From positions 2,356,001-2,420,000 of the forward strand of contig CP143430.1 in assembly GCA_039636795.1 (NCBI GenBank): a stretch of 64,000 nucleotides of DNA, given 5' to 3'. Position numbers and translations under genes: made by a program. Shown piece by piece: positions 1 through 64,000 of the stretch. The DNA comes from Micrococcaceae bacterium Sec5.1 (GTDB taxonomy: Bacteria; Actinomycetota; Actinomycetes; Actinomycetales; Micrococcaceae). Positions within the stretch are counted from its first letter, which is position 1. Each line of letters opens with the position of its first letter. The notes under the pieces were generated by a model. The model did no database searches, was not told the DNA's origin, and worked only from the letters and a program-made list of their open reading frames with translations.

Positions 1-300
1 ACACTTGCTGCGGCCATTGCTCGGCGGTGGCCGGGTGTGTTATCGCACGCGGTGGACCCCGGCTGGGTTCCGACCCGCATGGGCGGGCCCGGTGCCAGCG
101 ACGACTGGCGACTGGGTCACGTTACGCAGGCCTGGCTCGCTGTCAGTAACAGCCCCGAGGCGCTCCACAGCGGGCACTATTGGCATCATCAGCGGACTCA
201 GGCGCCCCATAGGGCGGTATCTGACGTGCGCTTCCAGGAGGCACTCCTTGGCTCGTTGGCCGACTACACGGGAAACATTATCGAAGGAGATGCACATTGA
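1..300 (+). CDS. Short-chain dehydrogenase/reductase, C-terminal part (cut by window edge)
   Basis: The frame is open from the first base to TGA at 298-300. The visible 99 residues match the C-terminal third of short-chain dehydrogenases of the retinol-dehydrogenase/C-13 ketoreductase type. HAVDPGWVPTRMG is the usual segment after the catalytic YxxxK, followed by a stretch ending in SGHYWHHQRTQAPH. The nucleotide-binding and catalytic parts lie outside the window, so the substrate cannot be judged. The stop overlaps the TTG start of the DUF2255 gene, so the two are probably co-transcribed. Confidence 0.8.
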   Translation, partial: TLAAAIARRWPGVLSHAVDPGWVPTRMGGPGASDDWRLGHVTQAWLAVSNSPEALHSGHYWHHQRTQAPHRAVSDVRFQEALLGSLADYTGNIIEGDAH

Positions 301-671
301 GCACCTGGGCCCAGGCGATCGAACGTATTGCCGTGAGCGATGACCTGCATATTGCCCCGTTGCGCGCCAACGGCGTTACGTACGGAACGCCCACGTGGAT
401 CTGGTCTGTCGTCGTCGCCGACCGTCTTTACGTCCGGGCGTGGAACGGCAAGCGTTCCCGCTGGTACGGATCCGCGATGACTCAGCGCGTCGGCCGCATC
501 ATTGCCTCGGGGGAGACCCACGAGGTGAAGTTCTTCGCCGCCGATCCGGCGCTCAACGACCGAATCGACGATGCCTACCGGACCAAGTACGCCGGGAGCC
601 CCTATTTGCCGACCATGGTCGCCTCCGGGCCCCGGGAGGCCACAGTAGAGATCGTTCCGCGGAAGGAATGA
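297..671 (+). CDS. DUF2255 family protein
   Basis: A 124-residue protein with the pattern of DUF2255: an N-terminal helix, then WIWSVVVADRLYVRAWNG and SRWYGSA, which in this family form a split-barrel fold resembling flavin/F420-binding pyridoxamine-oxidase-like proteins. The enzymatic role of the family is not established. The start is TTG at 297, chosen because GAAGGAGA lies at 283-290 at ideal spacing and because it overlaps the upstream dehydrogenase stop. The neighbouring reductases suggest a redox or detoxification role, which is inference. Confidence 0.8.
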   Translation: MSTWAQAIERIAVSDDLHIAPLRANGVTYGTPTWIWSVVVADRLYVRAWNGKRSRWYGSAMTQRVGRIIASGETHEVKFFAADPALNDRIDDAYRTKYAGSPYLPTMVASGPREATVEIVPRKE

Positions 672-853
672 TGAACATGGTCAGCTGCCACTCACGGGCA
701 AGGTCGCCTTTGTCACAGCCGCGAGTGTGGGGAGAGTCTGACGACGGCGGGGCACTCGCCGAGGCCGGTACATCCGTCCAACAATACCGACGGGATAGGA
801 ACCCAGAATCCCCAAACGACCGTATCCTCAGCGTGAAGGCTGTGCGAAAGTGA
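671..853 (+). pseudogene. Short-chain dehydrogenase N-terminal remnant
   Basis: Translating from about 682 gives LPLTGKVAFVTAASVGRV and then a stop. This is the beta1-loop start of a short-chain dehydrogenase Rossmann fold with the glycine motif damaged. In another frame ALAEAGTSV, at about 752-778, matches the following helix and strand. The rest of the gene is gone before the hydrolase starts at 999. This is a decayed 5' end, probably of a second dehydrogenase in the operon. Confidence 0.55.
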
Positions 854-998
854 CGTCTGAGCTGGGAATCCGCTGATGGAGGCCCTACCGGTACCTCTCT
901 TAACCGGGTCTCCCTCGCGTATGTGAATGATGGTCTTCTTGAAAGCGCAGAAGGAAACTTCGACATTCGTTAGCGCACATTACGAGGGTGACAAAGAC

Positions 999-2147
999 AT
1001 GACTACGAACACTGACGGAATCAAGAAAACCGCCATCCGTGCCACTCTGGCAGATGACGGCGTTTCGCGCCGGGGGCTCATGAAACTGACCGGGGCCGGC
1101 GCCGCCGTGCTCGGGCTCTCCGCTGTTGCGGGCATGGCAACGGCGGGTGCAGCCTCCGCGGCGCCCGGCGCATCCCGCAAGGACCTGGAACCCGGAGACA
1201 CCTCGAACGGTGCGGACAACTTTTACACCAGTGACCAGGTCACGGTACGGAAGGTCTCCTTCAAGAACCAGTACCAGATGAAGGTTGTGGGGAACCTCTT
1301 CGTCCCGAATAACCTGGAGCGTAGGCTGAGCAACCCGGCCCTTGTGGTGGGCCACCCGATGGGCGCAGTGAAGGAACAGAGCGCCAACCTCTACGCCACC
1401 AAAATGGCCGAACAGGGCTTTGTCACGTTGTCCTTCGATTTGTCCTTCTGGGGCGAAAGCGCCGGCACACCGGGCAACGCCGTCTCACCGGACATCTACG
1501 CCGAGGATTTCAGCGCAGCGGTGGACTACTTGCGCTCCCTTTCCTTCGTTGACCAGGAACGCATCGGAGCTATTGGCATTTGCGGCAGCGGCAGCTTCGT
1601 CCTCAGCGCGGCCAAGATCGACCCGCGCATCAAGGTCATCGCCACGGTGAGCATGTATGACATGGGGGCCGCAAACCGCGACGGACTCCGCAAGTCCGTG
1701 ACCCTGGAACAGCGCAAGGAGTTCCTCGCGAACGCTGCCGCGCAGCGTGATGTGGAGTTCGACGGCGGCAAGCTCGCCTACACAGGCGGCACCCCTGAGG
1801 TGCTCACTCCGGATTCGACCGACGTGGACCGGGAATTCTACGACTTCTACCGCACTGCCCGCGGCTGGTGCCCGAACACGACGACGCACCCGGCCCTGGC
1901 GACGAACACGAAGTTCATGACGTTCTACCCGTTCAACGACATGGACCTGCTCGCACCGCGGCCGCTGCTGTTCATCACCGGGGACCAAGCGCATTCGCGC
2001 GAATTCAGCGAGGAAGCGTACCAGCGTGCCATCGGGCCGAAGGAACTGTTCTATGTTCCTGGAGCAGGACACGTTGACCTCTACGACCGCGTGGGACTCA
2101 TCCCCTTCGACAAGCTCACGAGTTTCTTCCGCTCGACGCTGGTCTGA
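999..2147 (+). CDS. Tat-exported alpha/beta hydrolase (intact copy)
   Basis: A 382-residue protein starting at ATG 999, after a GAGGGTG ribosome site. The N-terminus is MTTNTDG followed by a twin-arginine motif SRRGLMKL and an alanine-rich hydrophobic stretch ending near AGAASAAPG, so export by Tat is likely. The body is an alpha/beta hydrolase of the dienelactone-hydrolase/YcjY type. GHPMGAVKEQ is the oxyanion region, GICGSGSF the nucleophile elbow (Gly-x-Cys/Ser region), LLFITGDQAHSREFSE the acid loop and PGAGHVDLYD the catalytic histidine region. A terminator follows at 2171. A second, broken copy lies at 5134-6277. An upstream in-frame extension to 927 is possible but has no signal-peptide logic. 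Confidence 0.88.
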   Translation: MTTNTDGIKKTAIRATLADDGVSRRGLMKLTGAGAAVLGLSAVAGMATAGAASAAPGASRKDLEPGDTSNGADNFYTSDQVTVRKVSFKNQYQMKVVGNLFVPNNLERRLSNPALVVGHPMGAVKEQSANLYATKMAEQGFVTLSFDLSFWGESAGTPGNAVSPDIYAEDFSAAVDYLRSLSFVDQERIGAIGICGSGSFVLSAAKIDPRIKVIATVSMYDMGAANRDGLRKSVTLEQRKEFLANAAAQRDVEFDGGKLAYTGGTPEVLTPDSTDVDREFYDFYRTARGWCPNTTTHPALATNTKFMTFYPFNDMDLLAPRPLLFITGDQAHSREFSEEAYQRAIGPKELFYVPGAGHVDLYDRVGLIPFDKLTSFFRSTLV

Positions 2148-2170
2148 TAGGTGAATTAAGGCCTACAAAC

Positions 2171-2230
2171 AAAAATGCTCCCCCGGGGCTGGACTGACAA
2201 TGTCGGTTCCGGTTCCCGGGGAGCATTTTT
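2171..2230 (+). terminator. Rho-independent terminator after hydrolase
   Basis: An AAAAATGCTCCCC arm at 2171 pairs with GGGGAGCATTTTT ending at 2230, with a run of T on the right and of A on the left. It can therefore terminate in both directions. It lies 24 bases after the hydrolase stop. Confidence 0.8.
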
Positions 2231-2249
2231 GCTGTGGGCTGTCAGGCGT

Positions 2250-2417
2250 GGCCAGGAATCTTCCGGCGATGGTGATCCCCGACCATGATGCGCGAGAGAC
2301 TACCGCCGCGAGCCGGGCCGGCACGGGGGTCCCACGGTCCCACTCTGCGGCACTGCGATAAGCGCCGTTGTGAAAAATCAGAATGTTCAGGCCCGCGAGC
2401 ATCAAGAGGCCGAGCTT
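2250..2417 (-). pseudogene. Membrane protein remnant (DUF6644-like)
   Basis: The minus strand encodes a segment running from KLGLLMLAGLNILIFHNGAY through SAAEWDRGTPVPARLAA to GITIAGRFLA. This has the shape of the last two membrane helices of small DUF6644-like integral membrane proteins (a Phe-His pair, a WD turn, then a second helix ending in GR). No intact start or upstream helices are present. The family assignment is from pattern memory only. Confidence 0.4.
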
Positions 2418-2576
2418 CCACGGAGCACTGCAGCGCTCAGCGATAATGCTCGCTCCTTCAGCGGAGTAGGGGTTCTCGCTGGCCGGGCGATGGGCATGGA
2501 GTCCTGCTCCGGGCCGCCGCTGCTGGGTAATGTTCTGGCCGCCTCCCCGGGAGTCCCTGGGTGACGTATTCGTCGC

Positions 2577-3062
2577 GTGGATGTGAGCGCGGGCCCCTTG
2601 AGCTTCAACGGGTATGGGACCGAGGCTAAGCGGCTGTATGTCAGGTATGGCCCCAACATCTCGCAGGCCCGGGCTGAGGAGGAAGAACTCGGCTACCACG
2701 AGTCACGCCACGTGGATCAGTGGGCTGTGGCGAACCTCCTCGCTGGCCCTTCCGCGTTCCCGGTCGCCTGCTTCGTCGACGATGCGCAATTTCCCGGATC
2801 ACGCAACCACTTTGAGCGGGACGCCGGCCTGTCCAGGGGGGCTATCCGCCTGTGCCCGACTACTGGCCGGCCCCCCGATGGCCGGAGACGGCAGTGGTCG
2901 CTGCACTCGGTCTGCTGATCTTCCGGCGCCGACTGCGGTGGTTGATGCGGGTGCTGCTGGCCGGGCGAACGGAGCGAACAGCGCATGCACCGTCCCGGTG
3001 CCCGATCCACACGTGTCCTTGGACTCCGGTCACCCGCCAAAAGGGTCCCTCCCGGTACCTGT
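2577..3062 (+). pseudogene. Uncharacterised protein with HExxH motif, frameshifted
   Basis: From GTG 2577 the frame encodes a plausible protein (GPLSFNGYGTEAKRLYVRYG, then GYHESRHVDQWAVANLL). The HESRH sequence fits the HExxH zinc motif. The frame is lost in a run of six G at 2836-2841. Adding one G restores GYPPVPDYWPAPRWPETAVV followed by a hydrophobic helix and basic LIFRRRLRWLMRVLL. This is a homopolymer slip, either a real mutation or a sequencing error. Stops upstream of 2577 suggest the N-terminus may also be damaged. I do not recognise the family. Confidence 0.45.
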
Positions 3063-3143
3063 AACAACAGAGGCTCCCGCCCGCCGTCGGGGGCTGCTTT
3101 GCTGGAATGGACCGAATTTTGCCTGGGAAAAGGACAATCCGCC

Positions 3144-3695
3144 ATGCAAATGAAGAAGCAGACTCTGGTGGTGATCACTGCGCTGGCACTTTCCCTTACC
3201 GGGTGCAGTACCTCTTCGGAGAGCCCGGCCTCGACGAGCACGGCCGGTGGGAACACCGTCGCCGCGAACACTACGACGACCTCGCAGGAAACTGCCAGCC
3301 CGGAAGGAACAGAAACGATGACAGCCAGCGAGAACCAAGGAAACACGCCGATCGCCATCCGGATTGACGGCCGGACCGTGAACGGAACCCTGTCAGGGAA
3401 CGCGACCGCCCGCTCGCTGATAGACCAGCTTCCTCTGACGCTGTCCTTCAGCGAATTCGGCGGACAGGAGAAGCACGCAGAACTACCGAAGCCGTTGTCG
3501 CTTGAAGGCGTTCCGGCCGGCGATGACGCTGATCCGCTGACAATTGGGTACTACGCCCCCGGCCACACCCTCGTCCTCTACTACGAACCTGTGGGGCATT
3601 ACACCGGGATTGTACGGATCGGAACGTTCGATGACCTCGCGGCAATCCGTGACCGCAGCGGCCGTTTCGAAGCCATCTTGAGAATCAGGGACTGA
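3144..3695 (+). CDS. Cyclophilin-like fold lipoprotein
   Basis: A 183-residue lipoprotein. The N-terminus is MQMKKQTLVVITALALSLTG followed by lipobox Cys21, then a Ser/Thr-rich linker to about residue 65. The C-terminal domain, from IAIRIDGRTVNGTLSGNATARS to the end, matches the bacterial cyclophilin-like domain (DUF/Cyclophil_like2 type). Its hallmarks are SLIDQLPLTLSFSEFGGQEK, IGYYAPGHTLVLYYE and GIVRIGTFDD. Members are often encoded next to flavodoxins and MFS exporters, as here, and their function is unclear. Start at ATG 3144 behind AAAAGGA. It probably shares a transcript with the MFS gene. Confidence 0.85.
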   Translation: MQMKKQTLVVITALALSLTGCSTSSESPASTSTAGGNTVAANTTTTSQETASPEGTETMTASENQGNTPIAIRIDGRTVNGTLSGNATARSLIDQLPLTLSFSEFGGQEKHAELPKPLSLEGVPAGDDADPLTIGYYAPGHTLVLYYEPVGHYTGIVRIGTFDDLAAIRDRSGRFEAILRIRD

Positions 3696-3762
3696 GCAGC
3701 CACCCGCCAGTCCCTTCCGCGCAGAAGAACGGAACCATTTTTGACTCGCCCAACCCTTCAGG

Positions 3763-5005
3763 ATGACGCCTGCGGACAGCGTGCCCCACGAACACCGACC
3801 CCATGAACACCTCGGTACCTTTGAAGAAACGAAGGCCGATTCTTCCGCTCGGGTACACCGGTTCCCGGGGGCGGCGCTGCTGGTCATGGCACGGATGGGT
3901 TTCCTGCTGATCGCCACGGAAACCATGCCGGCGGGCCTGCTGCCGCAGATCGCTGCCGGGGTTGACATTACCGTGGGTACCGCCGGGCAGTTCGTCAGTG
4001 CCTACGCATTGGGAACCGTTGTGGCCGCGACGCCCGCGGTCGCCATGACTCGGGGCATGCGCCGGAAGCCTGTTTTCGTGGTCGGGATCCTTGGCTTCCT
4101 GGCCGCGAACCTTGTCACGGCGTTCTCCACAGACATCGTTCTTTCCCTTGGAGCACGGCTCCTTTCCGGTGCATTCTCCGGCCTACTGTGGGGCATGTTC
4201 GGGAGCGGTTACGCCCGCCGCATCACCGCTCCCGAACATGCCGGCCGCGCACTGTCAGTTGCGTCCCTTGGTACCCCGGTCGGACTCGCAGTGGGGACGC
4301 CGTTCGGTTCCTGGCTGGGCACCACCTTGGACTGGCGCTGGTCCTTCGGCGTGCTCTCCATCCTCACGGTCCTGACCGTACTGCTTGCTGTTTTCCTGGT
4401 GCCGGATGCGCCCGGACAGCGTGCCGGGACGTGTGTGCCCATGGTGCGGGTCCTCGGGATTCCCGGCGTCGCGATGGTCCTCGCCGTCGTTGTCAGCTGG
4501 ATGCTCGGACACAACATCCTCTAGACATACATCGGCTCCTACCTCCGCACGGCGGGTCTTCCGCTCCCGGTCGAGGTCGCCCTGGTGGTGTTCGGAGCGG
4601 CGGCCATTGCCGGAATCGCCATCACCGGCGCAATGATCGACAAAGGACTTCGGCGTCTGGTCCTGCTCAGTATTGCCTCCTTCATTCTGGCCAGTGGGAT
4701 CTTCATCGTCGGCCACGCCTCGGTGGCGGCGATCGTTACCGCGATTGTGCTGTGGGGCCATCGCCTTCGGCGGGGCTGCAGCCCAACTGCAAACAGCCTT
4801 CAGCGCTGCCAGCGGCCACAACGCCGACGTCGCCAACGCGATGCTCGGCGTGGCCTTCAACCTGGCGATCTTCGCCGCCGGCGTGGCTGGCGCGGTGGTG
4901 ATCAGCACCTTCAACGGACTGGTTCTGCCGGCCCTGATGGCCGGGGTGGCCGCCGTCGCGCTCTTCTTCGCAATAGCGGCACGCCGCACCGCATTCCCCA
5001 CGTAA
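3763..5005 (+). pseudogene. MFS transporter, interrupted by a stop and a frameshift
   Basis: The first 253 residues form six to seven transmembrane helices of a 12-helix major facilitator of the arabinose/chloramphenicol exporter type (GLLPQIAAGVDITVGTAGQF, then LSGAFSGLLWGMFGSGYA). TAG at 4522-4524 interrupts GHNIL*TYIGSYL where a Tyr codon would be expected. The same frame then continues for two helices until about 4760. There a one-base gain or two-base loss shifts it into the frame giving IAFGGAAAQLQTAFSAA through to TAA 5005. With both lesions corrected the protein would be normal length (about 413 residues). As sequenced it is not functional. Confidence 0.75.
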
Positions 5006-5024
5006 CCAAAGGCAGGAGAACTAA

Positions 5025-5120
5025 ATAGACCCCACGCTCAGACCGATCCCGCTGTCCGCTGCCATGGCTGCCAGCCTCCTGCTGGCATCCTGCAGCCCCA
5101 CACCCGCAGCAACACCATAA
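5025..5120 (+). pseudogene. Orphan lipoprotein signal-peptide remnant
   Basis: Reading from ATA at 5025 gives a start-like context behind GGCAGGAGA. It encodes IDPTLRPIPLSAAMAASLLL followed by ASC-SPTPAATP and TAA 5118-5120. That is a textbook lipoprotein leader with lipobox LASC and nothing after it. The start codon is ATA rather than ATG and the mature protein is absent, so this looks like the 5' stub of a lost lipoprotein gene joined to the hydrolase copy downstream. Confidence 0.45.
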
Positions 5121-5133
5121 GGATGACAACAAC

Positions 5134-6277
5134 ATGACTACGAATACTGACGGAATCAAGACGACCGCCCTCCGTGCAGGTCTGGCAGAAGATGGCGTTT
5201 CGCGCCGCCGGCTCATCAAGCTGACGGGTGCCGGCACCGCTGTACTTGGGCTGTCCGGTGTGGCCGGCATGGCAACTGCCGGAGCAGCTAACGCAGCACC
5301 GGGCGGATCCCGCCCAGCCTTGGAACCCGGCGACACCTCGAACGGGGCAGACAACTTCTACATCAGCGACCAAGTCACGGTCCGGAAGATCTCCTTCAAG
5401 AACCAGTACCAGATGAAGGTCGTAGGCAACCTGTTTGTCCCGAACACCCTGGACCGCAGGCTAAGCAACCCTGCACTGGTGATCGGACACCCCATGGGCG
5501 CCGTAAAGGAACAGAGCGCCAACCTCTACGCCACCAAAATGGCAGAACAAGGCTTCGTCACCTGTCGTTTGACCTCTCCTTCTGGGGAGAGAGCGCCTGT
5601 AAGCCAGGCAACGCCGTTACCCCGGACATCTACGCCGAGGACTTCAGCGCCGCGGTCGACTACCTCCGCTGTCCTTCGTGGACAAGGAACGAGTGGGTGC
5701 CATCGGTATCTGCGGCAGCGGAAGCTTCGTTCTCAGCGCGGCAAAGATCGATCCGCGGATCAAAGTCATCGCCACTGTGAGTATGCATGACATGGGCGCG
5801 GCCAACCGCGACGGACTCCGGAAGTCTGTTTCGTTGGAGCAGCGGAAGGCGTCTTTCGCCCGGGCTGCGGCCCAGCGGGACGTAGAGTTCGACGGCGGTA
5901 AACCCGCCTACACAGGCGGCACGCCCGAAGTGCTCACGGCGGAGTCCACCGACGTTGACCTGGAGTTCTACGACTTCTACCGCACGGCACGCGGCTGGCG
6001 CCCCAACACCACAACGCATCCTGCCTTGGCCACCAACCCGAAGTTCATGACTCTCTACCCGTTCAACGACACAGACTTGCTCTCATCGCGGCCCCTGCTG
6101 TTCATCACCGGCGACCAAGCCCACTCCCGCGAGTTCAGCGAGAACGCGTACCAATTGGCGGCAGAGCCGAAGGAACTGTTCCTGGTACCCGGGGCGGGCC
6201 ACGTGGACCTCTACGACAGCGTCAACCTCATCCCCTTCGACAAGCTTACGGACTTCTTCCGCTCATATTTGGTCTGA
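5134..6277 (+). pseudogene. Second copy of the Tat-exported alpha/beta hydrolase, frameshifted
   Basis: A close paralogue of the 999-2147 gene along its whole length, with the same MTTNTDGIK start and RR signal (SRRRLIKL), and the same C-terminal LLFITGDQAHSREFSE. Alignment with the intact copy shows a one-base loss near 5563 (at GFVT|LSFDL) and a four-base loss near 5670 (at YLRSLSFVD). The middle is therefore out of frame, and the last 199 residues are read in a third frame from 5678. A terminator follows at 6281. The pair brackets the lipoprotein and MFS genes, as expected of a tandem duplication. Confidence 0.85.
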
Positions 6278-6280
6278 TCG

Positions 6281-6332
6281 ACACACTGAAGGAGCCCACC
6301 GAGGCAGAGTTGGCGGGCTCCTTCAGCGTGTC
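6281..6332 (+). terminator. Bidirectional terminator hairpin
   Basis: ACACTGAAGGAGCCC at 6283-6297 pairs with GGGCTCCTTCAGCGTGT at 6315-6331, with one mismatch in the outer part. It sits between the hydrolase copy (+) and the converging FAD/Fe-S dehydrogenase (-). Confidence 0.7.
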
Positions 6333-9249
6333 AACGGTCGGGCTCTGTTCGCGAAGCAATCTGCGGATCAAGGAGTTCGGCAAGATGGAGGCTCTTGCGA
6401 TGGGGATCAACCTGCTTCACCTGCATGGCGCAGCTGAACCCATCGGCAAGCACTGGAGTTTCGTCGGGTGTTGCAGCCAGTGCTGGAATCAGGCCCTGCT
6501 CGGCGACCTTCATGGAGACTTCGTAGTGATTAGCTTCGAAGCCAAAGTTTCCTGCAACGCCGCAGCAGCCCGTGGCCTCGGTGACCTCCGCCACGCCAAG
6601 GGACGCCAATGCCTTGCGCTGGACAGTCGCTCCAAAAGTGGAGTATTCGTGGCAATGCGTTTGCACGGTGACGGCCTGGGGGACCGCAGGCGGCGTCCAG
6701 CCAGCATCAATCCATTCCTTGACCGCTTCGGCGAAGCTGCGGATTCTGTAAGAAACGCGTTCGGCGGCTTCGGTGCCGAGAAGCTCCGGTGCGTCCTTTT
6801 TCAACGCGGCGGCACAGCTTGGTTCGATGACGACAATTGGGGTCATGCTGCCATCGTCGAGCTTCTCCACAGCCCTGGCCATGAGTTTCTTGGCGGTTTC
6901 CAACTGCCCGGTCGAAATCCACGTGAGCCCACAACAGGCATCGGATTCGCACACGACTTGCCTGCCGGTGCTTTCGATCACCCGCGCTGCCGCGCCGGCT
7001 ACCTTAGGTCGGAAACCTTTAGTGAAAGAGTCCACAAAGAGGACGGCATCTGCAGTATCGCAGGAGGAACTGTAGGGGGCTAAAGCCTCACGCAGCGTTC
7101 TCCTGGACGCGAACTCCGGCATCTTGCGCTTGGTAGTTAGGCCACCGGCTGCAGCCACAACCTTACCGAGCGGGCTGGCAAGTACCTGATTGACCAACGG
7201 ACTGATCAATGAGGTGAGCTTAAGCCATCGAGGAAGCCAGCCTAGCGAAAAGTGGGACATCGGCCGGAGCTTTCCCTCGTAGTAGTGAGAGAAAAATTCT
7301 GATTTGTAAGTGGCCATGTCCACCCCGGCGGGACAGTCGTTGGAACACGCTTTGCACGCCAAGCACAGGTCCAGCGCTTCGCGAACGTCTTCGGACTGCC
7401 ACCCTTCGTCAATGGTCCGGGCGCCACGGACCATGTCCTGCAGAACACGCGAGCGTCCCCGGGTAGAGTCCTTTTCGTCACCGGTCGCCCGGTAGCTCGG
7501 ACACATCACCCCGCCGGCGTCTGAACGGCAACGCCCAACCCCGATGCACGCCTGAACTGCATGGACCCACGGGTCCACGCCCGCGGCTTCGGCTTCTAAG
7601 GGGCGAAGCTCGAAGTGGGTTCGCCAGTTGCGGGAAGGGACACCTTCCAGCGCGAGGTTGGCGTCGAACGCGTCGGCGTCAGTAATGGACCCAGGGTTCA
7701 GGATCCCCGTCGAGTCCCAGATTCTCCTGTAGCGCTCAAAGGCAGCGATCATGCCGGGGGAGTACATTGTCGGTAGGAGCGCCGAACGAGCCCGCCCGTC
7801 GCCGTGTTCCCCCGAAAGGGAGCCGCCATGGCTCACGACAAGCTCAGCGGCTGACTTTGTGAACTTGCGGAACACATTGCGTCCCTCTTCGCTGCGCAGA
7901 TCGTACGAAATACGGATGTGCATGCAGCCTGCGCCGAAATGCCCGTACATGATGCCCGTGAGTCCGTACTCTTTCAGGAGTTCACGGAAGTCGGCGAGGT
8001 AGGCGGCCAGATTTTGCGGTGATACCGCGGAGTCTTCCCAGCCGGCCTGAGATTCGCCTCCGCTGGCGGGTCGGGAGGACAGGCCGGCGCCGTCTTCCCG
8101 GACCCGCCAGAGGGTGGCGCGTTGCGCCACGTCCGGAACGGCGCGGCCATCCGTTAACCTGCCGTTCGCGGCAAGCCGCTCCAAGAGGCGTTCAGCCTCT
8201 TGCGCGACCTCTTGTGGATCGTTTCCATCCAGGTCTACATACAGAAACGCCTTGCCGTTTGGGAGCCCCAGAACCGAATCGGCACCGCGTCGGAGCCGCA
8301 TGGTGTTCACGATTTCCTCATCGATCCCTTCCACAGCGGCAGGGGAGAATTCCAGGATCGTTTCGATGTCCTTGGCTGCGTCCACGACGTCGGCATACCC
8401 AAGACACACCAGAAGCGCGCTGGGTGCCTTAGGTACTAGTTTCATCCGGGCCCCGACCACTACCGCGCAGGTGCCTTCTGTTCCCACCAAGGCACGTGCC
8501 AGGTTCAAGCCATTCTCAGGTAGGAGGTTGGCTAAGTGGTACCCGGAGACCTGGCGCTGGATTCGGCCAAGTTCAACACGGAATCCCGCGAGATTGTCCT
8601 GAGCCAATGACTTCAGGTCCTCGCAGAGTGCGTAGGCCCGTGCGACAGAGAAAGCGTCTTGGGGATTAGTCGCTCGCAGCCCGCCGGCAGTGGCGGTGAT
8701 CTGCGCCCCCTCGGTGGTGACCACGTCGATTTCCACTACGTGGTCCGATGTCCGTCCGTAGCGGACAGAGTGATTGCCACAGGCGTCATTGCCAATCGCC
8801 CCTCCGACGGTGGCGCGATTCTTGGAAGAGGGATCCGGGGCAAACGTTAAGGTCCCGCCCGTTTCCTTTTCGCACTCACTGGTCAGGGTTGCTAGGATCA
8901 CGCCGGCTTCCACATTGGCGACGCCATTGGCCTCGTCGATGCTAAGAATTCTGTTCATATGTCGCGAGAAGTCCAATACGATGCCCGGGCCAATGGCATT
9001 GCCGGCCATCGAGGTCCCTCCACCGCGGCTAATCACGGCAGTTTTGGTTTCCCTGCATGATTCTAGGACGGCGACGACGTCCTCCACAGAACGTGGAAAG
9101 ACGACTCCGAGGGGCGGGACCCGGTAGTTGGATGCGTCATAGGAGTATGCAGCTAGCCGGTGGCCGGTAGTTTCAAGGGGCACGCCAGCTGTATGTAGCC
9201 GCACCAGGATTGGTGCTTGATCTGTTGGGGCGTGGACTCGTTGGTTCAT
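6331..9249 (-). CDS. FAD-linked oxidase fused to Fe-S/CCG domain (2-hydroxyacid dehydrogenase type)
   Basis: About 972 residues from ATG 9249; an in-frame extension to 9351 exists but looks non-coding. The order is an FAD-binding PCMH domain (VVFPRSVEDVVAVLESCRE; SRGGGTSMAGNAIGPGIVLD; GAIGNDACGNHSVRYG), a vanillyl-oxidase-type C-terminal FAD domain (YGHFGAGCMHIRI; SGEHGDGRAR), a ferredoxin-like pair of clusters (CIGVGRCRSD...CPSY and CLACKACSNDCPAG), and a CCG domain with CCGLTWIST and CCGVAGNFG. This GlcD+GlcF-like fusion is typical of actinobacterial D-lactate/D-2-hydroxyglutarate dehydrogenases that pass electrons to the membrane. The cupin and aldehyde dehydrogenase follow upstream on the same strand, so it may serve a dicarboxylate-semialdehyde route. 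The substrate is not determined by sequence. Confidence 0.9.
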   Translation of the reverse strand: MNQRVHAPTDQAPILVRLHTAGVPLETTGHRLAAYSYDASNYRVPPLGVVFPRSVEDVVAVLESCRETKTAVISRGGGTSMAGNAIGPGIVLDFSRHMNRILSIDEANGVANVEAGVILATLTSECEKETGGTLTFAPDPSSKNRATVGGAIGNDACGNHSVRYGRTSDHVVEIDVVTTEGAQITATAGGLRATNPQDAFSVARAYALCEDLKSLAQDNLAGFRVELGRIQRQVSGYHLANLLPENGLNLARALVGTEGTCAVVVGARMKLVPKAPSALLVCLGYADVVDAAKDIETILEFSPAAVEGIDEEIVNTMRLRRGADSVLGLPNGKAFLYVDLDGNDPQEVAQEAERLLERLAANGRLTDGRAVPDVAQRATLWRVREDGAGLSSRPASGGESQAGWEDSAVSPQNLAAYLADFRELLKEYGLTGIMYGHFGAGCMHIRISYDLRSEEGRNVFRKFTKSAAELVVSHGGSLSGEHGDGRARSALLPTMYSPGMIAAFERYRRIWDSTGILNPGSITDADAFDANLALEGVPSRNWRTHFELRPLEAEAAGVDPWVHAVQACIGVGRCRSDAGGVMCPSYRATGDEKDSTRGRSRVLQDMVRGARTIDEGWQSEDVREALDLCLACKACSNDCPAGVDMATYKSEFFSHYYEGKLRPMSHFSLGWLPRWLKLTSLISPLVNQVLASPLGKVVAAAGGLTTKRKMPEFASRRTLREALAPYSSSCDTADAVLFVDSFTKGFRPKVAGAAARVIESTGRQVVCESDACCGLTWISTGQLETAKKLMARAVEKLDDGSMTPIVVIEPSCAAALKKDAPELLGTEAAERVSYRIRSFAEAVKEWIDAGWTPPAVPQAVTVQTHCHEYSTFGATVQRKALASLGVAEVTEATGCCGVAGNFGFEANHYEVSMKVAEQGLIPALAATPDETPVLADGFSCAMQVKQVDPHRKSLHLAELLDPQIASRTEPDR

Positions 9250-9524
9250 TTCGTTGCGAACTCCGGCATCGGGTAATTCTTGATTTCTTGTTGGGTCTCG
9301 ACGCCTTCGAGCAGTCGCCAGTCTCTGCCTGGCTGGTCCTATCGAAACCATTTAGGGGACTGCACATCCAGCACAGTTGTGGCGACCAAGCGTTAGGACT
9401 GTCGCAGCAGGTCGGCCTAGTGGCCAGTTTGCGGACAGTTGGGGCAGGCGTCAGATGAACTGTCGTTTGGTGGCCCGCACCGTTTGGCTGTTAGCAAGCA
9501 TTCGGTGCGGGCTCCAGAGACTGT

Positions 9525-9878
9525 CTAGGCAGGCAGATGCGAAGTGAACCAGACCTTGCGGAGGGTCTCGCGGATAGTCCAGCTGCCCTCCCAACCAGCA
9601 GGGGTGACAAAGAGGGTGCCGGGGTGCAGTTCGAAACTCTTGCCATCAGGTTCAGTGATGGTGCCAGAACCGCTGAGGATGTAGCAGGCTTCGTCGAAGC
9701 CTGGGCGGGTGCTCTTGAACGTCCCAGGTGTTACCTCCCAGATTCCCGTGGCCTCTCCATCCCGGCCCCAGAGGCGGGCTGAGGCTTCGGTTTGCCCTGG
9801 AGTAACCGACGTCTCCTTTGTCTGCGGTGCGCCCAGCTCTTGGGACCGGGCGTCGGACATTACTGTGGCTCTGATCAT
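9525..9878 (-). CDS. Cupin domain protein (EutQ/DUF861-like)
   Basis: A 117-residue single-domain cupin. DGEATGIWEVTPGTFKSTRP leads to the first motif, then DEACYILSGSGTITEPDG (Glu in place of one metal ligand), FELHPGTLFVTPAGWEGSW and the closing strand TIRETLRKVWF. The spacing is that of the (S)-ureidoglycine aminohydrolase-like/EutQ DUF861 cupins that are often encoded beside aldehyde dehydrogenases. Enzyme or sensor function is unknown. It lies 155 bases downstream of the aldehyde dehydrogenase on the same strand, with a hairpin at 9981-10005 between them. Confidence 0.85.
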   Translation of the reverse strand: MIRATVMSDARSQELGAPQTKETSVTPGQTEASARLWGRDGEATGIWEVTPGTFKSTRPGFDEACYILSGSGTITEPDGKSFELHPGTLFVTPAGWEGSWTIRETLRKVWFTSHLPA

Positions 9879-9980
9879 CTTGGTGCTCTCTGTCTTGTCA
9901 TGGATGCGACTTGTGCATGCGTCTGGCCGAGGTAAGTCTCTGCCCCTCGCCTAGTTCCTGTAATCCGGACGGGTTCCAGA

Positions 9981-10005
9981 CGATGGGACCGGGTTGGTCC
10001 CATCG
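9981..10005 (-). terminator. Perfect hairpin after aldehyde dehydrogenase
   Basis: CGATGGGACC pairs perfectly with GGTCCCATCG around a 5-base loop. It lies just after the stop of the minus-strand aldehyde dehydrogenase. There is no clear U tract, so it may be an attenuating or processing hairpin rather than a strict terminator. Confidence 0.55.
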
Positions 10006-10033
10006 ATCCATACTCCTGCGAGGTCGGGCGCTT

Positions 10034-11518
10034 CTAACTCTGATACGGGTCAGCGATACCGATGTACTGGGTGGTGGTGTATTCGGCGATGCCTTCCGCG
10101 CCGCCCTCACGGCCCAGACCCGATTGCTTGACACCGCCGAATGGTGCTGCGGCGTTGGAAATGACACCGGCGTTGAATCCAACCAAGCCGAACTCAATTT
10201 GTTCCGCCACACGAAGAAGTCGGGAGTGGTCGCGTGTGTAGATGTATGAGGCAAGGCCGTACTCAGTGGAATTCGCCAAGGAAATGGCCTCGGCCTCCGT
10301 GCTGAACGTGGTTATCGGTGCCACCGGACCGAAAATCTCCTGCCGCAGGATCCGGGCGTCGTGGGGAACGTTGGTGAGGACTGTCGGTTGGTAGAAGTAC
10401 CCGGGCCCGTCACCGAACTGCCCGCCCAAAGCTACTGACGCTCCGTCTTCTACAGCTTCAAGTACCAGCGCGTGGACATCATCACGTGCGCGGGCATCGA
10501 TGAGCGGGCCTACTGTGGATCCTTGCTCGGTGCCCCGTCCGAGCTTCAGGGCCTTCATCGCTGTGGTAAACGCTGCCGTGAATTCCTCTGCGACATCTTC
10601 GTGCACCAGGAATCGGTTTGCCGCTGTGCAGGCTTCACCCATGTTGCGCATTTTGGCCGCCAGGGCGCCTTCGACGGCCTTTTGAAGGTCGGCGTCGTCG
10701 AAGACGATGAAGGGGGCATTGCCGCCGAGTTCCATGGACGAACGAAGCACATTCTCGGATGCATCGGCCATGAGTTGTTTGCCCACGGGTGTGGAGCCGG
10801 TGAATGAAACTTTGCGCAAGCGGGAGTCCAGCATTATTGGTCCCGAAATGTCGGCGGCCCGCGAGGATGGGACGACATTGAGAACCCCGTTGGGCAGGCC
10901 TGCCTCGAGCATGATTTCAGCAAACAGCAGTGACGTAAGCGGAGTCAGCTTCGCCGGTTTGAGGACCATCGTGCAGCCAGCAGCGACGGCCGGACCCACC
11001 TTTCGGGTAGCCATTGCAAGAGGAAAATTCCATGGGGTGACAAGAAGACACGGCCCGACTGGTTTCTGCTGGACCAGAATCTTGTTGTGACCCTCCGGCG
11101 TTGTGAGATACCGCCCGTAGTCTCGAACGGCTTCCTCGGCGAACCAGCGAAGGAATTCGGCACCGTAAGCTACTTCCGCTCTGGCCTGGTCCAGCGGTTT
11201 ACCCATTTCCAAGGTCATCAGAAGAGCGAAGTCATCAGCACGCTCGGTAACCAGTTCGAAGGCCCTGCGTAGAATTTCGGACCTGGACCGGGATGATGTG
11301 CGGGCCCAGTCTGCCTGTACCTTATCGGCGGCATCCAGAGCTGCCTCAGCATCGATACTTCCGGCATCGGCCACGTGGGCAATGACATCACCCGTGGCAG
11401 GATCAACGACGGGAAACGTTCGCCTGGTTGATGCTTCAATCCACTGGCCGTTAATTAGAAGACCCGTAGGTACCGATGCCAACAGTTCATTCTCACGTTC
11501 GGTGATGGTGGTGGTCAT
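10034..11518 (-). CDS. NAD(P)-dependent aldehyde dehydrogenase, succinate-semialdehyde type
   Basis: 494 residues, the usual length for GabD-like enzymes that oxidise succinate semialdehyde or close analogues to the acid. PVGPCLLVTPWNFPLAMATR is the cofactor-site start. Then come VLKPAKLTPLTSL, FTGSTPVGKQLM, the general-base Glu in SMELGGNAPF, the catalytic Cys in NMGEACTAANRF, and EIFGPVAPI. Start at ATG 11518 with a GAAAGAGAG ribosome site. It is divergent from the GntR/FCD regulator across 361 bases that carry the operator candidates. Two further aldehyde dehydrogenases lie at 19352 and 29552. Confidence 0.92.
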   Translation of the reverse strand: MTTTITERENELLASVPTGLLINGQWIEASTRRTFPVVDPATGDVIAHVADAGSIDAEAALDAADKVQADWARTSSRSRSEILRRAFELVTERADDFALLMTLEMGKPLDQARAEVAYGAEFLRWFAEEAVRDYGRYLTTPEGHNKILVQQKPVGPCLLVTPWNFPLAMATRKVGPAVAAGCTMVLKPAKLTPLTSLLFAEIMLEAGLPNGVLNVVPSSRAADISGPIMLDSRLRKVSFTGSTPVGKQLMADASENVLRSSMELGGNAPFIVFDDADLQKAVEGALAAKMRNMGEACTAANRFLVHEDVAEEFTAAFTTAMKALKLGRGTEQGSTVGPLIDARARDDVHALVLEAVEDGASVALGGQFGDGPGYFYQPTVLTNVPHDARILRQEIFGPVAPITTFSTEAEAISLANSTEYGLASYIYTRDHSRLLRVAEQIEFGLVGFNAGVISNAAAPFGGVKQSGLGREGGAEGIAEYTTTQYIGIADPYQS

Positions 11519-11775
11519 CCGCTCGCTCTCTTTCTTGCCTTAGGGAAGGCCGGCATCGCAGCACAGTCACGCCGGTCCTCTGAGGCAGCGCCGTCATCAT
11601 TGATGGCGCTGACTGACCGCAAAATGCTTCGGACCGAGTGTCGACCAGCGCAAGGGGCTCCTCGCGGTACGCTTCAGCCGCGCGCCTGCCGGATTATTTG
11701 TTTGATCTTGTGCCGTTGAATTTCCCCGCGTCGCCCGCAGGTACAGGTCGAAGGGAAATGATTTGAGCATAGACC

Positions 11776-11862
11776 CGTAGTAGACAGAGTACTGTCGACA
11801 ACGGACTAAGGCAAGGCCTGTCGGCTAGCGAATAAGAAAAGGTTGTACATTGTCGACTAATG
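11776..11862. promoter_or_regulatory. Candidate operators of the GntR/FCD regulator
   Basis: In the divergent region between the aldehyde dehydrogenase and the regulator, CGTAGTAGACA (11776-11786) and GTCGACAACG (11794-11803) occur together. A further TTGTCGACTA is at 11850-11859. TGTCGACA at 11793-11800 is a perfect palindrome. The same two words in inverted orientation, CGTTGTCGAC and TGTCTACTACG, lie side by side at 15166-15186 in the next divergent promoter region. Shared sites in front of two divergent transcription units suggest one regulon. The rest of this 361-base gap shows no gene. Confidence 0.5.
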
Positions 11863-11879
11863 AGGTCTAGAATCACAAC

Positions 11880-12614
11880 ATGACTACTCATGGCTTAACC
11901 CGGCCTCCAAGGATGCGGCTGGCCGACGCCGCCCATCAATCGCTTCGTCTTGCCATTATCGAAGGCAAGCTGGCCATGGGGGAGCGCCTCACCGAAGCGC
12001 ACATCGCCGAAGAGCTGGGAATGAGTCGCGCGCCGGTGCGTGAGGCTATACAAAGGCTCGCGGCCGAGGGGCTCGTCTCAGTCGAACCCCATCTGGGGGC
12101 CCAAGTCCTGGATTTGTCACTTGAGGATATCGTGGATCTGCATAATCTGCGTCTTGGCCTGGAAACCACAGCCTTAAGGCTCTTTCTTGCCCGTGGAAGC
12201 TCGGCCAAACCTCTGCGCACGCATCTGAACGAGATGAAAGCTGCGGCCGCTAAGAAAGATGCCGGTCGATTGATCAACGCTGAACTGGACTGGCACCGGA
12301 GCATCAATGTGGGGTCCGGAAACCAGCTCATTGCCCGGATGTTTGGGGAGTTGGAGGGGCGAATTCTGCTTGCGACGTCCCTGGAGGACAGAGTCCTTCG
12401 GGTAATTACGCCGGCGGGCAACTCTCATTCGCATCTCAGTTACGTGGTCGAGGAGCACGAGCAGATCATCAGCGCCATCGAAGAAGGCAGGAACGGGGAA
12501 GCGCAGGCCCTGTTTGAAAAGCACTTCCTCTCAACCGTCGCCCTGCTGCTCCAGAGACTCGGAGGAGATCCGTCCCTGCTCTTGGAACCGATGTCCGGCA
12601 CTTCCACGAACTAG
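11880..12614 (+). CDS. GntR-family transcriptional regulator (FCD/FadR type)
   Basis: 244 residues. An N-terminal winged helix-turn-helix runs from about residue 14 to 78 (LRLAIIEGKLAMGERLTEAH, SRAPVREAIQRLAAEGL). A C-terminal all-helical FCD ligand domain has the usual acidic/His metal-site residues in ELDWHRSIN, HSHLSYV and EEHEQIISAI. Proteins of this class bind small carboxylates and usually repress neighbouring catabolic genes. It is divergent from the succinate-semialdehyde-type dehydrogenase and probably controls both that unit and the amine cluster further on, as judged from the shared motifs. Confidence 0.92.
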   Translation: MTTHGLTRPPRMRLADAAHQSLRLAIIEGKLAMGERLTEAHIAEELGMSRAPVREAIQRLAAEGLVSVEPHLGAQVLDLSLEDIVDLHNLRLGLETTALRLFLARGSSAKPLRTHLNEMKAAAAKKDAGRLINAELDWHRSINVGSGNQLIARMFGELEGRILLATSLEDRVLRVITPAGNSHSHLSYVVEEHEQIISAIEEGRNGEAQALFEKHFLSTVALLLQRLGGDPSLLLEPMSGTSTN

Positions 12615-13043
12615 GAGATCACAGCTGGTTCCCCTGCTGCCGTTCTGGTACCACGAGCCGGATACGCTCTGCCCAGCGCCGCTTTCCGAGAGCTGAGATG
12701 GGCGGACCGGTCGGGCGATGTTGTTGATCAGCCATCGCCCGTGCTGTGGTCCGCGGGAAAAGTTAGTTATCGGGGGCCACGAGGCATGACAGCGACGTCT
12801 AAAGCTGCCGGGCCGCCCCGGATCCGTCTGGCCAGCATTTTCCACGCTGATCAGTCGTGCCGGGCGACGCATCCTCACCCTTTTCAGCTTGCACACGTTC
12901 AGGTTCGACGCACTGTGCGCGCAGGTCACGGAAAGTGTCCTAGAACTAACGGCAACGGCGAGGCTCCGCGAACACCCAGAAGGCAGTTGCGCAGCCTCGC
13001 CCGCGAGCCGTCCGATGCTACATGGACGTGCTGTTTGCACAGA
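12615..13043. other. Convergent intergenic gap with hairpin
   Basis: A gene-free gap between the GntR gene and the converging alcohol dehydrogenase. The only structure is a hairpin at 12712-12741, where CGGGCGATG pairs perfectly with CATCGCCCG around 12 bases. It is a plausible terminator for either side, although it lacks a strong U tract. The open frames here have no recognisable protein pattern. Confidence 0.5.
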
Positions 13044-14144
13044 TCAGAAGGATATGACCTGCCGCAGTCCCTGGCCTGATCGCATTTGTTCAAATGCGCC
13101 GGAGACCTGATCCAGCGAGATACTGTCGCCCAGCAATTTTTCGATGGGCAAACGCCCGGCCAGAAAGAGATCAGCAAGGGTAGAGAAAGTGATCGAAGGG
13201 TTCGAGCTGCCGTAGCTGCAGCCGATCACGGTCTTTCCGTTCATCGTCAGCTCCAGAAGATCGAGGGGGACGGTGGCTCCCCTCGAGGGCATGCCGACGA
13301 GCACGGTTGTACCTGCGGTCTCGGTCACTGCGATGCATTGAGCGGCAGTATCTACACGGCCGGCAGCTTCAAAGGCGTATTCCACGCCTCCCTCAACAAT
13401 GGCCATGCATTCCTCGATCACATCGCCGCTGCGCGCGTTTACGGTGTGCGTGGCCCCGACACTCCGGGCGGCCTCCAGTTTTTCTTCGGACATGTCTACG
13501 GCAATGATCGGGTTGGCACCAGCCAGTGCCAATCCCATGACTACCGATAAGCCGACGCCCCCGCAGCCGATAACAACGGCTGAACTTCCTGCGCGGACCT
13601 TCGCGGTGTTGAGGGCAGCTCCAATCCCCGTTGTAGCCGCACAGCCGATCAATGCTGCCACTTCAAAAGGCAGATCGTCGGGGACGGCAATTGCTCCGGA
13701 CTCCGGGACCACGACGTATTCGGCGAAACTGCCAACGTTCAGGAACGGATAGATGCGGTTGCCTTTGTGGCTAAGCCTGGTTTGGCCGTCCGCCATGACA
13801 CAGTCATTGGCTGTCGTGTTCTGACACGCCCACTGCCGTCCGCTGACACAGAACTTACAGCGCAAGCATGGGGCGAACCATGACAAAGCGACCCTCTCGC
13901 CAATCCTGGACTCGGGCACCCCTGCGCCGACGGCTTCTACGATGCCGGCGCCCTCGTGTCCAAGAATCATGGGAGAGGGCATGTCCCAGTCGCCGGAGGC
14001 GACGTGCAGGTCGGAATGGCAGACACCGCTGGCATGGACTCGAACCCGGATTTCACCCGGCCCCGGGTCTGCTACGTCAACAGTGGTGACCTCCAGAGTT
14101 GAATCATCGGTGAAGATGAGCGCCTGTGCTGTGATGGTCGTCAT
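13044..14144 (-). CDS. Zinc-dependent alcohol dehydrogenase (MDR family)
   Basis: 366 residues with a GroES-like N-terminal domain carrying the catalytic zinc ligands in SGVCHSDLH and GHEGAGIVE. The four-Cys structural zinc site is present (CLRCKFCVSGRQWAC), followed by the Rossmann motif GCGGVGLSVVMG with an acidic residue (AVDMSEEK) that selects NAD. The pattern is closest to class III/mycothiol-dependent formaldehyde dehydrogenases and aryl/amino-alcohol dehydrogenases. The start overlaps the stop of the nitrilase-family gene by four bases, so the two are translationally coupled. In an amine cluster it could oxidise an amino alcohol or handle formaldehyde released by demethylation. That is inference. 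Confidence 0.92.
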   Translation of the reverse strand: MTTITAQALIFTDDSTLEVTTVDVADPGPGEIRVRVHASGVCHSDLHVASGDWDMPSPMILGHEGAGIVEAVGAGVPESRIGERVALSWFAPCLRCKFCVSGRQWACQNTTANDCVMADGQTRLSHKGNRIYPFLNVGSFAEYVVVPESGAIAVPDDLPFEVAALIGCAATTGIGAALNTAKVRAGSSAVVIGCGGVGLSVVMGLALAGANPIIAVDMSEEKLEAARSVGATHTVNARSGDVIEECMAIVEGGVEYAFEAAGRVDTAAQCIAVTETAGTTVLVGMPSRGATVPLDLLELTMNGKTVIGCSYGSSNPSITFSTLADLFLAGRLPIEKLLGDSISLDQVSGAFEQMRSGQGLRQVISF

Positions 14145-15037
14145 TTGGCAGTCCTCCAGCGGGGAAGGTCTTCGGTTGCAGTCGAGATTGAGTTATAGAG
14201 GTCTGGACGCCGATCGCGGTAGATCGGGCGCGTAAGCCTGGTATCGATGACGGCACGACGGTTGATGACGGCAGAGACGACGTCGTCGTCGGTGTTGGAG
14301 GCCACGGCCAAGAGGCGTCCCTCAGGATCAGCTATGAGGCTTGTCCCGCAGAAATCAAGTTTGTCCTCACGGCCGACCTTGTTTGCCGCGAGGAAGAACA
14401 ACTGATTGTCGCAGGCACGTGCTGAAAGCACCGTCTTGAAGGGGAACTGTTCGGGCGTTGCGAAGGGCGCGACGATAAGATCCGCTCCGTTGAGGGCGGT
14501 GGCGCGTGCAGATTCGGGGAACTCATTGTCGTAGCAGATATTAATACCCATGGCGAAGTCACCCACCTGGGTGAGGTTGAAGTAACTTCCGTTGCGGAAG
14601 AACACCTTTTCGAGGGTTTCGGTTGCTGCAGGATGCGTCTTGCGGTATTTACTGATGATCTCGCCATCGGGGCCAATCACCATCGCGGTGTCATAGCTTA
14701 TTCCGGGACCGTCCTCTTCCAAGATGGTGGCGACGATCGTAACCCCGTGCTTTCGCGCCGATTCCTTGACCGCGCTGATTGACGGTCCCTCGTCATTCTC
14801 TGCGAGACGGACAAGTGATGGATCGTGGCGCGCGAAAACGTACTCGGTGTTGAAGAATTCAGGCAGCACAATGAGCTGGGCACAGTGCTCAGTGGCGGCG
14901 ACGTCAATCAGGGCGATCGCCTTCGCAATATTCGCATCGCGGTCGGGTCCGCTGTTCATCTGAACAGCTGCAACGGTAAGGTCCCCCGGCTGCCGGGTGG
15001 CGACATCGGTGACCGTGTGGTTTGTGAGTGTAGTCAT
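14141..15037 (-). CDS. Carbon-nitrogen hydrolase (nitrilase superfamily amidase)
   Basis: 298 residues. The nitrilase triad is visible: Glu in VLPEFFNTEYVF, Lys in KYRKTHPAA and Cys in INICYDNEFPESAR. The Cys surroundings and short length resemble N-carbamoylputrescine amidase, omega-amidase and N-carbamoyl amino acid hydrolases rather than true nitrilases. It probably cleaves an amide or carbamoyl group from a small amine-derived acid. It is first in the minus-strand operon with the alcohol dehydrogenase and divergent from the polyamine-type importer, sharing the 15038-15419 regulatory region. Confidence 0.9.
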   Translation of the reverse strand: MTTLTNHTVTDVATRQPGDLTVAAVQMNSGPDRDANIAKAIALIDVAATEHCAQLIVLPEFFNTEYVFARHDPSLVRLAENDEGPSISAVKESARKHGVTIVATILEEDGPGISYDTAMVIGPDGEIISKYRKTHPAATETLEKVFFRNGSYFNLTQVGDFAMGINICYDNEFPESARATALNGADLIVAPFATPEQFPFKTVLSARACDNQLFFLAANKVGREDKLDFCGTSLIADPEGRLLAVASNTDDDVVSAVINRRAVIDTRLTRPIYRDRRPDLYNSISTATEDLPRWRTAK

Positions 15038-15165
15038 TTTCGGATCAAGTCCCTTCAGATTTACGGGATTTAGGGAGTGGCAGGGCTGGGTGCACGGACA
15101 CAGACCCGCGTTCCACGTTGAAAGCCAGGTCAGCGTCCCGTTTTCATAAGAAACAGTAGAAATAT

Positions 15166-15195
15166 CGTTGTCGACTGTCTACTACGCTAGTAGAC
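15166..15195. promoter_or_regulatory. Candidate operator between amidase and importer operons
   Basis: CGTTGTCGAC at 15166-15175 is directly followed by TGTCTACTACG. Within it GTCTACTA and TAGTAGAC (15177-15195) form a perfect 8-base inverted repeat around CGC. Both words recur, in inverted orientation and spaced by 7 more bases, at 11776-11803. Another GTCGACAA is at 15358-15365, close to the importer start. The symmetry suits a GntR dimer. The rest of the 382-base gap is without genes. Confidence 0.5.
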
Positions 15196-15419
15196 TAGCG
15201 CATATGCCGCCAGTAGGCGAGCGGTAATAGAAACGAAACATTTCCAGTGTAAATCTAGGCCAATGCTGGCATCGGAGGTCTACCGGGTTGCCGGGTTCAA
15301 GAGAGAAGGCAGGACACCTTACGTTGTGCAACCTCTTGACAGCACCTCACTTCCATGTCGACAATCGACCGAGTACACCTCGTCAAAGTAGCCGAGGTCA
15401 CATCCCCAAGGAGAGTTTG

Positions 15420-16487
15420 ATGTCATTCACATCCCGAGCAAAGCGTTACGTCCCGGCCTTAGCCATCCCCGTAGTGGCTGCGCTGGTAATAACCGGCTGC
15501 GGTTCCTCTGATTCAGGCACGTCAGGGGGTTCGGACGCGCAACTGACCATCGCCGACTACGGCGGAAAGCTCAGTAAGACAATGAATACGACTTTTCTGG
15601 AGCCGTACAGCGCGGAGTCGGGTGTGAAGTTTACCCAGGACCCGAATATGGATAACAACAAGATTGCCCTTCAGGTCCAAAGCGGCAATATCCAGTGGGA
15701 TATGGCAGAAGTGGACACTTGGTTGGCAACCCAACAGTGCGGCAAGCAGTTCGAGGAAATAGACGCTGACGCCCTGGACACGTCAAAGTTTGCTGAGGGC
15801 AGGGTGACAAATAAGTGCGGCCTACCTGTACTGGAGTGGGGAGCGGTTCTGGCCTATGACAAAACCAAGTTTGGCGACAACCCTCCGACCAGCTGGGCCG
15901 ACTTTTTTGACACCCAGAAATACCCTGGCAAGCGCTGCGCTCCCACAACTTCCCAGTTCAACATGGAGGCAGCGTCTCTAGCCTCTGGCGTGAAGCCGGA
16001 GAACCTTTACCCTCTGGATGTGATGACAGCGATCAACAAGTATCAGACCATCAAGCAGGACACGACCTTCCTGACCTCAAGCACGCAGCAGGTGGACACC
16101 ATGCTTTCCGGGGGAGCCGTCATGTGCATGGTGTACTCGCCACGTGCATTTGACGCAATCAGCCAAGGGGCGAAGTGGGATGTTGTCTGGCCTACGGTAC
16201 TTAAGCAGTGGGACAGCCTGGTCATCCTGAAAGGCTCACCGAACGCGGGACCGGCGAAGAAGTTCCTGTCCTGGTTGTCGAACAATCCTGAGGCGCAGAC
16301 CAAGTTCGAAGAACTCGCACCCTATGCGTCAACCGCCGCCAAGAGTGGTGAACCCAAAGTCTCCGATCTTCAGGCTCAGTACCTTGTCTCCAACCACAGG
16401 AACGACGGCGTGGCATTGGATAACGAGTGGTACGCACAAAACAAAGATGCCGCTGAATCGCAGTGGCGTGCAGCTCTGGTTGGGTAA
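15420..16487 (+). CDS. Polyamine-type ABC transporter substrate-binding lipoprotein
   Basis: 355 residues from ATG 15420, which follows AAGGAGAG; an upstream in-frame extension is not needed. The signal peptide ends at lipobox ITGC-GSS. The body has the PotD/PotF-like pattern of cluster-D/IIc binding proteins: ADYGGKLSKTMNTTFLEPY, VKFTQDPNM, WDMAEVDTWLA, then LEWGAVLAYDKTKF, PTSWADFFD and YPGKRC. It would capture a polyamine, betaine or similar cationic amine outside the membrane and deliver it to the two permeases and ATPase that follow. Confidence 0.9.
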   Translation: MSFTSRAKRYVPALAIPVVAALVITGCGSSDSGTSGGSDAQLTIADYGGKLSKTMNTTFLEPYSAESGVKFTQDPNMDNNKIALQVQSGNIQWDMAEVDTWLATQQCGKQFEEIDADALDTSKFAEGRVTNKCGLPVLEWGAVLAYDKTKFGDNPPTSWADFFDTQKYPGKRCAPTTSQFNMEAASLASGVKPENLYPLDVMTAINKYQTIKQDTTFLTSSTQQVDTMLSGGAVMCMVYSPRAFDAISQGAKWDVVWPTVLKQWDSLVILKGSPNAGPAKKFLSWLSNNPEAQTKFEELAPYASTAAKSGEPKVSDLQAQYLVSNHRNDGVALDNEWYAQNKDAAESQWRAALVG

Positions 16488-16501
16488 TTGAGGGAGCACA
16501 G

Positions 16502-17401
16502 ATGTCTACATCAACACTGAAGCCATCGAGCCTGCCGCAAAGCCCGACTCTGAGGAGGCCATTCGCATTCAGACCCGTTTTACTGCTGGTGGTTCCTGGC
16601 TTCGCGATTATCGTTTTGTTCTTCGTGTATCCGGCGATCTCGGTCCTCTCCCGGGCCTGGACGCATTTCCAGGCACCGCAGAAGGGTGGCTGGGACAACT
16701 TCGCCTGGTTCTTCACCGAAGACGTGAACATGACGCTGCTGCTGCGTACGTTCGGCATCACCCTCCTCGTCACTATTATCACGTTGGTGCTCGCCTTCCC
16801 GTTCGCCTATCTCATGACCCTCGTTTCACGCAGATGGCTAGTTGTGATGACGACTGCAGTGATGTTGCCGTTCTTTACCAACTATCTGGTCAGAATCTTT
16901 GCCTGGGTAGTTCTCTTGCAGGACAACGGCGTCGTCAACGGCGCATTGTCGGCATTCGGGATAGCGCCGTTCCACATGCTGGGAACCACTTTCGCGGTCG
17001 CGGTCGGCATGGCGCAAACGCTCCTGCCCTTGATGATCCTTCCGCTCTATTCCGTGCTGCAGGGGATTGACCGGAGTCTGCTGCGTGCTTCTGAAAGCCT
17101 TGGTGCCTCACCGGCCAAATCCTTCTTTCGCATCTATTTGCCACTGGCCACGCCGGGCATGCTCGCCGGCAGCGTGCTCGTGTTCGTCTTCGGGCTTGGG
17201 TTCTACCTGACGCCGGCGATTCTTGGATCACCGCAGAACGCTCTGCTTGCCCAGCAGGTAGTTACTCAGGTCCAGGATTTGCTGGCATGGGGACGGGGGT
17301 CGGTACTGGCCTTGGTCTTGTTGCTCGTTACCTTTGCCCTTCTGGCGGTAGCTATGCGATTCTCCCGCCATACGGTGAGCTCAGCGTACGGAATCAGGTG
17401 A
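16502..17401 (+). CDS. ABC transporter permease (PotB-like)
   Basis: 299 residues with six predicted membrane helices. A large extracytoplasmic loop after helix 1 (ISVLSRAWTHFQAPQKGGW) is typical of PotB proteins. The cytoplasmic coupling loop ESLGASPAKSFFRIYLPLATP carries the EAA motif. ATG 16502 follows GAGGGAG, 15 bases after the binding-protein stop. It pairs with the second permease at 17410 to form the membrane channel of the importer. Confidence 0.9.
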   Translation: MSTSTLKPSSLPQSPTLRRPFAFRPVLLLVVPGFAIIVLFFVYPAISVLSRAWTHFQAPQKGGWDNFAWFFTEDVNMTLLLRTFGITLLVTIITLVLAFPFAYLMTLVSRRWLVVMTTAVMLPFFTNYLVRIFAWVVLLQDNGVVNGALSAFGIAPFHMLGTTFAVAVGMAQTLLPLMILPLYSVLQGIDRSLLRASESLGASPAKSFFRIYLPLATPGMLAGSVLVFVFGLGFYLTPAILGSPQNALLAQQVVTQVQDLLAWGRGSVLALVLLLVTFALLAVAMRFSRHTVSSAYGIR

Positions 17402-17409
17402 GAACAATC

Positions 17410-18222
17410 ATGCAAAAACCAGCCCGAAGTTCATCTCCTCGTCTTGCACGTATTCTGCTGATCGTCGCCGCCGTTTTGATCGCGGCATGGATGATCGTCC
17501 CCACGCTGGTCATCATCCCCCTGAGCTTCTCGTCCTCGCAGGCCAGCTTCCAGTTCCCACCGCCCGGATGGTCACTTGATCTGTACCGCAACCTCGCAAC
17601 AGGAGAATGGCGTGACGCCGCCCTCAACTCGATCAAGATTGCAGCCGTAGTCACAGTGCTGACTACGGTTCTCGGAACGGCAGCAGCCCTTGGGCTTGAC
17701 CGATCCAAGTTCCCTGGCAAGGGACTCATCACGGGCTCAATGTTTGCTCCCTTGATCGTGCCAACATCAATCCTGGCAATCGGTATCTACGCCGTGTTCC
17801 TGAACTGGAAGTTGAACGGCACTTTCTTGGGATTCGTCGCGGCGCACTCAGTTGTGGCACTTCCAATGGTTTTGGTCTCGGTGTCCTCCAGCCTCAGGGT
17901 CTTCGACCGAAACCAGGAGAATGCCGCTGCCAGCCTCGGAGCAGGGCCACTGACCACCTTCATGAGCGTGACGCTTCCCCAGATCCGTTCAGGCGTCGTC
18001 ACCGGGGCCGTCTTGGCATTCCTGGCTTCGTTCGACGAGGTCGTAGTATCCCTTTTCCTCGCCAGCCCGCGTCTGCAGACCCTGCCGGTCTTGATGTTTT
18101 CGAGCATGAGACGCGAGCTTGACCCGACCGTGGCCGCGGCAGCAACCGTGGTGTTCGCCCTGGCTGCCATCGCCATCCCCATCGTCGCGCTGATACAGAC
18201 AAGGAATCATCATGTCCGCTGA
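17410..18222 (+). CDS. ABC transporter permease (PotC-like)
   Basis: 270 residues from ATG 17410, behind AGGTGAG. Helix 1 is ARILLIVAAVLIAAWMIVPT, followed by LSFSSSQASFQFPPPGWSLD, the standard PotC N-terminal loop. The EAA coupling loop reads ENAAASLGAGPLTTFMSVTL, and DEVVVSLFLASPRLQTLPV is the closing conserved stretch. It overlaps the ATPase gene by 11 bases, showing tight coupling. Confidence 0.9.
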   Translation: MQKPARSSSPRLARILLIVAAVLIAAWMIVPTLVIIPLSFSSSQASFQFPPPGWSLDLYRNLATGEWRDAALNSIKIAAVVTVLTTVLGTAAALGLDRSKFPGKGLITGSMFAPLIVPTSILAIGIYAVFLNWKLNGTFLGFVAAHSVVALPMVLVSVSSSLRVFDRNQENAAASLGAGPLTTFMSVTLPQIRSGVVTGAVLAFLASFDEVVVSLFLASPRLQTLPVLMFSSMRRELDPTVAAAATVVFALAAIAIPIVALIQTRNHHVR

Positions 18223-19351
18223 CCGGCAAACCCGAGGCGCGGGTCTTTCATTGCGCCGACTCGCAAAGAGCTATGGCTCCGTCCATGCCCTTAAGGAAGT
18301 TTCTCTCGACATCGCCCCGGGCGAGTTTGTCACGTTCCTGGGCCCGAGCGGCTCTGGCAAGTCAACCACCCTGAACCTCATCTCAGGCTTCCAGGAAGTC
18401 ACCTCCGGTGAAATCCTTCTGGACGGAACAGCCCTGCAGGACGTCAAGCCCCACAAACGCGAACTAGGGATCGTCTTTCAGAACTACGCGCTGTTCCCCC
18501 ACATGACGGCAAACCAAAATATCGAGTACTCGCTCAAGCAACGGAAAGTGCCGACCGCGGAGCGTAAGATCCGGGTTCAAAAGGCCTTGGCGTCCGTTGG
18601 CCTTTCAGCCTACGGCGATCGGTACCCCCGTGAACTCTCCGGTGGGCAGCAGCAACGAGTGGCCGTCGCCCGAGCCCTTGTCTTTGAACCCCGCGTGCTG
18701 TTGATGGATGAGCCCCTCGGGGCCTTGGACCGGAAGTTGCGTCAAGTCCTTCAACTCGAAATCAAGCGGTTGCATCGTGAGCTGGGCATCACCTTCATTT
18801 TCGTGACGCATGACCAGGAAGAAGCCTTGGTGATGTCGGACCGCATCGCTGTATTCAATGATGGCCTGATCGAACAGGTAGGAACGGCAGCAGAGCTGTA
18901 CGAAAACCCTGCAACCCCCTTCGTGGCGGAATTCCTCGGCGAGACCAACGCGCTCAAGGGCGTCATTGAGACTGCCGGATCGGGGGTTCTGGTGCGCGAC
19001 TCCGGGGCTTGGCGAACGGGATCCGTCGACGACGAGCGCCTTCCTGCCGGTCCGGCAATCCTCTTCGTCCGCCCGGAAAAGGTGCGTCTGGTAACGGAGG
19101 CCAAACCCGTCAAGGAGCACGAAGATTCTGTGTTCGGGGTGGTCCGCGAAACCGTATATATGGGCTCGCTGCAAAAGATCCTGGTTACGGATGAGGAGGG
19201 AGCCACAGTGACAGTACTCGAAGCCACGGGTGCACCGTTGCCCGCCATTGGCTCCAGGGTCGGTGTCGCCTGGGACATCAGCGACGCCCACGTCATCAGC
19301 ACGGACAAAAGAATCCAACCAGCCAAGAACGACGAAGTGGTGAGCATCTAA
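18212..19351 (+). CDS. ABC transporter ATP-binding protein (PotA-like)
   Basis: 379 residues. Walker A is GPSGSGKST, the Q-loop is VFQNYALFPHMT, the signature LSGGQQQRVAVARAL, Walker B VLLMDEPLGALD and the H-loop FVTHDQEEALV. A C-terminal TOBE/OB regulatory domain follows (FVRPEKVRLV). This is the ATPase of the polyamine-type importer. Its stop directly abuts the GTG start of the aldehyde dehydrogenase, so transport and oxidation genes are one transcript. Confidence 0.93.
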   Translation: MSADRQTRGAGLSLRRLAKSYGSVHALKEVSLDIAPGEFVTFLGPSGSGKSTTLNLISGFQEVTSGEILLDGTALQDVKPHKRELGIVFQNYALFPHMTANQNIEYSLKQRKVPTAERKIRVQKALASVGLSAYGDRYPRELSGGQQQRVAVARALVFEPRVLLMDEPLGALDRKLRQVLQLEIKRLHRELGITFIFVTHDQEEALVMSDRIAVFNDGLIEQVGTAAELYENPATPFVAEFLGETNALKGVIETAGSGVLVRDSGAWRTGSVDDERLPAGPAILFVRPEKVRLVTEAKPVKEHEDSVFGVVRETVYMGSLQKILVTDEEGATVTVLEATGAPLPAIGSRVGVAWDISDAHVISTDKRIQPAKNDEVVSI

Positions 19352-20797
19352 GTGGCAGCAACGACGACAACCATCCTGCCTTTCGTTGGCGGACAGTCAT
19401 ATAGTCCTCAAACCGAGACGACAGACGAGATCCTCGACCCGGCTGATAAATCCATTCTGGCCGTGGTACCTCGTTGCACTCCAGCGGACGTGGACGCGGC
19501 AGTAAGAAGTGCCGACCATGCATTTCGCACCGTCTGGAGGAAAACGACTCCTTCCCAGCGGTCAGCTGCGCTGCTCAGGGTCGCCCATGCCATCGAGGAC
19601 CGCACCGAACAGTTCGCTCTGCTGGAGTCTCAAGACGCCGGCAAGCCCATTGCGGCAGCCCGGAAAGAAATTGCAATTGCAGTGGACCACCTGCGCTTCT
19701 TTGCCGGTGCGGCCCGAACCCTTGAAGGGGCAGTTGCAGGGGAATACCTCCCCGGAATGACTTCCATGCTGCGCAGAGACCCGCTTGGTGTGGTCGGCCA
19801 GATTGCGCCGTGGAACTATCCGCTCCTCATGGCCATCTGGAAGTGCGGGCCGGCCCTGGCCGTAGGAAATACCGTGGTGCTCAAGCCAGCTGAGACGACC
19901 CCCCTGTCGACATTGTTGCTGGCCGAAGTCGCCGGACAGTTCCTTCCCGACGGAGCCTTGAACGTCGTCACGGGTGCAGTTGAAACCGGCGAGGCCGTAG
20001 TTGCACATCCTGATGTACGCATGGTCTCGATCACCGGCTCGACACGGGCCGGCAGGCGCGTGGCAGAACTGTCCGCCACCCAACTCAAGCGTGCGCATCT
20101 GGAACTTGGAGGCAAAGCCCCCTCGATCATCTTCGACGACGTAGATCCAGAAGTCGTGGCCCACGAAGTCGCAGCGGCAGCGTTCTACAACGCTGGGCAG
20201 GACTGCACCGCCGCTACCCGGATGATCGTTCATGAAGCCATATATGACGACTTCATCAAAGCCCTGGCATCAGCTGCTTCGGGGTACACCATGGGGCACA
20301 CGGCAGCTGAAGAAACAACGCTCGGGCCGGTATCCAATGCACTCCAACACGAACGCATAAATGGCGTGCTCGAACGTTGCCCCGGCCACATAGAGAAGAT
20401 CAACGGCAAGGCATCTGATGCCCTCAAGGGTTATTTTGTGGACCCCACCATCCTGGTTGGTGTCGATCAGCGTGACGAAGTCGTCCAGAACGAGATTTTT
20501 GGTCCAGTCGTTACCGCCCAATCATTCAATACTCCAGAGCAGGCTCTCACGCTCGCGAACGGCACCAACTACGCGCTGGCCTCTTCGGTCTGGACAAGCA
20601 ATCTGGACCGTGCCCTGCGCTTCTCCACGGACTTGGAGTTTGGCTGTGTTTGGGTCAACAACCATCTGAGCGTAACGGCCGAATTCCCTCACGGTGGGGG
20701 AAAGGACACGGGAGGCGGAAAAGATCTGTCCACGGCCGTCCTGCATGAGTACACAGAGGCCCGCCACGTCATGTTTGGAAGTCTGGGATCCAAATGA
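19352..20797 (+). CDS. Aminoaldehyde dehydrogenase (PatD/betaine-aldehyde-like)
   Basis: 481 residues starting at GTG 19352 immediately after the ATPase stop. The family motifs are PLGVVGQIAPWNYPLLMAIW, TVVLKPAETTPLST, ITGSTRAGRRVAE, Glu in HLELGGKAPSIIFDD, catalytic Cys in NAGQDCTAATRMIVHE and EIFGPVVTAQSF. The WNYPLLMA/W-K pattern and the C-terminal VWVNNHLSVTAEFPHGG are those of gamma-aminobutyraldehyde/4-(methyl)aminobutanal dehydrogenases. It likely oxidises the aminoaldehyde produced from the imported amine. Confidence 0.9.
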   Translation: MAATTTTILPFVGGQSYSPQTETTDEILDPADKSILAVVPRCTPADVDAAVRSADHAFRTVWRKTTPSQRSAALLRVAHAIEDRTEQFALLESQDAGKPIAAARKEIAIAVDHLRFFAGAARTLEGAVAGEYLPGMTSMLRRDPLGVVGQIAPWNYPLLMAIWKCGPALAVGNTVVLKPAETTPLSTLLLAEVAGQFLPDGALNVVTGAVETGEAVVAHPDVRMVSITGSTRAGRRVAELSATQLKRAHLELGGKAPSIIFDDVDPEVVAHEVAAAAFYNAGQDCTAATRMIVHEAIYDDFIKALASAASGYTMGHTAAEETTLGPVSNALQHERINGVLERCPGHIEKINGKASDALKGYFVDPTILVGVDQRDEVVQNEIFGPVVTAQSFNTPEQALTLANGTNYALASSVWTSNLDRALRFSTDLEFGCVWVNNHLSVTAEFPHGGGKDTGGGKDLSTAVLHEYTEARHVMFGSLGSK

Positions 20798-22965
20798 ATG
20801 CCCCAGAATCTCGACACGAGATCCTCTTCACCCCAATTCAACTTGGGCCTAAAACTGCACCCAACCGCTTCTACCAAACCCCGCACGCCTCCGGCCTTGG
20901 AGACTCAGTAGGTGCTGGTGCCGCCTTGCGCGCCACCAAAGCCGAAGGAGGATGGGGTGTTGTCAACACCGAAGCCGTGAAAATCAGCGTTGAGTCAGAC
21001 ATGAGCGGTTTCCGGACGATGTCCTGGATGATCGACCAGTCCGACGTCCGCAATTGGCAGCGCACCTGCGAGGAAGCCCACCAGCACGGGGCACTCATCG
21101 GCATAGAGCTGCTTGTCACAGCATCCAAGTCCTCCGGAATGGGTGCACGGGAGCCGGCCGGCCGGGTCAGCGCCATTCAGAATCCCGGTGATTTCAACGC
21201 CGGGTACTACGAGCTCGACATGGCCGACATCAAACGTGTGCAGCAGCAGTATGTTGATGCCGCCATCATGTCGCGCGATGCAGGTTTCGACATCGTCAAC
21301 ATCTACGGTTGCGAGGGAGCGGGCCTGCCCCTGGAGTTCCTTTCGCCCTGGTACAACAAGCGAACCGACAGCTATGGAGGATCGTTTGAGAACCGGGCTC
21401 GCTTTTGGCTGGAAACACTGGAAATGGTCCGTAACGCGGTGGGCAACGACGTGGCCATTACCGCTCGTTTCAACCCCTCCGAAACCAACGGCCGCAGCAG
21501 TGCATCGAACCTCGACCCGGAGGGTCTGCGTTTCATCCAGGCAGCAGACCACCTGGTAGATTTCTGGGACATCCAGCTGGGTAGGCCCGGGCAGCTGGCA
21601 TCATCGAGTTCTCCGGCCGCCCGTTACGGCGTAGAGAATTACGCGGGCGAATGGACACGCGAAATCAAAGGGCTGACGACAAAACCAGTCGTTGCCACGG
21701 GGTGGTTTACCTCCGCGGACGAAATGGCAAGGGTGATCAAATCCGGCCAGCAGGATCTGATCGGTGCCGCTCGTCCGTCCATCGCGGACCCATTTCTACC
21801 CAACAAAATACGTTCAGGTGATTTTGACAGCATTCGTGAATGCATCGGATGCAACGTATGCGTTTCACGCTATGACCATGGAAGCCGGATTGTCTGCACC
21901 CAAAACGCGACGCTCGGCGAAGAGTACAGACGAGGCTGGCACCCTGAAAAGTTCAACCCGTCGATCAAGGCCGAAGAAGCTGTCCTGATTGTCGGCGCAG
22001 GGCCTGCCGGATTGGAACTGGCGTCCGTTTTGGCCAGGCGCGGGCACGAGACTGTTCACGTCGTCGACGAGGCCCCGGCCATCGGAGGCCACTATCGCTG
22101 GGTTCCCAAGCTGCCGAACCTCTCTGCATGGTCCAGAATCATTGACTACCGTGAAGGGATCCTTCGGCATCACCCTGGTGTTGAAATCATCACCAACACC
22201 CGGCTCTCCGCTTCGGACATTTTGGACTACGGCGCAACAACAGTCGTCCTCGCCACCGGCTCGTACTGGTCCACTGACGGTCTCAACGGCTGGTCCAGGG
22301 CGGCTATACCCGGCGCCGACGCTTCAACCTCTTGGCAGTTCACTCCGGAGCAACTCATCGCCGAGGAGCACAACATCGATGGGGAAAGCGTCCTCGTCTT
22401 TGACTGCGACGGGTATTACATGGCGCCAAGCGTGGCTGAAGGACTCATGTTGGACGGCAAGAAAGTCACCCTGGTCACCCCTTACCCCGAGGCGGGGCGC
22501 TGGTTGGCCCATACCGGGGAAAAGGACCTCATTCGCCGCCTCCACCAAGCTGGTGTCGTTATCCTGCCATCTACGAATGTCACAGCTGTCGGCTCCGGAA
22601 CGGTACAACTGGCCTCGAGCGGTGTGGACTCCAGAACCTGGTCCATGAATGTCGACGCTGTCGTCTGGGTAACCCAACGCGTGTCCAATGACTCGCTCTA
22701 TCGTGAATTGATGGCCGTCCCGGAGCAACTGACCGCCAATGAGATCGACCTGATGCTTAAGGTGGGCGACTGCAGGGCTCCTCGGATGCATTTGGCCGAC
22801 ACCATTTTTGACGGCCATCGTCTGGGTCGGGAATTTGATTCCGGAAATCCCGCCATCCCGCTGCCTTTCATCCGTGAACACAGGATCCTTGGCTGGCGCG
22901 ATGACGACTACGACGCACCGCTGCGGGAGAGCCGCAGGCTACTTCCGATCGAACCAAAACGATGA
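20794..22965 (+). CDS. Trimethylamine-dehydrogenase-like flavoprotein (N-methyl/secondary amine oxidation)
   Basis: 723 residues, colinear with trimethylamine/dimethylamine dehydrogenases. It has an FMN TIM barrel (residues 1-340), a 4Fe-4S cluster at Cys350, 353, 356 and 368 (CIGCNVC then IVC), and a C-terminal ADP/FAD-like domain beginning LIVGAGPAGLELA. Compared with my recollection of the methylotroph enzyme, the Cys that binds FMN covalently (Cys30) is Ala32 (FYQTPHASG). Two of three aromatic-bowl residues also differ: Tyr60 is Ala61 and Trp355 is Tyr360. FMN is therefore probably non-covalent and the substrate not trimethylamine. It could act on a dimethylglycine-, methylproline- or aminobutyrate-type amine. 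ETF genes downstream are the expected electron acceptor. The start overlaps the upstream stop (ATGA). Confidence 0.9.
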   Translation: MNAPESRHEILFTPIQLGPKTAPNRFYQTPHASGLGDSVGAGAALRATKAEGGWGVVNTEAVKISVESDMSGFRTMSWMIDQSDVRNWQRTCEEAHQHGALIGIELLVTASKSSGMGAREPAGRVSAIQNPGDFNAGYYELDMADIKRVQQQYVDAAIMSRDAGFDIVNIYGCEGAGLPLEFLSPWYNKRTDSYGGSFENRARFWLETLEMVRNAVGNDVAITARFNPSETNGRSSASNLDPEGLRFIQAADHLVDFWDIQLGRPGQLASSSSPAARYGVENYAGEWTREIKGLTTKPVVATGWFTSADEMARVIKSGQQDLIGAARPSIADPFLPNKIRSGDFDSIRECIGCNVCVSRYDHGSRIVCTQNATLGEEYRRGWHPEKFNPSIKAEEAVLIVGAGPAGLELASVLARRGHETVHVVDEAPAIGGHYRWVPKLPNLSAWSRIIDYREGILRHHPGVEIITNTRLSASDILDYGATTVVLATGSYWSTDGLNGWSRAAIPGADASTSWQFTPEQLIAEEHNIDGESVLVFDCDGYYMAPSVAEGLMLDGKKVTLVTPYPEAGRWLAHTGEKDLIRRLHQAGVVILPSTNVTAVGSGTVQLASSGVDSRTWSMNVDAVVWVTQRVSNDSLYRELMAVPEQLTANEIDLMLKVGDCRAPRMHLADTIFDGHRLGREFDSGNPAIPLPFIREHRILGWRDDDYDAPLRESRRLLPIEPKR

Positions 22966-23131
22966 CAAGGCTAAGAGAGCGATACAGCCGCACCTCGCAA
23001 AGTTCAGTTCCCCTGCGGCCGCTCGGACCATGGCTCATTCTCGCAAGGAGAAATCAATCCCACGGTCGCCCTCAGGCAACCAGCAAGGGCTCACAGACCC
23101 AGCACCGTACACCGTCCTTTCAGGAGAAGTT

Positions 23132-23911
23132 GTGAAGATTGCAGTTCTAGTAAAGCAAGTCCCCGATACATGGACAGATCGAAGGCTCGATCTCACCACT
23201 GGGCTGATCGATCGAGTCACCACGGAGCAGGTCGCCGACGAAATTAACGAGCGCGCTCTGGAGAACGCACTCCGAGTCAAGGACCAGGACCCAACGGTTG
23301 AGATCGTAGTTCTATCCATGGGACCCGCTTCAGCCGAAACGGCGTTGCGTCGGGCACTGTCCATGGGAGCTGACTCTGCGGTTCTCGTTGCGGATCCGTC
23401 CTTGGCGGGTTCCGATATGCTTCAGACCGCCCGCACCCTGGCCACAGCCGTGGAGAGTATCCGGCCCGACCTGATATTGGCGGGCAACGAGTCAACCGAT
23501 GGACGCGGTGGACTTGTGCCGGCCATGATCGCTGAAATTCTCCGTTTTCCGTACCTCCCGGCACTGGACACGGTGGAGATCACACCCTCGGAAGTACGCG
23601 GTTCTCTGCAACTGGATGGCGCCATTGCATCTGTCGCCAGTGGCTACCCTGCAGTCGTTTCACTAACCGAACAGAGCGCAGAAGCACGCATTCCCAACTT
23701 CAAGGGCATCATGAAAGCCAAGAAGAAGCCCATCGAGGTGAAGTCCTTGGCTGAGCTCGGAAACGAAGCCGGCCCTGCAACGGCTTCCGCCCGGTCCGTA
23801 ATGGTTGGGGCTACGGCCCGCCCCCCTAAACATGCCGGCACCAAGATTACCGACGACGGCACGGCTGCGCAGCAACTTGCTGCCTTCTTGGTCTCCCGCA
23901 GCTTGCTTTAG
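23132..23911 (+). CDS. etfB: Electron transfer flavoprotein beta subunit
   Basis: 259 residues from GTG 23132 with CAGGAGAAG just upstream; a longer in-frame ORF starting at 22808 overlaps the flavoprotein and is unlikely. KIAVLVKQVPDTW is the classic N-terminus. INERALENALRVKD, LSMGPASAETALRRALSMGA and AGNESTDGRGGLVP form the AMP/FAD-side fold, and PNFKGIMKAKKKPIE is the EtfB signature near the C-terminus. It forms a heterodimer with EtfA and accepts electrons from the amine dehydrogenase encoded just upstream. Confidence 0.93.
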   Translation: MKIAVLVKQVPDTWTDRRLDLTTGLIDRVTTEQVADEINERALENALRVKDQDPTVEIVVLSMGPASAETALRRALSMGADSAVLVADPSLAGSDMLQTARTLATAVESIRPDLILAGNESTDGRGGLVPAMIAEILRFPYLPALDTVEITPSEVRGSLQLDGAIASVASGYPAVVSLTEQSAEARIPNFKGIMKAKKKPIEVKSLAELGNEAGPATASARSVMVGATARPPKHAGTKITDDGTAAQQLAAFLVSRSLL

Positions 23912-23939
23912 AACAACCAATAGACGAAGGAACGCAGTT

Positions 23940-24917
23940 ATGGGCAACGTCCTAGTTTTCATTGAAACGACACCAGAAGGCCATGCCAAGTCATCTGCAG
24001 CGGGCTTGCTTGGTGCTGCCGCTGACCTTGGGACTCCCGTGGCTGTGGCGGCAGTTGCTGAGACAGCAGCCAAGGAATTAGGGGATGTACTTGCCGCCGC
24101 AGGTGCAAAACATATCTACTTACTGGGCTCCCTCACCACAGTGGGGACGGAGCTCGGTAGGGCTGCCGTCGGTGCGCTTGCCCAAGCGGCCGAAGAGTAT
24201 GAGGCAGTGGCAGTCTTGCTCCCTCACACCAACGACAGCAAGAACATTGCAGGCCGCCTGGCCGTCGTGACTGGCGGAGCGGTAGCGGCCGATGCAGTCG
24301 CTTTGCGGATGGAGGAAGGGGAAATAATTGCCGAGCATTCAGTTTTCGGCGGTGACTACACCACCGAGTCCACAGTCGAAGAGGGCCTGATGGTCATCAC
24401 GGTGCGCCAAGGAGCAATCGAGGCCCGGGCCGCTGCCGTGGAGAATCCCGAAGTTCAATTTGCTGAACTGCGGCTGGAAACTGCGCCTGGCGCAAGGATC
24501 CTTTCAGTCGAGGCGCTCAGCACGACCGGTGCGCGTCCGGCGCTGTTGGAAGCCCGGACGGTAGTCTCGGGGGGCAAGGGTCTCGGGTCCCAAGCGAGCT
24601 TCAGCCTGGTCGAGGATTTGGCCGACGCACTGGGCGCTGCTGTGGGCGCCTCAAGGGCAGCCGTCGATGCCAACTACGTGCCCCAAGCACTGCAGGTTGG
24701 ACAGACCGGAGTCACCGTCTCACCCCAGCTTTATGTGGCATTGGGGATTTCTGGTGCCATTCAACATCGTGCGGGCATGCAGACAGCCAAAACGATCGTG
24801 GCAATCAACAACGACGCCGACGCGCCGATCTTCGACATCGCAGATTTCGGTGTGGTCGGGGACGTTTTCACGGTTGTCCCGGAGCTGATTGAAGCGGTCA
24901 AGTCCCAAAAAGACTGA
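23940..24917 (+). CDS. etfA: Electron transfer flavoprotein alpha subunit
   Basis: 325 residues from ATG 23940. The N-terminal half has the weakly conserved ETF fold. The C-terminal FAD domain is clear: VVSGGKGLG, LVEDLADALGAAVGASRAAV, GQTGVTVSPQLYVALGISGA, IQHRAGM, TIVAINNDADAPIFDIADFG and VVGDVFTVVPEL. It carries the FAD that shuttles electrons from the upstream flavoprotein to the respiratory chain. No ETF:quinone oxidoreductase is in the window; the next gene encodes a membrane cytochrome-like protein instead. Confidence 0.94.
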   Translation: MGNVLVFIETTPEGHAKSSAAGLLGAAADLGTPVAVAAVAETAAKELGDVLAAAGAKHIYLLGSLTTVGTELGRAAVGALAQAAEEYEAVAVLLPHTNDSKNIAGRLAVVTGGAVAADAVALRMEEGEIIAEHSVFGGDYTTESTVEEGLMVITVRQGAIEARAAAVENPEVQFAELRLETAPGARILSVEALSTTGARPALLEARTVVSGGKGLGSQASFSLVEDLADALGAAVGASRAAVDANYVPQALQVGQTGVTVSPQLYVALGISGAIQHRAGMQTAKTIVAINNDADAPIFDIADFGVVGDVFTVVPELIEAVKSQKD

Positions 24918-24966
24918 CACCAGCAGAGTAAGTACGTACCACCTCCTAAGGAACGGAACCATTCCC

Positions 24967-26313
24967 ATGCACGGCACAGAACGCGGTGCACAGCCGCCCA
25001 CAGCGCCCCAACGCCGGCGATTGGGCGGGGTGCGGCACGACACGTATCCTGTCAGTTCATCAGACACACCGCAGCCCCAGCCTGAGTCTACGGCTACAGG
25101 GCTGACTCCTTCTGAAGCAACCGAGAGCACTGCGGTTGTACCGGTCCGTCGGCGCATGGGTGCTCCGCGTGCGGTTTCTGAAACGACCAACCGCGCCGCT
25201 CCCACACCGGGACGTGGACGCATGGGCACTCCGGAATCGACAGCATCGGAATCGCCAAATTTCGAGGCTTCGGTCCTCTCCTCGGGGGAAGCGCCCACGC
25301 ATAAGTCCCAGGATCCTCCCTTTGGCCCCGGAACCATAGGGAAACGATCCCAGGATAACCGCCGTCCGACCGCTGCTGGCCGACTGCCAGCGCGTGATGG
25401 TGGGACGCCGTCCCATGGGAAGTGGAAGGCAATGACTGTCAGGCTTCTGGTAGTGGTCGTCATCGCGGTGGTTATCGTGCTGTTAGCTCGCTGGGCCCGA
25501 ACAACACAGCCGGTCGTGGATTTCCTGAGCACATATCCAGGTCATTCCGAACCTGTGGGCCACTCTGCAGCTGGAACACCGGCCTGGGTAAATTGGCAGC
25601 ACTTTCTGAATATGTTCTTCATAGTCCTCATCGTGCGGACCGGACTGCAAGTGCGCCACGAAAAGCGACCAGTTGGGTACTGGAGTCCCACGCCAGGTTC
25701 GTTCTTCGCACCCAAGGGAAACGCCCGGAAGAAAGTCGGTCTGGCCCATTGGCTGCACCAGTGCCTCGATGTGCTGTGGATGACCAACGGCCTGATCTTC
25801 ATAGTCCTGCTCTTTGCCACGGGACGGTGGACACGCATTGTGCCGACGTCATGGGATGTTTTCCCCAACGCTGTCTCTGCAGCCACCCAATATGCTTCGC
25901 TCAACTGGCCGCCAGAGAACGGCTGGGTTTACTACAACGCTCTCCAGGTGTTGGCTTACTGTCTGACAGTTTTCGTTGCGGCTCCGCTGGCTATCGTCAG
26001 CGGGTTCCGCATGTCAACCTGGTGGCCCGACAACACCAGAGCCAATAAGTTCATCACAATCGGGTTTGCCCGGGCGATCCACTTTCCCGCCATGCAGTAC
26101 TTCGCCGGGTTTACGGTCGTGCACGTGCTCCTCGTTTTCCTTACCGGTGCGCTTCAGAACCTAAACCACATGTACACATCCCGCAGCGCCGCAGACTGGC
26201 TCGGGCTCTTGGTCTTCCTTGGCTCGATTGTGGTTATCACCGCGGCCTGGTACCTGACCAAACCTGTCTTCACAACCCCACTCGCCGCAAAGATGGGCAA
26301 AGTTTCCCGATAG
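24967..26313 (+). CDS. Membrane cytochrome b-like protein with long repeat-bearing N-terminal tail
   Basis: 448 residues from ATG 24967. Residues 1-155 are hydrophilic, Pro/Ser/Thr-rich, with three copies of a basic motif: RRRLGGV (16-22), RRRMGAP (61-67) and RGRMGTP (83-89). From residue 157 there are about five membrane helices of the cytochrome b561/hydrogenase b-type fold. Possible haem His lie in NWQHFLNMF, GLAHWLHQCLDV, RAIHFPAMQYF and FTVVHVLLVF. A b-type cytochrome directly after etfBA could pass electrons from ETF or the flavoprotein to the quinone pool. That coupling is inference from position. The tail has no recognised domain. Confidence 0.8.
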   Translation: MHGTERGAQPPTAPQRRRLGGVRHDTYPVSSSDTPQPQPESTATGLTPSEATESTAVVPVRRRMGAPRAVSETTNRAAPTPGRGRMGTPESTASESPNFEASVLSSGEAPTHKSQDPPFGPGTIGKRSQDNRRPTAAGRLPARDGGTPSHGKWKAMTVRLLVVVVIAVVIVLLARWARTTQPVVDFLSTYPGHSEPVGHSAAGTPAWVNWQHFLNMFFIVLIVRTGLQVRHEKRPVGYWSPTPGSFFAPKGNARKKVGLAHWLHQCLDVLWMTNGLIFIVLLFATGRWTRIVPTSWDVFPNAVSAATQYASLNWPPENGWVYYNALQVLAYCLTVFVAAPLAIVSGFRMSTWWPDNTRANKFITIGFARAIHFPAMQYFAGFTVVHVLLVFLTGALQNLNHMYTSRSAADWLGLLVFLGSIVVITAAWYLTKPVFTTPLAAKMGKVSR

Positions 26314-26361
26314 ACCCTTCCGAATTCGCCCAACGTCACTCCAAGAGAAAGAAGTGTCACC

Positions 26362-27567
26362 ATGAACGTTCTCCAAACCCTCGCAGGCAGCCAATTGGTT
26401 GGGCCTGCCGGCCCGCACTCCGACTTCGATGCAGCCGAGTATGACCGTCGACGTGCGGCACTACGAGAGGTGATGCAACGCGAAGGACTGGATGCCGTTC
26501 TCATCAACAACCGCTACACCCACCGCTACTTCTCCGGCCACATCACAAACCTGTGGACGAACCGATCGCGCCCCATATTCTCAGTCTTCACAGCCAGCGG
26601 TGAGAGCTATGCAGTGGCTGTCGGATGGGAAGGCAGGCGCGTCGTCAATACCGCCTCTGATCTGGTTCTCGTTCCCTACGGTGGATCCGGAATGGACGCT
26701 GAACCCAGCCTCGAGGCAGTCAGGGACATTCTTGTCAGCACCGTAGGGGAGAACGTACGCATTGGCTATGAGGGCAGCCTATGGACCAGCTACGAAATCA
26801 CTGAAGCGGAGATGCTCAGCCTGCGCAGCAAGCTGCCAAAAGCAACCTTCCTTGAAATATCCACGCAGCTGGCATTGGTGCGGATGCGTAAGTCCGAAGG
26901 CGAGGTGCAGGCACTTCGGCAGGCCGCCGCCATCAACTCAGCCGCATTCGATACGATTTACACCCCAACAGCCCGCGGTCTGACCGAAGGTGACATCTAC
27001 CGCAAGATGTCGGCGGCTCTGTTTGAAGCCGGCAGCGAGGAAATCTACTTCATGATCCTCAACAAGGGGGACTCCGCCCGCCAATTCAGCGTGGACAACC
27101 CCGTCATCTTCTTGGACTCCGGGGCCGTCTACAAGGGGTACGCATCGGACTTCAACCGATACATGACTTGGGGAAAAGCACCAGCAAAGCTGACCGACCC
27201 GCTGACGCGACTGAAAGAGGTCGCAGAAGTTATTTACGAGGAGGTTCGTCCGGGACGGACATGGAAGGAAGCCAACCAGGCTGTGTATACCCGCAGCATC
27301 AAGATTCTGCCGGAGCTGGCCACCAGTGGCACGAACATCGGGAAATTCGGCCACGGCATCGGCCTTCAGATGCCGGAATTGCCATACTTGTCCGATGATG
27401 ACAACACCGAAATCCTTGAGGGGACCGTGATGTGCATCGAACCGTCACTGCGGCACGACGACATGGGATACCTCACCTCGGTGACCTGTGAAGAAATGGT
27501 CGTCGTCCGTTCACATGGATGCGAACTTCTGTCGGACGGCAAGGGTGCAGAGGTCCGCGAAGTCTGA
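26362..27567 (+). CDS. M24 family metallopeptidase (Xaa-Pro dipeptidase-like)
   Basis: 401 residues. A creatinase/prolidase N-terminal domain (EYDRRRAALREVMQREGLDA) is followed by the pita-bread catalytic domain from about residue 175. All five metal ligands are present: two Asp in FLDSGAVYKGYASDFNR, His in GHGIGLQMPE, Glu in MCIEPSL and Glu in TCEEMVVV. It should therefore be a true metal-dependent hydrolase, unlike metal-free creatinase. Some family members cleave non-peptide substrates such as ectoine or DMSP, so in this amine cluster it could open an amine- or proline-derived compound. ATG 26362 follows AGAAAGAAG. It is last in the operon. Confidence 0.88.
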   Translation: MNVLQTLAGSQLVGPAGPHSDFDAAEYDRRRAALREVMQREGLDAVLINNRYTHRYFSGHITNLWTNRSRPIFSVFTASGESYAVAVGWEGRRVVNTASDLVLVPYGGSGMDAEPSLEAVRDILVSTVGENVRIGYEGSLWTSYEITEAEMLSLRSKLPKATFLEISTQLALVRMRKSEGEVQALRQAAAINSAAFDTIYTPTARGLTEGDIYRKMSAALFEAGSEEIYFMILNKGDSARQFSVDNPVIFLDSGAVYKGYASDFNRYMTWGKAPAKLTDPLTRLKEVAEVIYEEVRPGRTWKEANQAVYTRSIKILPELATSGTNIGKFGHGIGLQMPELPYLSDDDNTEILEGTVMCIEPSLRHDDMGYLTSVTCEEMVVVRSHGCELLSDGKGAEVREV

Positions 27568-28038
27568 AAACTGACCCTCGATATGCCTGGAAATGCCGTT
27601 CGAAAGGCCGCATCACTCGTAGCTCAAATGCAGATCTCCTTGTAAGCGGCAGATCTGCACGGGAACGGACGGCCAAACGGGATGGATATCCAGAGCATCC
27701 CGGAGATAGGTGAAATTGCCCTTGGGCCGGTGGGGAACCATCCCAAGGGCAATTTCCACTTAGCCAAATGATGGCTGCTTCAAGGACTTTGAAATCGAGG
27801 CTGTCGGGTACGCGCTGCTTACTACGGAGCTCAGATAGCCTTCTGCCGTGACGAGGACAAACGGTCCTCTGAGCTGTGAGAAAGAGCCTCGACCCAAAGA
27901 AACCAGCCCCGGCGTCCGGCTGTGTTTTCGGAGGTCTGGTGCACAGACGATTTCTAGTGCACGAGCGGGCAACGGGTAAGGTCATATGTTCAAAGGAACC
28001 GGCGGAGAAAGGACTTCGCCATGCGACTTTTGGCTTTC
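27568..28038. other. Intergenic gap with two hairpins
   Basis: No recognisable gene. TGCAGATCT at 27629-27637 pairs with AGATCTGCA at 27651-27659. GAAATTGCCCTTGGG at 27712-27726 pairs perfectly with CCCAAGGGCAATTTC at 27742-27756. The second is a strong terminator-like hairpin for the long amine operon. DNA from 27760 to 28038 looks non-coding. Confidence 0.6.
27712..27756 (+). terminator. 15-bp perfect hairpin ending the amine operon
   Basis: Two 15-base arms, GAAATTGCCCTTGGG and its exact complement, are separated by 15 bases, with short A/T runs at the stem base. They lie 145 bases after the M24 peptidase stop. Confidence 0.65.
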
Positions 28039-28466
28039 TTACCGGTCGCCGTCGGAGGTGTGTGCGATGTAGACGTCGCATGGAGCGATGTGCGCGATAC
28101 TATTTCGGACACTGCCCAAGACCCGGCCTATGCCTTCTATCCCCTTGTTGCCTACAACGACAATCTGCGCCTGGGTGCGTTCGGCTTCCCTGACCAGCGC
28201 CTAGGCAGGCTTTCCCCGTGCTGTCGAGTATGTCATCTTGATGCCACCGCCCAGTGACTCGACCACGGTGCGGGTTACCCACTCGGCGGTTCCGGCATCA
28301 GAAACGACCCTTTGGTCGCTACCGCTGCCGAAAACCTCTGTTCGGCTGCTGTCGAAAGCTGTCACCACGTGGAGTGTCGCCTTCTGTGACTCCGCGAGGA
28401 CGCGGTTTCGGCTGCCTTTTTCGCGGTGTTGCTTCCGTCAACACCGACAATGATGGGTCCGCTCAT
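28039..28466 (-). pseudogene. Universal stress protein, frameshifted and interrupted
   Basis: The minus strand from ATG 28466 begins MSGPIIVGVDGSNTAKKAAE, the standard UspA start. A frameshift near 28395 follows. The next frame reads LAESQKATLHVVTAFDSS and WVTRTVVESLGGG up to GKPA and a TAG. After that ALVREAERTQAQIVVVGNKG, EGIGRVLGSVRNSIAHIAPC and DVYIAHT complete the ATP-binding G-2x-G-9x-G(S) region. With the two lesions the gene is broken. No single open frame spans it. Confidence 0.7.
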
Positions 28467-28601
28467 TACGTCTATTTCCTATGGGCTCATGAGCCAGTCA
28501 CGCTCAACGTACGCGCGGCGTGGCCAGGGTTGGAATGCTTGGAGAATAAAGTTACGCCGACACTGGTCTGGGTCCGGATGCTTGCTGCGTGATCACCGGT
28601 T

Positions 28602-29501
28602 TTACCAGCCGCGTTCTGCGAGGCGGTGGGGCTGCGGGATGTCATCGACGTTGATGCCCACCATGGCTTCGCCGAGTCCGCGGGAGACCTTGGCGATGAC
28701 ATCGGGATCATCGTAATAGGCGGTTGCCTTCACGACTGCGGCAGCGCGCTCTGCGGGGTTGCCGGACTTGAAGATACCGGAGCCGACGAACACGCCATCG
28801 GCGCCGAGCTGCATCATCATCGCAGCATCAGCCGGGGTCGCGATGCCACCAGCGGTGAACAGCACCACCGGGAGCTTGCCCGTGGCGGCGATTTCCTTGA
28901 CGAGTTCGTACGGGGCCTGCAGTTCCTTGGCCGCGACATACAGCTCGTCTTCGGGAAGGGCTGCGAGCTTGGCGATCTCGGAACGGATCTTGCGCATGTG
29001 GCCGGTGGCGTTGGAAACATCCCCGGTGCCGGCTTCGCCCTTGGAACGGATCATCGCCGCGCCTTCGTTGATGCGGCGCAGTGCCTCACCGAGGTTGGTG
29101 GCACCGCAGACGAAGGGAACGGTGAAGTTCCACTTGTCGATGTGGTTCACGTAGTCGGCCGGGGTCAGGACCTCGGACTCGTCGATGTAGTCAACACCGA
29201 GGGACTGCAGGACCTGGGCTTCGACGAAGTGGCCGATGCGGGCCTTGGCCATGACCGGGATGGACACGGCGGCGATGATCGCATCGATCATGTCAGGATC
29301 GGACATGCGGGACACGCCACCCTGGGCGCGGATATCGGCCGGGACGCGCTCGAGCGCCATGACGGCGACGGCACCGGCGTCCTCGGCGATGCGGGCCTGC
29401 TCGACGTTAACGACGTCCATGATGACGCCGCCCTTGAGCATCTCCGCCATGCCCCGCTTAACCCGGCTGGACCCCGTCGAAGGCTTACTGTGCGTCAACA
29501 T
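28602..29501 (-). CDS. pdxS: Pyridoxal 5'-phosphate synthase lyase subunit PdxS
   Basis: 299 residues with near-invariant PdxS sequence: [43 protein letters not shown]-like [49 protein letters not shown] and [11 protein letters not shown]. It builds PLP from ribose 5-phosphate, glyceraldehyde 3-phosphate and ammonia. ATG 29501 follows AGGAG. The glutaminase partner PdxT is not adjacent, unlike the usual chromosomal pair, so this looks like an extra copy that may supply PLP to the aminotransferase at 32043 or use free ammonia. Confidence 0.95.
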
Positions 29502-29551
29502 ATACTCCTAATGCGACATAAACACTCTGGACGGCAGAATCGGTGTGCATA

Positions 29552-30994
29552 TCACCAGTCGACTGCGATGTACTTGGTTTCGAGGAATTCGTGGATGCCA
29601 TGGTGACCACCTTCGCGTCCGATGCCGCTCTGACGGGTACCACCAAACGGAGCTGCCGGATCGGAGAAGACACCTGTGTTGATGCCGACCATTCCGGCAT
29701 CGATGCGTTCGGCCACCCTCAGGGCTCGTTTCAGATCGGAACTGTATACATATGATCCCAGACCCATTTCTGTGGAGTTGGCCAACTGGATCACTTCGTC
29801 CTCCGACTCAAAGCCGACAATCGGTGCGACCGGGGCAAACCATTCATGATTCAAAATGGCAGCGTCAGGGGAAACATTCGAGAGAACGGTGGGGTTGAAG
29901 TAGTAGCCTGGTCCGCCGGGGTTGTTGCCGCCAACGATCCGTGTTGCTCCCTCAGCGAGTGCCGCTTCGACTGCCAGATTCACCCCTGAAAGTGCAGCGG
30001 AGCTTGCCAAAGGGCCAACGTCAATGCCGGTTTGGCGCCCGGGTCCGACCCGGAGGCCCGACATGGCGGCCGAAAAGGATTTGGTGAATTCGTCCCGGAC
30101 GGATTCGTGGACGTAGAAGCGATTGGCCGCCACGCAGGCTTCTGCGTTATGGCGCATTTTCGCTGTGAGTGCGCCAGCGACCGCCATTTCAATGTCGGCG
30201 TCCTCGAATACAAGGAAGGGGGCGTTTCCCCCCAGCTCCATTCCTACGTTGAGGACCCGCTCGCTTGCCTGGGCAATGAGCTGCCGGCCAACCGCGGTGG
30301 AACCCGTGAATGAGACCATTCGTACGGGCCCGCAAGACATGAGGTCTGCCACGACCTCTTTGTCTTGGACAGTGGGGATGACATTCACGGCACCCGACGG
30401 GAGACCGGCTTCTTCCAGAAGCTCGGCAATCCGCAAAGCAGTCAACGGGGTTTGGTTCGACGGTTTGACCACCACGGTGCACCCCGCTGCCAGGGCGGGA
30501 GCAACCTTCCGCGTCACCATGGCCGCCGGTAGATTCCAAGGCGTAATGGCCAGGACAACGCCCACCGGCTGGGAGACCTCAAGAATTCTGCGCGCGCCTG
30601 AGGGCGATTCCCTCAGGGAACCAGGAAGACGGACAGCCTCTTCGCTGAACCATCGGAAGAACTCGGCGGCGTAATCTGCCTCACTTAAGGCATCGGAGTA
30701 CACCTTGCCGTTTTCACTGACGATGATTTCGGCAAGCTCCGCTCGGTGGGCCCGGAGGTTTTCGAAGCCTGCCCGCAAGATCTCTGCCCGCTCGCGAGGT
30801 GATTTGGCTCCCCACGCTGGAAGGGCTGCTTCTGCATTGGCCGCAGCACGCTTGCCGTCTGCCACCGAAGCGCTGTGCACCTCGGCGATGGCCGCCCCCG
30901 TGGCGGGATCGTGGACCGGGAACACTGCCCCGTCTGAAGAGTCGGCCGGCACTCCGCCAATGTGGAGGCCACGCACGTTGGTGCTCACTGTCAT
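29552..30994 (-). CDS. Aldehyde dehydrogenase, succinate-semialdehyde-like
   Basis: 480 residues. PVGVVLAITPWNLPAAMVTR, TVVVKPSNQTPLTALRIAEL, FTGSTAVGRQLI, Glu in GMELGGNAPFLVFED, Cys in HNAEACVAANRFYVHE, and the C-terminal GTRQSGIGREGGHHGIHEFL are all in place. It is a distinct sequence from the 10034 enzyme. It is divergent to nothing immediate and lies 105 bases beyond the end of the GntR gene on the same strand. It probably oxidises the semialdehyde made by the class III aminotransferase encoded nearby. Confidence 0.9.
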   Translation of the reverse strand: MTVSTNVRGLHIGGVPADSSDGAVFPVHDPATGAAIAEVHSASVADGKRAAANAEAALPAWGAKSPRERAEILRAGFENLRAHRAELAEIIVSENGKVYSDALSEADYAAEFFRWFSEEAVRLPGSLRESPSGARRILEVSQPVGVVLAITPWNLPAAMVTRKVAPALAAGCTVVVKPSNQTPLTALRIAELLEEAGLPSGAVNVIPTVQDKEVVADLMSCGPVRMVSFTGSTAVGRQLIAQASERVLNVGMELGGNAPFLVFEDADIEMAVAGALTAKMRHNAEACVAANRFYVHESVRDEFTKSFSAAMSGLRVGPGRQTGIDVGPLASSAALSGVNLAVEAALAEGATRIVGGNNPGGPGYYFNPTVLSNVSPDAAILNHEWFAPVAPIVGFESEDEVIQLANSTEMGLGSYVYSSDLKRALRVAERIDAGMVGINTGVFSDPAAPFGGTRQSGIGREGGHHGIHEFLETKYIAVDW

Positions 30995-31099
30995 GATGTT
31001 GGTTCCTATCTGGATGACTAGGGGAGAGATAGACCCGACCGGGAATTCAGCTGCTGAATGCGGAGAGGTCAGGGCCGCTGCGTCGTGTCCTCAACGGCC

Positions 31100-31795
31100 C
31101 TAGCGGCTTTTGGTAAGAAGAAGGTCAGGGTCTCCGCCAAGACGGACAACGGCTCCGGAGACGGTTGAAAGAATGTAGCGCTGCACCGCATCCATGGCGG
31201 CTTCCTCATCGGCTGATTCAATGGCCGTTATGAGGCAGTCGTACTCATCGGCAACATCGGAGAGATTCTCCAGGCCCTCATCATCCAGCGCAAGCGCCAT
31301 GAGGATCTGGCCTTCCAGGCCATGGAAGAGCTGGATCAAGACGGGGTTGCCGCTTTGTCGGAAGACCTCGGTATGAAAGTCCCATTCGTGCCGGGCTACC
31401 GCTCCTGTGTCCTTTTGCTTGGCAGCTTCGCGTATTTGCTCCGTACGCCGTTTGAGGTCGGACGTGTCCATGCCTCGCTTTGCGGCGATCCCGAAGGCTA
31501 CGCGTTCAAGTCCAACCCTGACGTTGTACAGGTCCACGATTGCCGGGCCGTCGATCTCGCGGACTATCGCGCCCTGATGTGGCCGCTCGTCAACGAGTCC
31601 TTCTTCAACCAGCTTCTGGATTGCCAACTTCACTGGTCCCCGGCTGACCTGCAGTTCCGCGGCCAGATGTGCTTCCTTAAGGCGGGAACCCATCTGCAGG
31701 CTGCCGTCGATGATGCCCGCGCGCAGACGGTCATAGGCGATATCGACGAGCCTGTTCCTGGGCGCCGGAGCTAGCCGTGCAGCAGTGTCGGTCAA
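31100..31795 (-). CDS. GntR-family transcriptional regulator (FCD type)
   Basis: 231 residues from TTG 31795, preceded by an excellent AAGGAGGG at proper spacing. The longest open frame reaches 31909 but would run through the promoter. The winged helix is LRAGIIDGSLQMGSRLKEAH and SRGPVKLAIQKLVEEGLVDE. The FCD domain has its ligand residues in HEWDFHTEVF and ADEYDCLITAIES. It is divergent from the aminotransferase-hydantoinase operon and lies next to GCAATC inverted repeats, its likely operators. Confidence 0.9.
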   Translation of the reverse strand: MTDTAARLAPAPRNRLVDIAYDRLRAGIIDGSLQMGSRLKEAHLAAELQVSRGPVKLAIQKLVEEGLVDERPHQGAIVREIDGPAIVDLYNVRVGLERVAFGIAAKRGMDTSDLKRRTEQIREAAKQKDTGAVARHEWDFHTEVFRQSGNPVLIQLFHGLEGQILMALALDDEGLENLSDVADEYDCLITAIESADEEAAMDAVQRYILSTVSGAVVRLGGDPDLLLTKSR

Positions 31796-31850
31796 GGACC
31801 GGCCCTCCTTAGTTGATGACAGTACAACCCAACTATAGCGACAAAAGCAT

Positions 31851-31962
31851 AGATTGCTAGCAGTTTGCAATCTTTGTCCCACCCCCCTTGACAGTGAGTC
31901 ACGACACAACCAACCTTGTAGCTATCAGAAAACTGTTAGCAATCCTAATCCCAAGTGATTGC
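31851..31962. promoter_or_regulatory. Candidate operators for the 31.1-kb GntR regulator
   Basis: AGATTGC at 31851-31857 and GCAATCT at 31867-31873 are exact inverted repeats. A second pair, GCAATC (31939-31944) and GATTGC (31957-31962), lies closer to the aminotransferase. ACTGTTAGCAATC at 31932-31944 recurs as ATTGTTGGCAATC at 37763-37775, in front of the DUF1989 gene. Repetition in two promoter regions of the same cluster suggests binding by the adjacent regulator. Confidence 0.5.
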
Positions 31963-32042
31963 CTGTCATCTGAATCCAAGAACGTGAACTGAACGAGACA
32001 GCACTGCCACCGCGCAGTGCCGCTAGTGAAAAGGAATCCAAA

Positions 32043-33377
32043 GTGAGCAGACTGCTTCAGACCGGTATCAACGCTGGGAGCAAGCCATTGGTGAAGGTTG
32101 TCGGAGGCGAAGGATCACGCTTCATCCTTGATGACGGGCGAAGAGTGATCGACGGCAGCAACACCGGTGGCCCCCTTGGACACGCACACCCTGACATGGT
32201 TGAAGCGGTCAAGAGGGCTGCCACTGCACCTGTCATCAATGAGGGGTGGTTCTACGCCGAACGGGAACAAGCTGCTCAGGAACTCATCGATGTTGCCTTT
32301 GCCGGAGAGCACGATTGGGTTGGGGCTGTCCGCTTCTTCATCAGCGGCAGTGAGGCCAACGATCTCGCTCTGTCGTTGAGCCAGGCCTTCACGGGTCGTA
32401 CCGCATTGGCAACCCGCGAGCGCGCCTACCACGGCATGACCGGACTCTCGCGCGACATGACCGTGCAACCGCATTGGCATGGAGGCCTTTCGTTCCAGCG
32501 CGGCGGCACACGCCCGGTGCCCCGCACCGCACCTGTCAAAATCCTTCCGGCAACTGTCCGCGCGCAGTATGGCGAACCGCTTCGCGATGAGCACCTGCAG
32601 GAGCGACTGGCCGGGGCTGAAGAGACTCTGTCCGATGTCGCCGCAACAATCATCGACTACACCCAAGGCGGCCACTACTACGACGCCGCCTATCAGGACC
32701 GCGTTGCCGAGGCAGCCCGGAACGCAGGTTCCCTCTGGATCGCGGACGAAGTCGTCACCGGACTGGGCCGTCATGGCGGCAACTGGTTTGCCTTCCAGGG
32801 CGGCAAAAGCCGTCCCGATATTGTCACTTTGGGTAAGCCCCTGGGTGGTGGCGCAGCACCTGCCGGGGCAGTCGTGCTGTCCAAGGAACTGGTCGAAAAC
32901 ATGAAGGACAAGACCTGGCAGACCTACAGCACCTTCCGTGGGCACCCGATGCTCATGGCGGCCGTCAGGGCGCACCTGCGAATCGTGCAGAACGAAGGGC
33001 TCGTCGAGAGGGCAGCGCGCATGGGGGATATCACCCGACGCAGGCTTATCGAGATCGCCGAGAAACACCCGAGCGTTGCCCGTGTGGACGGCGACGGCCA
33101 GCACTGGACGGTCGAGCTCAAGGGAACTGACTGGCGCAACTGGTACGGCGACACCCTGGAAGCGCCGGTCGCCTCTAAGGTGGCCGCACGCGCGCTGGAA
33201 GCCGGGGCAATGATCGGAACCAGCGGGGAGCGGGATTCTCTGTTCCTCTCACCGGCGCTCAACATGCCCGAGGAAGACCTCGAGGGGCTGTTCCAGGCGC
33301 TGGACCACGGCCTGGACGTCGCCGACGAGACACTCGACCGCGGTCTGCTGGGAGCATCAACGGTTGCCGGGTCCTGA
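32043..33377 (+). CDS. Class III PLP-dependent aminotransferase
   Basis: 444 residues starting at GTG 32043. It is of the glutamate-1-semialdehyde aminomutase/omega-transaminase type. GSNTGGPLGHAHPDMVEAVK, FFISGSEANDLALSLSQAFT, AYHGMTGLSRD, the Asp of WIADEVVTGLGRHG that contacts the PLP nitrogen, and the PLP lysine in IVTLGKPLGGG are all present. It would move an amino group from an amine or beta/gamma-amino acid, giving an aldehyde or keto acid for the dehydrogenase at 29552. It is first gene of the operon that continues with HyuA and HyuB. Confidence 0.9.
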   Translation: MSRLLQTGINAGSKPLVKVVGGEGSRFILDDGRRVIDGSNTGGPLGHAHPDMVEAVKRAATAPVINEGWFYAEREQAAQELIDVAFAGEHDWVGAVRFFISGSEANDLALSLSQAFTGRTALATRERAYHGMTGLSRDMTVQPHWHGGLSFQRGGTRPVPRTAPVKILPATVRAQYGEPLRDEHLQERLAGAEETLSDVAATIIDYTQGGHYYDAAYQDRVAEAARNAGSLWIADEVVTGLGRHGGNWFAFQGGKSRPDIVTLGKPLGGGAAPAGAVVLSKELVENMKDKTWQTYSTFRGHPMLMAAVRAHLRIVQNEGLVERAARMGDITRRRLIEIAEKHPSVARVDGDGQHWTVELKGTDWRNWYGDTLEAPVASKVAARALEAGAMIGTSGERDSLFLSPALNMPEEDLEGLFQALDHGLDVADETLDRGLLGASTVAGS

Positions 33378-33483
33378 CGATGTTGGCTGAGCTCCCGAGC
33401 CTCGCCGCGGCGGAGGAACCCGCCATAAGAGCGCAAGCCGGTAATCCCCACCAGAAATGCAGCATCACTGAAAGGAACACCCC

Positions 33484-35529
33484 ATGATCCGAGCAGGAGT
33501 AGACGTTGGAGGCACGTTCACCGACGTCGTTCTGATCGACGAGGCCACGGGTGACATTACCCAGCGCAAAGTACCCTCCGACCCAAAGCAGCTTGAGGTT
33601 GGTATCGTCAATGGCCTCGTCCGCAGCCTTGGAGGCCCAGAGCACACCGAGGAGCTCGGGTTCATCGGGCACGGAACTACTGTCGCCACGAATGTCACCC
33701 TCGAACGCACCGGTCCCCGCGTGGCCATGCTGTGTACCAGGGGATTCCGTGACGTCCTCGAAATTGCCCGGCTCGCCAAGCCCGGCACCAAGCTGTACAC
33801 GCACAAGTCGGTTATGCCCGAACCAGTGGTGGCACGCAAAGACTGCTTCGAAGTTGCTGAACGTATCAACGCCAAGGGCGAAGTCGTTGAGGAACTCAAC
33901 GAAGACGATGTAAGAGAAGCCCTTCAGAGCATCGCCGCCCGAGGCATCAAAGCCCTCGCCGTCTGTTTCCTCTTCTCCTTCCGCAACGGTGAACACGAAC
34001 GCCGCGCACGTGACATCGCCGCTGTCGAGGTCCCAGAGATGGAAGTTTCCCTCTCCAGCGAGGTGTGGCCGGAATTCCGCGAATACGAACGGGCCAGCAC
34101 CACAACGCTCAACTGCTACCTCCGTCCTGCAGCTTGGTCGTACCTGGAAAGGCTCGGCTCAGCCATCGACGAGACCTTCCCACAGTCAAATCTGTGGGTC
34201 ATGCAGTCCAATGGTGGACTGACCACGCCGGACGCAGCTGCCGGCCTCCCCGTCAGGCTTGTCATGTCCGGCCCCGCTGGTGGAGTCGTGGGAGCCAAGT
34301 ACGTCGCCGCCGAAACCGGCTTGAAAAACCTCATTACTGTCGATATGGGCGGCACCAGCTTCGACGTCGCCCTTATCCAAGACGGCGAACCGTCCTTGGT
34401 CGACAAGCAGGACGTCATGGGCCTTCCGGTCAAGGGACGGGCCTTGGACATTCTGACCATCGGCTCCGGTGGCGGCTCGATCGCCTGGGTGGACGCTGCC
34501 GGTCAGTTCCGTGTCGGCCCCCGCAGCGCCGGCGCATTCCCTGGCCCGGCATGTTACGGCCGAGGCGGTGTCGAACCAACCGTCACGGATGCCAACCTCG
34601 TCCTGGGCTACTTCGACCCGAACGTCCCGATTGCCGGCGGCGATCTCACCCTGGACTACGACGCCGCGTACCAGGCCTGCGCCCGACTGGGCAAGGAACT
34701 GGACATGTCGCCTGTGGAAGCAGCTTGGGGTATCCGCTCCATCGTTAACGCATCCATGGCCGGTGCGGTCCGAGCCGCCTCCGTCCGCCGTGGGCACGAC
34801 CCGCGCAACTTTGCACTCCTCGGTTTTGGCGGAGCAGGGCCTCTCCACGCCGTGGACATTGCGGCAGAGATGAACATGCGCGAGGTCGTCATTCCGAACG
34901 TGGCCGGTTGCTTCAGTGCGCTAGGCATCGCCATTACCGACGCCGTCCACGACCTGGTCAATACCCAGTCGGTCCTCGCCAGCGCAGCAAACTCGGCCGC
35001 CACAGTAGAAACGGGCTTCGGATCTCTGGTCAGCCAGGGCAAGGAAGAGCTGGCCGCCAGCGAAATCCCGGAAGCCCTGCAGGACTTCGAGTACTCAATT
35101 GACCTGCGCTACAAGGGTCAGAACTCACCGCTGAACCTGCCGCTGGCTAAGCCCGGTGACCTGCATGATGCTGTCGCAGCGTTCCACAAGGAGCACCTGC
35201 GCCAGTTTGGCTACAGCACACCAGAAGATGATGTCGAGGTCGTCAACCTCCGGCTCCGTGCGCTCGGACGAATCGGAAGGCGCCAAGAAGTCTCCCAGGA
35301 GCCCCTTGCATTGCACCCCGCAGCTCCAGAGAGCACGCGGGAGATCAGCGTTGGTGCCAATAAAACCGCCGGCGCGGGTATCTACAACCGTCTCTCCCTG
35401 AAGGCTGGCTCAAGCTTCAGCGGCCCTGCCATTGTCAACTCCGACGACACCACTGTCGTCGTGCCCCCTGGCGCGAATTGCCACATCGACCGCGCCGGAC
35501 ACCTGCGCATCATTCTGGAGGAAGCATGA
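33484..35529 (+). CDS. hyuA: Hydantoinase/oxoprolinase subunit A (ATP-dependent)
   Basis: 681 residues. The N-terminal phosphate-binding motif is GVDVGGTFTDVVLID. GHGTTVATNVTLERTG, MQSNGGLTTPD, VMSGPAGGVVGAK and the second ATPase motif TVDMGGTSFDVALI define the Hydant_A/oxoprolinase fold. GFGGAGPLHAVDIA follows. Family members use ATP to open cyclic amides (5-oxoproline, N-methylhydantoin) or to carboxylate ketones. It overlaps HyuB by four bases (ATGA), so an HyuA-HyuB complex is expected. Confidence 0.93.
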   Translation: MIRAGVDVGGTFTDVVLIDEATGDITQRKVPSDPKQLEVGIVNGLVRSLGGPEHTEELGFIGHGTTVATNVTLERTGPRVAMLCTRGFRDVLEIARLAKPGTKLYTHKSVMPEPVVARKDCFEVAERINAKGEVVEELNEDDVREALQSIAARGIKALAVCFLFSFRNGEHERRARDIAAVEVPEMEVSLSSEVWPEFREYERASTTTLNCYLRPAAWSYLERLGSAIDETFPQSNLWVMQSNGGLTTPDAAAGLPVRLVMSGPAGGVVGAKYVAAETGLKNLITVDMGGTSFDVALIQDGEPSLVDKQDVMGLPVKGRALDILTIGSGGGSIAWVDAAGQFRVGPRSAGAFPGPACYGRGGVEPTVTDANLVLGYFDPNVPIAGGDLTLDYDAAYQACARLGKELDMSPVEAAWGIRSIVNASMAGAVRAASVRRGHDPRNFALLGFGGAGPLHAVDIAAEMNMREVVIPNVAGCFSALGIAITDAVHDLVNTQSVLASAANSAATVETGFGSLVSQGKEELAASEIPEALQDFEYSIDLRYKGQNSPLNLPLAKPGDLHDAVAAFHKEHLRQFGYSTPEDDVEVVNLRLRALGRIGRRQEVSQEPLALHPAAPESTREISVGANKTAGAGIYNRLSLKAGSSFSGPAIVNSDDTTVVVPPGANCHIDRAGHLRIILEEA

Positions 35530-37246
35530 TTTCGACGGCCGTGGACCCGATCACCCTTGAGGTGATCCGGAACGGTCTGCTCACTGCGGCAGACGAAATG
35601 AAGAGCGTTGTTCTTAGGACCGCGTATTCCCAGCTCTGGAAAGAAGCCGGGGACCTTTCCTGTGCCTTGCTGAGCACCAGCGGTGAGTGCGTCGCCCAAG
35701 GCTCTGCCGACATCCCGATCCACTTACCCACAATGCCCTACAGCTTCGCGGGCATGATCGAGAAGATACCGGTCGATCAGATGAAGCCCGGAGATGTCTA
35801 TCTTCACAATGACCCTTTCCGCGGCAATAACCACCTGCCCGACTTCTTCATGCTGAAGCCGGTCTACGCGGGTGAAACCCTTCTTGGCTTCTCGGCAGTC
35901 CGCGGACACTTCATCGACGTCGGTGGCAACGGCCCTGGTTCCTACTCCTCGACCGCCCCGGACATTCAGGCGGAAGGCTTCCGCATCCCGCCGACCCGGA
36001 TTTGGCGTGAAGGTGTCAGGAACGAAGATCTCGTGGAACTGCTGGAGATGAACCTCCGCAACCCCCACGAACGCATTGGTGACCTCAACGCACAATACGC
36101 AGGTTGCAACACAGGCGAACAGCGTCTTCTTGCCTTGGCAGAAAAATATGGCGCAGAAACGCTTCTGCAGTCTGTCGAGCAGATCCTTGACGACTCCGAG
36201 ACTGTCGCCCGCAAGCAGATCGAAGAAATCCCCGACGGCGTCTACACGTTCGAGGACTACTGCGACGGCGACGGCATCGACAACACCCCATTCAAGATTG
36301 CCTGCTCCGTCACCGTGTCGGGCGGCTCTGTAGCAATCGATTTCGACGGCACGTCCAAGCAGACGAAGGGCGGCATGAACATGGCCCTCTCGGTGTGTTT
36401 CGCCGCCTGCGTCTACGCAATCAAAGCCCTGACTGATCCGGATGGCCCGGCCAACTCTGGTGCCTACCGCGCCGTCTACGTTACCGCACCGGAAGCCACA
36501 GTCGTCAATGTGGCCTACCCTGGCGCAGTTGTTGCCGGCAACCACGAAACCTCCGCCCGGGTCGCAGACTGCGTCACGGGCGCCCTGGCCCAGGCCCTGC
36601 CCGACCGTGTTGTCGCAGCCGGCGCCGGCAGCTCCGGGGTACTGGTCTTCGGCGGCAACGTCGACGGCGAGGACTTCATCCGCGATGAAATGCACGCTTC
36701 AGGCCAAGGCAGCGGTCAGGACGCCGATGGTGGCAACGCGCACCGCGTAAACCTCGCGAAAACAGGCAACATACCGGTCGAAGCCCCTCGAGATGTCCTA
36801 CCCAATGACGGTCCTGGAGAACTCGATCACCGATGATGGCGGCCGGCGAGTTCCGTGGCGGGTGCGGTATTCAGCGCCGGGTTCGCTTTGACTCCGAAGG
36901 CTGGCTCAAGATCGTGGCCGAGCGTGGAACCGTACCTCCGTATGGACTGTTCGGCGGTGGCGAAGCCGCTCCCAGTCAAGTGGTCCTCACCGGTGCGGAT
37001 GGTGACGCCAAGCAGTTGCCCTCGAAGACAGCGCCGCTTAATGTCAAGGCTGGAGACGAGCTGTTCCTGAAGTGCGCAGCCGGCGATGGTTTCGGTGATC
37101 TGCGCGACCGCCCCGTCGGAAATCCTCAGGACGACGTCGACAATGCGTATGTCTCTCCCGAGATCACCCGGGAGGTCTACGGTGCAGAGGTGGTCTCGGT
37201 CGCCGATCGTCCTAACGGCGTCCGGTTCGTACAGCGCAACAACTAG
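35526..37246 (+). pseudogene. hyuB: Hydantoinase/oxoprolinase subunit B with two frameshifts
   Basis: The first 420 codons from ATG 35526 are a good Hydant_B protein: DPITLEVIRNGLLTAADEMK, LHNDPFRGNNHLPDFFMLKP, FIDVGGNGPGSYSSTAPDIQ, ARVADCVTGALAQALP. An extra C in the CCCC run at 36784-36787 shifts the frame. The shifted frame reads LEMSYPMTVLENSITDDGG, and near 36841 a two-base loss shifts again to AGEFRGGCGIQRRVRF through TAG 37246. As written, translation stops at 36836 after garbled residues. Either the complex is inactive or these are sequencing errors in GC-rich repeats. Confidence 0.85.
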
Positions 37247-37260
37247 CACCCAAATTGAAT

Positions 37261-37297
37261 GGGTTCCTTGCTCCGGTTTCCTCGGGGCAAGGAACCC
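37261..37297 (+). terminator. Intercistronic hairpin after HyuB
   Basis: GGGTTCCTTGC at 37261-37271 pairs exactly with GCAAGGAACCC at 37287-37297. It lies between the hyuB stop and the NTF2-like gene, with no U tract. It probably attenuates or protects the mRNA rather than fully terminating. Confidence 0.5.
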
Positions 37298-37316
37298 GCT
37301 CCAAGGAAGAAACGTG

Positions 37317-37742
37317 ATGTCCTCAGAAATCGAAGGAATTCTTAGCTCGGTCAACACCTACCTCGACGCTCTCTACAACGGGGACACCGACCTTTTCAAG
37401 ACCGTGCTCCATCCCCAAGTCCAGCTCTCGTCCGGAACCGAATCGACATTGGTAACCATGAACCGCGAGCAGTACATGGACGTTGTCAGCAACCGTCCAT
37501 CTCCGGCAAGCCGGGGCGACCAGCGCCGCGACATCATCGATAGCATCACCCGCTCAAGCCCCACCAGCGGGCATGCGCGCGTACGAAACACCTATGCTCC
37601 CAAACGGTTTGTCGACGACCTGATCCTGGTACTGAATGATGGCCATTGGTGGATCATCTCCAAGACCTGGCATTACACCCTCAATGAAGAGCGATCCGTA
37701 CTTGGTACATCGGGAGATACTGCCGAAACATCTGCGCACTAG
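37317..37742 (+). CDS. NTF2-like (SnoaL/lumazine-binding-like) protein
   Basis: 141 residues from ATG 37317 behind AAGGAAG. VNTYLDALYNGDTDLFKTVLHPQVQLSS is the cone-forming first helix and strand of NTF2-like proteins. QYMDVVSNRPSPASRGDQRR and DDLILVLNDGHWWIISKTWHY complete the fold, as in the putative lumazine-binding/DUF4440-type group. Such proteins can be small isomerases or ligand carriers, and the specific role is unknown. It is in the hydantoinase operon. Confidence 0.8.
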   Translation: MSSEIEGILSSVNTYLDALYNGDTDLFKTVLHPQVQLSSGTESTLVTMNREQYMDVVSNRPSPASRGDQRRDIIDSITRSSPTSGHARVRNTYAPKRFVDDLILVLNDGHWWIISKTWHYTLNEERSVLGTSGDTAETSAH

Positions 37743-37752
37743 TTTCGCTTTG

Positions 37753-37775
37753 ACAACTGATAATTGTTGGCAATC
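37753..37775. promoter_or_regulatory. Copy of the GCAATC operator motif before the DUF1989 genes
   Basis: CAAC-TGATAATT-GTTG at 37755-37770 is symmetrical and runs into GTTGGCAATC. ATTGTTGGCAATC matches ACTGTTAGCAATC of the 31.9-kb region at 11 of 13 bases. It sits in the 43-base gap before the DUF1989 start, so the same GntR regulator may also act here. Confidence 0.4.
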
Positions 37776-37785
37776 AAGGAACGGT

Positions 37786-38412
37786 ATGCGCAACTCTGTA
37801 AGCCTTACTTCGGAAACGAAGCAGGAAACTCTGACCACCATCCCTTCCGGAGGGCACGCGCGGTTGCGTGTTGCCTTCCGCGAAACGCTCGTCCTCACAG
37901 ACGAGGACGGGGGACAGACTGCCCAGATCATCCCGGTGGTTGCAGGCGACCACCGGGACCGCTTCTCATCAGCAAACACCATGGCCATCAACAAGACGGC
38001 CTTTTTCACCAACGGGCATATCTTCTACTCGTACTTTTGCCAGCAGATGATGACCATCGTCGGCGACGACACGGGGCGCCACTCACTCCTTCCGTCACCG
38101 CTTGGCTCGTTGGGAAGTCCCTCGTACACCGGGGGGCAGCACAGCCAGGGACTTCTGGCTGAAGTTGCAGCCAGTTTGGAGACAGAGCCGCAACTGATGC
38201 CCTTCCCGTTCCAAGCGTTCGTCCAGCATGATCTGAGCGCTGATGGCAAGGTCTCCGCTCCGAGGTCGGGTAGTGAAAAGGGGCACACCCTTGCTCTGCG
38301 TGCCGACATGGACCTGGACGTAGCCATTGTCAACAACCCCTTCCTACTCGCCGGCTCACCTGACGACAGGATCATCTCAGCCCGCATTCTTTCCACAAAA
38401 CGTGAGGTATAG
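37786..38412 (+). CDS. DUF1989 (urea carboxylase-associated/deiminase-like) protein, subunit 1
   Basis: 208 residues from ATG 37786 after AAGGAACGG. It has the DUF1989 pattern: TIPSGGHARLRVAFRETLVL, GGQTAQIIPVVAGDHRDRFS, FFTNGHIFYSYFCQQMMTIV, then DTGRHSLLPSPLG and the C-terminal MDLDVAIVNNPFLLAG. DUF1989 pairs were shown elsewhere to form carboxyguanidine deiminase, and most others are uncharacterised. Here the pair sits beside HyuAB with no guanidine (urea) carboxylase in the window, so the substrate is probably different. The second subunit starts five bases later. Confidence 0.85.
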   Translation: MRNSVSLTSETKQETLTTIPSGGHARLRVAFRETLVLTDEDGGQTAQIIPVVAGDHRDRFSSANTMAINKTAFFTNGHIFYSYFCQQMMTIVGDDTGRHSLLPSPLGSLGSPSYTGGQHSQGLLAEVAASLETEPQLMPFPFQAFVQHDLSADGKVSAPRSGSEKGHTLALRADMDLDVAIVNNPFLLAGSPDDRIISARILSTKREV

Positions 38413-38416
38413 CTCC

Positions 38417-39046
38417 ATGGAATCGACACTTGTTGACAGGGCTCCATTGAAGGACTTTGTCATCCCGGCGCGCCATGGACTGGCCTTCGAAGTGGAGCAG
38501 GGTTCGACCATCAAGTTCATCGATGTTGAAGGCCAGCAATGCGCTGACATCATCGCCTTTAACCGGGACAACCTCAAAGAACGCATGTCTCCATTCCGAT
38601 CTGTTTCCTTGGCGGGAAAGATCTACTTCACCACAGGTGACCAACTCGTTTCGGACGACCTTGAGCCGCTTCTGACGATCACCTCAGATGCAGTTTGTAC
38701 ACACGACATCCTGTGTGGAAGCTGCTCCCCAGGTATGAACCGGACCCGCAATGGCGGTCTGGGAGCCGGGAAACGAACCTGCCATGTCAACTTCGTTGAG
38801 CAGCTTCGCCGATACAACGTCGCTCCGGAAGATATCCCCTACTCCCTGAACATCTTCATGAATTACCCGATTGGTCCTACCGGACAAATGGAGTACGCGA
38901 CCTGTAAGTCCCAACCCGGCGATGCAATCGAGTTTCGAGCCGAGAAAGATCTTGTCGTCGGTATCTCGAATTGCCCTCAAGAACTGACTCCGCTGAACGG
39001 ATTCAACCCAACGTCCAGCCGCATCCAGGTTTTCGGAGCTCAGTAA
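38417..39046 (+). CDS. DUF1989 (urea carboxylase-associated/deiminase-like) protein, subunit 2
   Basis: 209 residues from ATG 38417. It has the clearer DUF1989 signature: FIDVEGQQCADIIAFNRDNL, AGKIYFTTGDQLVSDD, TITSDAVCTHDILCGSCSPG (with the conserved Cys/His-Asp cluster), CHVNFVEQLRRY, SLNIFMNYPI, CKSQPGDAIEFRAEKDLVVG, ISNCPQELTPLNGFNPT. The Cys/His residues are probable metal or catalytic residues of a deiminase-like reaction. It likely forms a heteromer with the preceding gene product. Confidence 0.88.
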   Translation: MESTLVDRAPLKDFVIPARHGLAFEVEQGSTIKFIDVEGQQCADIIAFNRDNLKERMSPFRSVSLAGKIYFTTGDQLVSDDLEPLLTITSDAVCTHDILCGSCSPGMNRTRNGGLGAGKRTCHVNFVEQLRRYNVAPEDIPYSLNIFMNYPIGPTGQMEYATCKSQPGDAIEFRAEKDLVVGISNCPQELTPLNGFNPTSSRIQVFGAQ

Positions 39047-39085
39047 CCCCCTAATCCCCAGTCCTACCTTTCAGAAGGATCAACC

Positions 39086-40013
39086 ATGAAGTTCTCTCAG
39101 CCCGAGTGAAGTGGGTAACGGCCGTGGCCGTTCTTGTCGCGCTCACCGCCACCGGTTGCAACGCAAGCTTCGCCAGCAGGATCCACCCCGAAAGTTCCTC
39201 TGCTCCGGTGGACTTCGAGCGCATCCAGAAGAGCGACAAAGTCGCGGTGATGCTCCCGGAAATACATTGTCCAGCAAGGCCACGTTTAAGTTGCTTCGGA
39301 CATCAGCCTTGCCCCGGTCACCTTCTACTCGGACAGCAACCAGCCGATTGGCTTTGATCAGGACCTCGCGGCCGCAATGGGCGAGTACTAGGTACTGAAT
39401 TCCAATTGAAAACCTCGGCTTCGACGTATCCTCGGCGGCCTCAGCTCCCGGTTCGACATTGCCCTGAGCGGGATCCCGACACCAAGGAGCGAGAAGGCGC
39501 CGTTGATTTTGTCAACTATGTCAGCTCAGGACTTACCACCCTCACGGTGAAGGGCGACCCCAACAAGCTCACGGGTAACAGTGATCTATGCGGCCACAAT
39601 GTCGGCTCGCAGCGCGGAACAAGCGGTGAGTTCGGGGCGATCGTGATGAATGAGCGGTGCACGGCTGCCGGCAGACCCACTGTCAATATCACAACGTTCC
39701 CCCACCAGCCCGATGCCATCCAGGCCTTGCAAAGCGGCCGCGTTGAGGCTGTCACGGCTCAATCGGCGTCGTTACTCTACATTGTGAGCACGATGGGCGA
39801 CGCCTATGAACTGGTGAACGGCAAACTGCCACAGCGGTTCGATGGGCATTGCTGTCCGCAAGGCCAACACCCAATTGCGGGACATTGCGGGACGCGCTAC
39901 AGGCGGCACTTGTTGAAGTTCAGAAGTCCGGCGTTTTCGACCAGATTTTGGCGAAATGGGGCCCGACCGATGGCACGCTTCCGGGAGCCCCAATTAACGG
40001 CGCCAAGTCATGA
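39086..40013 (+). pseudogene. Amino-acid ABC transporter substrate-binding lipoprotein, broken
   Basis: The gene can be followed through several frames. A leader KWVTAVAVLVALTATGC runs from 39106, out of frame with the ATG at 39086. APVTFYSDSNQPIGFDQDLA follows near 39311, a TAG at 39390, then SRFDIALSGIPDTKEREGAV. A good stretch from 39500 (FVNYVSSGLTTLTVKGDPNK, QPDAIQALQSGRVEAVTAQS) ends with more shifts and QKSGVFDQILAKWGPTDG to TGA 40013. This is the FliY/PAAT-type binding protein of an amino-acid importer and is clearly non-functional. Confidence 0.75.
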
Positions 40014-40365
40014 GCCAGGCTACAGGGGCCTACACCCCCGAACCCATAATTCCGGGCCGTCAACCTGAATGTTGGATTGCCGCCGCACTGATTCTCGTGC
40101 TCCTGGCCATGTTCGTGGAGTTCATCCTCACCAGCCAAGCGATCCATCTGGACATCATTGGGAAATACCTCTTCGAAGCCACGATTCTCTCCGGAGTGCT
40201 GCTGACCATTGAGCTGACGCTCTTGGCAACGCTCATCGGCCATGTGCTCGGCGTGGATCTGGGTCTTCCGGGGAACACCAATCCTGGGCATAGCAGCGAA
40301 TTGAGCCGCCACCCATGGCCGGACACACGGCCGCTGCCCCGGTTCCCGCAGCGCGCAGGATCATA
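40010..40365 (+). pseudogene. Amino-acid ABC permease, truncated remnant
   Basis: ATG 40010 overlaps the binding-protein stop. CWIAAALILVLLAMFVEFIL and GVLLTIELTLLATLIGHVLG are the first two helices of a His/Glu-type permease. An internal deletion then joins to IWVFRGTPIL, visible in another frame at about 40256-40285, where the family reads YIWVFRGTPVLLQ. The remaining helices are absent. It decays together with the preceding binding protein. Confidence 0.65.
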
Positions 40366-40378
40366 GGCCAACGAAAAT

Positions 40379-40428
40379 GGCCACGAATGGCGCCGGTCGT
40401 GCGGTGCCATTCGTGGCCACTTAAGTGG
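40379..40428. terminator. Perfect 13-bp hairpin plus palindrome
   Basis: GGCCACGAATGGC at 40379-40391 pairs exactly with GCCATTCGTGGCC at 40406-40418. It overlaps the 12-base palindrome CCACTTAAGTGG at 40417-40428. It lies between the importer remnant (+) and a minus-strand gene remnant. It could be a shared terminator, although without a long T run. Confidence 0.5.
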
Positions 40429-40474
40429 TTATAAGCATAAGTCAATTTGGTACACTGGCCCGCCGCCATGGTAT

Positions 40475-40782
40475 TCACCGGCATGCAAACAAGAGCTGAT
40501 CTGTGCTTTGCCGTGACTCAATACGCAAAAAGGTCCAGGCTTCACAGCCATTGGCACGCAGAACAGTTGTATTGGGAGTGTGCCCTCTTGAGCCATCCAG
40601 AGCATGCTGGAATCCGAGGTGACCGTAGCAACGAATCCAGATCGAATTAGTGTCGTTCCCTGCCTTATTTCAACGTGGGTGCCTTCCAGCTTGCTCCAGT
40701 CTCCCTCTTCCCCTTTAATCCGGGGGGAGCACACCTGCACGATCTGCCCTGAAACTGGTGTCTGTGCCCAGGAGGATGGCAT
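40475..40782 (-). pseudogene. Small uncharacterised protein, frameshifted
   Basis: The minus strand encodes DWSKLEGTHVEIRQGTTLIR and SGFVATVTSDSSMLWMAQEG, resembling small actinobacterial proteins with a conserved V-R-x-G-x-V...P-D-S-S-x-L-W-x-A core. After about 40561 the frame should switch to ANGCEAWTFLRIESRQ, ending at TGA 40475. The original open frame instead runs on to 40429 with unrelated residues. This looks like a frameshifted gene of unknown function. Confidence 0.4.
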
Positions 40783-40806
40783 GACGTGGCGGGGTTGTGG
40801 ATATGT

Positions 40807-41634
40807 TCATACTGGTCCCCGTCCTCGCGTGATGCGTTCGGCCCGGAGCATCACGGGGCGGTCAATCATGGCACCATCCAGTTGGGCTGCCCCTCCATCC
40901 GCTGCAACAGATACGGATATCACTTTCCTCGCCCATTCCACCTCAGCAGCCGTAGGGGCGAAAATCTCAGCCGTGGGCTGGATTTGTGCCGGGTGGATCA
41001 GCAGCTTTCCGCCGAATCCAAAGGACTTCTGCCGGCGTGCATCTGATGCTGTTGCCAGCGGTTCACGGAAGTTGGTTGTGACGCCTGCTATCGGCGCTGC
41101 CTGATCAGCCAGTCGGCCCGCCAAAACCAGGTGCGCGAACGCGTAGTGCAGTTCGTTTTCTTCAACTCCGGGGGCTATGCCGAGGTCTGCGGCAAAGTCC
41201 AAGTTGCCAAATGCCAACCGGACAACGGCCGGGTGGCTGGCAATCTCTCGAGCAGAGTCCAGACCGCGTGCTGATTCAATGAGTGCGACAACGGGGGTCC
41301 CGGGAAAGAGCGCCGCAACCTGGTCAAGTTCGTTGACATCCTCCGCCTTGGGCAGCATTACGCCGATAAGACCCGGAGATCCAGCCAACGCAGCCACGTC
41401 ATCATCAAAATAAGGGGAATGTGCACTGTTGATTCTCACCAAGCACTGACTACGGAGCAGGTGGTCTGCCACGTTCCGTCGTGATTCGCTTTTTAGTCCC
41501 GACGCAACAGCATCTTCTAGGTCGATTATGACGACGTCGGCACCGGCCTCGGCGGCCTTTTCGAAACGGTCAGGTTGCGCTGCGGAGACGAAAAGGAATG
41601 TCTCGGCGGAGCTGATCTTCTCGGCGAAACTCAT
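40807..41634 (-). CDS. CitE-like CoA-ester lyase (HpcH/HpaI family)
   Basis: 275 residues from ATG 41634, which overlaps the MaoC stop by four bases. The TIM-barrel motifs are FVSAAQPDRFEKAAEAGADV, VIIDLEDAVASGLK (Mg-proximal Glu/Asp), RINSAHSPYFDDDV, VMLPKAEDVNELDQV, the metal Glu in VALIESARGL and the metal Asp in LAFGNLDFAADLG. IHPAQI is the conserved end. Family members split or form malyl-, citramalyl- or similar CoA esters. With the hydratase and CoA-transferase next to it, an S-citramalyl-CoA lyase role is the best guess. Confidence 0.88.
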   Translation of the reverse strand: MSFAEKISSAETFLFVSAAQPDRFEKAAEAGADVVIIDLEDAVASGLKSESRRNVADHLLRSQCLVRINSAHSPYFDDDVAALAGSPGLIGVMLPKAEDVNELDQVAALFPGTPVVALIESARGLDSAREIASHPAVVRLAFGNLDFAADLGIAPGVEENELHYAFAHLVLAGRLADQAAPIAGVTTNFREPLATASDARRQKSFGFGGKLLIHPAQIQPTAEIFAPTAAEVEWARKVISVSVAADGGAAQLDGAMIDRPVMLRAERITRGRGPV

Positions 41635-42212
41635 CCGAGTGCCTTGAGCGACAACTCGTCCCACTCCGGAGTTACCCCCGTGAAGTCCGGTCCCTGACCC
41701 TTGCGGTAGATCAGCATCGTCCGTTCGAAGACGATGACAATCTGACGGCGTTGGTTGAACCCAACCGTTCGTACGCGGACGATACCAACATTGGGACGGG
41801 ATTTTGATTCCCGCTTGGCCAGCACTTCAGACTGCGAGTAGATGGTGTCACCTTCGAAAACCGGGTGGGGCAGCCTGACATTGTCCCACCCCAGGTTGGC
41901 AAGGACGTGCTGGGACAGGTCCACCACGGACTGCCCTGTGACCAAAGCGAGAGTGAAAGTAGAGTCCACCAAGGGCTGACCGAACTCGGTTTGCGCCGAA
42001 TAGTGGGCGTCAAAGTGTATCGGTGACGAATTCTGGGTAAGGAGTGTGGTCCAGATGTTGTCTGTGCGGGTGATGGTTCGTCCGAGAGGGTGCCTGTAGG
42101 TGTCCCCGACGGTGAAGTCCTCATAGTATCGGCCCGTCCAACCTTCCACGTAGGATGGCGCAGCCTGGTCATTTTTGGCCGTGGACCCGGCCATGGTCGC
42201 ATCAGTAGTCAT
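41631..42212 (-). CDS. MaoC-family enoyl-CoA hydratase
   Basis: 193 residues from ATG 42212; a longer frame to 42308 overlaps the LysR gene. The fold is a hot-dog domain. YYEDFTVGDTYRHPLGRTIT is the entry strand, and NSSPIHFDAHYSAQTEFGQP carries the hydratase-2 Asp/His catalytic pair. VDSTFTLALVTGQSVVDLSQ and FEGDTIYSQSEVLAKRESKS follow. Length and motifs match itaconyl-/mesaconyl-CoA hydratases and other short MaoC hydratases. It is translationally coupled to the lyase. Confidence 0.88.
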   Translation of the reverse strand: MTTDATMAGSTAKNDQAAPSYVEGWTGRYYEDFTVGDTYRHPLGRTITRTDNIWTTLLTQNSSPIHFDAHYSAQTEFGQPLVDSTFTLALVTGQSVVDLSQHVLANLGWDNVRLPHPVFEGDTIYSQSEVLAKRESKSRPNVGIVRVRTVGFNQRRQIVIVFERTMLIYRKGQGPDFTGVTPEWDELSLKALG

Positions 42213-42297
42213 GTCTCCAGTTTGAAGCCGAAGACGAGGCTCCTGCCAATGACATCTTCGGCCGAAATCGATGCGCTGGGTGCATGACGTCGGATGT

Positions 42298-43182
42298 TCA
42301 TTCGTCATGCCCGTATTGGCCCATAAAGTCGATGAATCTAGTGACCGGAGCGGGCTGTCGGCGGCCGATCAGCCAAACCAGGCCGACGCTTCGATGAGCC
42401 GCTGCATCGGTGATCTGCAACTGTCGGGTCCCTTGGGCCATCGGTCCATCGGTGCGGGGAAGGATTGCCACTCCCAGGCCAGCACGGACAAGTCCCCAGA
42501 GGGTTGTCATCTCCGTGGCCTCAACGACCATCTGTGGCTTGAATCCAGCCGAAGCGCAGAGGCGATCGCCAATCTGTCGCAGGCCGAACTCTGGTCGAAG
42601 TCCTACGAACGATTCGTCTCTGACGTCTCCCAGGTGAAGGTGAGTGGCGCTTGCTGCGGAGTGGTGGTTCTCAGGAACCACCAAAGCCAAGGGTTCATCG
42701 GCGACTTCGATCCAGCCAAAAGTAGTATCGTCGGGGCGCGGAGCGAGTATTGCGACATCCACAGCCTGCGTGCGTACAAGGTCCAAGACATGATCGGCAG
42801 CCCCGCCTTCCAAAAAGAAGGACGTGTCCGGGACTTCAGTTGTAAACCCGCCAATGATCTCAGGTATAAGCCACGATCCAAGAGATGACACAAACGCGAG
42901 TGAGACTACGCCTCGGCCGGGATCTGTCATTGCCGTGATGCGTTGCTCGGCTGTTTCCAGCTCGCCAAGGGCCCTCAGAATGTGGGTCCTTGCCACTTCT
43001 CCAAAACGATTGAGCGTCAGCTTCCTGGCGGACCGATCAAACAGTCGGGTTCCAAAATGATGTTCCACTCGTTGGATACCCCGCGACAGCGTGGACTGTG
43101 AAAGGTGCAGCTTGGCGGCTGTTTCCGTCACGTGTTCGGATTCCGCGAGAGCCGCGAACCATCGAAGTTCATCCATGTCCAT
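42298..43182 (-). CDS. LysR-type transcriptional regulator
   Basis: 294 residues. The N-terminal winged helix-turn-helix is ELRWFAALAESEHVTETAAK, LSQSTLSRGIQRVEHHFG, TRLFDRSARKLTLN. The remainder is the periplasmic-binding-like effector domain (VSLAFVSSLGSWLIPEIIGG; VDVAILAPRPDD). It is divergent from the CoA-transferase and upstream of the hydratase and lyase on its own strand, so it can control both arms. The 80-base gap holds ATGC-N7-GCAT, a T-N11-A box. Confidence 0.92.
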   Translation of the reverse strand: MDMDELRWFAALAESEHVTETAAKLHLSQSTLSRGIQRVEHHFGTRLFDRSARKLTLNRFGEVARTHILRALGELETAEQRITAMTDPGRGVVSLAFVSSLGSWLIPEIIGGFTTEVPDTSFFLEGGAADHVLDLVRTQAVDVAILAPRPDDTTFGWIEVADEPLALVVPENHHSAASATHLHLGDVRDESFVGLRPEFGLRQIGDRLCASAGFKPQMVVEATEMTTLWGLVRAGLGVAILPRTDGPMAQGTRQLQITDAAAHRSVGLVWLIGRRQPAPVTRFIDFMGQYGHDE

Positions 43183-43190
43183 AGCTCATG

Positions 43191-43205
43191 ATGCGCTTTT
43201 TGCAT
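43191..43205. promoter_or_regulatory. LysR box in the divergent promoter
   Basis: ATGC at 43191-43194 and GCAT at 43202-43205 are separated by 7 bases. Together they give T-N11-A (43192 to 43204), the standard LysR-type recognition pattern, in the 80-base gap between the regulator and the CoA-transferase. Confidence 0.5.
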
Positions 43206-43262
43206 GGACATTGCCAACAGTTTTCATTGGACTATGCCTTCGGCGGGGCTGAAAGTTAATGC

Positions 43263-44459
43263 ATGCAGCTACGCAATGGTTCTCTTCCTTCCGACTCATC
43301 CTCTACCGGACGTGCTGGCCCTCTGGCCGGAGTCGTCGTCGTGTCTTTGGAGCAGGCCGTTGCCGCTCCTTTTGCCACTCGCCAGCTCGCCGACCTTGGT
43401 GCCAGAGTTATCAAGGTCGAGCGGCCGGGCGCGGGTGACCTGGCCCGTGGATACGACACCACGGTCAAGGGGCTGGCAAGCCATTTCGTTTGGCTCAACC
43501 GCGGCAAGGAGAGTGTCGCAGTGGACGTCAAGACTCCGGAGGGGGCCAAGATTCTCCAGCAGCTTATTGACAAAGCCGATGTGTTGGTTCAGAACCTCGC
43601 GCCTGGAGCGGCAGGTCGGTTGGGTATCGGCGCTGACGAACTGGCCCTGAGCCGGCCGGATCTGATCACATGTGATATCTCCGGGTACGGTTCCGGTGGA
43701 CCGTACGCTGCCAAGAAGGCCTACGACCTGCTTATTCAATGCGAAACCGGTCTGGTGTCCATCACCGGGACTGACGAGACGCCTTCCAAGGTCGGCCTGT
43801 CCATCGCCGATATTGCGACCGGCATGTACGCCTACTCCGGAATACTCACGGCTCTCTTGCGGAAGGAACAAACCGGCAAGGGTGCAAACCTCGAGATTTC
43901 CATGCTGGAGGCGTTGGGGGAGTGGATGGGTTATCCGCTCCTTTACACAATGTATGGGGGGACGGCGCCGGCCCGCACGGGCGCAAGCCATGCGACGATC
44001 GCGCCGTACGGACCTTTCACCGTTGCCGATGGGACTGTCATCAATCTTGGGTTGCAGAATGAACGTGAGTGGGAGAACTTCTGCAATGTAGTTCTCGAGC
44101 AGCCTGCGTTGCGAGAGGATCTTCGCTTCTCCAGCAATTACCTCAGGGTAGAGAACCGGGATGCTTTGGACCGTATCATCAGTTCGGTCTTCTCAAAGCT
44201 GTCCGCAGAGGAGGCAATCGCCCGTCTTGAGAAGGCACCCATTGCCTACGCCGAACAGCGAACCATGGACTCTTTCGCAGCCCATCCGCAGCTGGAGGCA
44301 AGAAGGCGTTGGGCGTCGGTGTCCACCTCGGCTGGTGAAGTGCAGGCTCTCATTCCTCCGGTAACGTTCCGCGGGGAGTCCGCGCCGCTACTACCAGTCC
44401 CGGACTTGGGACAACACACGGAAGCGGTACTTCAGTGGCTATCCACCCCAAAGAACTAG
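43263..44459 (+). CDS. CaiB/BaiF-family CoA-transferase
   Basis: 398 residues. GPLAGVVVVSLEQAVAAPFA, TRQLADLGARVIKVERPGAG and LNRGKESVAVDVKTPEGAK are the standard N-terminal features. The catalytic Asp is in AYDLLIQCETGLVSITG. Class III transferases move CoA between carboxylates. In this setting it could activate itaconate, mesaconate or a related C5 diacid using succinyl-CoA. The DinB-like gene follows 22 bases after its stop. Confidence 0.92.
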   Translation: MQLRNGSLPSDSSSTGRAGPLAGVVVVSLEQAVAAPFATRQLADLGARVIKVERPGAGDLARGYDTTVKGLASHFVWLNRGKESVAVDVKTPEGAKILQQLIDKADVLVQNLAPGAAGRLGIGADELALSRPDLITCDISGYGSGGPYAAKKAYDLLIQCETGLVSITGTDETPSKVGLSIADIATGMYAYSGILTALLRKEQTGKGANLEISMLEALGEWMGYPLLYTMYGGTAPARTGASHATIAPYGPFTVADGTVINLGLQNEREWENFCNVVLEQPALREDLRFSSNYLRVENRDALDRIISSVFSKLSAEEAIARLEKAPIAYAEQRTMDSFAAHPQLEARRRWASVSTSAGEVQALIPPVTFRGESAPLLPVPDLGQHTEAVLQWLSTPKN

Positions 44460-44481
44460 AGACGTTGTTCTTGGCAATCCC

Positions 44482-45315
44482 ATGAGAAGCTTTCCTACAT
44501 CAAAACGCATCCGACCGGCCTCACCACTGCCGTCGGCAGGACGAAGTAAAGATCAATATCACCGTGCTGCGCAGGCTTCAGCAGTCGGCTCGGCTTTGGG
44601 CAACATGGCAGACATCGTTTGCGAACTGGGTGACGAACTTGCTAACCAGCGACCGGCGCTTTCAGCCGCGAACAGCCCCTACGCCATCCTTAGCCACTGT
44701 TTGGGTGTCGTCGAGTTCTGGCTGGGACACGTCTTACGCGGCCGTCCCACCACGCGAGATAGGGACAGAGAATTTGCCTCGTCCGGTCCAGTCGAACGTC
44801 TACTCATCCGGGTCCGAATATCGCAGATGGAAGTCAGCACGGACTTTTGCCGGCCGTTCCCCCGGACTGTCCGACATCCAGAAGATCATCGTCGGGCTTC
44901 CCCCGCCGAAATCGTCACTCATGTGTTGAGAGAACTGCACCAACATTTAGGGCACCTGGAAATGACCCGAGACATTCTTCAGTCACGAGAGTCTGCCCTG
45001 GACACAGCAGGGATCAAGCGCTTGGGCTCGCGCGCTCGTGTAGCTTCTGAAGTGAACACCACCCCCTCCTGGGTCCAATCGCCCCAGGCAATGAGCGGCA
45101 CAGTTGATGTATTGACGGCTGCACGTCACCTGATGGACAGCTACCTGCTGAGGTTGGATGAGCTTTGGTTAGGCTTTTGGGCCGAAGGGGGAGACGCCAA
45201 CATCCTTGAACTCGATGCTTACCTGCATAACGAAATGAAACTGTCGGCCGAAGATGCCAATCGCCTTCGTGCGGTCGTAGGCAGGCTAGTGGCTGATTCA
45301 AGTAATTCCGAATAG
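44482..45315 (+). CDS. DinB/DUF664-like (mycothiol-transferase-type) protein
   Basis: 277 residues. A four-helix bundle is suggested by NSPYAILSHCLGVVEFWLGH and VTHVLRELHQHLGHLEMTRD, each with the His residues that bind metal in DinB/YfiT proteins. LDTAGIKRLG is followed by a less conserved C-terminal part with LLRLDELWLGFWAEGG. Actinobacterial members are metal-dependent mycothiol transferases or isomerases (maleylpyruvate-isomerase type). Its position after the CoA-transferase suggests an accessory step. The first 30 residues are basic and poorly conserved, so the start is uncertain. Confidence 0.75.
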   Translation: MRSFPTSKRIRPASPLPSAGRSKDQYHRAAQASAVGSALGNMADIVCELGDELANQRPALSAANSPYAILSHCLGVVEFWLGHVLRGRPTTRDRDREFASSGPVERLLIRVRISQMEVSTDFCRPFPRTVRHPEDHRRASPAEIVTHVLRELHQHLGHLEMTRDILQSRESALDTAGIKRLGSRARVASEVNTTPSWVQSPQAMSGTVDVLTAARHLMDSYLLRLDELWLGFWAEGGDANILELDAYLHNEMKLSAEDANRLRAVVGRLVADSSNSE

Positions 45316-45386
45316 CTGAACACTGCGAGTCACGGAAATTCCGCCCGCAGGTGTATACAATGGCTCCGCTATTACGGCGTGGCTCC

Positions 45387-45680
45387 CTCGTCAGCCCGTT
45401 CGGCATCTACCTGATGCGGGTGTACGCAGCGGACGCCGTCTCCGACTCGCTCATTGAAGCCGCAAGGGTGAACGGCGCCGGCGAGTTCCGGATCTTCTGG
45501 CAGGTGGGATTCAGGCTCCCCAGCAGCAGTCCGCCAGTGCGGCCGGCGGCGGCGCGCGGGCGTTGTTCTCCGCTGTGATCACCGGTTCCCTCGTCAGCAT
45601 CGTTCCCCTGATCATCGCTTTTCCTGTTCCTACAGCGGTACTGGCAAGCCGGACTCACCACCGGCGGCGTCAAGGAATAA
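45387..45680 (+). pseudogene. Sugar ABC permease (MalG-like) remnant
   Basis: SPFGIYLMRVYAADAVSDSL and IEAARVNGAGEFRIFWQ are the EAA coupling loop of a CUT1 MalG-type permease. An internal deletion follows. LFSAVITGSLVSIVPLIIAF and, in the next frame, FLFLQRYWQAGLTTGGVKE end at TAA 45680. This is the two-frame, internally deleted end of a permease not belonging to the intact polyol operon. DNA from 45681 to 45831 shows nothing. Confidence 0.65.
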
Positions 45681-45831
45681 CAACATCGACCCCGCGTAAA
45701 TACCTCGGCCACTACGCACCCCAGGGAGCGCGACAAGGTCCCGTAACCTGCATTGGCACAGTATCCATCGAGGTCTTGGCCCCCAAAGCATGTTCAAGCT
45801 GACTGTCGAATGGAGTCATGACGGTGGGCTG

Positions 45832-46776
45832 TCAGCTTTGTACGCGCCGGCGGAAGTGTCTGGGGGTTTCTCCAGTGTCGTTGAGGAAGTGCCGGTTGAA
45901 GTTGGAGAGGTTGGTAAAGCCGACCTCGTAGCAGATATCGGAGATTGCCTTGTCCGTGCTTTCCAGCAACCGGCGCGCCTGGGCCAGGCGCAGTTTGCGG
46001 ACAAGATCGCTGAAGTTCTGCCCGGTGGCTCGCTTGAAGTATTTGGAGAAGGTGGGCTCGGACATTCCGACCATGGCTGCCGCGTCTGACATTTTGACGT
46101 TGCCTGCATGGTGGGTAAAGACGTACTCCAGTACGAGGTCCACCACTGCGGCAGCCCGCCCGTCAAGTTGCGGCCTGAACCATTCGTCCGCCAGGTAGCG
46201 GCGGTTTTCCTCTGGGGCAGTGGTTAGAATCCGGAACAGTGCCAAGAGGTACTGGAGGCGGGCGAGACCTGTGGTGGCCCCCATTGCCTCGATAGCTTCG
46301 GCCGCTTCCTTGGCCGAGGTACCCAAGAATTCGATGCCACGCGACGACTGCTCCAGCAGGGGCTTGACCTCCGCCAACTCGGGCACCAGGGAGGCGGCCT
46401 GCTCGACCCAGTTACCGTCGAACTGAATGACTGCGTCCCGATCTTCCAGCACTTCGCCAGGCTCGAGGTCGCTGACCCAGTCGTGGGGGAGCCCGGACCC
46501 CACGATGGAGACGTGACCGGCTTCGAAGGTGCCGATATGGTCTCCGACAATGAATTTTCCGGTGCCCTTGCGGATGAGATGGATCTCGTACTCAGGGTGG
46601 TAGTTCCATCGTGCGACAGGGCTGGGATAGCTGTGTTGGTGCCACCGGACGGAGTGGTTGGGGTCTGGAGGAATGATCTCCCTGTTGGCACGAAGGCCCA
46701 GCAGTCTCTCGGCTAGCCGGGCTGTGGCATCATCGGTGGCGGTCAAGGTTGTCTCCGTAAATCGGGTTTCCCGCAT
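45832..46776 (-). CDS. AraC-family transcriptional regulator
   Basis: About 314 residues from ATG 46776; a TTG-initiated version to 46863 cannot be excluded. The N-terminal cupin sensor (WNYHPEYEIHLIRKGTGKFI, GDHIGTFEAGHVSIVGSGLP) is followed by a C-terminal double helix-turn-helix. The first, MSDAAAMVGMSEPTFSKYFK, and the second, ISDICYEVGFTNLSNFNRHF, complete the AraC signature. It is divergent from the polyol operon and is the likely inducer-responsive activator of that operon. Confidence 0.9.
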   Translation of the reverse strand: MRETRFTETTLTATDDATARLAERLLGLRANREIIPPDPNHSVRWHQHSYPSPVARWNYHPEYEIHLIRKGTGKFIVGDHIGTFEAGHVSIVGSGLPHDWVSDLEPGEVLEDRDAVIQFDGNWVEQAASLVPELAEVKPLLEQSSRGIEFLGTSAKEAAEAIEAMGATTGLARLQYLLALFRILTTAPEENRRYLADEWFRPQLDGRAAAVVDLVLEYVFTHHAGNVKMSDAAAMVGMSEPTFSKYFKRATGQNFSDLVRKLRLAQARRLLESTDKAISDICYEVGFTNLSNFNRHFLNDTGETPRHFRRRVQS

Positions 46777-47017
46777 AGGGCGGGGGCCGTTTAGATCCAG
46801 CAGTGCTCCCAGAATAGCGGGAGCCGACAGTCCTAGTGGCAAATTTGTATCAGAAGTTGGCAACTATGGCGCTAGTTGTGTCCGGGCCACGCGCCTAATC
46901 TTGAGGAACATCAGCGGACCGCACATTTTGAAGTTACGGCCCCGCTTCGGTTTCCCTTCCCGGCAAAGCAGCCGGCACGGCTAACTGTGCACCCCATGGA
47001 GAACAAAGGAGTCCTTA

Positions 47018-48367
47018 ATGCGCTCAAAAATGCGCGCTGCTACGCTTGCGGCCGGTGCTTTATGCATCGCACTCTCGGCATCAGCCTGTTCCGGTGCCGG
47101 CGGTGGATCTTCGGCCGGTGACCAGAACAGCATCAACGTCCTGATGGTCAACAACCCCCAGATGGAGGATCTGCAGAAGCTTACGGCAGATAACTTCACC
47201 AAGGACACCGGTATCAAGGTCAATTACACGATCCTGCCCGAGAACGATGTCCGAGCCAAGATCAGCCAGGAATTCTCCAGCCAGGCCGGCCAGTACGACG
47301 TTGCATCCCTGTCCAACTACGAGATCCCGTTCTACTCCGAGAACAAATGGCTCGCGCCCCTGGACAACGTGGCGAAGGACGCCGATTTCAACCAGGCAGA
47401 CATCCTTCCCGCCTACACAGCCTCCCTCACCGGCAAGGACGGCAAGCTCTACGGCGAACCGTTCTACGGCGAGTCATCGTTCCTGATGTACCGCAAGGAC
47501 ATCTTCGACGCCAAGGGACTGACCATGCCGGAGAAGCCGACCTGGGACCAGGTGGCAGTCCTGGCGGCAAAGGCCGACGGCGCGGCTCCTGGCATGAAGG
47601 GCATCTGCCTGCGCGGCCAGCCGGGCTGGGGCCAGGTCTTCGCTCCGCTGACCACCGTAGTTAACACCTTCGGCGGCACCTGGTTCGACAAGGACTGGAA
47701 CGCGAAGGTCAACGCCCCTGAATTCAAGGAAGCGACCGAGTTCTACACCAAGCTGGTGCGCGAGCACGGCGAGGCGGGCGCCGCGCAGGCAGGTTTCACA
47801 GAGTGCCTGAACAACATGAGTCAGAGCAAGGTGGCCATGTGGTACGACGCCACCTCAGCCGCAGGCGCCTTGGAAGCCGACGGATCACCGGTCAAGGGCA
47901 AGATCGGCTACGTGCAGGCACCCGTGAAGGAAACCAAGTCCTCCGGATGGCTGTGGACGTGGTCGTGGGGCGTCCAGGCGGCATCCAAGAAGCAGGACGC
48001 TGCCAGCAAGTTCATCGCCTGGGCCAGCTCCAAGAAGTACGAGGAACTGGTCGCCTCGAAGCTGGGTTGGGCAAAGGTTCCGTCCGGCAAGCGTAGCTCT
48101 ACCTATGAGAACGCCGACTTCCAGAAGGCCGCCCCGTTCTTCGAAGCTGAACGGACCGCCATTCAGAACGCGGACCCGAAGAATCCAGGCGTACAGGAGC
48201 GTCCCGTTGTGGGTATCCAGTTCGTCGGTATCCCCGAGTTCGCAGACCTTGGAACCACTGTTTCGCAGGGCGTGAGCTCCGCGATCGCAGGCCAGGGTTC
48301 CGTGGAGGATGCGCTGGCCAAGGGTCAGGAAGCCGCCCAGAAAATCGGCGACAAGTACAAGAAGTAG
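47018..48367 (+). CDS. Polyol (sorbitol/mannitol-type) ABC substrate-binding lipoprotein
   Basis: 449 residues. The leader KMRAATLAAGALCIALSASA ends at lipobox Cys. The body has the SmoE/MtlE pattern of CUT1 binding proteins: NNPQMEDLQKLTADNFTKDT, ENDVRAKISQEFSSQAGQYD, YEIPFYSENKWLAPLDN, YGESSFLMYRKDIFD and GWLWTWSWGVQAASKKQDAA. It captures a sugar alcohol outside the cell. A strong stem-loop at 48381-48415 separates it from the permeases. Confidence 0.92.
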   Translation: MRSKMRAATLAAGALCIALSASACSGAGGGSSAGDQNSINVLMVNNPQMEDLQKLTADNFTKDTGIKVNYTILPENDVRAKISQEFSSQAGQYDVASLSNYEIPFYSENKWLAPLDNVAKDADFNQADILPAYTASLTGKDGKLYGEPFYGESSFLMYRKDIFDAKGLTMPEKPTWDQVAVLAAKADGAAPGMKGICLRGQPGWGQVFAPLTTVVNTFGGTWFDKDWNAKVNAPEFKEATEFYTKLVREHGEAGAAQAGFTECLNNMSQSKVAMWYDATSAAGALEADGSPVKGKIGYVQAPVKETKSSGWLWTWSWGVQAASKKQDAASKFIAWASSKKYEELVASKLGWAKVPSGKRSSTYENADFQKAAPFFEAERTAIQNADPKNPGVQERPVVGIQFVGIPEFADLGTTVSQGVSSAIAGQGSVEDALAKGQEAAQKIGDKYKK

Positions 48368-48380
48368 CAATCCACCAACA

Positions 48381-48415
48381 GGTCCTGTGGTCCGCCCGAG
48401 GCGGACCACGGGACC
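48381..48415 (+). terminator. Intercistronic stem-loop after the binding-protein gene
   Basis: GGTCC-T-GTGGTCCGCC at 48381-48396 pairs with GGCGGACCAC-G-GGACC at 48400-48415 around a 3-base loop, with a single mismatch. Such stem-loops behind binding-protein genes usually raise the binding protein above the permeases by stabilising upstream mRNA or reducing read-through. Confidence 0.7.
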
Positions 48416-48427
48416 GCAGGAGCCGTC

Positions 48428-49396
48428 ATGACAATAGCAACAGCGCGCATTTCCCGCTCAGGGCACAGCGCCACCAAACCTTCGAAAAACGCCAGGTCCC
48501 GAGAGCGTGCCCTGGCCTGGGCCCGGCGCGCGCCGCTGCTGCCGGCCCTGATCTTCCTCATCATCGTCACCCAGCTTCCCTTCGTGGTGACGCTGATCAT
48601 CTCGTTCCTGAACTGGAACAGCCTGCGCCCGGACCAGACGGGGTTCGCTGGGTTTGAAAACTACATCCAGGTCCTCACCAACGCCGACCTGCGCCAGGCC
48701 ATCTTCACCACGATCGTGCTTACGGTTTCCGTGGTCCTGGCCAGCCTGCTGATCGGGCTGGGCCTGGCCCTGCTGCTGGACAAAAAATTCCTCGGTCGCG
48801 GCCTGGCCCGCACGCTACTCATTGCCCCGTTTTTGGTGGTCCCCGTGGCGGCCGCCCTGGTCTGGAAGCACGCCCTGCTCAACCCCACCTACGGTCTCAT
48901 CAATGGCGTCCTGACCTGGCTCTGGTCCCTGTTCGGCAGCAGCAACCCTCCCCAGCCGGACCTGCTCTCGCAGGCGCCGCTTACCGCCGTCGTCCTGTCC
49001 TTGGTTTGGCAGTGGACGCCTTTCATGATGCTGATCCTGCTGGCTGGGCTGCAGTCCCGGCCCATGGACACTGTGGAAGCCGCCCAGATGGACGGGGCAA
49101 GCCCCTGGGATATTTTCCGGCACCTGACCCTGCCGCACCTGCGCCAGTACCTGGAACTGGGTGGACTGCTGGGCGCGATCTACATTGTGCAGAACTTCGA
49201 CGCTGTCTTCACCCTCACCTCCGGCGGGCTGGGCACGGCCAACCTGCCATACGCCATCTACCAGACGTTCTACTTCGCCAACGAATATGGTCTGGCCTCC
49301 GCCGCCGGCGTCGTTGTGGTCATCGGCACCATCATCGTGGCCACGTTCGCACTCCGCACCGTCTTTTCGCTCTTCAAGAAGGAGGCAGCACGATGA
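48428..49396 (+). CDS. Polyol ABC transporter permease 1 (SmoF-like)
   Basis: 322 residues, six helices. APLLPALIFLIIVTQLPFVV is helix 1, then LNWNSLRPDQTGFAGFENY, the typical CUT1 periplasmic loop. The EAA loop is EAAQMDGASPWDIFRHLTLP. LGTANLPYAIYQTFYFANEY is characteristic of polyol-type systems. ATG overlaps are tight: its TGA is entered by the next ATG. No ATPase gene is present in the operon, so a shared MsiK-type ATPase is expected, as in other actinobacteria. Confidence 0.92.
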   Translation: MTIATARISRSGHSATKPSKNARSRERALAWARRAPLLPALIFLIIVTQLPFVVTLIISFLNWNSLRPDQTGFAGFENYIQVLTNADLRQAIFTTIVLTVSVVLASLLIGLGLALLLDKKFLGRGLARTLLIAPFLVVPVAAALVWKHALLNPTYGLINGVLTWLWSLFGSSNPPQPDLLSQAPLTAVVLSLVWQWTPFMMLILLAGLQSRPMDTVEAAQMDGASPWDIFRHLTLPHLRQYLELGGLLGAIYIVQNFDAVFTLTSGGLGTANLPYAIYQTFYFANEYGLASAAGVVVVIGTIIVATFALRTVFSLFKKEAAR

Positions 49397-50328
49397 GCAC
49401 CCTCAACCCTGCCGCGCCCCGCAACACGCCCACCGTCCCCACGGCACTGAACACAGGAACGCCCCGCCGGCAGCTTGGACGGTTCGGAGGAAAGTCCCGG
49501 ATGGACCCTACCCGTAACAGCACCGCTGCCGGTGTCGCTGCATGGCTCCTGGCGCTGCTCTTCGCAGCCCCTGTCCTCTGGATGATCCTGACCTCGTTCC
49601 ACTCGGAGACAGACGCTGCCACCAACCCGCCATCCATAGCTGCGAACCTCAACCTGGATGCCTATCAGGAATTCTTTGGAGCGAGCTCCGGTGTCAGCCC
49701 GTGGCCGCCGCTTATCAACTCCGCCATGGCCTCCATCCTGTCCACGGTCCTGGTCCTGCTCCTGGCAATACCTGCGGCGTACGCCCTGTCCATCCGGCCG
49801 GTGAAGAAGTGGACGGACGTCATGTTCTTCTTCCTCTCCACCAAGATGATGCCGGTGGTGGCCGCGATCCTGCCGCTCTACCTCTTCGCCAAGAGCGTCG
49901 GTGCGCTGGACAACATCTGGTTCTTGATCTTGATGTACACCTCCATGAACCTGCCCATTGCCGTGTGGATGATGCGATCCTTCCTAGCCGAAGTGCCCGT
50001 GGAAATGCTGGAGGCAGCCCAAATCGACGGGGCCAACCTCCTGCTCACCCTGCGCAAGGTCATCGCCCCCGTCGCGATGCCCGGCATCGCCGCCACCGCC
50101 CTGATCTGCTTCATCTTCAGCTGGAACGAACTCCTCCTTGCGCGGGTCCTGACAGGCGTTATGGCAGGCACCGCCCCGGTGTTCCTGACCGGGTTCGTCT
50201 CAAGCCAGGGCCTGTTCCTCGCTAAAGTCTGTGCCGCCGCCGTCGTGATCTCCCTCCCTGTGCTGTTCGCAGGATTCGCAGCCCAGGACAAACTCGTCCA
50301 AGGACTCTCCCTCGGTGCCGTGAAGTAA
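49393..50328 (+). CDS. Polyol ABC transporter permease 2 (SmoG-like)
   Basis: 311 residues from ATG 49393 (ATGA overlap). A variable 40-residue cytoplasmic N-terminus is followed by AAWLLALLFAAPVLWMILTS, then FFLSTKMMPVVAAILPLYLF, which is diagnostic for mannitol/sorbitol MalG-type permeases. The EAA loop EAAQIDGANLLLTLRKVIAP is next, then FSWNELLLARVLTG. It forms the channel with the preceding permease. Confidence 0.92.
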   Translation: MSTLNPAAPRNTPTVPTALNTGTPRRQLGRFGGKSRMDPTRNSTAAGVAAWLLALLFAAPVLWMILTSFHSETDAATNPPSIAANLNLDAYQEFFGASSGVSPWPPLINSAMASILSTVLVLLLAIPAAYALSIRPVKKWTDVMFFFLSTKMMPVVAAILPLYLFAKSVGALDNIWFLILMYTSMNLPIAVWMMRSFLAEVPVEMLEAAQIDGANLLLTLRKVIAPVAMPGIAATALICFIFSWNELLLARVLTGVMAGTAPVFLTGFVSSQGLFLAKVCAAAVVISLPVLFAGFAAQDKLVQGLSLGAVK

Positions 50329-50369
50329 CGCGCCGGTCCCCACCCATCTCTTTCAAGGATTTACTTTCG

Positions 50370-51428
50370 ATGACAACGACCACCACACAGTCACCTGCCT
50401 CCAGCTCCGGACTGCCGGCTACCATGCGGGCCAATATCCTCAAGAGCAAGGGCGATATGGCGATGGAAACCTTGCCCCTCCCGCAGCTCGACGCAGACCA
50501 GGTCCTGGTGCAGGTCGCCGCCGTCGGCGTCTGCGGCAGCGACGTGCACTACTACGAGCACGGGCGGATCGGGGACTACGTCGTGGACCATCCGCTGATC
50601 CTCGGCCACGAACTCTCCGGCCGGATCGCCGCAGTCGGAACCGCCGTCGACCCTGCCCGCATCGGCAAGCGGGTCGCCGTCGAACCCCAGCGCCCCTGCC
50701 GCACCTGCAAGCAGTGCAAGGCCGGCCGGTACAACCTCTGCCCCGACATTGAGTTCTACGCCACCCCGCCAATCGACGGCGCATTCGCCGAGTACGTGAC
50801 CATCCAGTCCGACTTCGCCTACGACATCCCCGACAGTGTGAGCGACGAGGCCGCCGCCCTGATCGAACCGCTCTCCGTCGGGTTGTGGGCCTGCGAACGT
50901 GCCAAAATCCGGCCCGGAAGCCGAGTCCTCATCGCCGGTGCCGGGCCCATCGGCATCATCGCGGCCCAGGCCGCCCGCGCCTTCGGCGCCACAGAAATCT
51001 ACATCACCGACATCGCAGAGGACCGCCTGACCTTCGCCCTGGAACACGGCGCCACGCGTGCGCTCAATGCCCGGACAGACAGTGTGGAAGGGCTCGACGT
51101 CGACGCGTTCATTGACGCTTCCGGGGCACCCCAGGCGGTCCGTTCAGGCATTAAGGCCGTGGGCCCGGCCGGGAGGGTCATCCTCGTTGGTTTGGGGGCG
51201 GACGACGTCGAGCTTCCCGTCTCGTACATCCAGAACCGGGAGATCTGGCTCTCAGGCGTGTTCCGCTACACCAATACCTGGCAGTTGGCGATCCAACTGA
51301 TCGCCGACGGCAAAGTCGACCTCGACGTCCTGGTCACCGGCAAGTTCACCCTCGCCGAATCCGAGAACGCACTCAAAGCTGGCAAACAGCCCGGCCAGCT
51401 CAAAGCCGTCGTCTACCCCGGCCGCTAA
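50370..51428 (+). CDS. Zinc-dependent polyol dehydrogenase (sorbitol/xylitol type)
   Basis: 352 residues of the MDR family. The catalytic zinc ligands are in GVCGSDVHYYEHGRIGDYVV and LGHELSGRI. The structural site is CRTCKQCKAGRYNLC, and the Rossmann motif GAGPIGIIAAQAARAFG is followed by the acidic ITDIAED selecting NAD. SDVHYYEHGRIG is the hallmark of sorbitol/xylitol dehydrogenases. It would oxidise the imported polyol to a ketose for the kinase encoded next. Confidence 0.93.
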   Translation: MTTTTTQSPASSSGLPATMRANILKSKGDMAMETLPLPQLDADQVLVQVAAVGVCGSDVHYYEHGRIGDYVVDHPLILGHELSGRIAAVGTAVDPARIGKRVAVEPQRPCRTCKQCKAGRYNLCPDIEFYATPPIDGAFAEYVTIQSDFAYDIPDSVSDEAAALIEPLSVGLWACERAKIRPGSRVLIAGAGPIGIIAAQAARAFGATEIYITDIAEDRLTFALEHGATRALNARTDSVEGLDVDAFIDASGAPQAVRSGIKAVGPAGRVILVGLGADDVELPVSYIQNREIWLSGVFRYTNTWQLAIQLIADGKVDLDVLVTGKFTLAESENALKAGKQPGQLKAVVYPGR

Positions 51429-51486
51429 GCGGATCACGGTACCGTCGCAGCAACCACGTCCAGGACCGACCTGCAAGGAAGCAGCC

Positions 51487-52491
51487 ATGCCACCTCTAGA
51501 GAACGCCCCAGAACCGGACCTCTCCGACGATGCAGCCCCGATCACGGTCATCGGAGAGTCACTCGTTGACATCATCGATGATCAGCGCAGGGGAAACGGC
51601 GCTCCCGAGATGCATCCGGGCGGCAGCCCTCTCAACGTCGCCGTCGGCTGCTCCCGCCTCGGCCTCCGCACCAAACTCGTCACGCACTTCGCCGACGACC
51701 GTTACGGGCGCATCATCGCTGACCATCTGGACAGCAACGGCGTCGAGAGCATCGTCGGCGGCTCCGAACCGACTTCAACCGCGCTGGCATCACTGGACGC
51801 CGCCGGAGCAGCGCAATACAGGTTCTCCATCAGCTGGGACCTCAACGGTGCATCCATCCCAGCCCTGGCAGCCGCGGAGAATTCCAGCCATGTCCACACC
51901 GGGTCCATTGCCACGGCCCTGCCCCCGGGCAACAAGTCGGTGATGGGCCTGTTCGAAGCCGCCCGCCCGCACGCCACCATCAGCTTCGACCCCAACTGCC
52001 GGCCGGCCATCAGCACCGACGTGGCCGCGGCACGAGAACAGGCCGAGGGCTTCGTGACCGCCAGCGACATCGTCAAAGCCAGCGACGAAGACCTCCGCTG
52101 GCTCTACCCCGACAGGCCCCTGGAAGAATCAATGAAGGCATGGCTGGCTCTGGGGCCCGCCTTGGTGGCGTTGACCCGCGGCGCCAACGGACCCGTCCTC
52201 CTCAGCCGGACCGGCAGGGTCGACGTCCCCGGCGAAACGGTCACCGTAGCAGACACTGTCGGAGCAGGAGACTCTTTCATGGCCGCGCTGATCTCAGGGC
52301 TCATGCAGCTGGACGCACTCGGCGCAGGGGGCCGGGAGCGCCTCCAGGGAATTACCCGGGGCCAGCTTCATGCCCTGGCCCGCTACGCGAACAAAGCAGC
52401 AGGCATCACCTGCTCCCGACAAGGCGCAAACCCACCGCGACTGGCGGACCTCGGCCCCCTGGCAATCCCTTCGTCCTTCCTCGGAGCATAG
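51487..52491 (+). CDS. PfkB-family carbohydrate kinase (fructokinase-like)
   Basis: 334 residues. ITVIGESLVDIIDDQRRGNG, EMHPGGSPLNVAVGCSRLGL and SFDPNCRPAI are fructokinase/ribokinase features. DTVGAGDSFMAALISGLMQL contains the anion hole and catalytic Asp. It would phosphorylate the ketose, probably fructose or xylulose, produced by the upstream dehydrogenase. It completes the polyol operon: binding protein, two permeases, dehydrogenase, kinase. Confidence 0.92.
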   Translation: MPPLENAPEPDLSDDAAPITVIGESLVDIIDDQRRGNGAPEMHPGGSPLNVAVGCSRLGLRTKLVTHFADDRYGRIIADHLDSNGVESIVGGSEPTSTALASLDAAGAAQYRFSISWDLNGASIPALAAAENSSHVHTGSIATALPPGNKSVMGLFEAARPHATISFDPNCRPAISTDVAAAREQAEGFVTASDIVKASDEDLRWLYPDRPLEESMKAWLALGPALVALTRGANGPVLLSRTGRVDVPGETVTVADTVGAGDSFMAALISGLMQLDALGAGGRERLQGITRGQLHALARYANKAAGITCSRQGANPPRLADLGPLAIPSSFLGA

Positions 52492-52582
52492 GCACCCATG
52501 CCACCCCTGCACCCCTCCGCCTGTCTTGAAAAACTGGCCGATAACCGATGCTCCGTCAACCTGCTCAGACTCGGAAAGTGGC

Positions 52583-53614
52583 TTATGGCATGTCGAGTTG
52601 GCTTTTGTAGGCGGTGTTTTTGTTGGTGTTCCAGCCGGCGATGATGCCGGCTCCGAGCATTTGGTCGCTGAGCCTGGCGAAGCGGTATCCGGGGTCTGTG
52701 TCGAGGGCGAGTTGCATGTATTGGTGTGCTTTGGATCCTCGGCCTTGCCACCAGTTGATGTAGCCGATGGTGGTGAGGATGGGTGCTGCGTGTTGGGGGC
52801 TGGTTCTGGTGTAGGCGTGGAGGAGGAGTTGTTGGGCCCATTCGATGCGTGACCATTGAGGTGGGGTGTTGGTTTGGGCGAAGAGGATGCGTTGGGGTGG
52901 TTCGTCGATGCCGGGGATGTCGGCCAGGAGCCGGTCACGGATGTGAGGGAACTGAAAGTTCGCGATGAGGGCGGCGCAGTCCTCGTCGGTGGGGAAGTCC
53001 TTTGATTCGAGCATCCTTATCCAGAGCCTGCTCGCTTCTCGTGCGGCTTCGTCAGGGGGCTGTGTTCGGACGGATTGCATGCGTTCCTCGACGGCGGTTG
53101 ATTTTGCTGCTTCCTGTGTCGCGGCTGGGAGCATGATTCGGTTGGTAGGTTCGATGGTGCTGCCGCGGTAGATGAATTCGGCATTGACCTGGCTGTACTC
53201 AGTGGAACTGATTGGCAGACTGATGTCCTGCCCGGGCTCGCTGTCGTAGGGGGAGTAGGCGTCGTCGCCGACGAAAATCCCGTCGCGGATGGTGATGCCG
53301 TTTTCGGCGAGGACTCCGGTAAGGGCTGCAATGGTTCCGGCGTGTGGTTTGGGCTGGCCTGGTTCGCAGTGGGTTGAGGTGTAGACGGCGAAGACGATGC
53401 TCGTCGCAGTTGTGTCGCTGGTGAGGTAGCTGCTGACGGTGCGGGCGTAGGCGAGTTCGTTTCCTGGTTGGCGCGGGAGGTCGATGCGGAGGGTCGCGCC
53501 GACTTTGTTCTTGTCCAGGGTGATGCAGACGAGGCTTTCCTTGGGCCAGAAACCTAGGGTATGGCCGATAAAGCTGAGTAGGTCTGCTGGGTCCTTGATG
53601 GTGAGCTCATTCAT
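52583..53614 (-). CDS. DUF4192 domain-containing protein
   Basis: 343 residues with the actinobacterial DUF4192 pattern. KDPADLLSFIGHTLGFWPKE and SLVCITLDKNKVGATLRIDL start the protein. The middle contains VFAVYTSTHCEPGQPKPH and DGIFVGDDAYSPYDSEPGQD. The C-terminal part, with INWWQGRGSKAHQYMQLALD and PGYRFARLSDQMLGAGIIAG, resembles a helical repeat. DUF4192 proteins are common on plasmids and chromosomes of this order and their function is not known. Confidence 0.88.
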   Translation of the reverse strand: MNELTIKDPADLLSFIGHTLGFWPKESLVCITLDKNKVGATLRIDLPRQPGNELAYARTVSSYLTSDTTATSIVFAVYTSTHCEPGQPKPHAGTIAALTGVLAENGITIRDGIFVGDDAYSPYDSEPGQDISLPISSTEYSQVNAEFIYRGSTIEPTNRIMLPAATQEAAKSTAVEERMQSVRTQPPDEAAREASRLWIRMLESKDFPTDEDCAALIANFQFPHIRDRLLADIPGIDEPPQRILFAQTNTPPQWSRIEWAQQLLLHAYTRTSPQHAAPILTTIGYINWWQGRGSKAHQYMQLALDTDPGYRFARLSDQMLGAGIIAGWNTNKNTAYKSQLDMP

Positions 53615-54862
53615 TGTCCTGTTCCTTAGCCCTGTGTGTTGTTCCTGTGGTCGTTGGTCTTATGCGCCGTTCTGATAGGGGACCTGTGCGCTGGGGTTAG
53701 GGGCTGGAGTGCAACTTGGGGGACCGGGACAGTGCCGGAAAGTTCGGGAGGAAGGAAGCGACGCAGGAGCGCCGAGCGAAGTTTCCGGATCGGTTCCGGC
53801 GCGTGAGCGCCCTGGTTGCGCGGAGAGCCTGCCCAGCGATGATCGGAATATCAGAATGACAAACAGCGGTGTTGCTTCTGGCCTTTCATGGGCGGACGTG
53901 CCCTCCACGCCATGACGTCAGCGGCTACTATCTTGGGCACGGAAGCCACGGGAGTGTTGGTTGGCCAGGGCGCAAGTTGCAGGTGCATCTACGTCAGCGT
54001 TGTGCGCCTGGCATCGAAATGTCAGGCCGCCGCTGACGGATCATTTTCAAGCCGTGGTGCTTATCGGGCGTCGTAGATTTGCCGACGGGACGCGCCAAGG
54101 CGGTGAACCTGGGTGAGTGGTGGGCTGGTTCTGTGCACGCAGACATATGCGCCGTTATCGGCAAGCGGGCTGACTGGCTAAACTTCACGTAGCCGGGTAT
54201 CTGCCTCCCGATCAGTCGATCGACAGCGTTCATACCTTGTTCGACGCACCTCGTGCTCTTGGAGAACTCGCAGCCGTTCGCGGCGTCGCGTTCCATTCTG
54301 ATGCTCTGAAATAGGTAAAGCCGTACTGCAGTCCGAGAGCATCTGCCCCGTTCGGGACCAGATCAGCGCCCGGAGGCAGTGGCGGGACCCGCAATGCCCA
54401 GGCTTGTAGACCACCGTTGAGCAAAACACACCATGAAAGCCGAATCCAACAGCAATAGTTCATTGCCGATGGTGGACGCTCCTTCATTCTGGGTGAGTGG
54501 AGGGCTGGCCCACCAACGGTGAAGGACGGCTGGATTCTAGTCCGGACGGGCTACCGGAGCGAACGGGGAGCCACGGGAATCAAGTGGCAGATGCCTTTTC
54601 GTTGAAGACGATGAAACATCGTCAATATGTTGGAGTTCGTCCTCTACGCGGCCGGTTTAGATGTTGCTTTGGCTGTGACTGGGACCGCGGTTCCGCAAAT
54701 CTCCTAACTCCAATCCAAAGAAGTACCCCATCTGCAGAGGTGAGTCAACGATTCTGGTCGGCTCGTGCCCGGAATTACTCGACCAGTCGTCCAGTCTGCG
54801 AACAGACGTAAATGGAGTTCGCTCCCTACCCTTAGAGGTTGCGCCCATTCGGTGCTCCCCGC
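53615..54862. other. 1.25-kb region without a recognised gene
   Basis: Short open frames in all phases lack protein-like composition or supporting ribosome sites. One stretch ending near 54312 (SIDSVHTLFDAPRALGELAA) could be a gene fragment but matches nothing I know. No repeats or terminators stand out. The gap separates the metabolic part from the nuclease/glycosyltransferase block. Confidence 0.5.
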
Positions 54863-56680
54863 TCATGAGAGCCCGTTAATTTCATCGAGAAGTTGAGCGG
54901 CCGACGACTTCCAGCTCACGAGATCGGCGATTGACTGCCTCAATGTAACAGCTTGGGTGCGGGCAGACTCTGGGTCATCCAACACCTGCTGAATTGCGTC
55001 CGCCCATAGATCGATAGCCAAGGTTGTCACAGAATTACGTGTGGAAATGATCGAGGTCGGAAAGGTGTCGATACCTGAATCCCGCAGGAACTGAGCGAGG
55101 CCCGATTCGGAACTCATTAGTACAGGCACGCCGCTGGCAATTGCCTCATAGGCTGAGAGCCCGAAGCCCTCGTGCCTCGAAGGCATTATCACCACACGGG
55201 CCTGAGCCAAGTCCTGTACGACTTCAACCTCAGAGTCTGAGTAGGGACGGAGAATAAACGTCACTCTTCCTTCGAGAATCGCATCCAGTTGTGATTTGAC
55301 CTCGTTGGCAGCTTCGTCCGGCACGCCTCTGATCACGAGCATCGGAAGGTGCGGCTTGGATGGCGCCCAACTGTCGACAACGCGTAGAAGTGCTTCGGCG
55401 GCAATGTCGATCCCTTTCGAATGGAAATCGTCAGCTCGCCCGATGATTACCACTCGGTTTCTGACAGGCGGGTGCGCACTCGCAGTGTCAAATGTCATGC
55501 GGAGCCCTGGAACGAGGCAGATAACCCGCGATTGCTGTCCTGCGCCTATAAGCTCGTCGCGAATCGACTCAGTTAGGAGTGGACCAATCCCGACAACCAT
55601 ATCGGCCGAACGAGCGAGCTCTCGTTCGAGTCCTCGACGAATGTCGGCGTTTGTCATGTGGGAATCGCCGCCCCGCGTTTCCTTCGCCGCCTCAAGTTGC
55701 TCAGCGTCGGTGTGAACAAAATGCACCCGCCGGGCTTGTGGGAAGAATTGCTGTTGAGCTGCCGCATATGGGCCTAAAAGCCTCCCGTGGCCCACTATGA
55801 CGTCAGGCTCCCACCCTTGAGCGGCAAACACAGGTCTCAGAAGGAGCGCTTCGCGATCACTCAACCCGGGGATCCTGGCGGGGGCAACAAGGGCAACAGC
55901 TGATTCGGAGGCAGATCGAACATCGTCGTCCGACGCGTGGGGCACCATTACGGCGGCTTCAACACCAGCGTCTGAAAGCGCGATAGCCAACTCCCTGTTG
56001 ACCGTCGAGATGCCGCCACGTCCCGAGGCCCACTCATCCGCGACGAGCAGGATGCGTAGCCCCCGAGAGCCAGGCGGCGAGGAACGGGGCGGGTGCTCCG
56101 CCGATCGCTGCGTGCGAAGTCGCCGAAACGCATCCATCGTCGAGTGCAATATGTCCGGCGCTTCTTCGCTGACACCCGAGGCGTCGGCTGCGGCGACGTA
56201 TCGCCAGTGGAGTTGGCGCCCCGCCCAACCAAGGAGAACCGAGTCATATCCGACACCATCTTCCGAACGAAGCAGTCGGCCCACTATCGGTGGTATGGAA
56301 TCAAGATGTCCTGACTGATCCCGCGCTGAGTCCGTAATCAGAAGGACTGCACTGAGCGTGACTTCGCCGCGGAACGAGCGCCGTGTTTCCACAGCGGCAG
56401 CCAGTAGCTCCGCCACGCGATTATTGAAGTTTCTTGCCCAGGACCGATCGCGAAACACCTTGAGTTCGACAGCAATCGGCTTGTCGTCCGGCCGGGGGAT
56501 AAGAATGTCTGGGCCCCGCACTTCACCTCGGAGGTCGTGCTGTTGACCGCCGAGGAGCCCGGAAACTAGCCGCTCAATAGCTAGGTACTGCGCCCTTGCG
56601 CCGGACCCCGTGTCTTGGGTCAACGCCTCTAACAGTTGTTGCTCAGCCGAGTTCTCCATGTCCTCAAGCGTACGGGTCAC
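54863..56680 (-). CDS. PD-(D/E)XK-like nuclease domain fused to a GT4-type glycosyltransferase
   Basis: 605 residues from GTG 56680; ATG 56659 is an alternative and neither has a good ribosome site. Residues 8-165 look like a restriction-endonuclease-type fold. RGPDILI (Asp58), then 13 residues on, AVELKVF (Glu72, Lys74), gives a D-E-x-K site, followed by a strand VTLSAVLLITD. Residues 208-604 are a GT-B glycosyltransferase: RILLVADEWASGRGGISTVN, RRVHFVHTDAEQLEAAK, VVIIGRADDFHSKGIDIA and an EX7E motif at Glu503/Glu511 (RHEGFGLSAYEAIASG). The combination is unusual. It is divergent from the OLD-family nuclease across 291 bases containing a heptamer repeat. Confidence 0.85.
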   Translation of the reverse strand: MTRTLEDMENSAEQQLLEALTQDTGSGARAQYLAIERLVSGLLGGQQHDLRGEVRGPDILIPRPDDKPIAVELKVFRDRSWARNFNNRVAELLAAAVETRRSFRGEVTLSAVLLITDSARDQSGHLDSIPPIVGRLLRSEDGVGYDSVLLGWAGRQLHWRYVAAADASGVSEEAPDILHSTMDAFRRLRTQRSAEHPPRSSPPGSRGLRILLVADEWASGRGGISTVNRELAIALSDAGVEAAVMVPHASDDDVRSASESAVALVAPARIPGLSDREALLLRPVFAAQGWEPDVIVGHGRLLGPYAAAQQQFFPQARRVHFVHTDAEQLEAAKETRGGDSHMTNADIRRGLERELARSADMVVGIGPLLTESIRDELIGAGQQSRVICLVPGLRMTFDTASAHPPVRNRVVIIGRADDFHSKGIDIAAEALLRVVDSWAPSKPHLPMLVIRGVPDEAANEVKSQLDAILEGRVTFILRPYSDSEVEVVQDLAQARVVIMPSRHEGFGLSAYEAIASGVPVLMSSESGLAQFLRDSGIDTFPTSIISTRNSVTTLAIDLWADAIQQVLDDPESARTQAVTLRQSIADLVSWKSSAAQLLDEINGLS

Positions 56681-56821
56681 GCAGATGGTGAGCTGGCCTC
56701 AATCGGCGCTGTATCAGCAGTGCGAGTTTGGGCGGAGAAATGTTGCCTGGGGTAGGAACCAGGAGACACCCTTTTGATGCAGACACTTCCAGGCTCCGAC
56801 GCACTCGCCCTAGGTTATTGT

Positions 56822-56877
56822 TGCTTTGTGCTTTGTGCTTTGTGCTTTGTGCTTTGTGCTTTGTGCTTTGTGCTTTG
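56822..56877. repeat. Eight tandem copies of the heptamer TGCTTTG
   Basis: The unit TGCTTTG is repeated eight times without a mismatch, starting at 56822, 56829, 56836, 56843, 56850, 56857, 56864 and 56871. It lies between two divergent genes, 94 bases upstream of the OLD-family start and 142 bases upstream of the fusion-gene start. Seven-base repeats in promoters can change copy number by slippage and so vary promoter spacing. Confidence 0.9.
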
Positions 56878-56971
56878 GCTTCGCTGCGGCAAGGCTCCGC
56901 CAAAAAGGTCTCCACTGATCAGTGTGACAAACATGTGCTTACAAATAAATTACTAAAAGGGGGACCCTCAC

Positions 56972-58921
56972 TTGCGTCTTGCTAAAGCATCCATCACGGG
57001 TTTCGGACGAATCACGACAGGTACTATCGACTTAACTCCACGGGTCATCGCCGTGGTAGGTCCTAACGAAGCTGGCAAATCGACCCTACTCGATGCGCTA
57101 GTCTATCTGACCGATACCAACACGACACTTGCGCCCTCGCGTCGGTCCCGTACATCTAGGCCCGGCGACGCATCCACGGTGGTCCGAGGCACATACGTTC
57201 TTGAAGAGGCTGAAGTGCAGTCGTTTTCCGACTTAGATTTAGAGGAGCTTCCAAGAACTTTAGTCCTCTCAAGGAGGGCCGGAACAACAACCCGCTACAT
57301 GAAGGTGGAGCCTACGCCCGAGAAATCCAGGCGCAACCTGGCAGATTTGGTTGGTAAATTCCGGCAGACCTGTGGCCAAGACAGCTTGATCGCTTTCGAT
57401 GAACGTGACAGTTCCGATTCAGACGATGACCAGCGAGAGCTTCAGGCACAGGTTTCAAGGAACCTTGATGCATTCCATACTCGAATCGACGAGGCGGACG
57501 AAGAAGACCAGTTGCGGGAAGTGCTCCCCGAACTTCGTGACGATGTCGTCTATCTGCTGGAATTCGCAGAATGGTTCAGGGCTCCCGTAGAGGCTGCTCA
57601 AGCGATTTCCTCCCTCTTGGAGTGGGTGGATGCCCCGGATCCCGCAGACGAAGTTCGTCGCCGGATGGGGGAGATGCTTCCAGTGGCTCTAATCTTTTCC
57701 GACGGCGACCGCAATCTCCCTTCAGCGTTCTCGCTAAGCGAGGACACGCTGCAAGACGTCCCCGATGCGGTTCAAAATTTGGCCGATATGGCTGATCTTT
57801 CGTTGGCGGAATTGTACGAAGAACTCACGGAGGGTAACCGCGCAGCACATGGAACCCGTATCCGGCGAGCCAACATAACCCTGAAACGAAAGTTTCAAGA
57901 TTCTTGGCGTCAATCAAACTTGTCCGTCTCGTTCAACCTGGAAAACACGACACTCTTCATTGAAATCATCCAAGATGAAGATGTGGTGACGCCTATAGAC
58001 GAGCGAAGTGCTGGACTGCGTATGTATGTGGCACTGGTCGCGTTCCTTGAACGCCGTTCACACGAAGTAAAACCGATTCTGCTCATAGACGAGGCAGAAA
58101 CGCATCTCCATCTCGACGCTCAATCCGATCTCGTCGCATCTTTTTCTCGCCAGCAGGAGGTTGCGAAGGTCATATACACGACTCACTCGCCTGCTTGTTT
58201 GCCCGCTGACTTGGGTACCAACATTCGTGCAGTGCTTCCAAGCTCTACGAATTCACAGGAAAGTACCATCGAAAATAGCTTCTGGCGCAATGCGAGCGGT
58301 TTCACGCCGTTGATGATTGCGATGGGGGCTGGGGCTTCGGCATTCGCCACTGCTAGGTTTGTTGTACTTGCCGAAGGTGCAACCGAGATGCTGGTTCTGC
58401 CGTCCCTGATCCGAGCCTCAACGGATTTGGCTGAACTGCCGTATCAGATCGCACCTGGTCTTTCTGAATCGTCGCGGGAAGACTACAAAGACCTAAATCT
58501 TGAGGGCGCGCGAGTTGCCTTCCTTGTCGACAGCGACACCGGAGGCTTGCGGCTGAAGAAAAATCTGATCGCTGCGGGAGTCTCTTCAAAGAAGGTCGTG
58601 GAACTTGGGGAGGTCATGCTTGAACATCTGCTTGATGTTGACACATATAGAGAGACTTTCGTTCAGTTGCTGCGTGAGTGGAATCCCACCATCAACATTG
58701 AGGGTATGCCTACTTTCGACGAGCAAAGTAAAGTATCTCGCCCGAAGCAGTTGGAAGGCTGGGCAACGCGAGTTGCCGGAGTGCGTGTACCCGGAAAGCG
58801 AGACGTTGCGAGTTACCTTGCCGAGCACGGAAAAGCCATTCCTAGCGATGGCGGGCGGGCCATCCTTCAAAGCTTGCACAGCCAGTTGGTATATGCGCTC
58901 GATATCGGTACGAATGGCTAG
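56972..58921 (+). CDS. OLD-family ATP-dependent nuclease (ABC-type ATPase plus TOPRIM)
   Basis: 649 residues from TTG 56972, behind AAAGGGGGA. Walker A is GPNEAGKST (30-38). A poorly conserved, acidic coiled middle follows (SSDSDDDQRELQ, DEADEEDQLREVL). The ABC-type half continues with DERSAGLRMYVAL, Walker B ILLIDEAETHLHL (about 369-381) and switch His in YTTHSPACLP. The C-terminal TOPRIM domain has Glu in FVVLAEGATEMLVLPSL (near 468) and the DxD in AFLVDSDTGG (near 520). Standalone OLD proteins are anti-phage nucleases, while Gabija needs a UvrD partner that is absent here. It is divergent from the glycosyltransferase fusion. Confidence 0.9.
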   Translation: MRLAKASITGFGRITTGTIDLTPRVIAVVGPNEAGKSTLLDALVYLTDTNTTLAPSRRSRTSRPGDASTVVRGTYVLEEAEVQSFSDLDLEELPRTLVLSRRAGTTTRYMKVEPTPEKSRRNLADLVGKFRQTCGQDSLIAFDERDSSDSDDDQRELQAQVSRNLDAFHTRIDEADEEDQLREVLPELRDDVVYLLEFAEWFRAPVEAAQAISSLLEWVDAPDPADEVRRRMGEMLPVALIFSDGDRNLPSAFSLSEDTLQDVPDAVQNLADMADLSLAELYEELTEGNRAAHGTRIRRANITLKRKFQDSWRQSNLSVSFNLENTTLFIEIIQDEDVVTPIDERSAGLRMYVALVAFLERRSHEVKPILLIDEAETHLHLDAQSDLVASFSRQQEVAKVIYTTHSPACLPADLGTNIRAVLPSSTNSQESTIENSFWRNASGFTPLMIAMGAGASAFATARFVVLAEGATEMLVLPSLIRASTDLAELPYQIAPGLSESSREDYKDLNLEGARVAFLVDSDTGGLRLKKNLIAAGVSSKKVVELGEVMLEHLLDVDTYRETFVQLLREWNPTINIEGMPTFDEQSKVSRPKQLEGWATRVAGVRVPGKRDVASYLAEHGKAIPSDGGRAILQSLHSQLVYALDIGTNG

Positions 58922-59786
58922 CGCTGTTCTTCGGGCGGGCGATTGGCCCTGCGGCGACGACAGCCAATCACTCCTGTGCTTTGCGGCCAGCACGACTAGC
59001 CCCTGCTCACCACATAGCGAGTAATATCAGGCATAGTTCTGGCCCGAGCGGAAGGAAGCTTGGGGCATTGAGCGGAGAGTTCCGCCATGTCTTGTCGTTC
59101 CCATCCTCCCCACCTGTGAAGTCGTGAGCCCAATCAGCCCATTCCAACAGAAGATGATGGAGCCCCAGATGGTACTGGCAGCGGTGGATCCCGGGATCAC
59201 CAAACGCGAATATTCCTTTTGTTGAGTCCCTCAAGCAGATCGGAGGCGGCATTCTGGTCGGCTCCTTCATCGTGATTGCGATCGTGGGAGCTGCGATTTT
59301 GTTGGCCAGCAAACTAAGCCAATCCTCGATACCGGCCTCAGGCGGCGGAGCGATCCTGCTGTGGACCGGCCCGGTGGCAGCATTCATTGGAGGCATCAAC
59401 GGTTACATGCTGCTGCCCCGGACGGCGGGATTCCATCGGACATTCAGGGTCGCAGAATGGCCGGGGCAAAACGTGTATCCGGATTTTCTGCACCCACTGG
59501 TTTACTTGGGCGACTCAATCCCGCCGTCGGCTTCAGCCCAAAGCTAAGGTGAGCGACCGAATCGCCGGCGGGACCAGGCAGTCGCGGAATCCTGCGTCCC
59601 CGAGAGCCCGAGCTGCGCGAAGGGGAAGGCCGACTGGAAGCCGTTACCTACGACCTGGGTTTCCGCCACTCCCGGACCCGCATGCCAGAATAAGGCTGAG
59701 GGCGCGGTGCTGGATTGCTTTTTGCTGACTGTGGCCTAGTGAGTGTCATCCTGTGATTTTTGACAGGACACCATAAAGTGGCTGGC
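58922..59786. other. Gap with a possible membrane-protein fragment
   Basis: Most of the region looks non-coding. From about 59158 to 59547 (+) one frame reads PRWYWQRWIPGSPNANIPFV, then a clear membrane helix (LVGSFIVIAIVGAAILLASK) and ILLWTGPVAAFIGGINGYML, ending at TAA 59547. There is no good start codon before GTG 59269, so it may be a truncated gene. I cannot assign a family. Confidence 0.35.
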
Positions 59787-60866
59787 ATGAAGAGCCTGTT
59801 CACTATGAAAGTCGCCGAAGACAAAGCTGATAAGAGATTTGTGCTCATTCGAGACACTAAGGCCGGCGCTCCTGCCCGCCAACTCATGGACCTGATATTC
59901 AGCACGTACACTGACGAGGATAAGAGCTTCGTCCAGGAGTTTCAGTCCAAGGGATTCGATGCTCGTACGTGGGAGCTATCCCTGCATGCTTTTCTCAGTG
60001 AAGCTGACCTCGAACAGATGCCCACGAAGGGTCTGGTTGACTTTCTGGTCTGCGATGGGAGTGAAACAGTAGCCATCGAGGCCGTGACGTCCCAGCCAAC
60101 GGGTGGGGTGTCCTTGGGGGAGGCTACGTCATCCATCGCGGGTCTTGCCCCCGAAAACATCAACGAAGGTATCGCCGAATTTGTGCATCAGTTTGGTAAG
60201 GCCCTGTGGGCGAAAGTGCAAAAGCGGAACGCGAAGGGCCAAGCATATTGGGAGCTCGATGCCATAGTTGGCCGGCCTTTTGTGGTGGCGGTGGAAGCGT
60301 TTCACGGTACAAGTTCCCTCTTCCACTCCTTTGGTTACGCCGGAGAATACCTTTTTGGCCGATCGGCTGCGGTGGCAATGACAAATGGAAAACTTGAGAT
60401 TACTCCGATGATTCTCGACGTCCATGAGTGGAACAACAAGACCATACCCAGCGGAGTCTTCGACATGGATACCTATGCCCACGTAAGTGCGGTGATCTTC
60501 TCGAACAGCTCCTCAACAGCGCAGTTTGGTCGCATCGGCCTTCAGGAGAATCTAGGCACGGGTGGCGTCATGATCTTCAGGACAGGAACGTGCCTGCGGC
60601 ACGATGAGAATGCGGACAAACCCAACCTGTTCGGATACGAAGTTGGCTCTGCGAAGGCGCCCACGGAGTACTTTTCCCAAGCAATTCACGTGTTCCACAA
60701 CCCGAACGCCGCCATACCGCTTCCAGAAGGATTCTTTGGCAACGCTACCGAGCATTTCCGGTTAGATAGCGGACATATTTTGACAACCGTTCGGCAGGAT
60801 TTTGTGCCCGTGAGCAGCGTAACGTCCATTATTCAAATAGCTGATATCCCCAAGACCAACGAATAG
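59787..60866 (+). CDS. Uncharacterised protein, possible PD-(D/E)XK-like fold
   Basis: 359 residues from ATG 59787; a TTG at 59760 is an alternative. Residues 30-110 contain FVQEFQSKGFDARTWELSLH (Glu in a helix-strand region) and GLVDFLVCDGSETVAIEAVT. The latter is an Asp-containing strand followed by a Glu-containing strand, a spacing seen in restriction-endonuclease-like folds but with Val instead of the final Lys. The rest (PFVVAVEAFHGTSSLFHSFG, YAGEYLFG, MTNGKLEITPMILDVHEWNN) is alternating strands and helices with no known motif. The gene stands alone after the OLD-family gene. I do not recognise its function; proximity suggests defence or a mobile-element role. Confidence 0.7.
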   Translation: MKSLFTMKVAEDKADKRFVLIRDTKAGAPARQLMDLIFSTYTDEDKSFVQEFQSKGFDARTWELSLHAFLSEADLEQMPTKGLVDFLVCDGSETVAIEAVTSQPTGGVSLGEATSSIAGLAPENINEGIAEFVHQFGKALWAKVQKRNAKGQAYWELDAIVGRPFVVAVEAFHGTSSLFHSFGYAGEYLFGRSAAVAMTNGKLEITPMILDVHEWNNKTIPSGVFDMDTYAHVSAVIFSNSSSTAQFGRIGLQENLGTGGVMIFRTGTCLRHDENADKPNLFGYEVGSAKAPTEYFSQAIHVFHNPNAAIPLPEGFFGNATEHFRLDSGHILTTVRQDFVPVSSVTSIIQIADIPKTNE

Positions 60867-61157
60867 AGACGGCTCTGTGGGCGTCATACAGGTCGCAGAG
60901 GCCTCGTCTGTGCCGGCGCGGCCACACATGCACTGCGGTGTCGGAAGCCAGCTGGCCCTTTGTTCCCTTTCTGTGGATGTGGGGCCTTGTCGGATGGCAA
61001 AAGAGGGCCTGGAAATACTCCACGCTGTGCCCTTTGGACCGAGACGTACTTCACCGGACTGGTTCGGGTTCTGTACGTTGTGGGGAATTTCCCTGTGAGT
61101 AAGCAAGCACGCGCGTTGAGTCCACCTCATTCGGTGTTCGATCGAGCAAAAGAAGGA

Positions 61158-61176
61158 GTGTGGACAATGTCCACAC
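61158..61176. promoter_or_regulatory. Palindromic site, copy 1
   Basis: GTGTGGAC-AAT-GTCCACAC is a perfect 8-base inverted repeat around 3 bases. It closely resembles the site at 61638-61656. No gene starts behind it, so it looks like an orphan operator or partition-type site. Confidence 0.5.
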
Positions 61177-61268
61177 CTCTCGGCCCGGACTGGCCAATAG
61201 AGTCGCCGGACTGCCCCCGATTCCGCATGTTTCCGCCACTTCCCAGTGTTTTCAAGGGTCGGAATCCC

Positions 61269-61290
61269 GTTCGAGTCCCACCTCGGGCAC
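61269..61290 (+). tRNA. 3' end fragment of a tRNA-Leu gene (probable attachment site)
   Basis: GTTCGAGTCCCAC followed by CTCGGGCAC is exactly the T-loop, 3' T-stem and 3' acceptor strand of actinobacterial tRNA-Leu (acceptor GCCCGAG...CTCGGGC). The 5' T-stem, anticodon arm and 5' acceptor are missing upstream. A rho-independent terminator follows six bases later, as it would behind a native tRNA gene. This is the usual scar at the far end of an element inserted into a tRNA 3' end. Confidence 0.55.
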
Positions 61291-61295
61291 GGCAT

Positions 61296-61319
61296 ACCCC
61301 CTCGTCAGAGGGGGTTTTT
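61296..61319 (+). terminator. Strong rho-independent terminator
   Basis: ACCCCCTC pairs perfectly with GAGGGGGT around the GTCA tetraloop, followed by TTTTT. It is directly behind the tRNA-Leu fragment. Confidence 0.85.
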
Positions 61320-61637
61320 GCTTTAACGTGTTGACAATTGTTGACACGAGTCTCTGATGTGTGGTGCCGGCTTGTTGCCTGGCCGCAGGTTGGCCTGTTC
61401 AGTTGTGGGGGAGCGGGTTCAGGGTCGTGGCGTGTGGGCCCTCCGCTGGCTCTCTACTGGGGCCATGGATTCCTCTCGCGGTGCGGCCGGGTAGGTCGTG
61501 GTTGGCCTACTCCCTCTTCATGGATGGGAGGTCTTGGCGCGACATGACTTCGGGGCATGGCGCCGAAACCACCGGACGTCGGCGCGTTCTTGACGTGAGG
61601 AAGCCGGGTTAGGCGCTGCTTTGTCAGGCCAAAAGGG

Positions 61638-61656
61638 GTGTGTACAGTGTGCACAC
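61638..61656. promoter_or_regulatory. Palindromic site, copy 2
   Basis: GTGTGTAC-AGT-GTGCACAC pairs at 7 of 8 arm positions and shares the frame GTGTGnAC-nnT-GTnCACAC with the site at 61158. It lies between no recognised genes; the downstream frames look non-coding. Confidence 0.45.
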
Positions 61657-62346
61657 TTAAGTCTGCTTTATTGCGACTATTGCCAATCATTGGCTTGTCC
61701 CTCCTTAGCCTGCATCTGCCCCTTCATTGCTTGGGAGTGGCCATTGCGACATGACAGCGACGCGCAAGCTCGCCATGGCCAGGGCTATTTCGGGGCGATA
61801 GTTATTTAGCTAGGGCCGACCGAGTGCTTCGGTTGGTTTCGTGCGTGCCGTCGAGTCGACGATACGAATGACAAGGCGAGTGGTCTCCCCACAGATTTAT
61901 AGGCCGTAGCTCGGCCTCCGGAACACTACTGCCGACGCGATTGTCTGCTGAGCATGCGGAAGTCGAACAGTTTGCCGATATGGGCCCATATGTCGTAGCC
62001 TTCAGGAACGGGTCAGGGTGTCAGGTTGGGTTGTAAGAATTCCTTGAGCAACTGTCAGTGAATGAGAATCCGGACCCTATTCTGACAGCCCTTGGTCACC
62101 TGCCTGACGTCAGGTTGGGGTGTGCCCTATTCTCATGGGGGATCAGCTCACCGGTCTAAAGGGTAGTACCGCAGGGCTAATCCTTGGCTTCTGCTTATTC
62201 GGGTCACGGGCCGTCTCGTCCTGATCGAATTGGCATCCGCTACTAATCTGCTCATCCGAGCCTGTTCGTCGATGGCCACTTTCGCTTCGGTAAACCGCGA
62301 ACAGCAATGAGCATGCTGACAATAGCTATGGCCCTGGGAGCCGTCG

Positions 62347-62441
62347 TCAGGAAAGGTGAGTCTCGACTTCGATTTCGATGAGCACGCCTTCGATCGCCAG
62401 ACCGGTGATTCCCGCGATGGTTTGGGACGGATGGACGTTGG
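62347..62441 (-). pseudogene. RidA/YjgF-family C-terminal remnant
   Basis: The minus strand encodes KAANVHPSQTIAGITGLAIE and GVLIEIEVETHLS before TGA at 62347-62349. This is the last strand-helix-strand of RidA-type enamine/imine deaminases (usual end LVEIEAxA). A frameshift precedes it and no N-terminal half is found. Confidence 0.55.
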
Positions 62442-62762
62442 CTGCCTTGGACCTCTTCGATCGCCGCTTTGATAGTTTTTGTAGCCCTGGGTGTCAGGTG
62501 TAGATGGTCCGGTGAGCAACGTCCTGTCATGACGCGCCCATCGAAGCCAGTGGGTGTCTCGGTGGAACGCGGCGTCTGTAGCTTCGGATGTGGCACGGTT
62601 CTGCGCGTTCACACGTCCAGAAAATTACGATTCACCCACCTCACGGACAAGACTACTTTTGACTGTGCCTCAAGTCATAGCCTCAGTGCGGCACGCTCAG
62701 ATTGCCTTGATAGACTTCGGATGAATACGACTCCAAGCGCGGTCCGGACATAAGGATCGATC

Positions 62763-63527
62763 GTGGCGTATGAGCTTGAAGGAACGGTTGCACTCATCAC
62801 GGGCGCCAGTAGCGGGATCGGGGCGGCAACGGCAAGACGCCTTGCGAGGGAGGGCGCGCAGGTTGCGCTGGTGGCCAGGCCGGGTGAACGTCTTAAGCAG
62901 GTGGCGCAAATAATCACGAGTGAGGATGGCGCGCCCCAGGCAATTACTGCTGACATAACATCCCGCGCCGGCGCAGAATCTGCTGTCGAGCAGGCCGTTG
63001 ACACGTACGGCCGACTGGATATCGTCGTCAACAACGCAGGGGCAATGCTTATCGGCCCGTTCGCAGAAGCACCGGAGGGTGAATGGGAACGAATGATCGA
63101 TGTGAATGTGCTTGGTCTCCTGTATGTCTCGAAGGCCGCTTTGCCGCATTTGATTAAGGCGGCGGGCGAGGAACCGCGACGTACCTCGGATTTAGTCAAC
63201 ATCAGCTCCTCGGCAGGCCGGGTCGCCCTTGCAGGCGCCGCTGTGTACAACTTGACCAAGTTTGGCGTTAATGGTTTCAGCGAGGCACTGCGCCAGGAAA
63301 TGCAGCCCCAGCGGGTACGGGTCAGTGTGATCGAACCGGGAAATGTTGACACAGAGCTTGCCTCGCATACCCGGGAGGAGTTGCAACCAGAAGTGCAGTC
63401 CCAAATATCTGCCATCGAAAGGCTCCAACCCGAGGACATTGCCGATGCCATCGCTTACGTGGTCACCCGCAAACGTCGAGTCGCTGTCAATGAAGTATTC
63501 GTGCGTGCTGCCGCCCACAGCTGGTAG
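62763..63527 (+). CDS. Short-chain dehydrogenase/reductase
   Basis: 254 residues from GTG 62763. The classical SDR motifs are complete: TGASSGIGAATARRLAREGA, NNAGAMLIGPFAEAPEGEWE, Ser in VNISSSAGRVAL and the catalytic YNLTKFGVNGF (Tyr and Lys). Arg/Lys pattern VARPGERLKQ after strand 2 suggests NADP(H). The C-terminal IEPGNVDTELASHTREE is typical of the serine/NADP-dependent 3-hydroxy acid dehydrogenase-like group. Substrate unknown. The upstream region lacks an operon partner. Confidence 0.9.
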   Translation: MAYELEGTVALITGASSGIGAATARRLAREGAQVALVARPGERLKQVAQIITSEDGAPQAITADITSRAGAESAVEQAVDTYGRLDIVVNNAGAMLIGPFAEAPEGEWERMIDVNVLGLLYVSKAALPHLIKAAGEEPRRTSDLVNISSSAGRVALAGAAVYNLTKFGVNGFSEALRQEMQPQRVRVSVIEPGNVDTELASHTREELQPEVQSQISAIERLQPEDIADAIAYVVTRKRRVAVNEVFVRAAAHSW

Positions 63528-64000
63528 GCAGATCCAGACCTGAACAAGGAAAATTAATGCGGCTCAAGCCCCGCACGTTTCACCAAGGTGCTTCGACTAC
63601 GGCAAGCGGTTTGAGAATGGAAAGTTTGCGGCCACGAACATCAATGAAGGGGACCTGCTTGTGGTGTTCCGCGTGGTGCTCGCTGGCAGCGAGGGGCTAT
63701 TTGGCACCGGCTGAAGATCGAAAGTCCCTGGCCCCGAATCCGGTACACCAGGTCCTGCGGGCACCGGCCAAACTGGCTTCCCCGCTCCCGAACGAACCAC
63801 AGTAGCCGCATTCCTCGTGTCGGATCTGGCAGTAGAGGCAGTCGACGCGAGGACTGCGGCTTTCGCCTGTGAGATCCACCCAGAGGCTTCAGGACCGCAG
63901 GCGATGAGTTCGGCTGCTGAAAAACACCAGGGGTCGCTGATCTTCGTCTCGGTGCACGCTGAGCACCTCAAGCAGCATGAGCGTGCGTTCGGCGGCTTCC
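63528..64000. other. Window end with possible coding remnant
   Basis: On the plus strand one frame (positions congruent with 63592) reads FDYGKRFENGKFAATNINEG, then DLLVVFRVVLAGSEGLFGTG and a TGA at 63712-63714. It reopens and continues to the window end with TTVAAFLVSDLAVEAVDART. A 124-residue minus-strand frame covers the same DNA. I cannot decide which, if either, is a real gene. Confidence 0.3.

Follow-up and report, generated by a model that had tools for sequence, protein, structure and literature searches.

Two lines of earlier work bear on the locus described here. GT4 glycosyltransferase domains were predicted in 2021 to act in conflict systems (PMC8195603), and section 15 of that paper extends the predicted immunity role across bacteria and even to corals, describing the targets in general terms only. 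PD-T7-1 is a tested defence family, described together with PD-T7-5 by Vassallo et al. 2022 (PMC9519451). A literature search returned no paper on GT4-conflict, on GT4 glycosyltransferases in anti-phage defence, or on glycosyltransferase domains with restriction endonucleases and effectors in defence islands.

The stretch analysed (64,000 nt, hereafter the window) carries three genes of interest, all confirmed as open frames. ORF1 (54863–56680, minus strand) encodes a 605-aa protein in which a restriction-fold-like N-terminus precedes a GT4-conflict glycosyltransferase matching PF20706; ORF2 (56972–58921, plus strand, TTG start) encodes a 649-aa OLD-like ABC ATPase with a C-terminal TOPRIM domain; and ORF3 (59760–60866, plus strand) encodes a PD-T7-1 homologue of 368 aa as listed, with a database form (P0205) of 359 aa. 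ORF1 and ORF2 are divergent and separated by an intergenic spacer of 291 bases (56681–56971), inside which lies an array of 8.7 copies of the heptamer TGCTTTG (56822–56881, plus strand). When three exact heptamer copies were used as query, all six matches in the genome fell inside this array. The array was considered as a conserved control element and rejected, because the sequence up to 1.5 kb from the focal gene held no array with a period of 7 in any of 19 related loci.

The GC content is 0.56–0.58 over positions 54,001–62,000, compared with 0.62–0.65 in the preceding 4 kb. The preliminary description had placed a tRNA scar near the block, and a remnant of the 3′ end of tRNA-Leu(CAA) is indeed found at 61249–61311 (plus strand), within a repeat present in four genome copies; 22 of its bases are identical to the 3′ end of the intact tRNA-Leu(CAA) located at about 2,088,356–2,088,439 of the genome. 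No intact tRNA was found in the 64,000-nt window. All three genes belong to, or recurrently lie beside, defence families, which upholds the earlier view of a defence-like block. We propose that this part of the window forms a small composite defence island adjoining an integration scar, and we consider it fairly probable that it holds three independent defence genes, among which ORF1 would be a single-gene immune protein with a constant GT4 domain and a fast-evolving front.

The GT4 domain of ORF1 (54881–56056, minus strand; residues 209–600 approximately) matches PF20706 (GT4-conflict) with 381.5 bits. In a comparison inside its own genome it scores 383 bits, against at most 104.8 bits for the other GT4 genes scored. 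At its cut-off the family was discarded as a specific marker, since ordinary GT4 enzymes match too (306 of 396 genomes and 13 of 14 controls), so that the score counts and not the family name. In a survey of 396 genomes of the phylum, with the four best candidates scored per genome, at least 294 bits were reached in four, that of ORF1 included, and the next best score was about 105 bits. Residues H298, H323, R415, K422, E504 and E512 are invariant in all 33 aligned rows. We take R415, K422 and E504, the last forming an E-x7-E pair with E512, to have the catalytic and donor-binding roles of retaining GT4 enzymes; the glutamate formerly given as Glu503 is E504, paired with E512. By structure comparison the domain is MshA-like. 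The database form of ORF1 (P0004) begins at an ATG seven codons in and has 598 aa.

The joining of a nuclease-like domain to a glycosyltransferase, as first described, was confirmed, with D58, E72 and K74 in the N-terminus and a full GT4 domain behind it. The N-terminal domain (56081–56680, minus strand; approximately residues 1–200) gives weak family matches. Secondary-structure prediction places E72 and K74 in a strand at residues 69–77, and the predicted order of helices and strands is compatible with a PD-(D/E)xK core. The E-x-K motif is kept in 25 of the 33 aligned rows and missing in eight. The XhoI family matched the N-terminus weakly in three of eight members (best E 0.0091, under the curated cut-off), as did the PADLOC model REase_II for ORF1 (E 0.011); profile searches gave no significant nuclease family for this domain, and a search of solved-structure profiles gave chance-level matches only. 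Fold-search lists for the whole of ORF1 were occupied by matches of the glycosyltransferase domain. Taken at the level of sequence, these features suggest a restriction-fold-like, fast-evolving front domain that keeps nuclease-type residues in most relatives.

The full fusion was found at nine other loci in several actinobacterial genera. Its distribution is patchy, with two of 295 family genomes and one of 396 order genomes carrying it, the window's own genome included. Clear defence genes lie beside five of the nine loci (L008, L009, L010, L011 and L087), and in several genera the fusion has restriction or SIR2 genes as neighbours; as L009 and L010 have a common flank, the independent defence-linked loci are four of eight. 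Among the ORFs scanned, which were chosen by size and closeness and not randomly, the other four loci (L007, L012, L013 and L014) had no clear defence gene: the neighbours of L007 and L013 gave weak partial defence matches, those of L014 one weak match and a generic AAA ATPase, and those of L012 not even a weak defence match. L014 itself matches the N-terminal profile weakly (2.6e-4). L015 was rejected as a fusion locus, the same profile finding no such domain in L015, L016 or L017. Other GT4 relatives have different partners. In P0083 the N-terminus is PF18159 (S_4TM, presumably an effector domain) with three hydrophobic stretches, in L144 it is CATRA-N, and in P0081 and P0084 the GT4 domain precedes what appears by eye to be a STAND-type NTPase. 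The L146 row was left out of this comparison, as the ORF chosen there lies on the strand opposite to its GT4 match. No phage record matched the fusion, and the viral contigs held no relative of it; a plasmid home was also rejected, six rhizobial plasmids matching the glycosyltransferase part alone at about 31% identity.

These observations are consistent with ORF1 acting as a single-gene immune protein, in which a constant GT4 domain with intact catalytic residues would work with a fast-evolving restriction-fold domain. The front domain may contact or cut foreign DNA, and the GT4 part may move a sugar onto an invader or host target, stopping infection; DNA contact, cutting, sugar transfer, the substrate and any anti-phage effect are all inferred. 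A narrower version, to which we give little credence, is that ORF1 represents an actinobacterial immune system of a single gene, in which the restriction-fold domain locates foreign DNA and brings a working GT4 domain to it, and sugars put on the invader DNA or on a bound protein stop infection.

The roles of the two domains could also be reversed: the N-terminal domain would then be a swappable effector (a nuclease here and a membrane-type domain in P0083), and the GT4 domain would serve as sensor or switch. The change of front to PF18159 in P0083 and to CATRA-N in L144 is in keeping with this, as is a glycosyltransferase core that stays invariant while the front diverges. However, the invariance of the presumed catalytic GT4 residues in all 33 rows fits a working enzyme, the GT4 domain of P0081 and P0084 occupies the usual effector slot before the presumed STAND-type NTPase, and section 15 of PMC8195603 favours GT4 as the effector, so we regard the reversal as unlikely.

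A reading of ORF1 as an ordinary GT4 enzyme of metabolism or the cell envelope, with an inert extra domain and present in the island by chance, seems decidedly unlikely. Its MshA-like domain, the matching of PF20706 by ordinary GT4 enzymes and the fact that metabolic cargo can occur in islands would all accommodate such an enzyme, but it sits poorly with the patchy spread in family and order genomes, with a score far above those of the other scored GT4 genes of its genome and with the restriction or SIR2 neighbours in several genera.

The preliminary description treated the fusion and the OLD protein as one system and proposed that the pair may sense glycosylated targets, a role for which no supporting evidence emerged here. 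The divergent arrangement across a 291-base spacer containing the heptamer array would suit shared control, and the longest contig given for one fusion entry (P0010) has the same length, 9,442 bases, as that given for one OLD entry (P0087). The source labels of these two entries differ (jgi and lgn), though, and at least one such shared length arose by chance in 28% of simulations; a shared length at the top of both lists had a chance of 0.6%, with the cut set post hoc. Conserved linkage was absent from the sampled genomes: in the test named by the preliminary description, co-occurrence within 5 kb, neither OLD nor ORF3 homologues were found in the flanks of 12 loci, nine of them with the full fusion (flanks of up to 10 kb, some shortened by contig ends). 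An OLD profile that detected five of five positive controls found none in the genomes of the nine fusion loci or in that of L015, ten in all, with 82 of 155 candidates scored in three of the large genomes. Among 295 family genomes, the window's own included and at most four best candidates scored in each, the fusion occurred in two, OLD in nine and ORF3 in three, overlapping in the window's genome alone. Relatives of ORF2 adjoin varied defence genes, the pattern that the preliminary description had itself named as speaking against its pair. A two-gene defence system of ORF1 and the divergent OLD gene, controlled from the shared spacer, is therefore highly improbable.

ORF2 and ORF3, the OLD-like protein and the PD-T7-1 relative, are the ordinary part of the locus. 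In keeping with the preliminary description, ORF2 is an OLD-like ATPase-TOPRIM protein, with residues G30–T38, D373, E374 and H405, which we take to be Walker A, Walker B (D373/E374) and the H-loop, and with E468, E472, D520 and D522, presumably of the TOPRIM domain with its DxD. It gives a structure match to the Thermus scotoductus OLD protein (6p74). Among PADLOC models, AriA of PARIS (4.3e-21) matches it best, ahead of Old (2.4e-13); the TOPRIM domain scored 15.9 bits against PF20469, below the cut-off of 23.2. ORF2 also matches the fused AriAB model (1.5e-11), but no AriB-type gene was found among the neighbouring ORFs scanned. It differs from Gabija in that the helicase GajB was not seen in the ORFs scanned around ORF2, a set that left out the small ORFs at 59007–59728. 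OLD was not found in plasmids at 1e-30, and viral contigs gave two weak matches. ORF2 would be a stand-alone OLD-like ATPase-nuclease that acts by itself.

ORF3, formerly called an unknown protein, matches the PADLOC models PD-T7-1 (E 1.9e-80) and PD-T7-5 (E 2.8e-38). Its residues 11–359 align to positions 108–448 of the 452 in the PD-T7-1 model, the first 107 model positions being uncovered. D94 and E107 are invariant in 18 aligned sequences including ORF3, in which the lysine position of E-x-K is V109 and the following residue, T110, is invariant. ORF3 is probably a PD-T7-1-type nuclease that works alone.

ORF1 shares with the GT4-conflict proteins the same domain, defence neighbours, and relatives with CATRA-N and PF18159, but here the GT4 domain is joined to a restriction-fold-like N-terminus, and STAND and ternary machinery are absent. 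This pair of restriction fold and GT4 is absent from the text of section 15 of PMC8195603, whose figures may show it. A protein of about 600 residues with two domains and an invariant catalytic centre offers a simple handle on the question whether glycosylation serves as an immune weapon. Phages add sugars to their own DNA to hide it, and a sugar placed by ORF1 on the invader would be the inversion of that strategy.

The window corresponds to positions 2,356,001–2,420,000 of the 5.43 Mb genome, which is a single contig, and the part of it holding the three genes below is an ordinary mixed defence island in which one gene, the fusion, is of interest. Three long open reading frames were found where the preliminary description had placed them. 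ORF1 (54863–56680, minus strand) encodes the fusion of a restriction-enzyme-like N-terminus and a GT4-conflict glycosyltransferase; ORF2 (56972–58921, plus strand) encodes the OLD-like ATPase-TOPRIM protein; and ORF3 (59760–60866, plus strand) encodes a PD-T7-1 homologue. ORF1 and ORF2 point away from each other across a spacer of 291 bases, and only short open frames surround the three genes. The spacer contains a TGCTTTG array (56822–56881, 8.7 copies), and a query of three exact copies gave six matches in the genome, all of them inside this array, which is possibly a copy-number switch of expression. Elsewhere in the window, the fourth gene (match at 18212–19351) of a long run of genes on one strand, 15288–27567, resembles MADS defence proteins (mad3, 4.7e-31; mad8 also matched), and this run may be another defence system.

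The third protein, earlier taken as unknown, matches the PADLOC models PD-T7-1 (1.9e-80) and PD-T7-5 (2.8e-38); Pfam and NCBIfam searches up to E 0.1 gave no match for it. PD-T7-1 is described as having protected E. coli in a functional selection (PMC9519451), and both proteins are listed with a PD-(D/E)xK domain (PMC10952713); ORF3 differs from the PD-T7-1 model in missing its first 107 positions.

The proposal that the fusion and the OLD form one block found no linkage behind it in 12 loci, in 10 genomes or, the window's own genome aside, in the 295 family genomes. Searches with tblastn revealed neither ORF2 nor ORF3 in the 12 loci of relatives (L007–L017 and L087; flanks of L010 and L017 cut by contig ends). 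An OLD profile, positive in five of five control genomes, found none in the genomes of L007–L015 and G091, with part of the candidates scored in three large ones. Among the 295 family genomes, two carry the fusion, nine the OLD and three ORF3, and the sole genome common to these sets is the window's own. A possible exception is that the longest contig has 9,442 bases for both P0010, a fusion relative, and P0087, an OLD relative, under different source labels. Simulations that drew on the full lists produced at least one such shared value by chance in 28% of runs; when the top 25 are compared with the top 13, a restriction chosen once the match had been seen, the figure is 0.6%. Another OLD relative belongs to a series of genes on one strand (L107:7146–14818) whose ends overlap; its partners there include a CBASS-type cyclase and Type III methylase and nuclease genes.

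The fusion is rare and patchy, being present, own genome included, in 2/295 family genomes at 1e-30 and 1/396 order genomes at 1e-40. Eighty loci were kept, and most of the GT domain aligned in the first eleven (L007–L017). The fusion N-terminus was recognized by profile in nine, L007–L014 and L087 (weakest in L013, 1.2e-6, and L014, only 2.6e-4), and not in L015, L016 or L017. The hosts of these nine include Mycolicibacterium, Microbacterium, other Microbacteriaceae, Curtobacterium and Paractinoplanes.

Neighbours vary between the fusion loci: Type I R-M and GmrSD in L008; a Type III restriction gene and a methylase-like relative in L009, also present at the cut edge of L010; Type I methylase and specificity genes in L011; and a Dsr1-like SIR2 protein with a Cap4-nuclease-like protein (STAND match below cut-off) in L087. 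Among the ORFs scanned, neighbour matches were weak or generic in L007, L013 and L014, and no defence match was found in the flanks of L012. PADLOC matches at 1e-5 were obtained for 14/25 flank ORFs of the nine loci, against 1/10 control ORFs taken from the window, a count that is indicative only since the ORFs were picked by size and closeness, and that leaves out three L015 ORFs (one with a match). In Curtobacterium, the fusion copy (L011:9728–11808) is split over two reading frames and looks broken, and the adjoining Type I R-M genes are also in pieces.

No intact tRNA is present in the window. The tRNA-Leu(CAA) 3'-end remnant at 61,249–61,311 is part of a repeat with four diverged genome copies, 73–87% alike over 164–894 bases, near 2.25, 2.28, 2.42 and 2.52 Mb (2252744, 2281726, window 61100–62000 and 2522889). 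Every copy carries the tRNA-Leu 3' end; two copies match it perfectly and the other two differ at one base. The repeat also includes a terminator-like hairpin and, exact in two copies, the palindrome GTGTGGACAATGTCCACAC. The end of the intact tRNA-Leu(CAA) lies near 2,088,439, and an integrase match follows some 600 bases later. The repeat copies, their tRNA-Leu ends and the integrase suggest to us that a single tRNA served repeatedly as an integration site.

We aligned ORF1 and 32 relatives picked out of 80 non-self matches. Residues R415, K422, E504, E512, H298 and H323 are invariant across the 33 rows, D58 is retained in 28 and the E-x-K in 25; the GT part is more identical to ORF1 than the N-terminus in 32/32 comparisons. 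A fusion-type N-terminus occurs in 70 of the 81 matches, own included, by a profile of close members (E 1e-4 or better) trained on 34 of these 70 proteins. The remaining 11 include three of GT-only length (P0039, P0040, P0042) and four with an N-terminus not matching the profile (P0072, P0078, P0079, P0080). In P0081, P0082 and P0084 the GT4 domain lies almost at the protein start, followed in P0081 and P0084 by a STAND-type NTPase, as read by eye. In the metagenome protein P0083, PF18159, which we take to be the S_4TM membrane effector domain, fills the N-terminal slot before GT4. In L144, from a genome of the same class, CATRA-N precedes GT4 and a CHAT protein adjoins.

The fusion is named here a new variant in a predicted class of conflict proteins, and its chemistry is putative. 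GT4 in conflict systems was described in 2021 (PMC8195603, section 15), and the GT4 contexts found here, CATRA-N/CHAT and others, agree with the description in that section.
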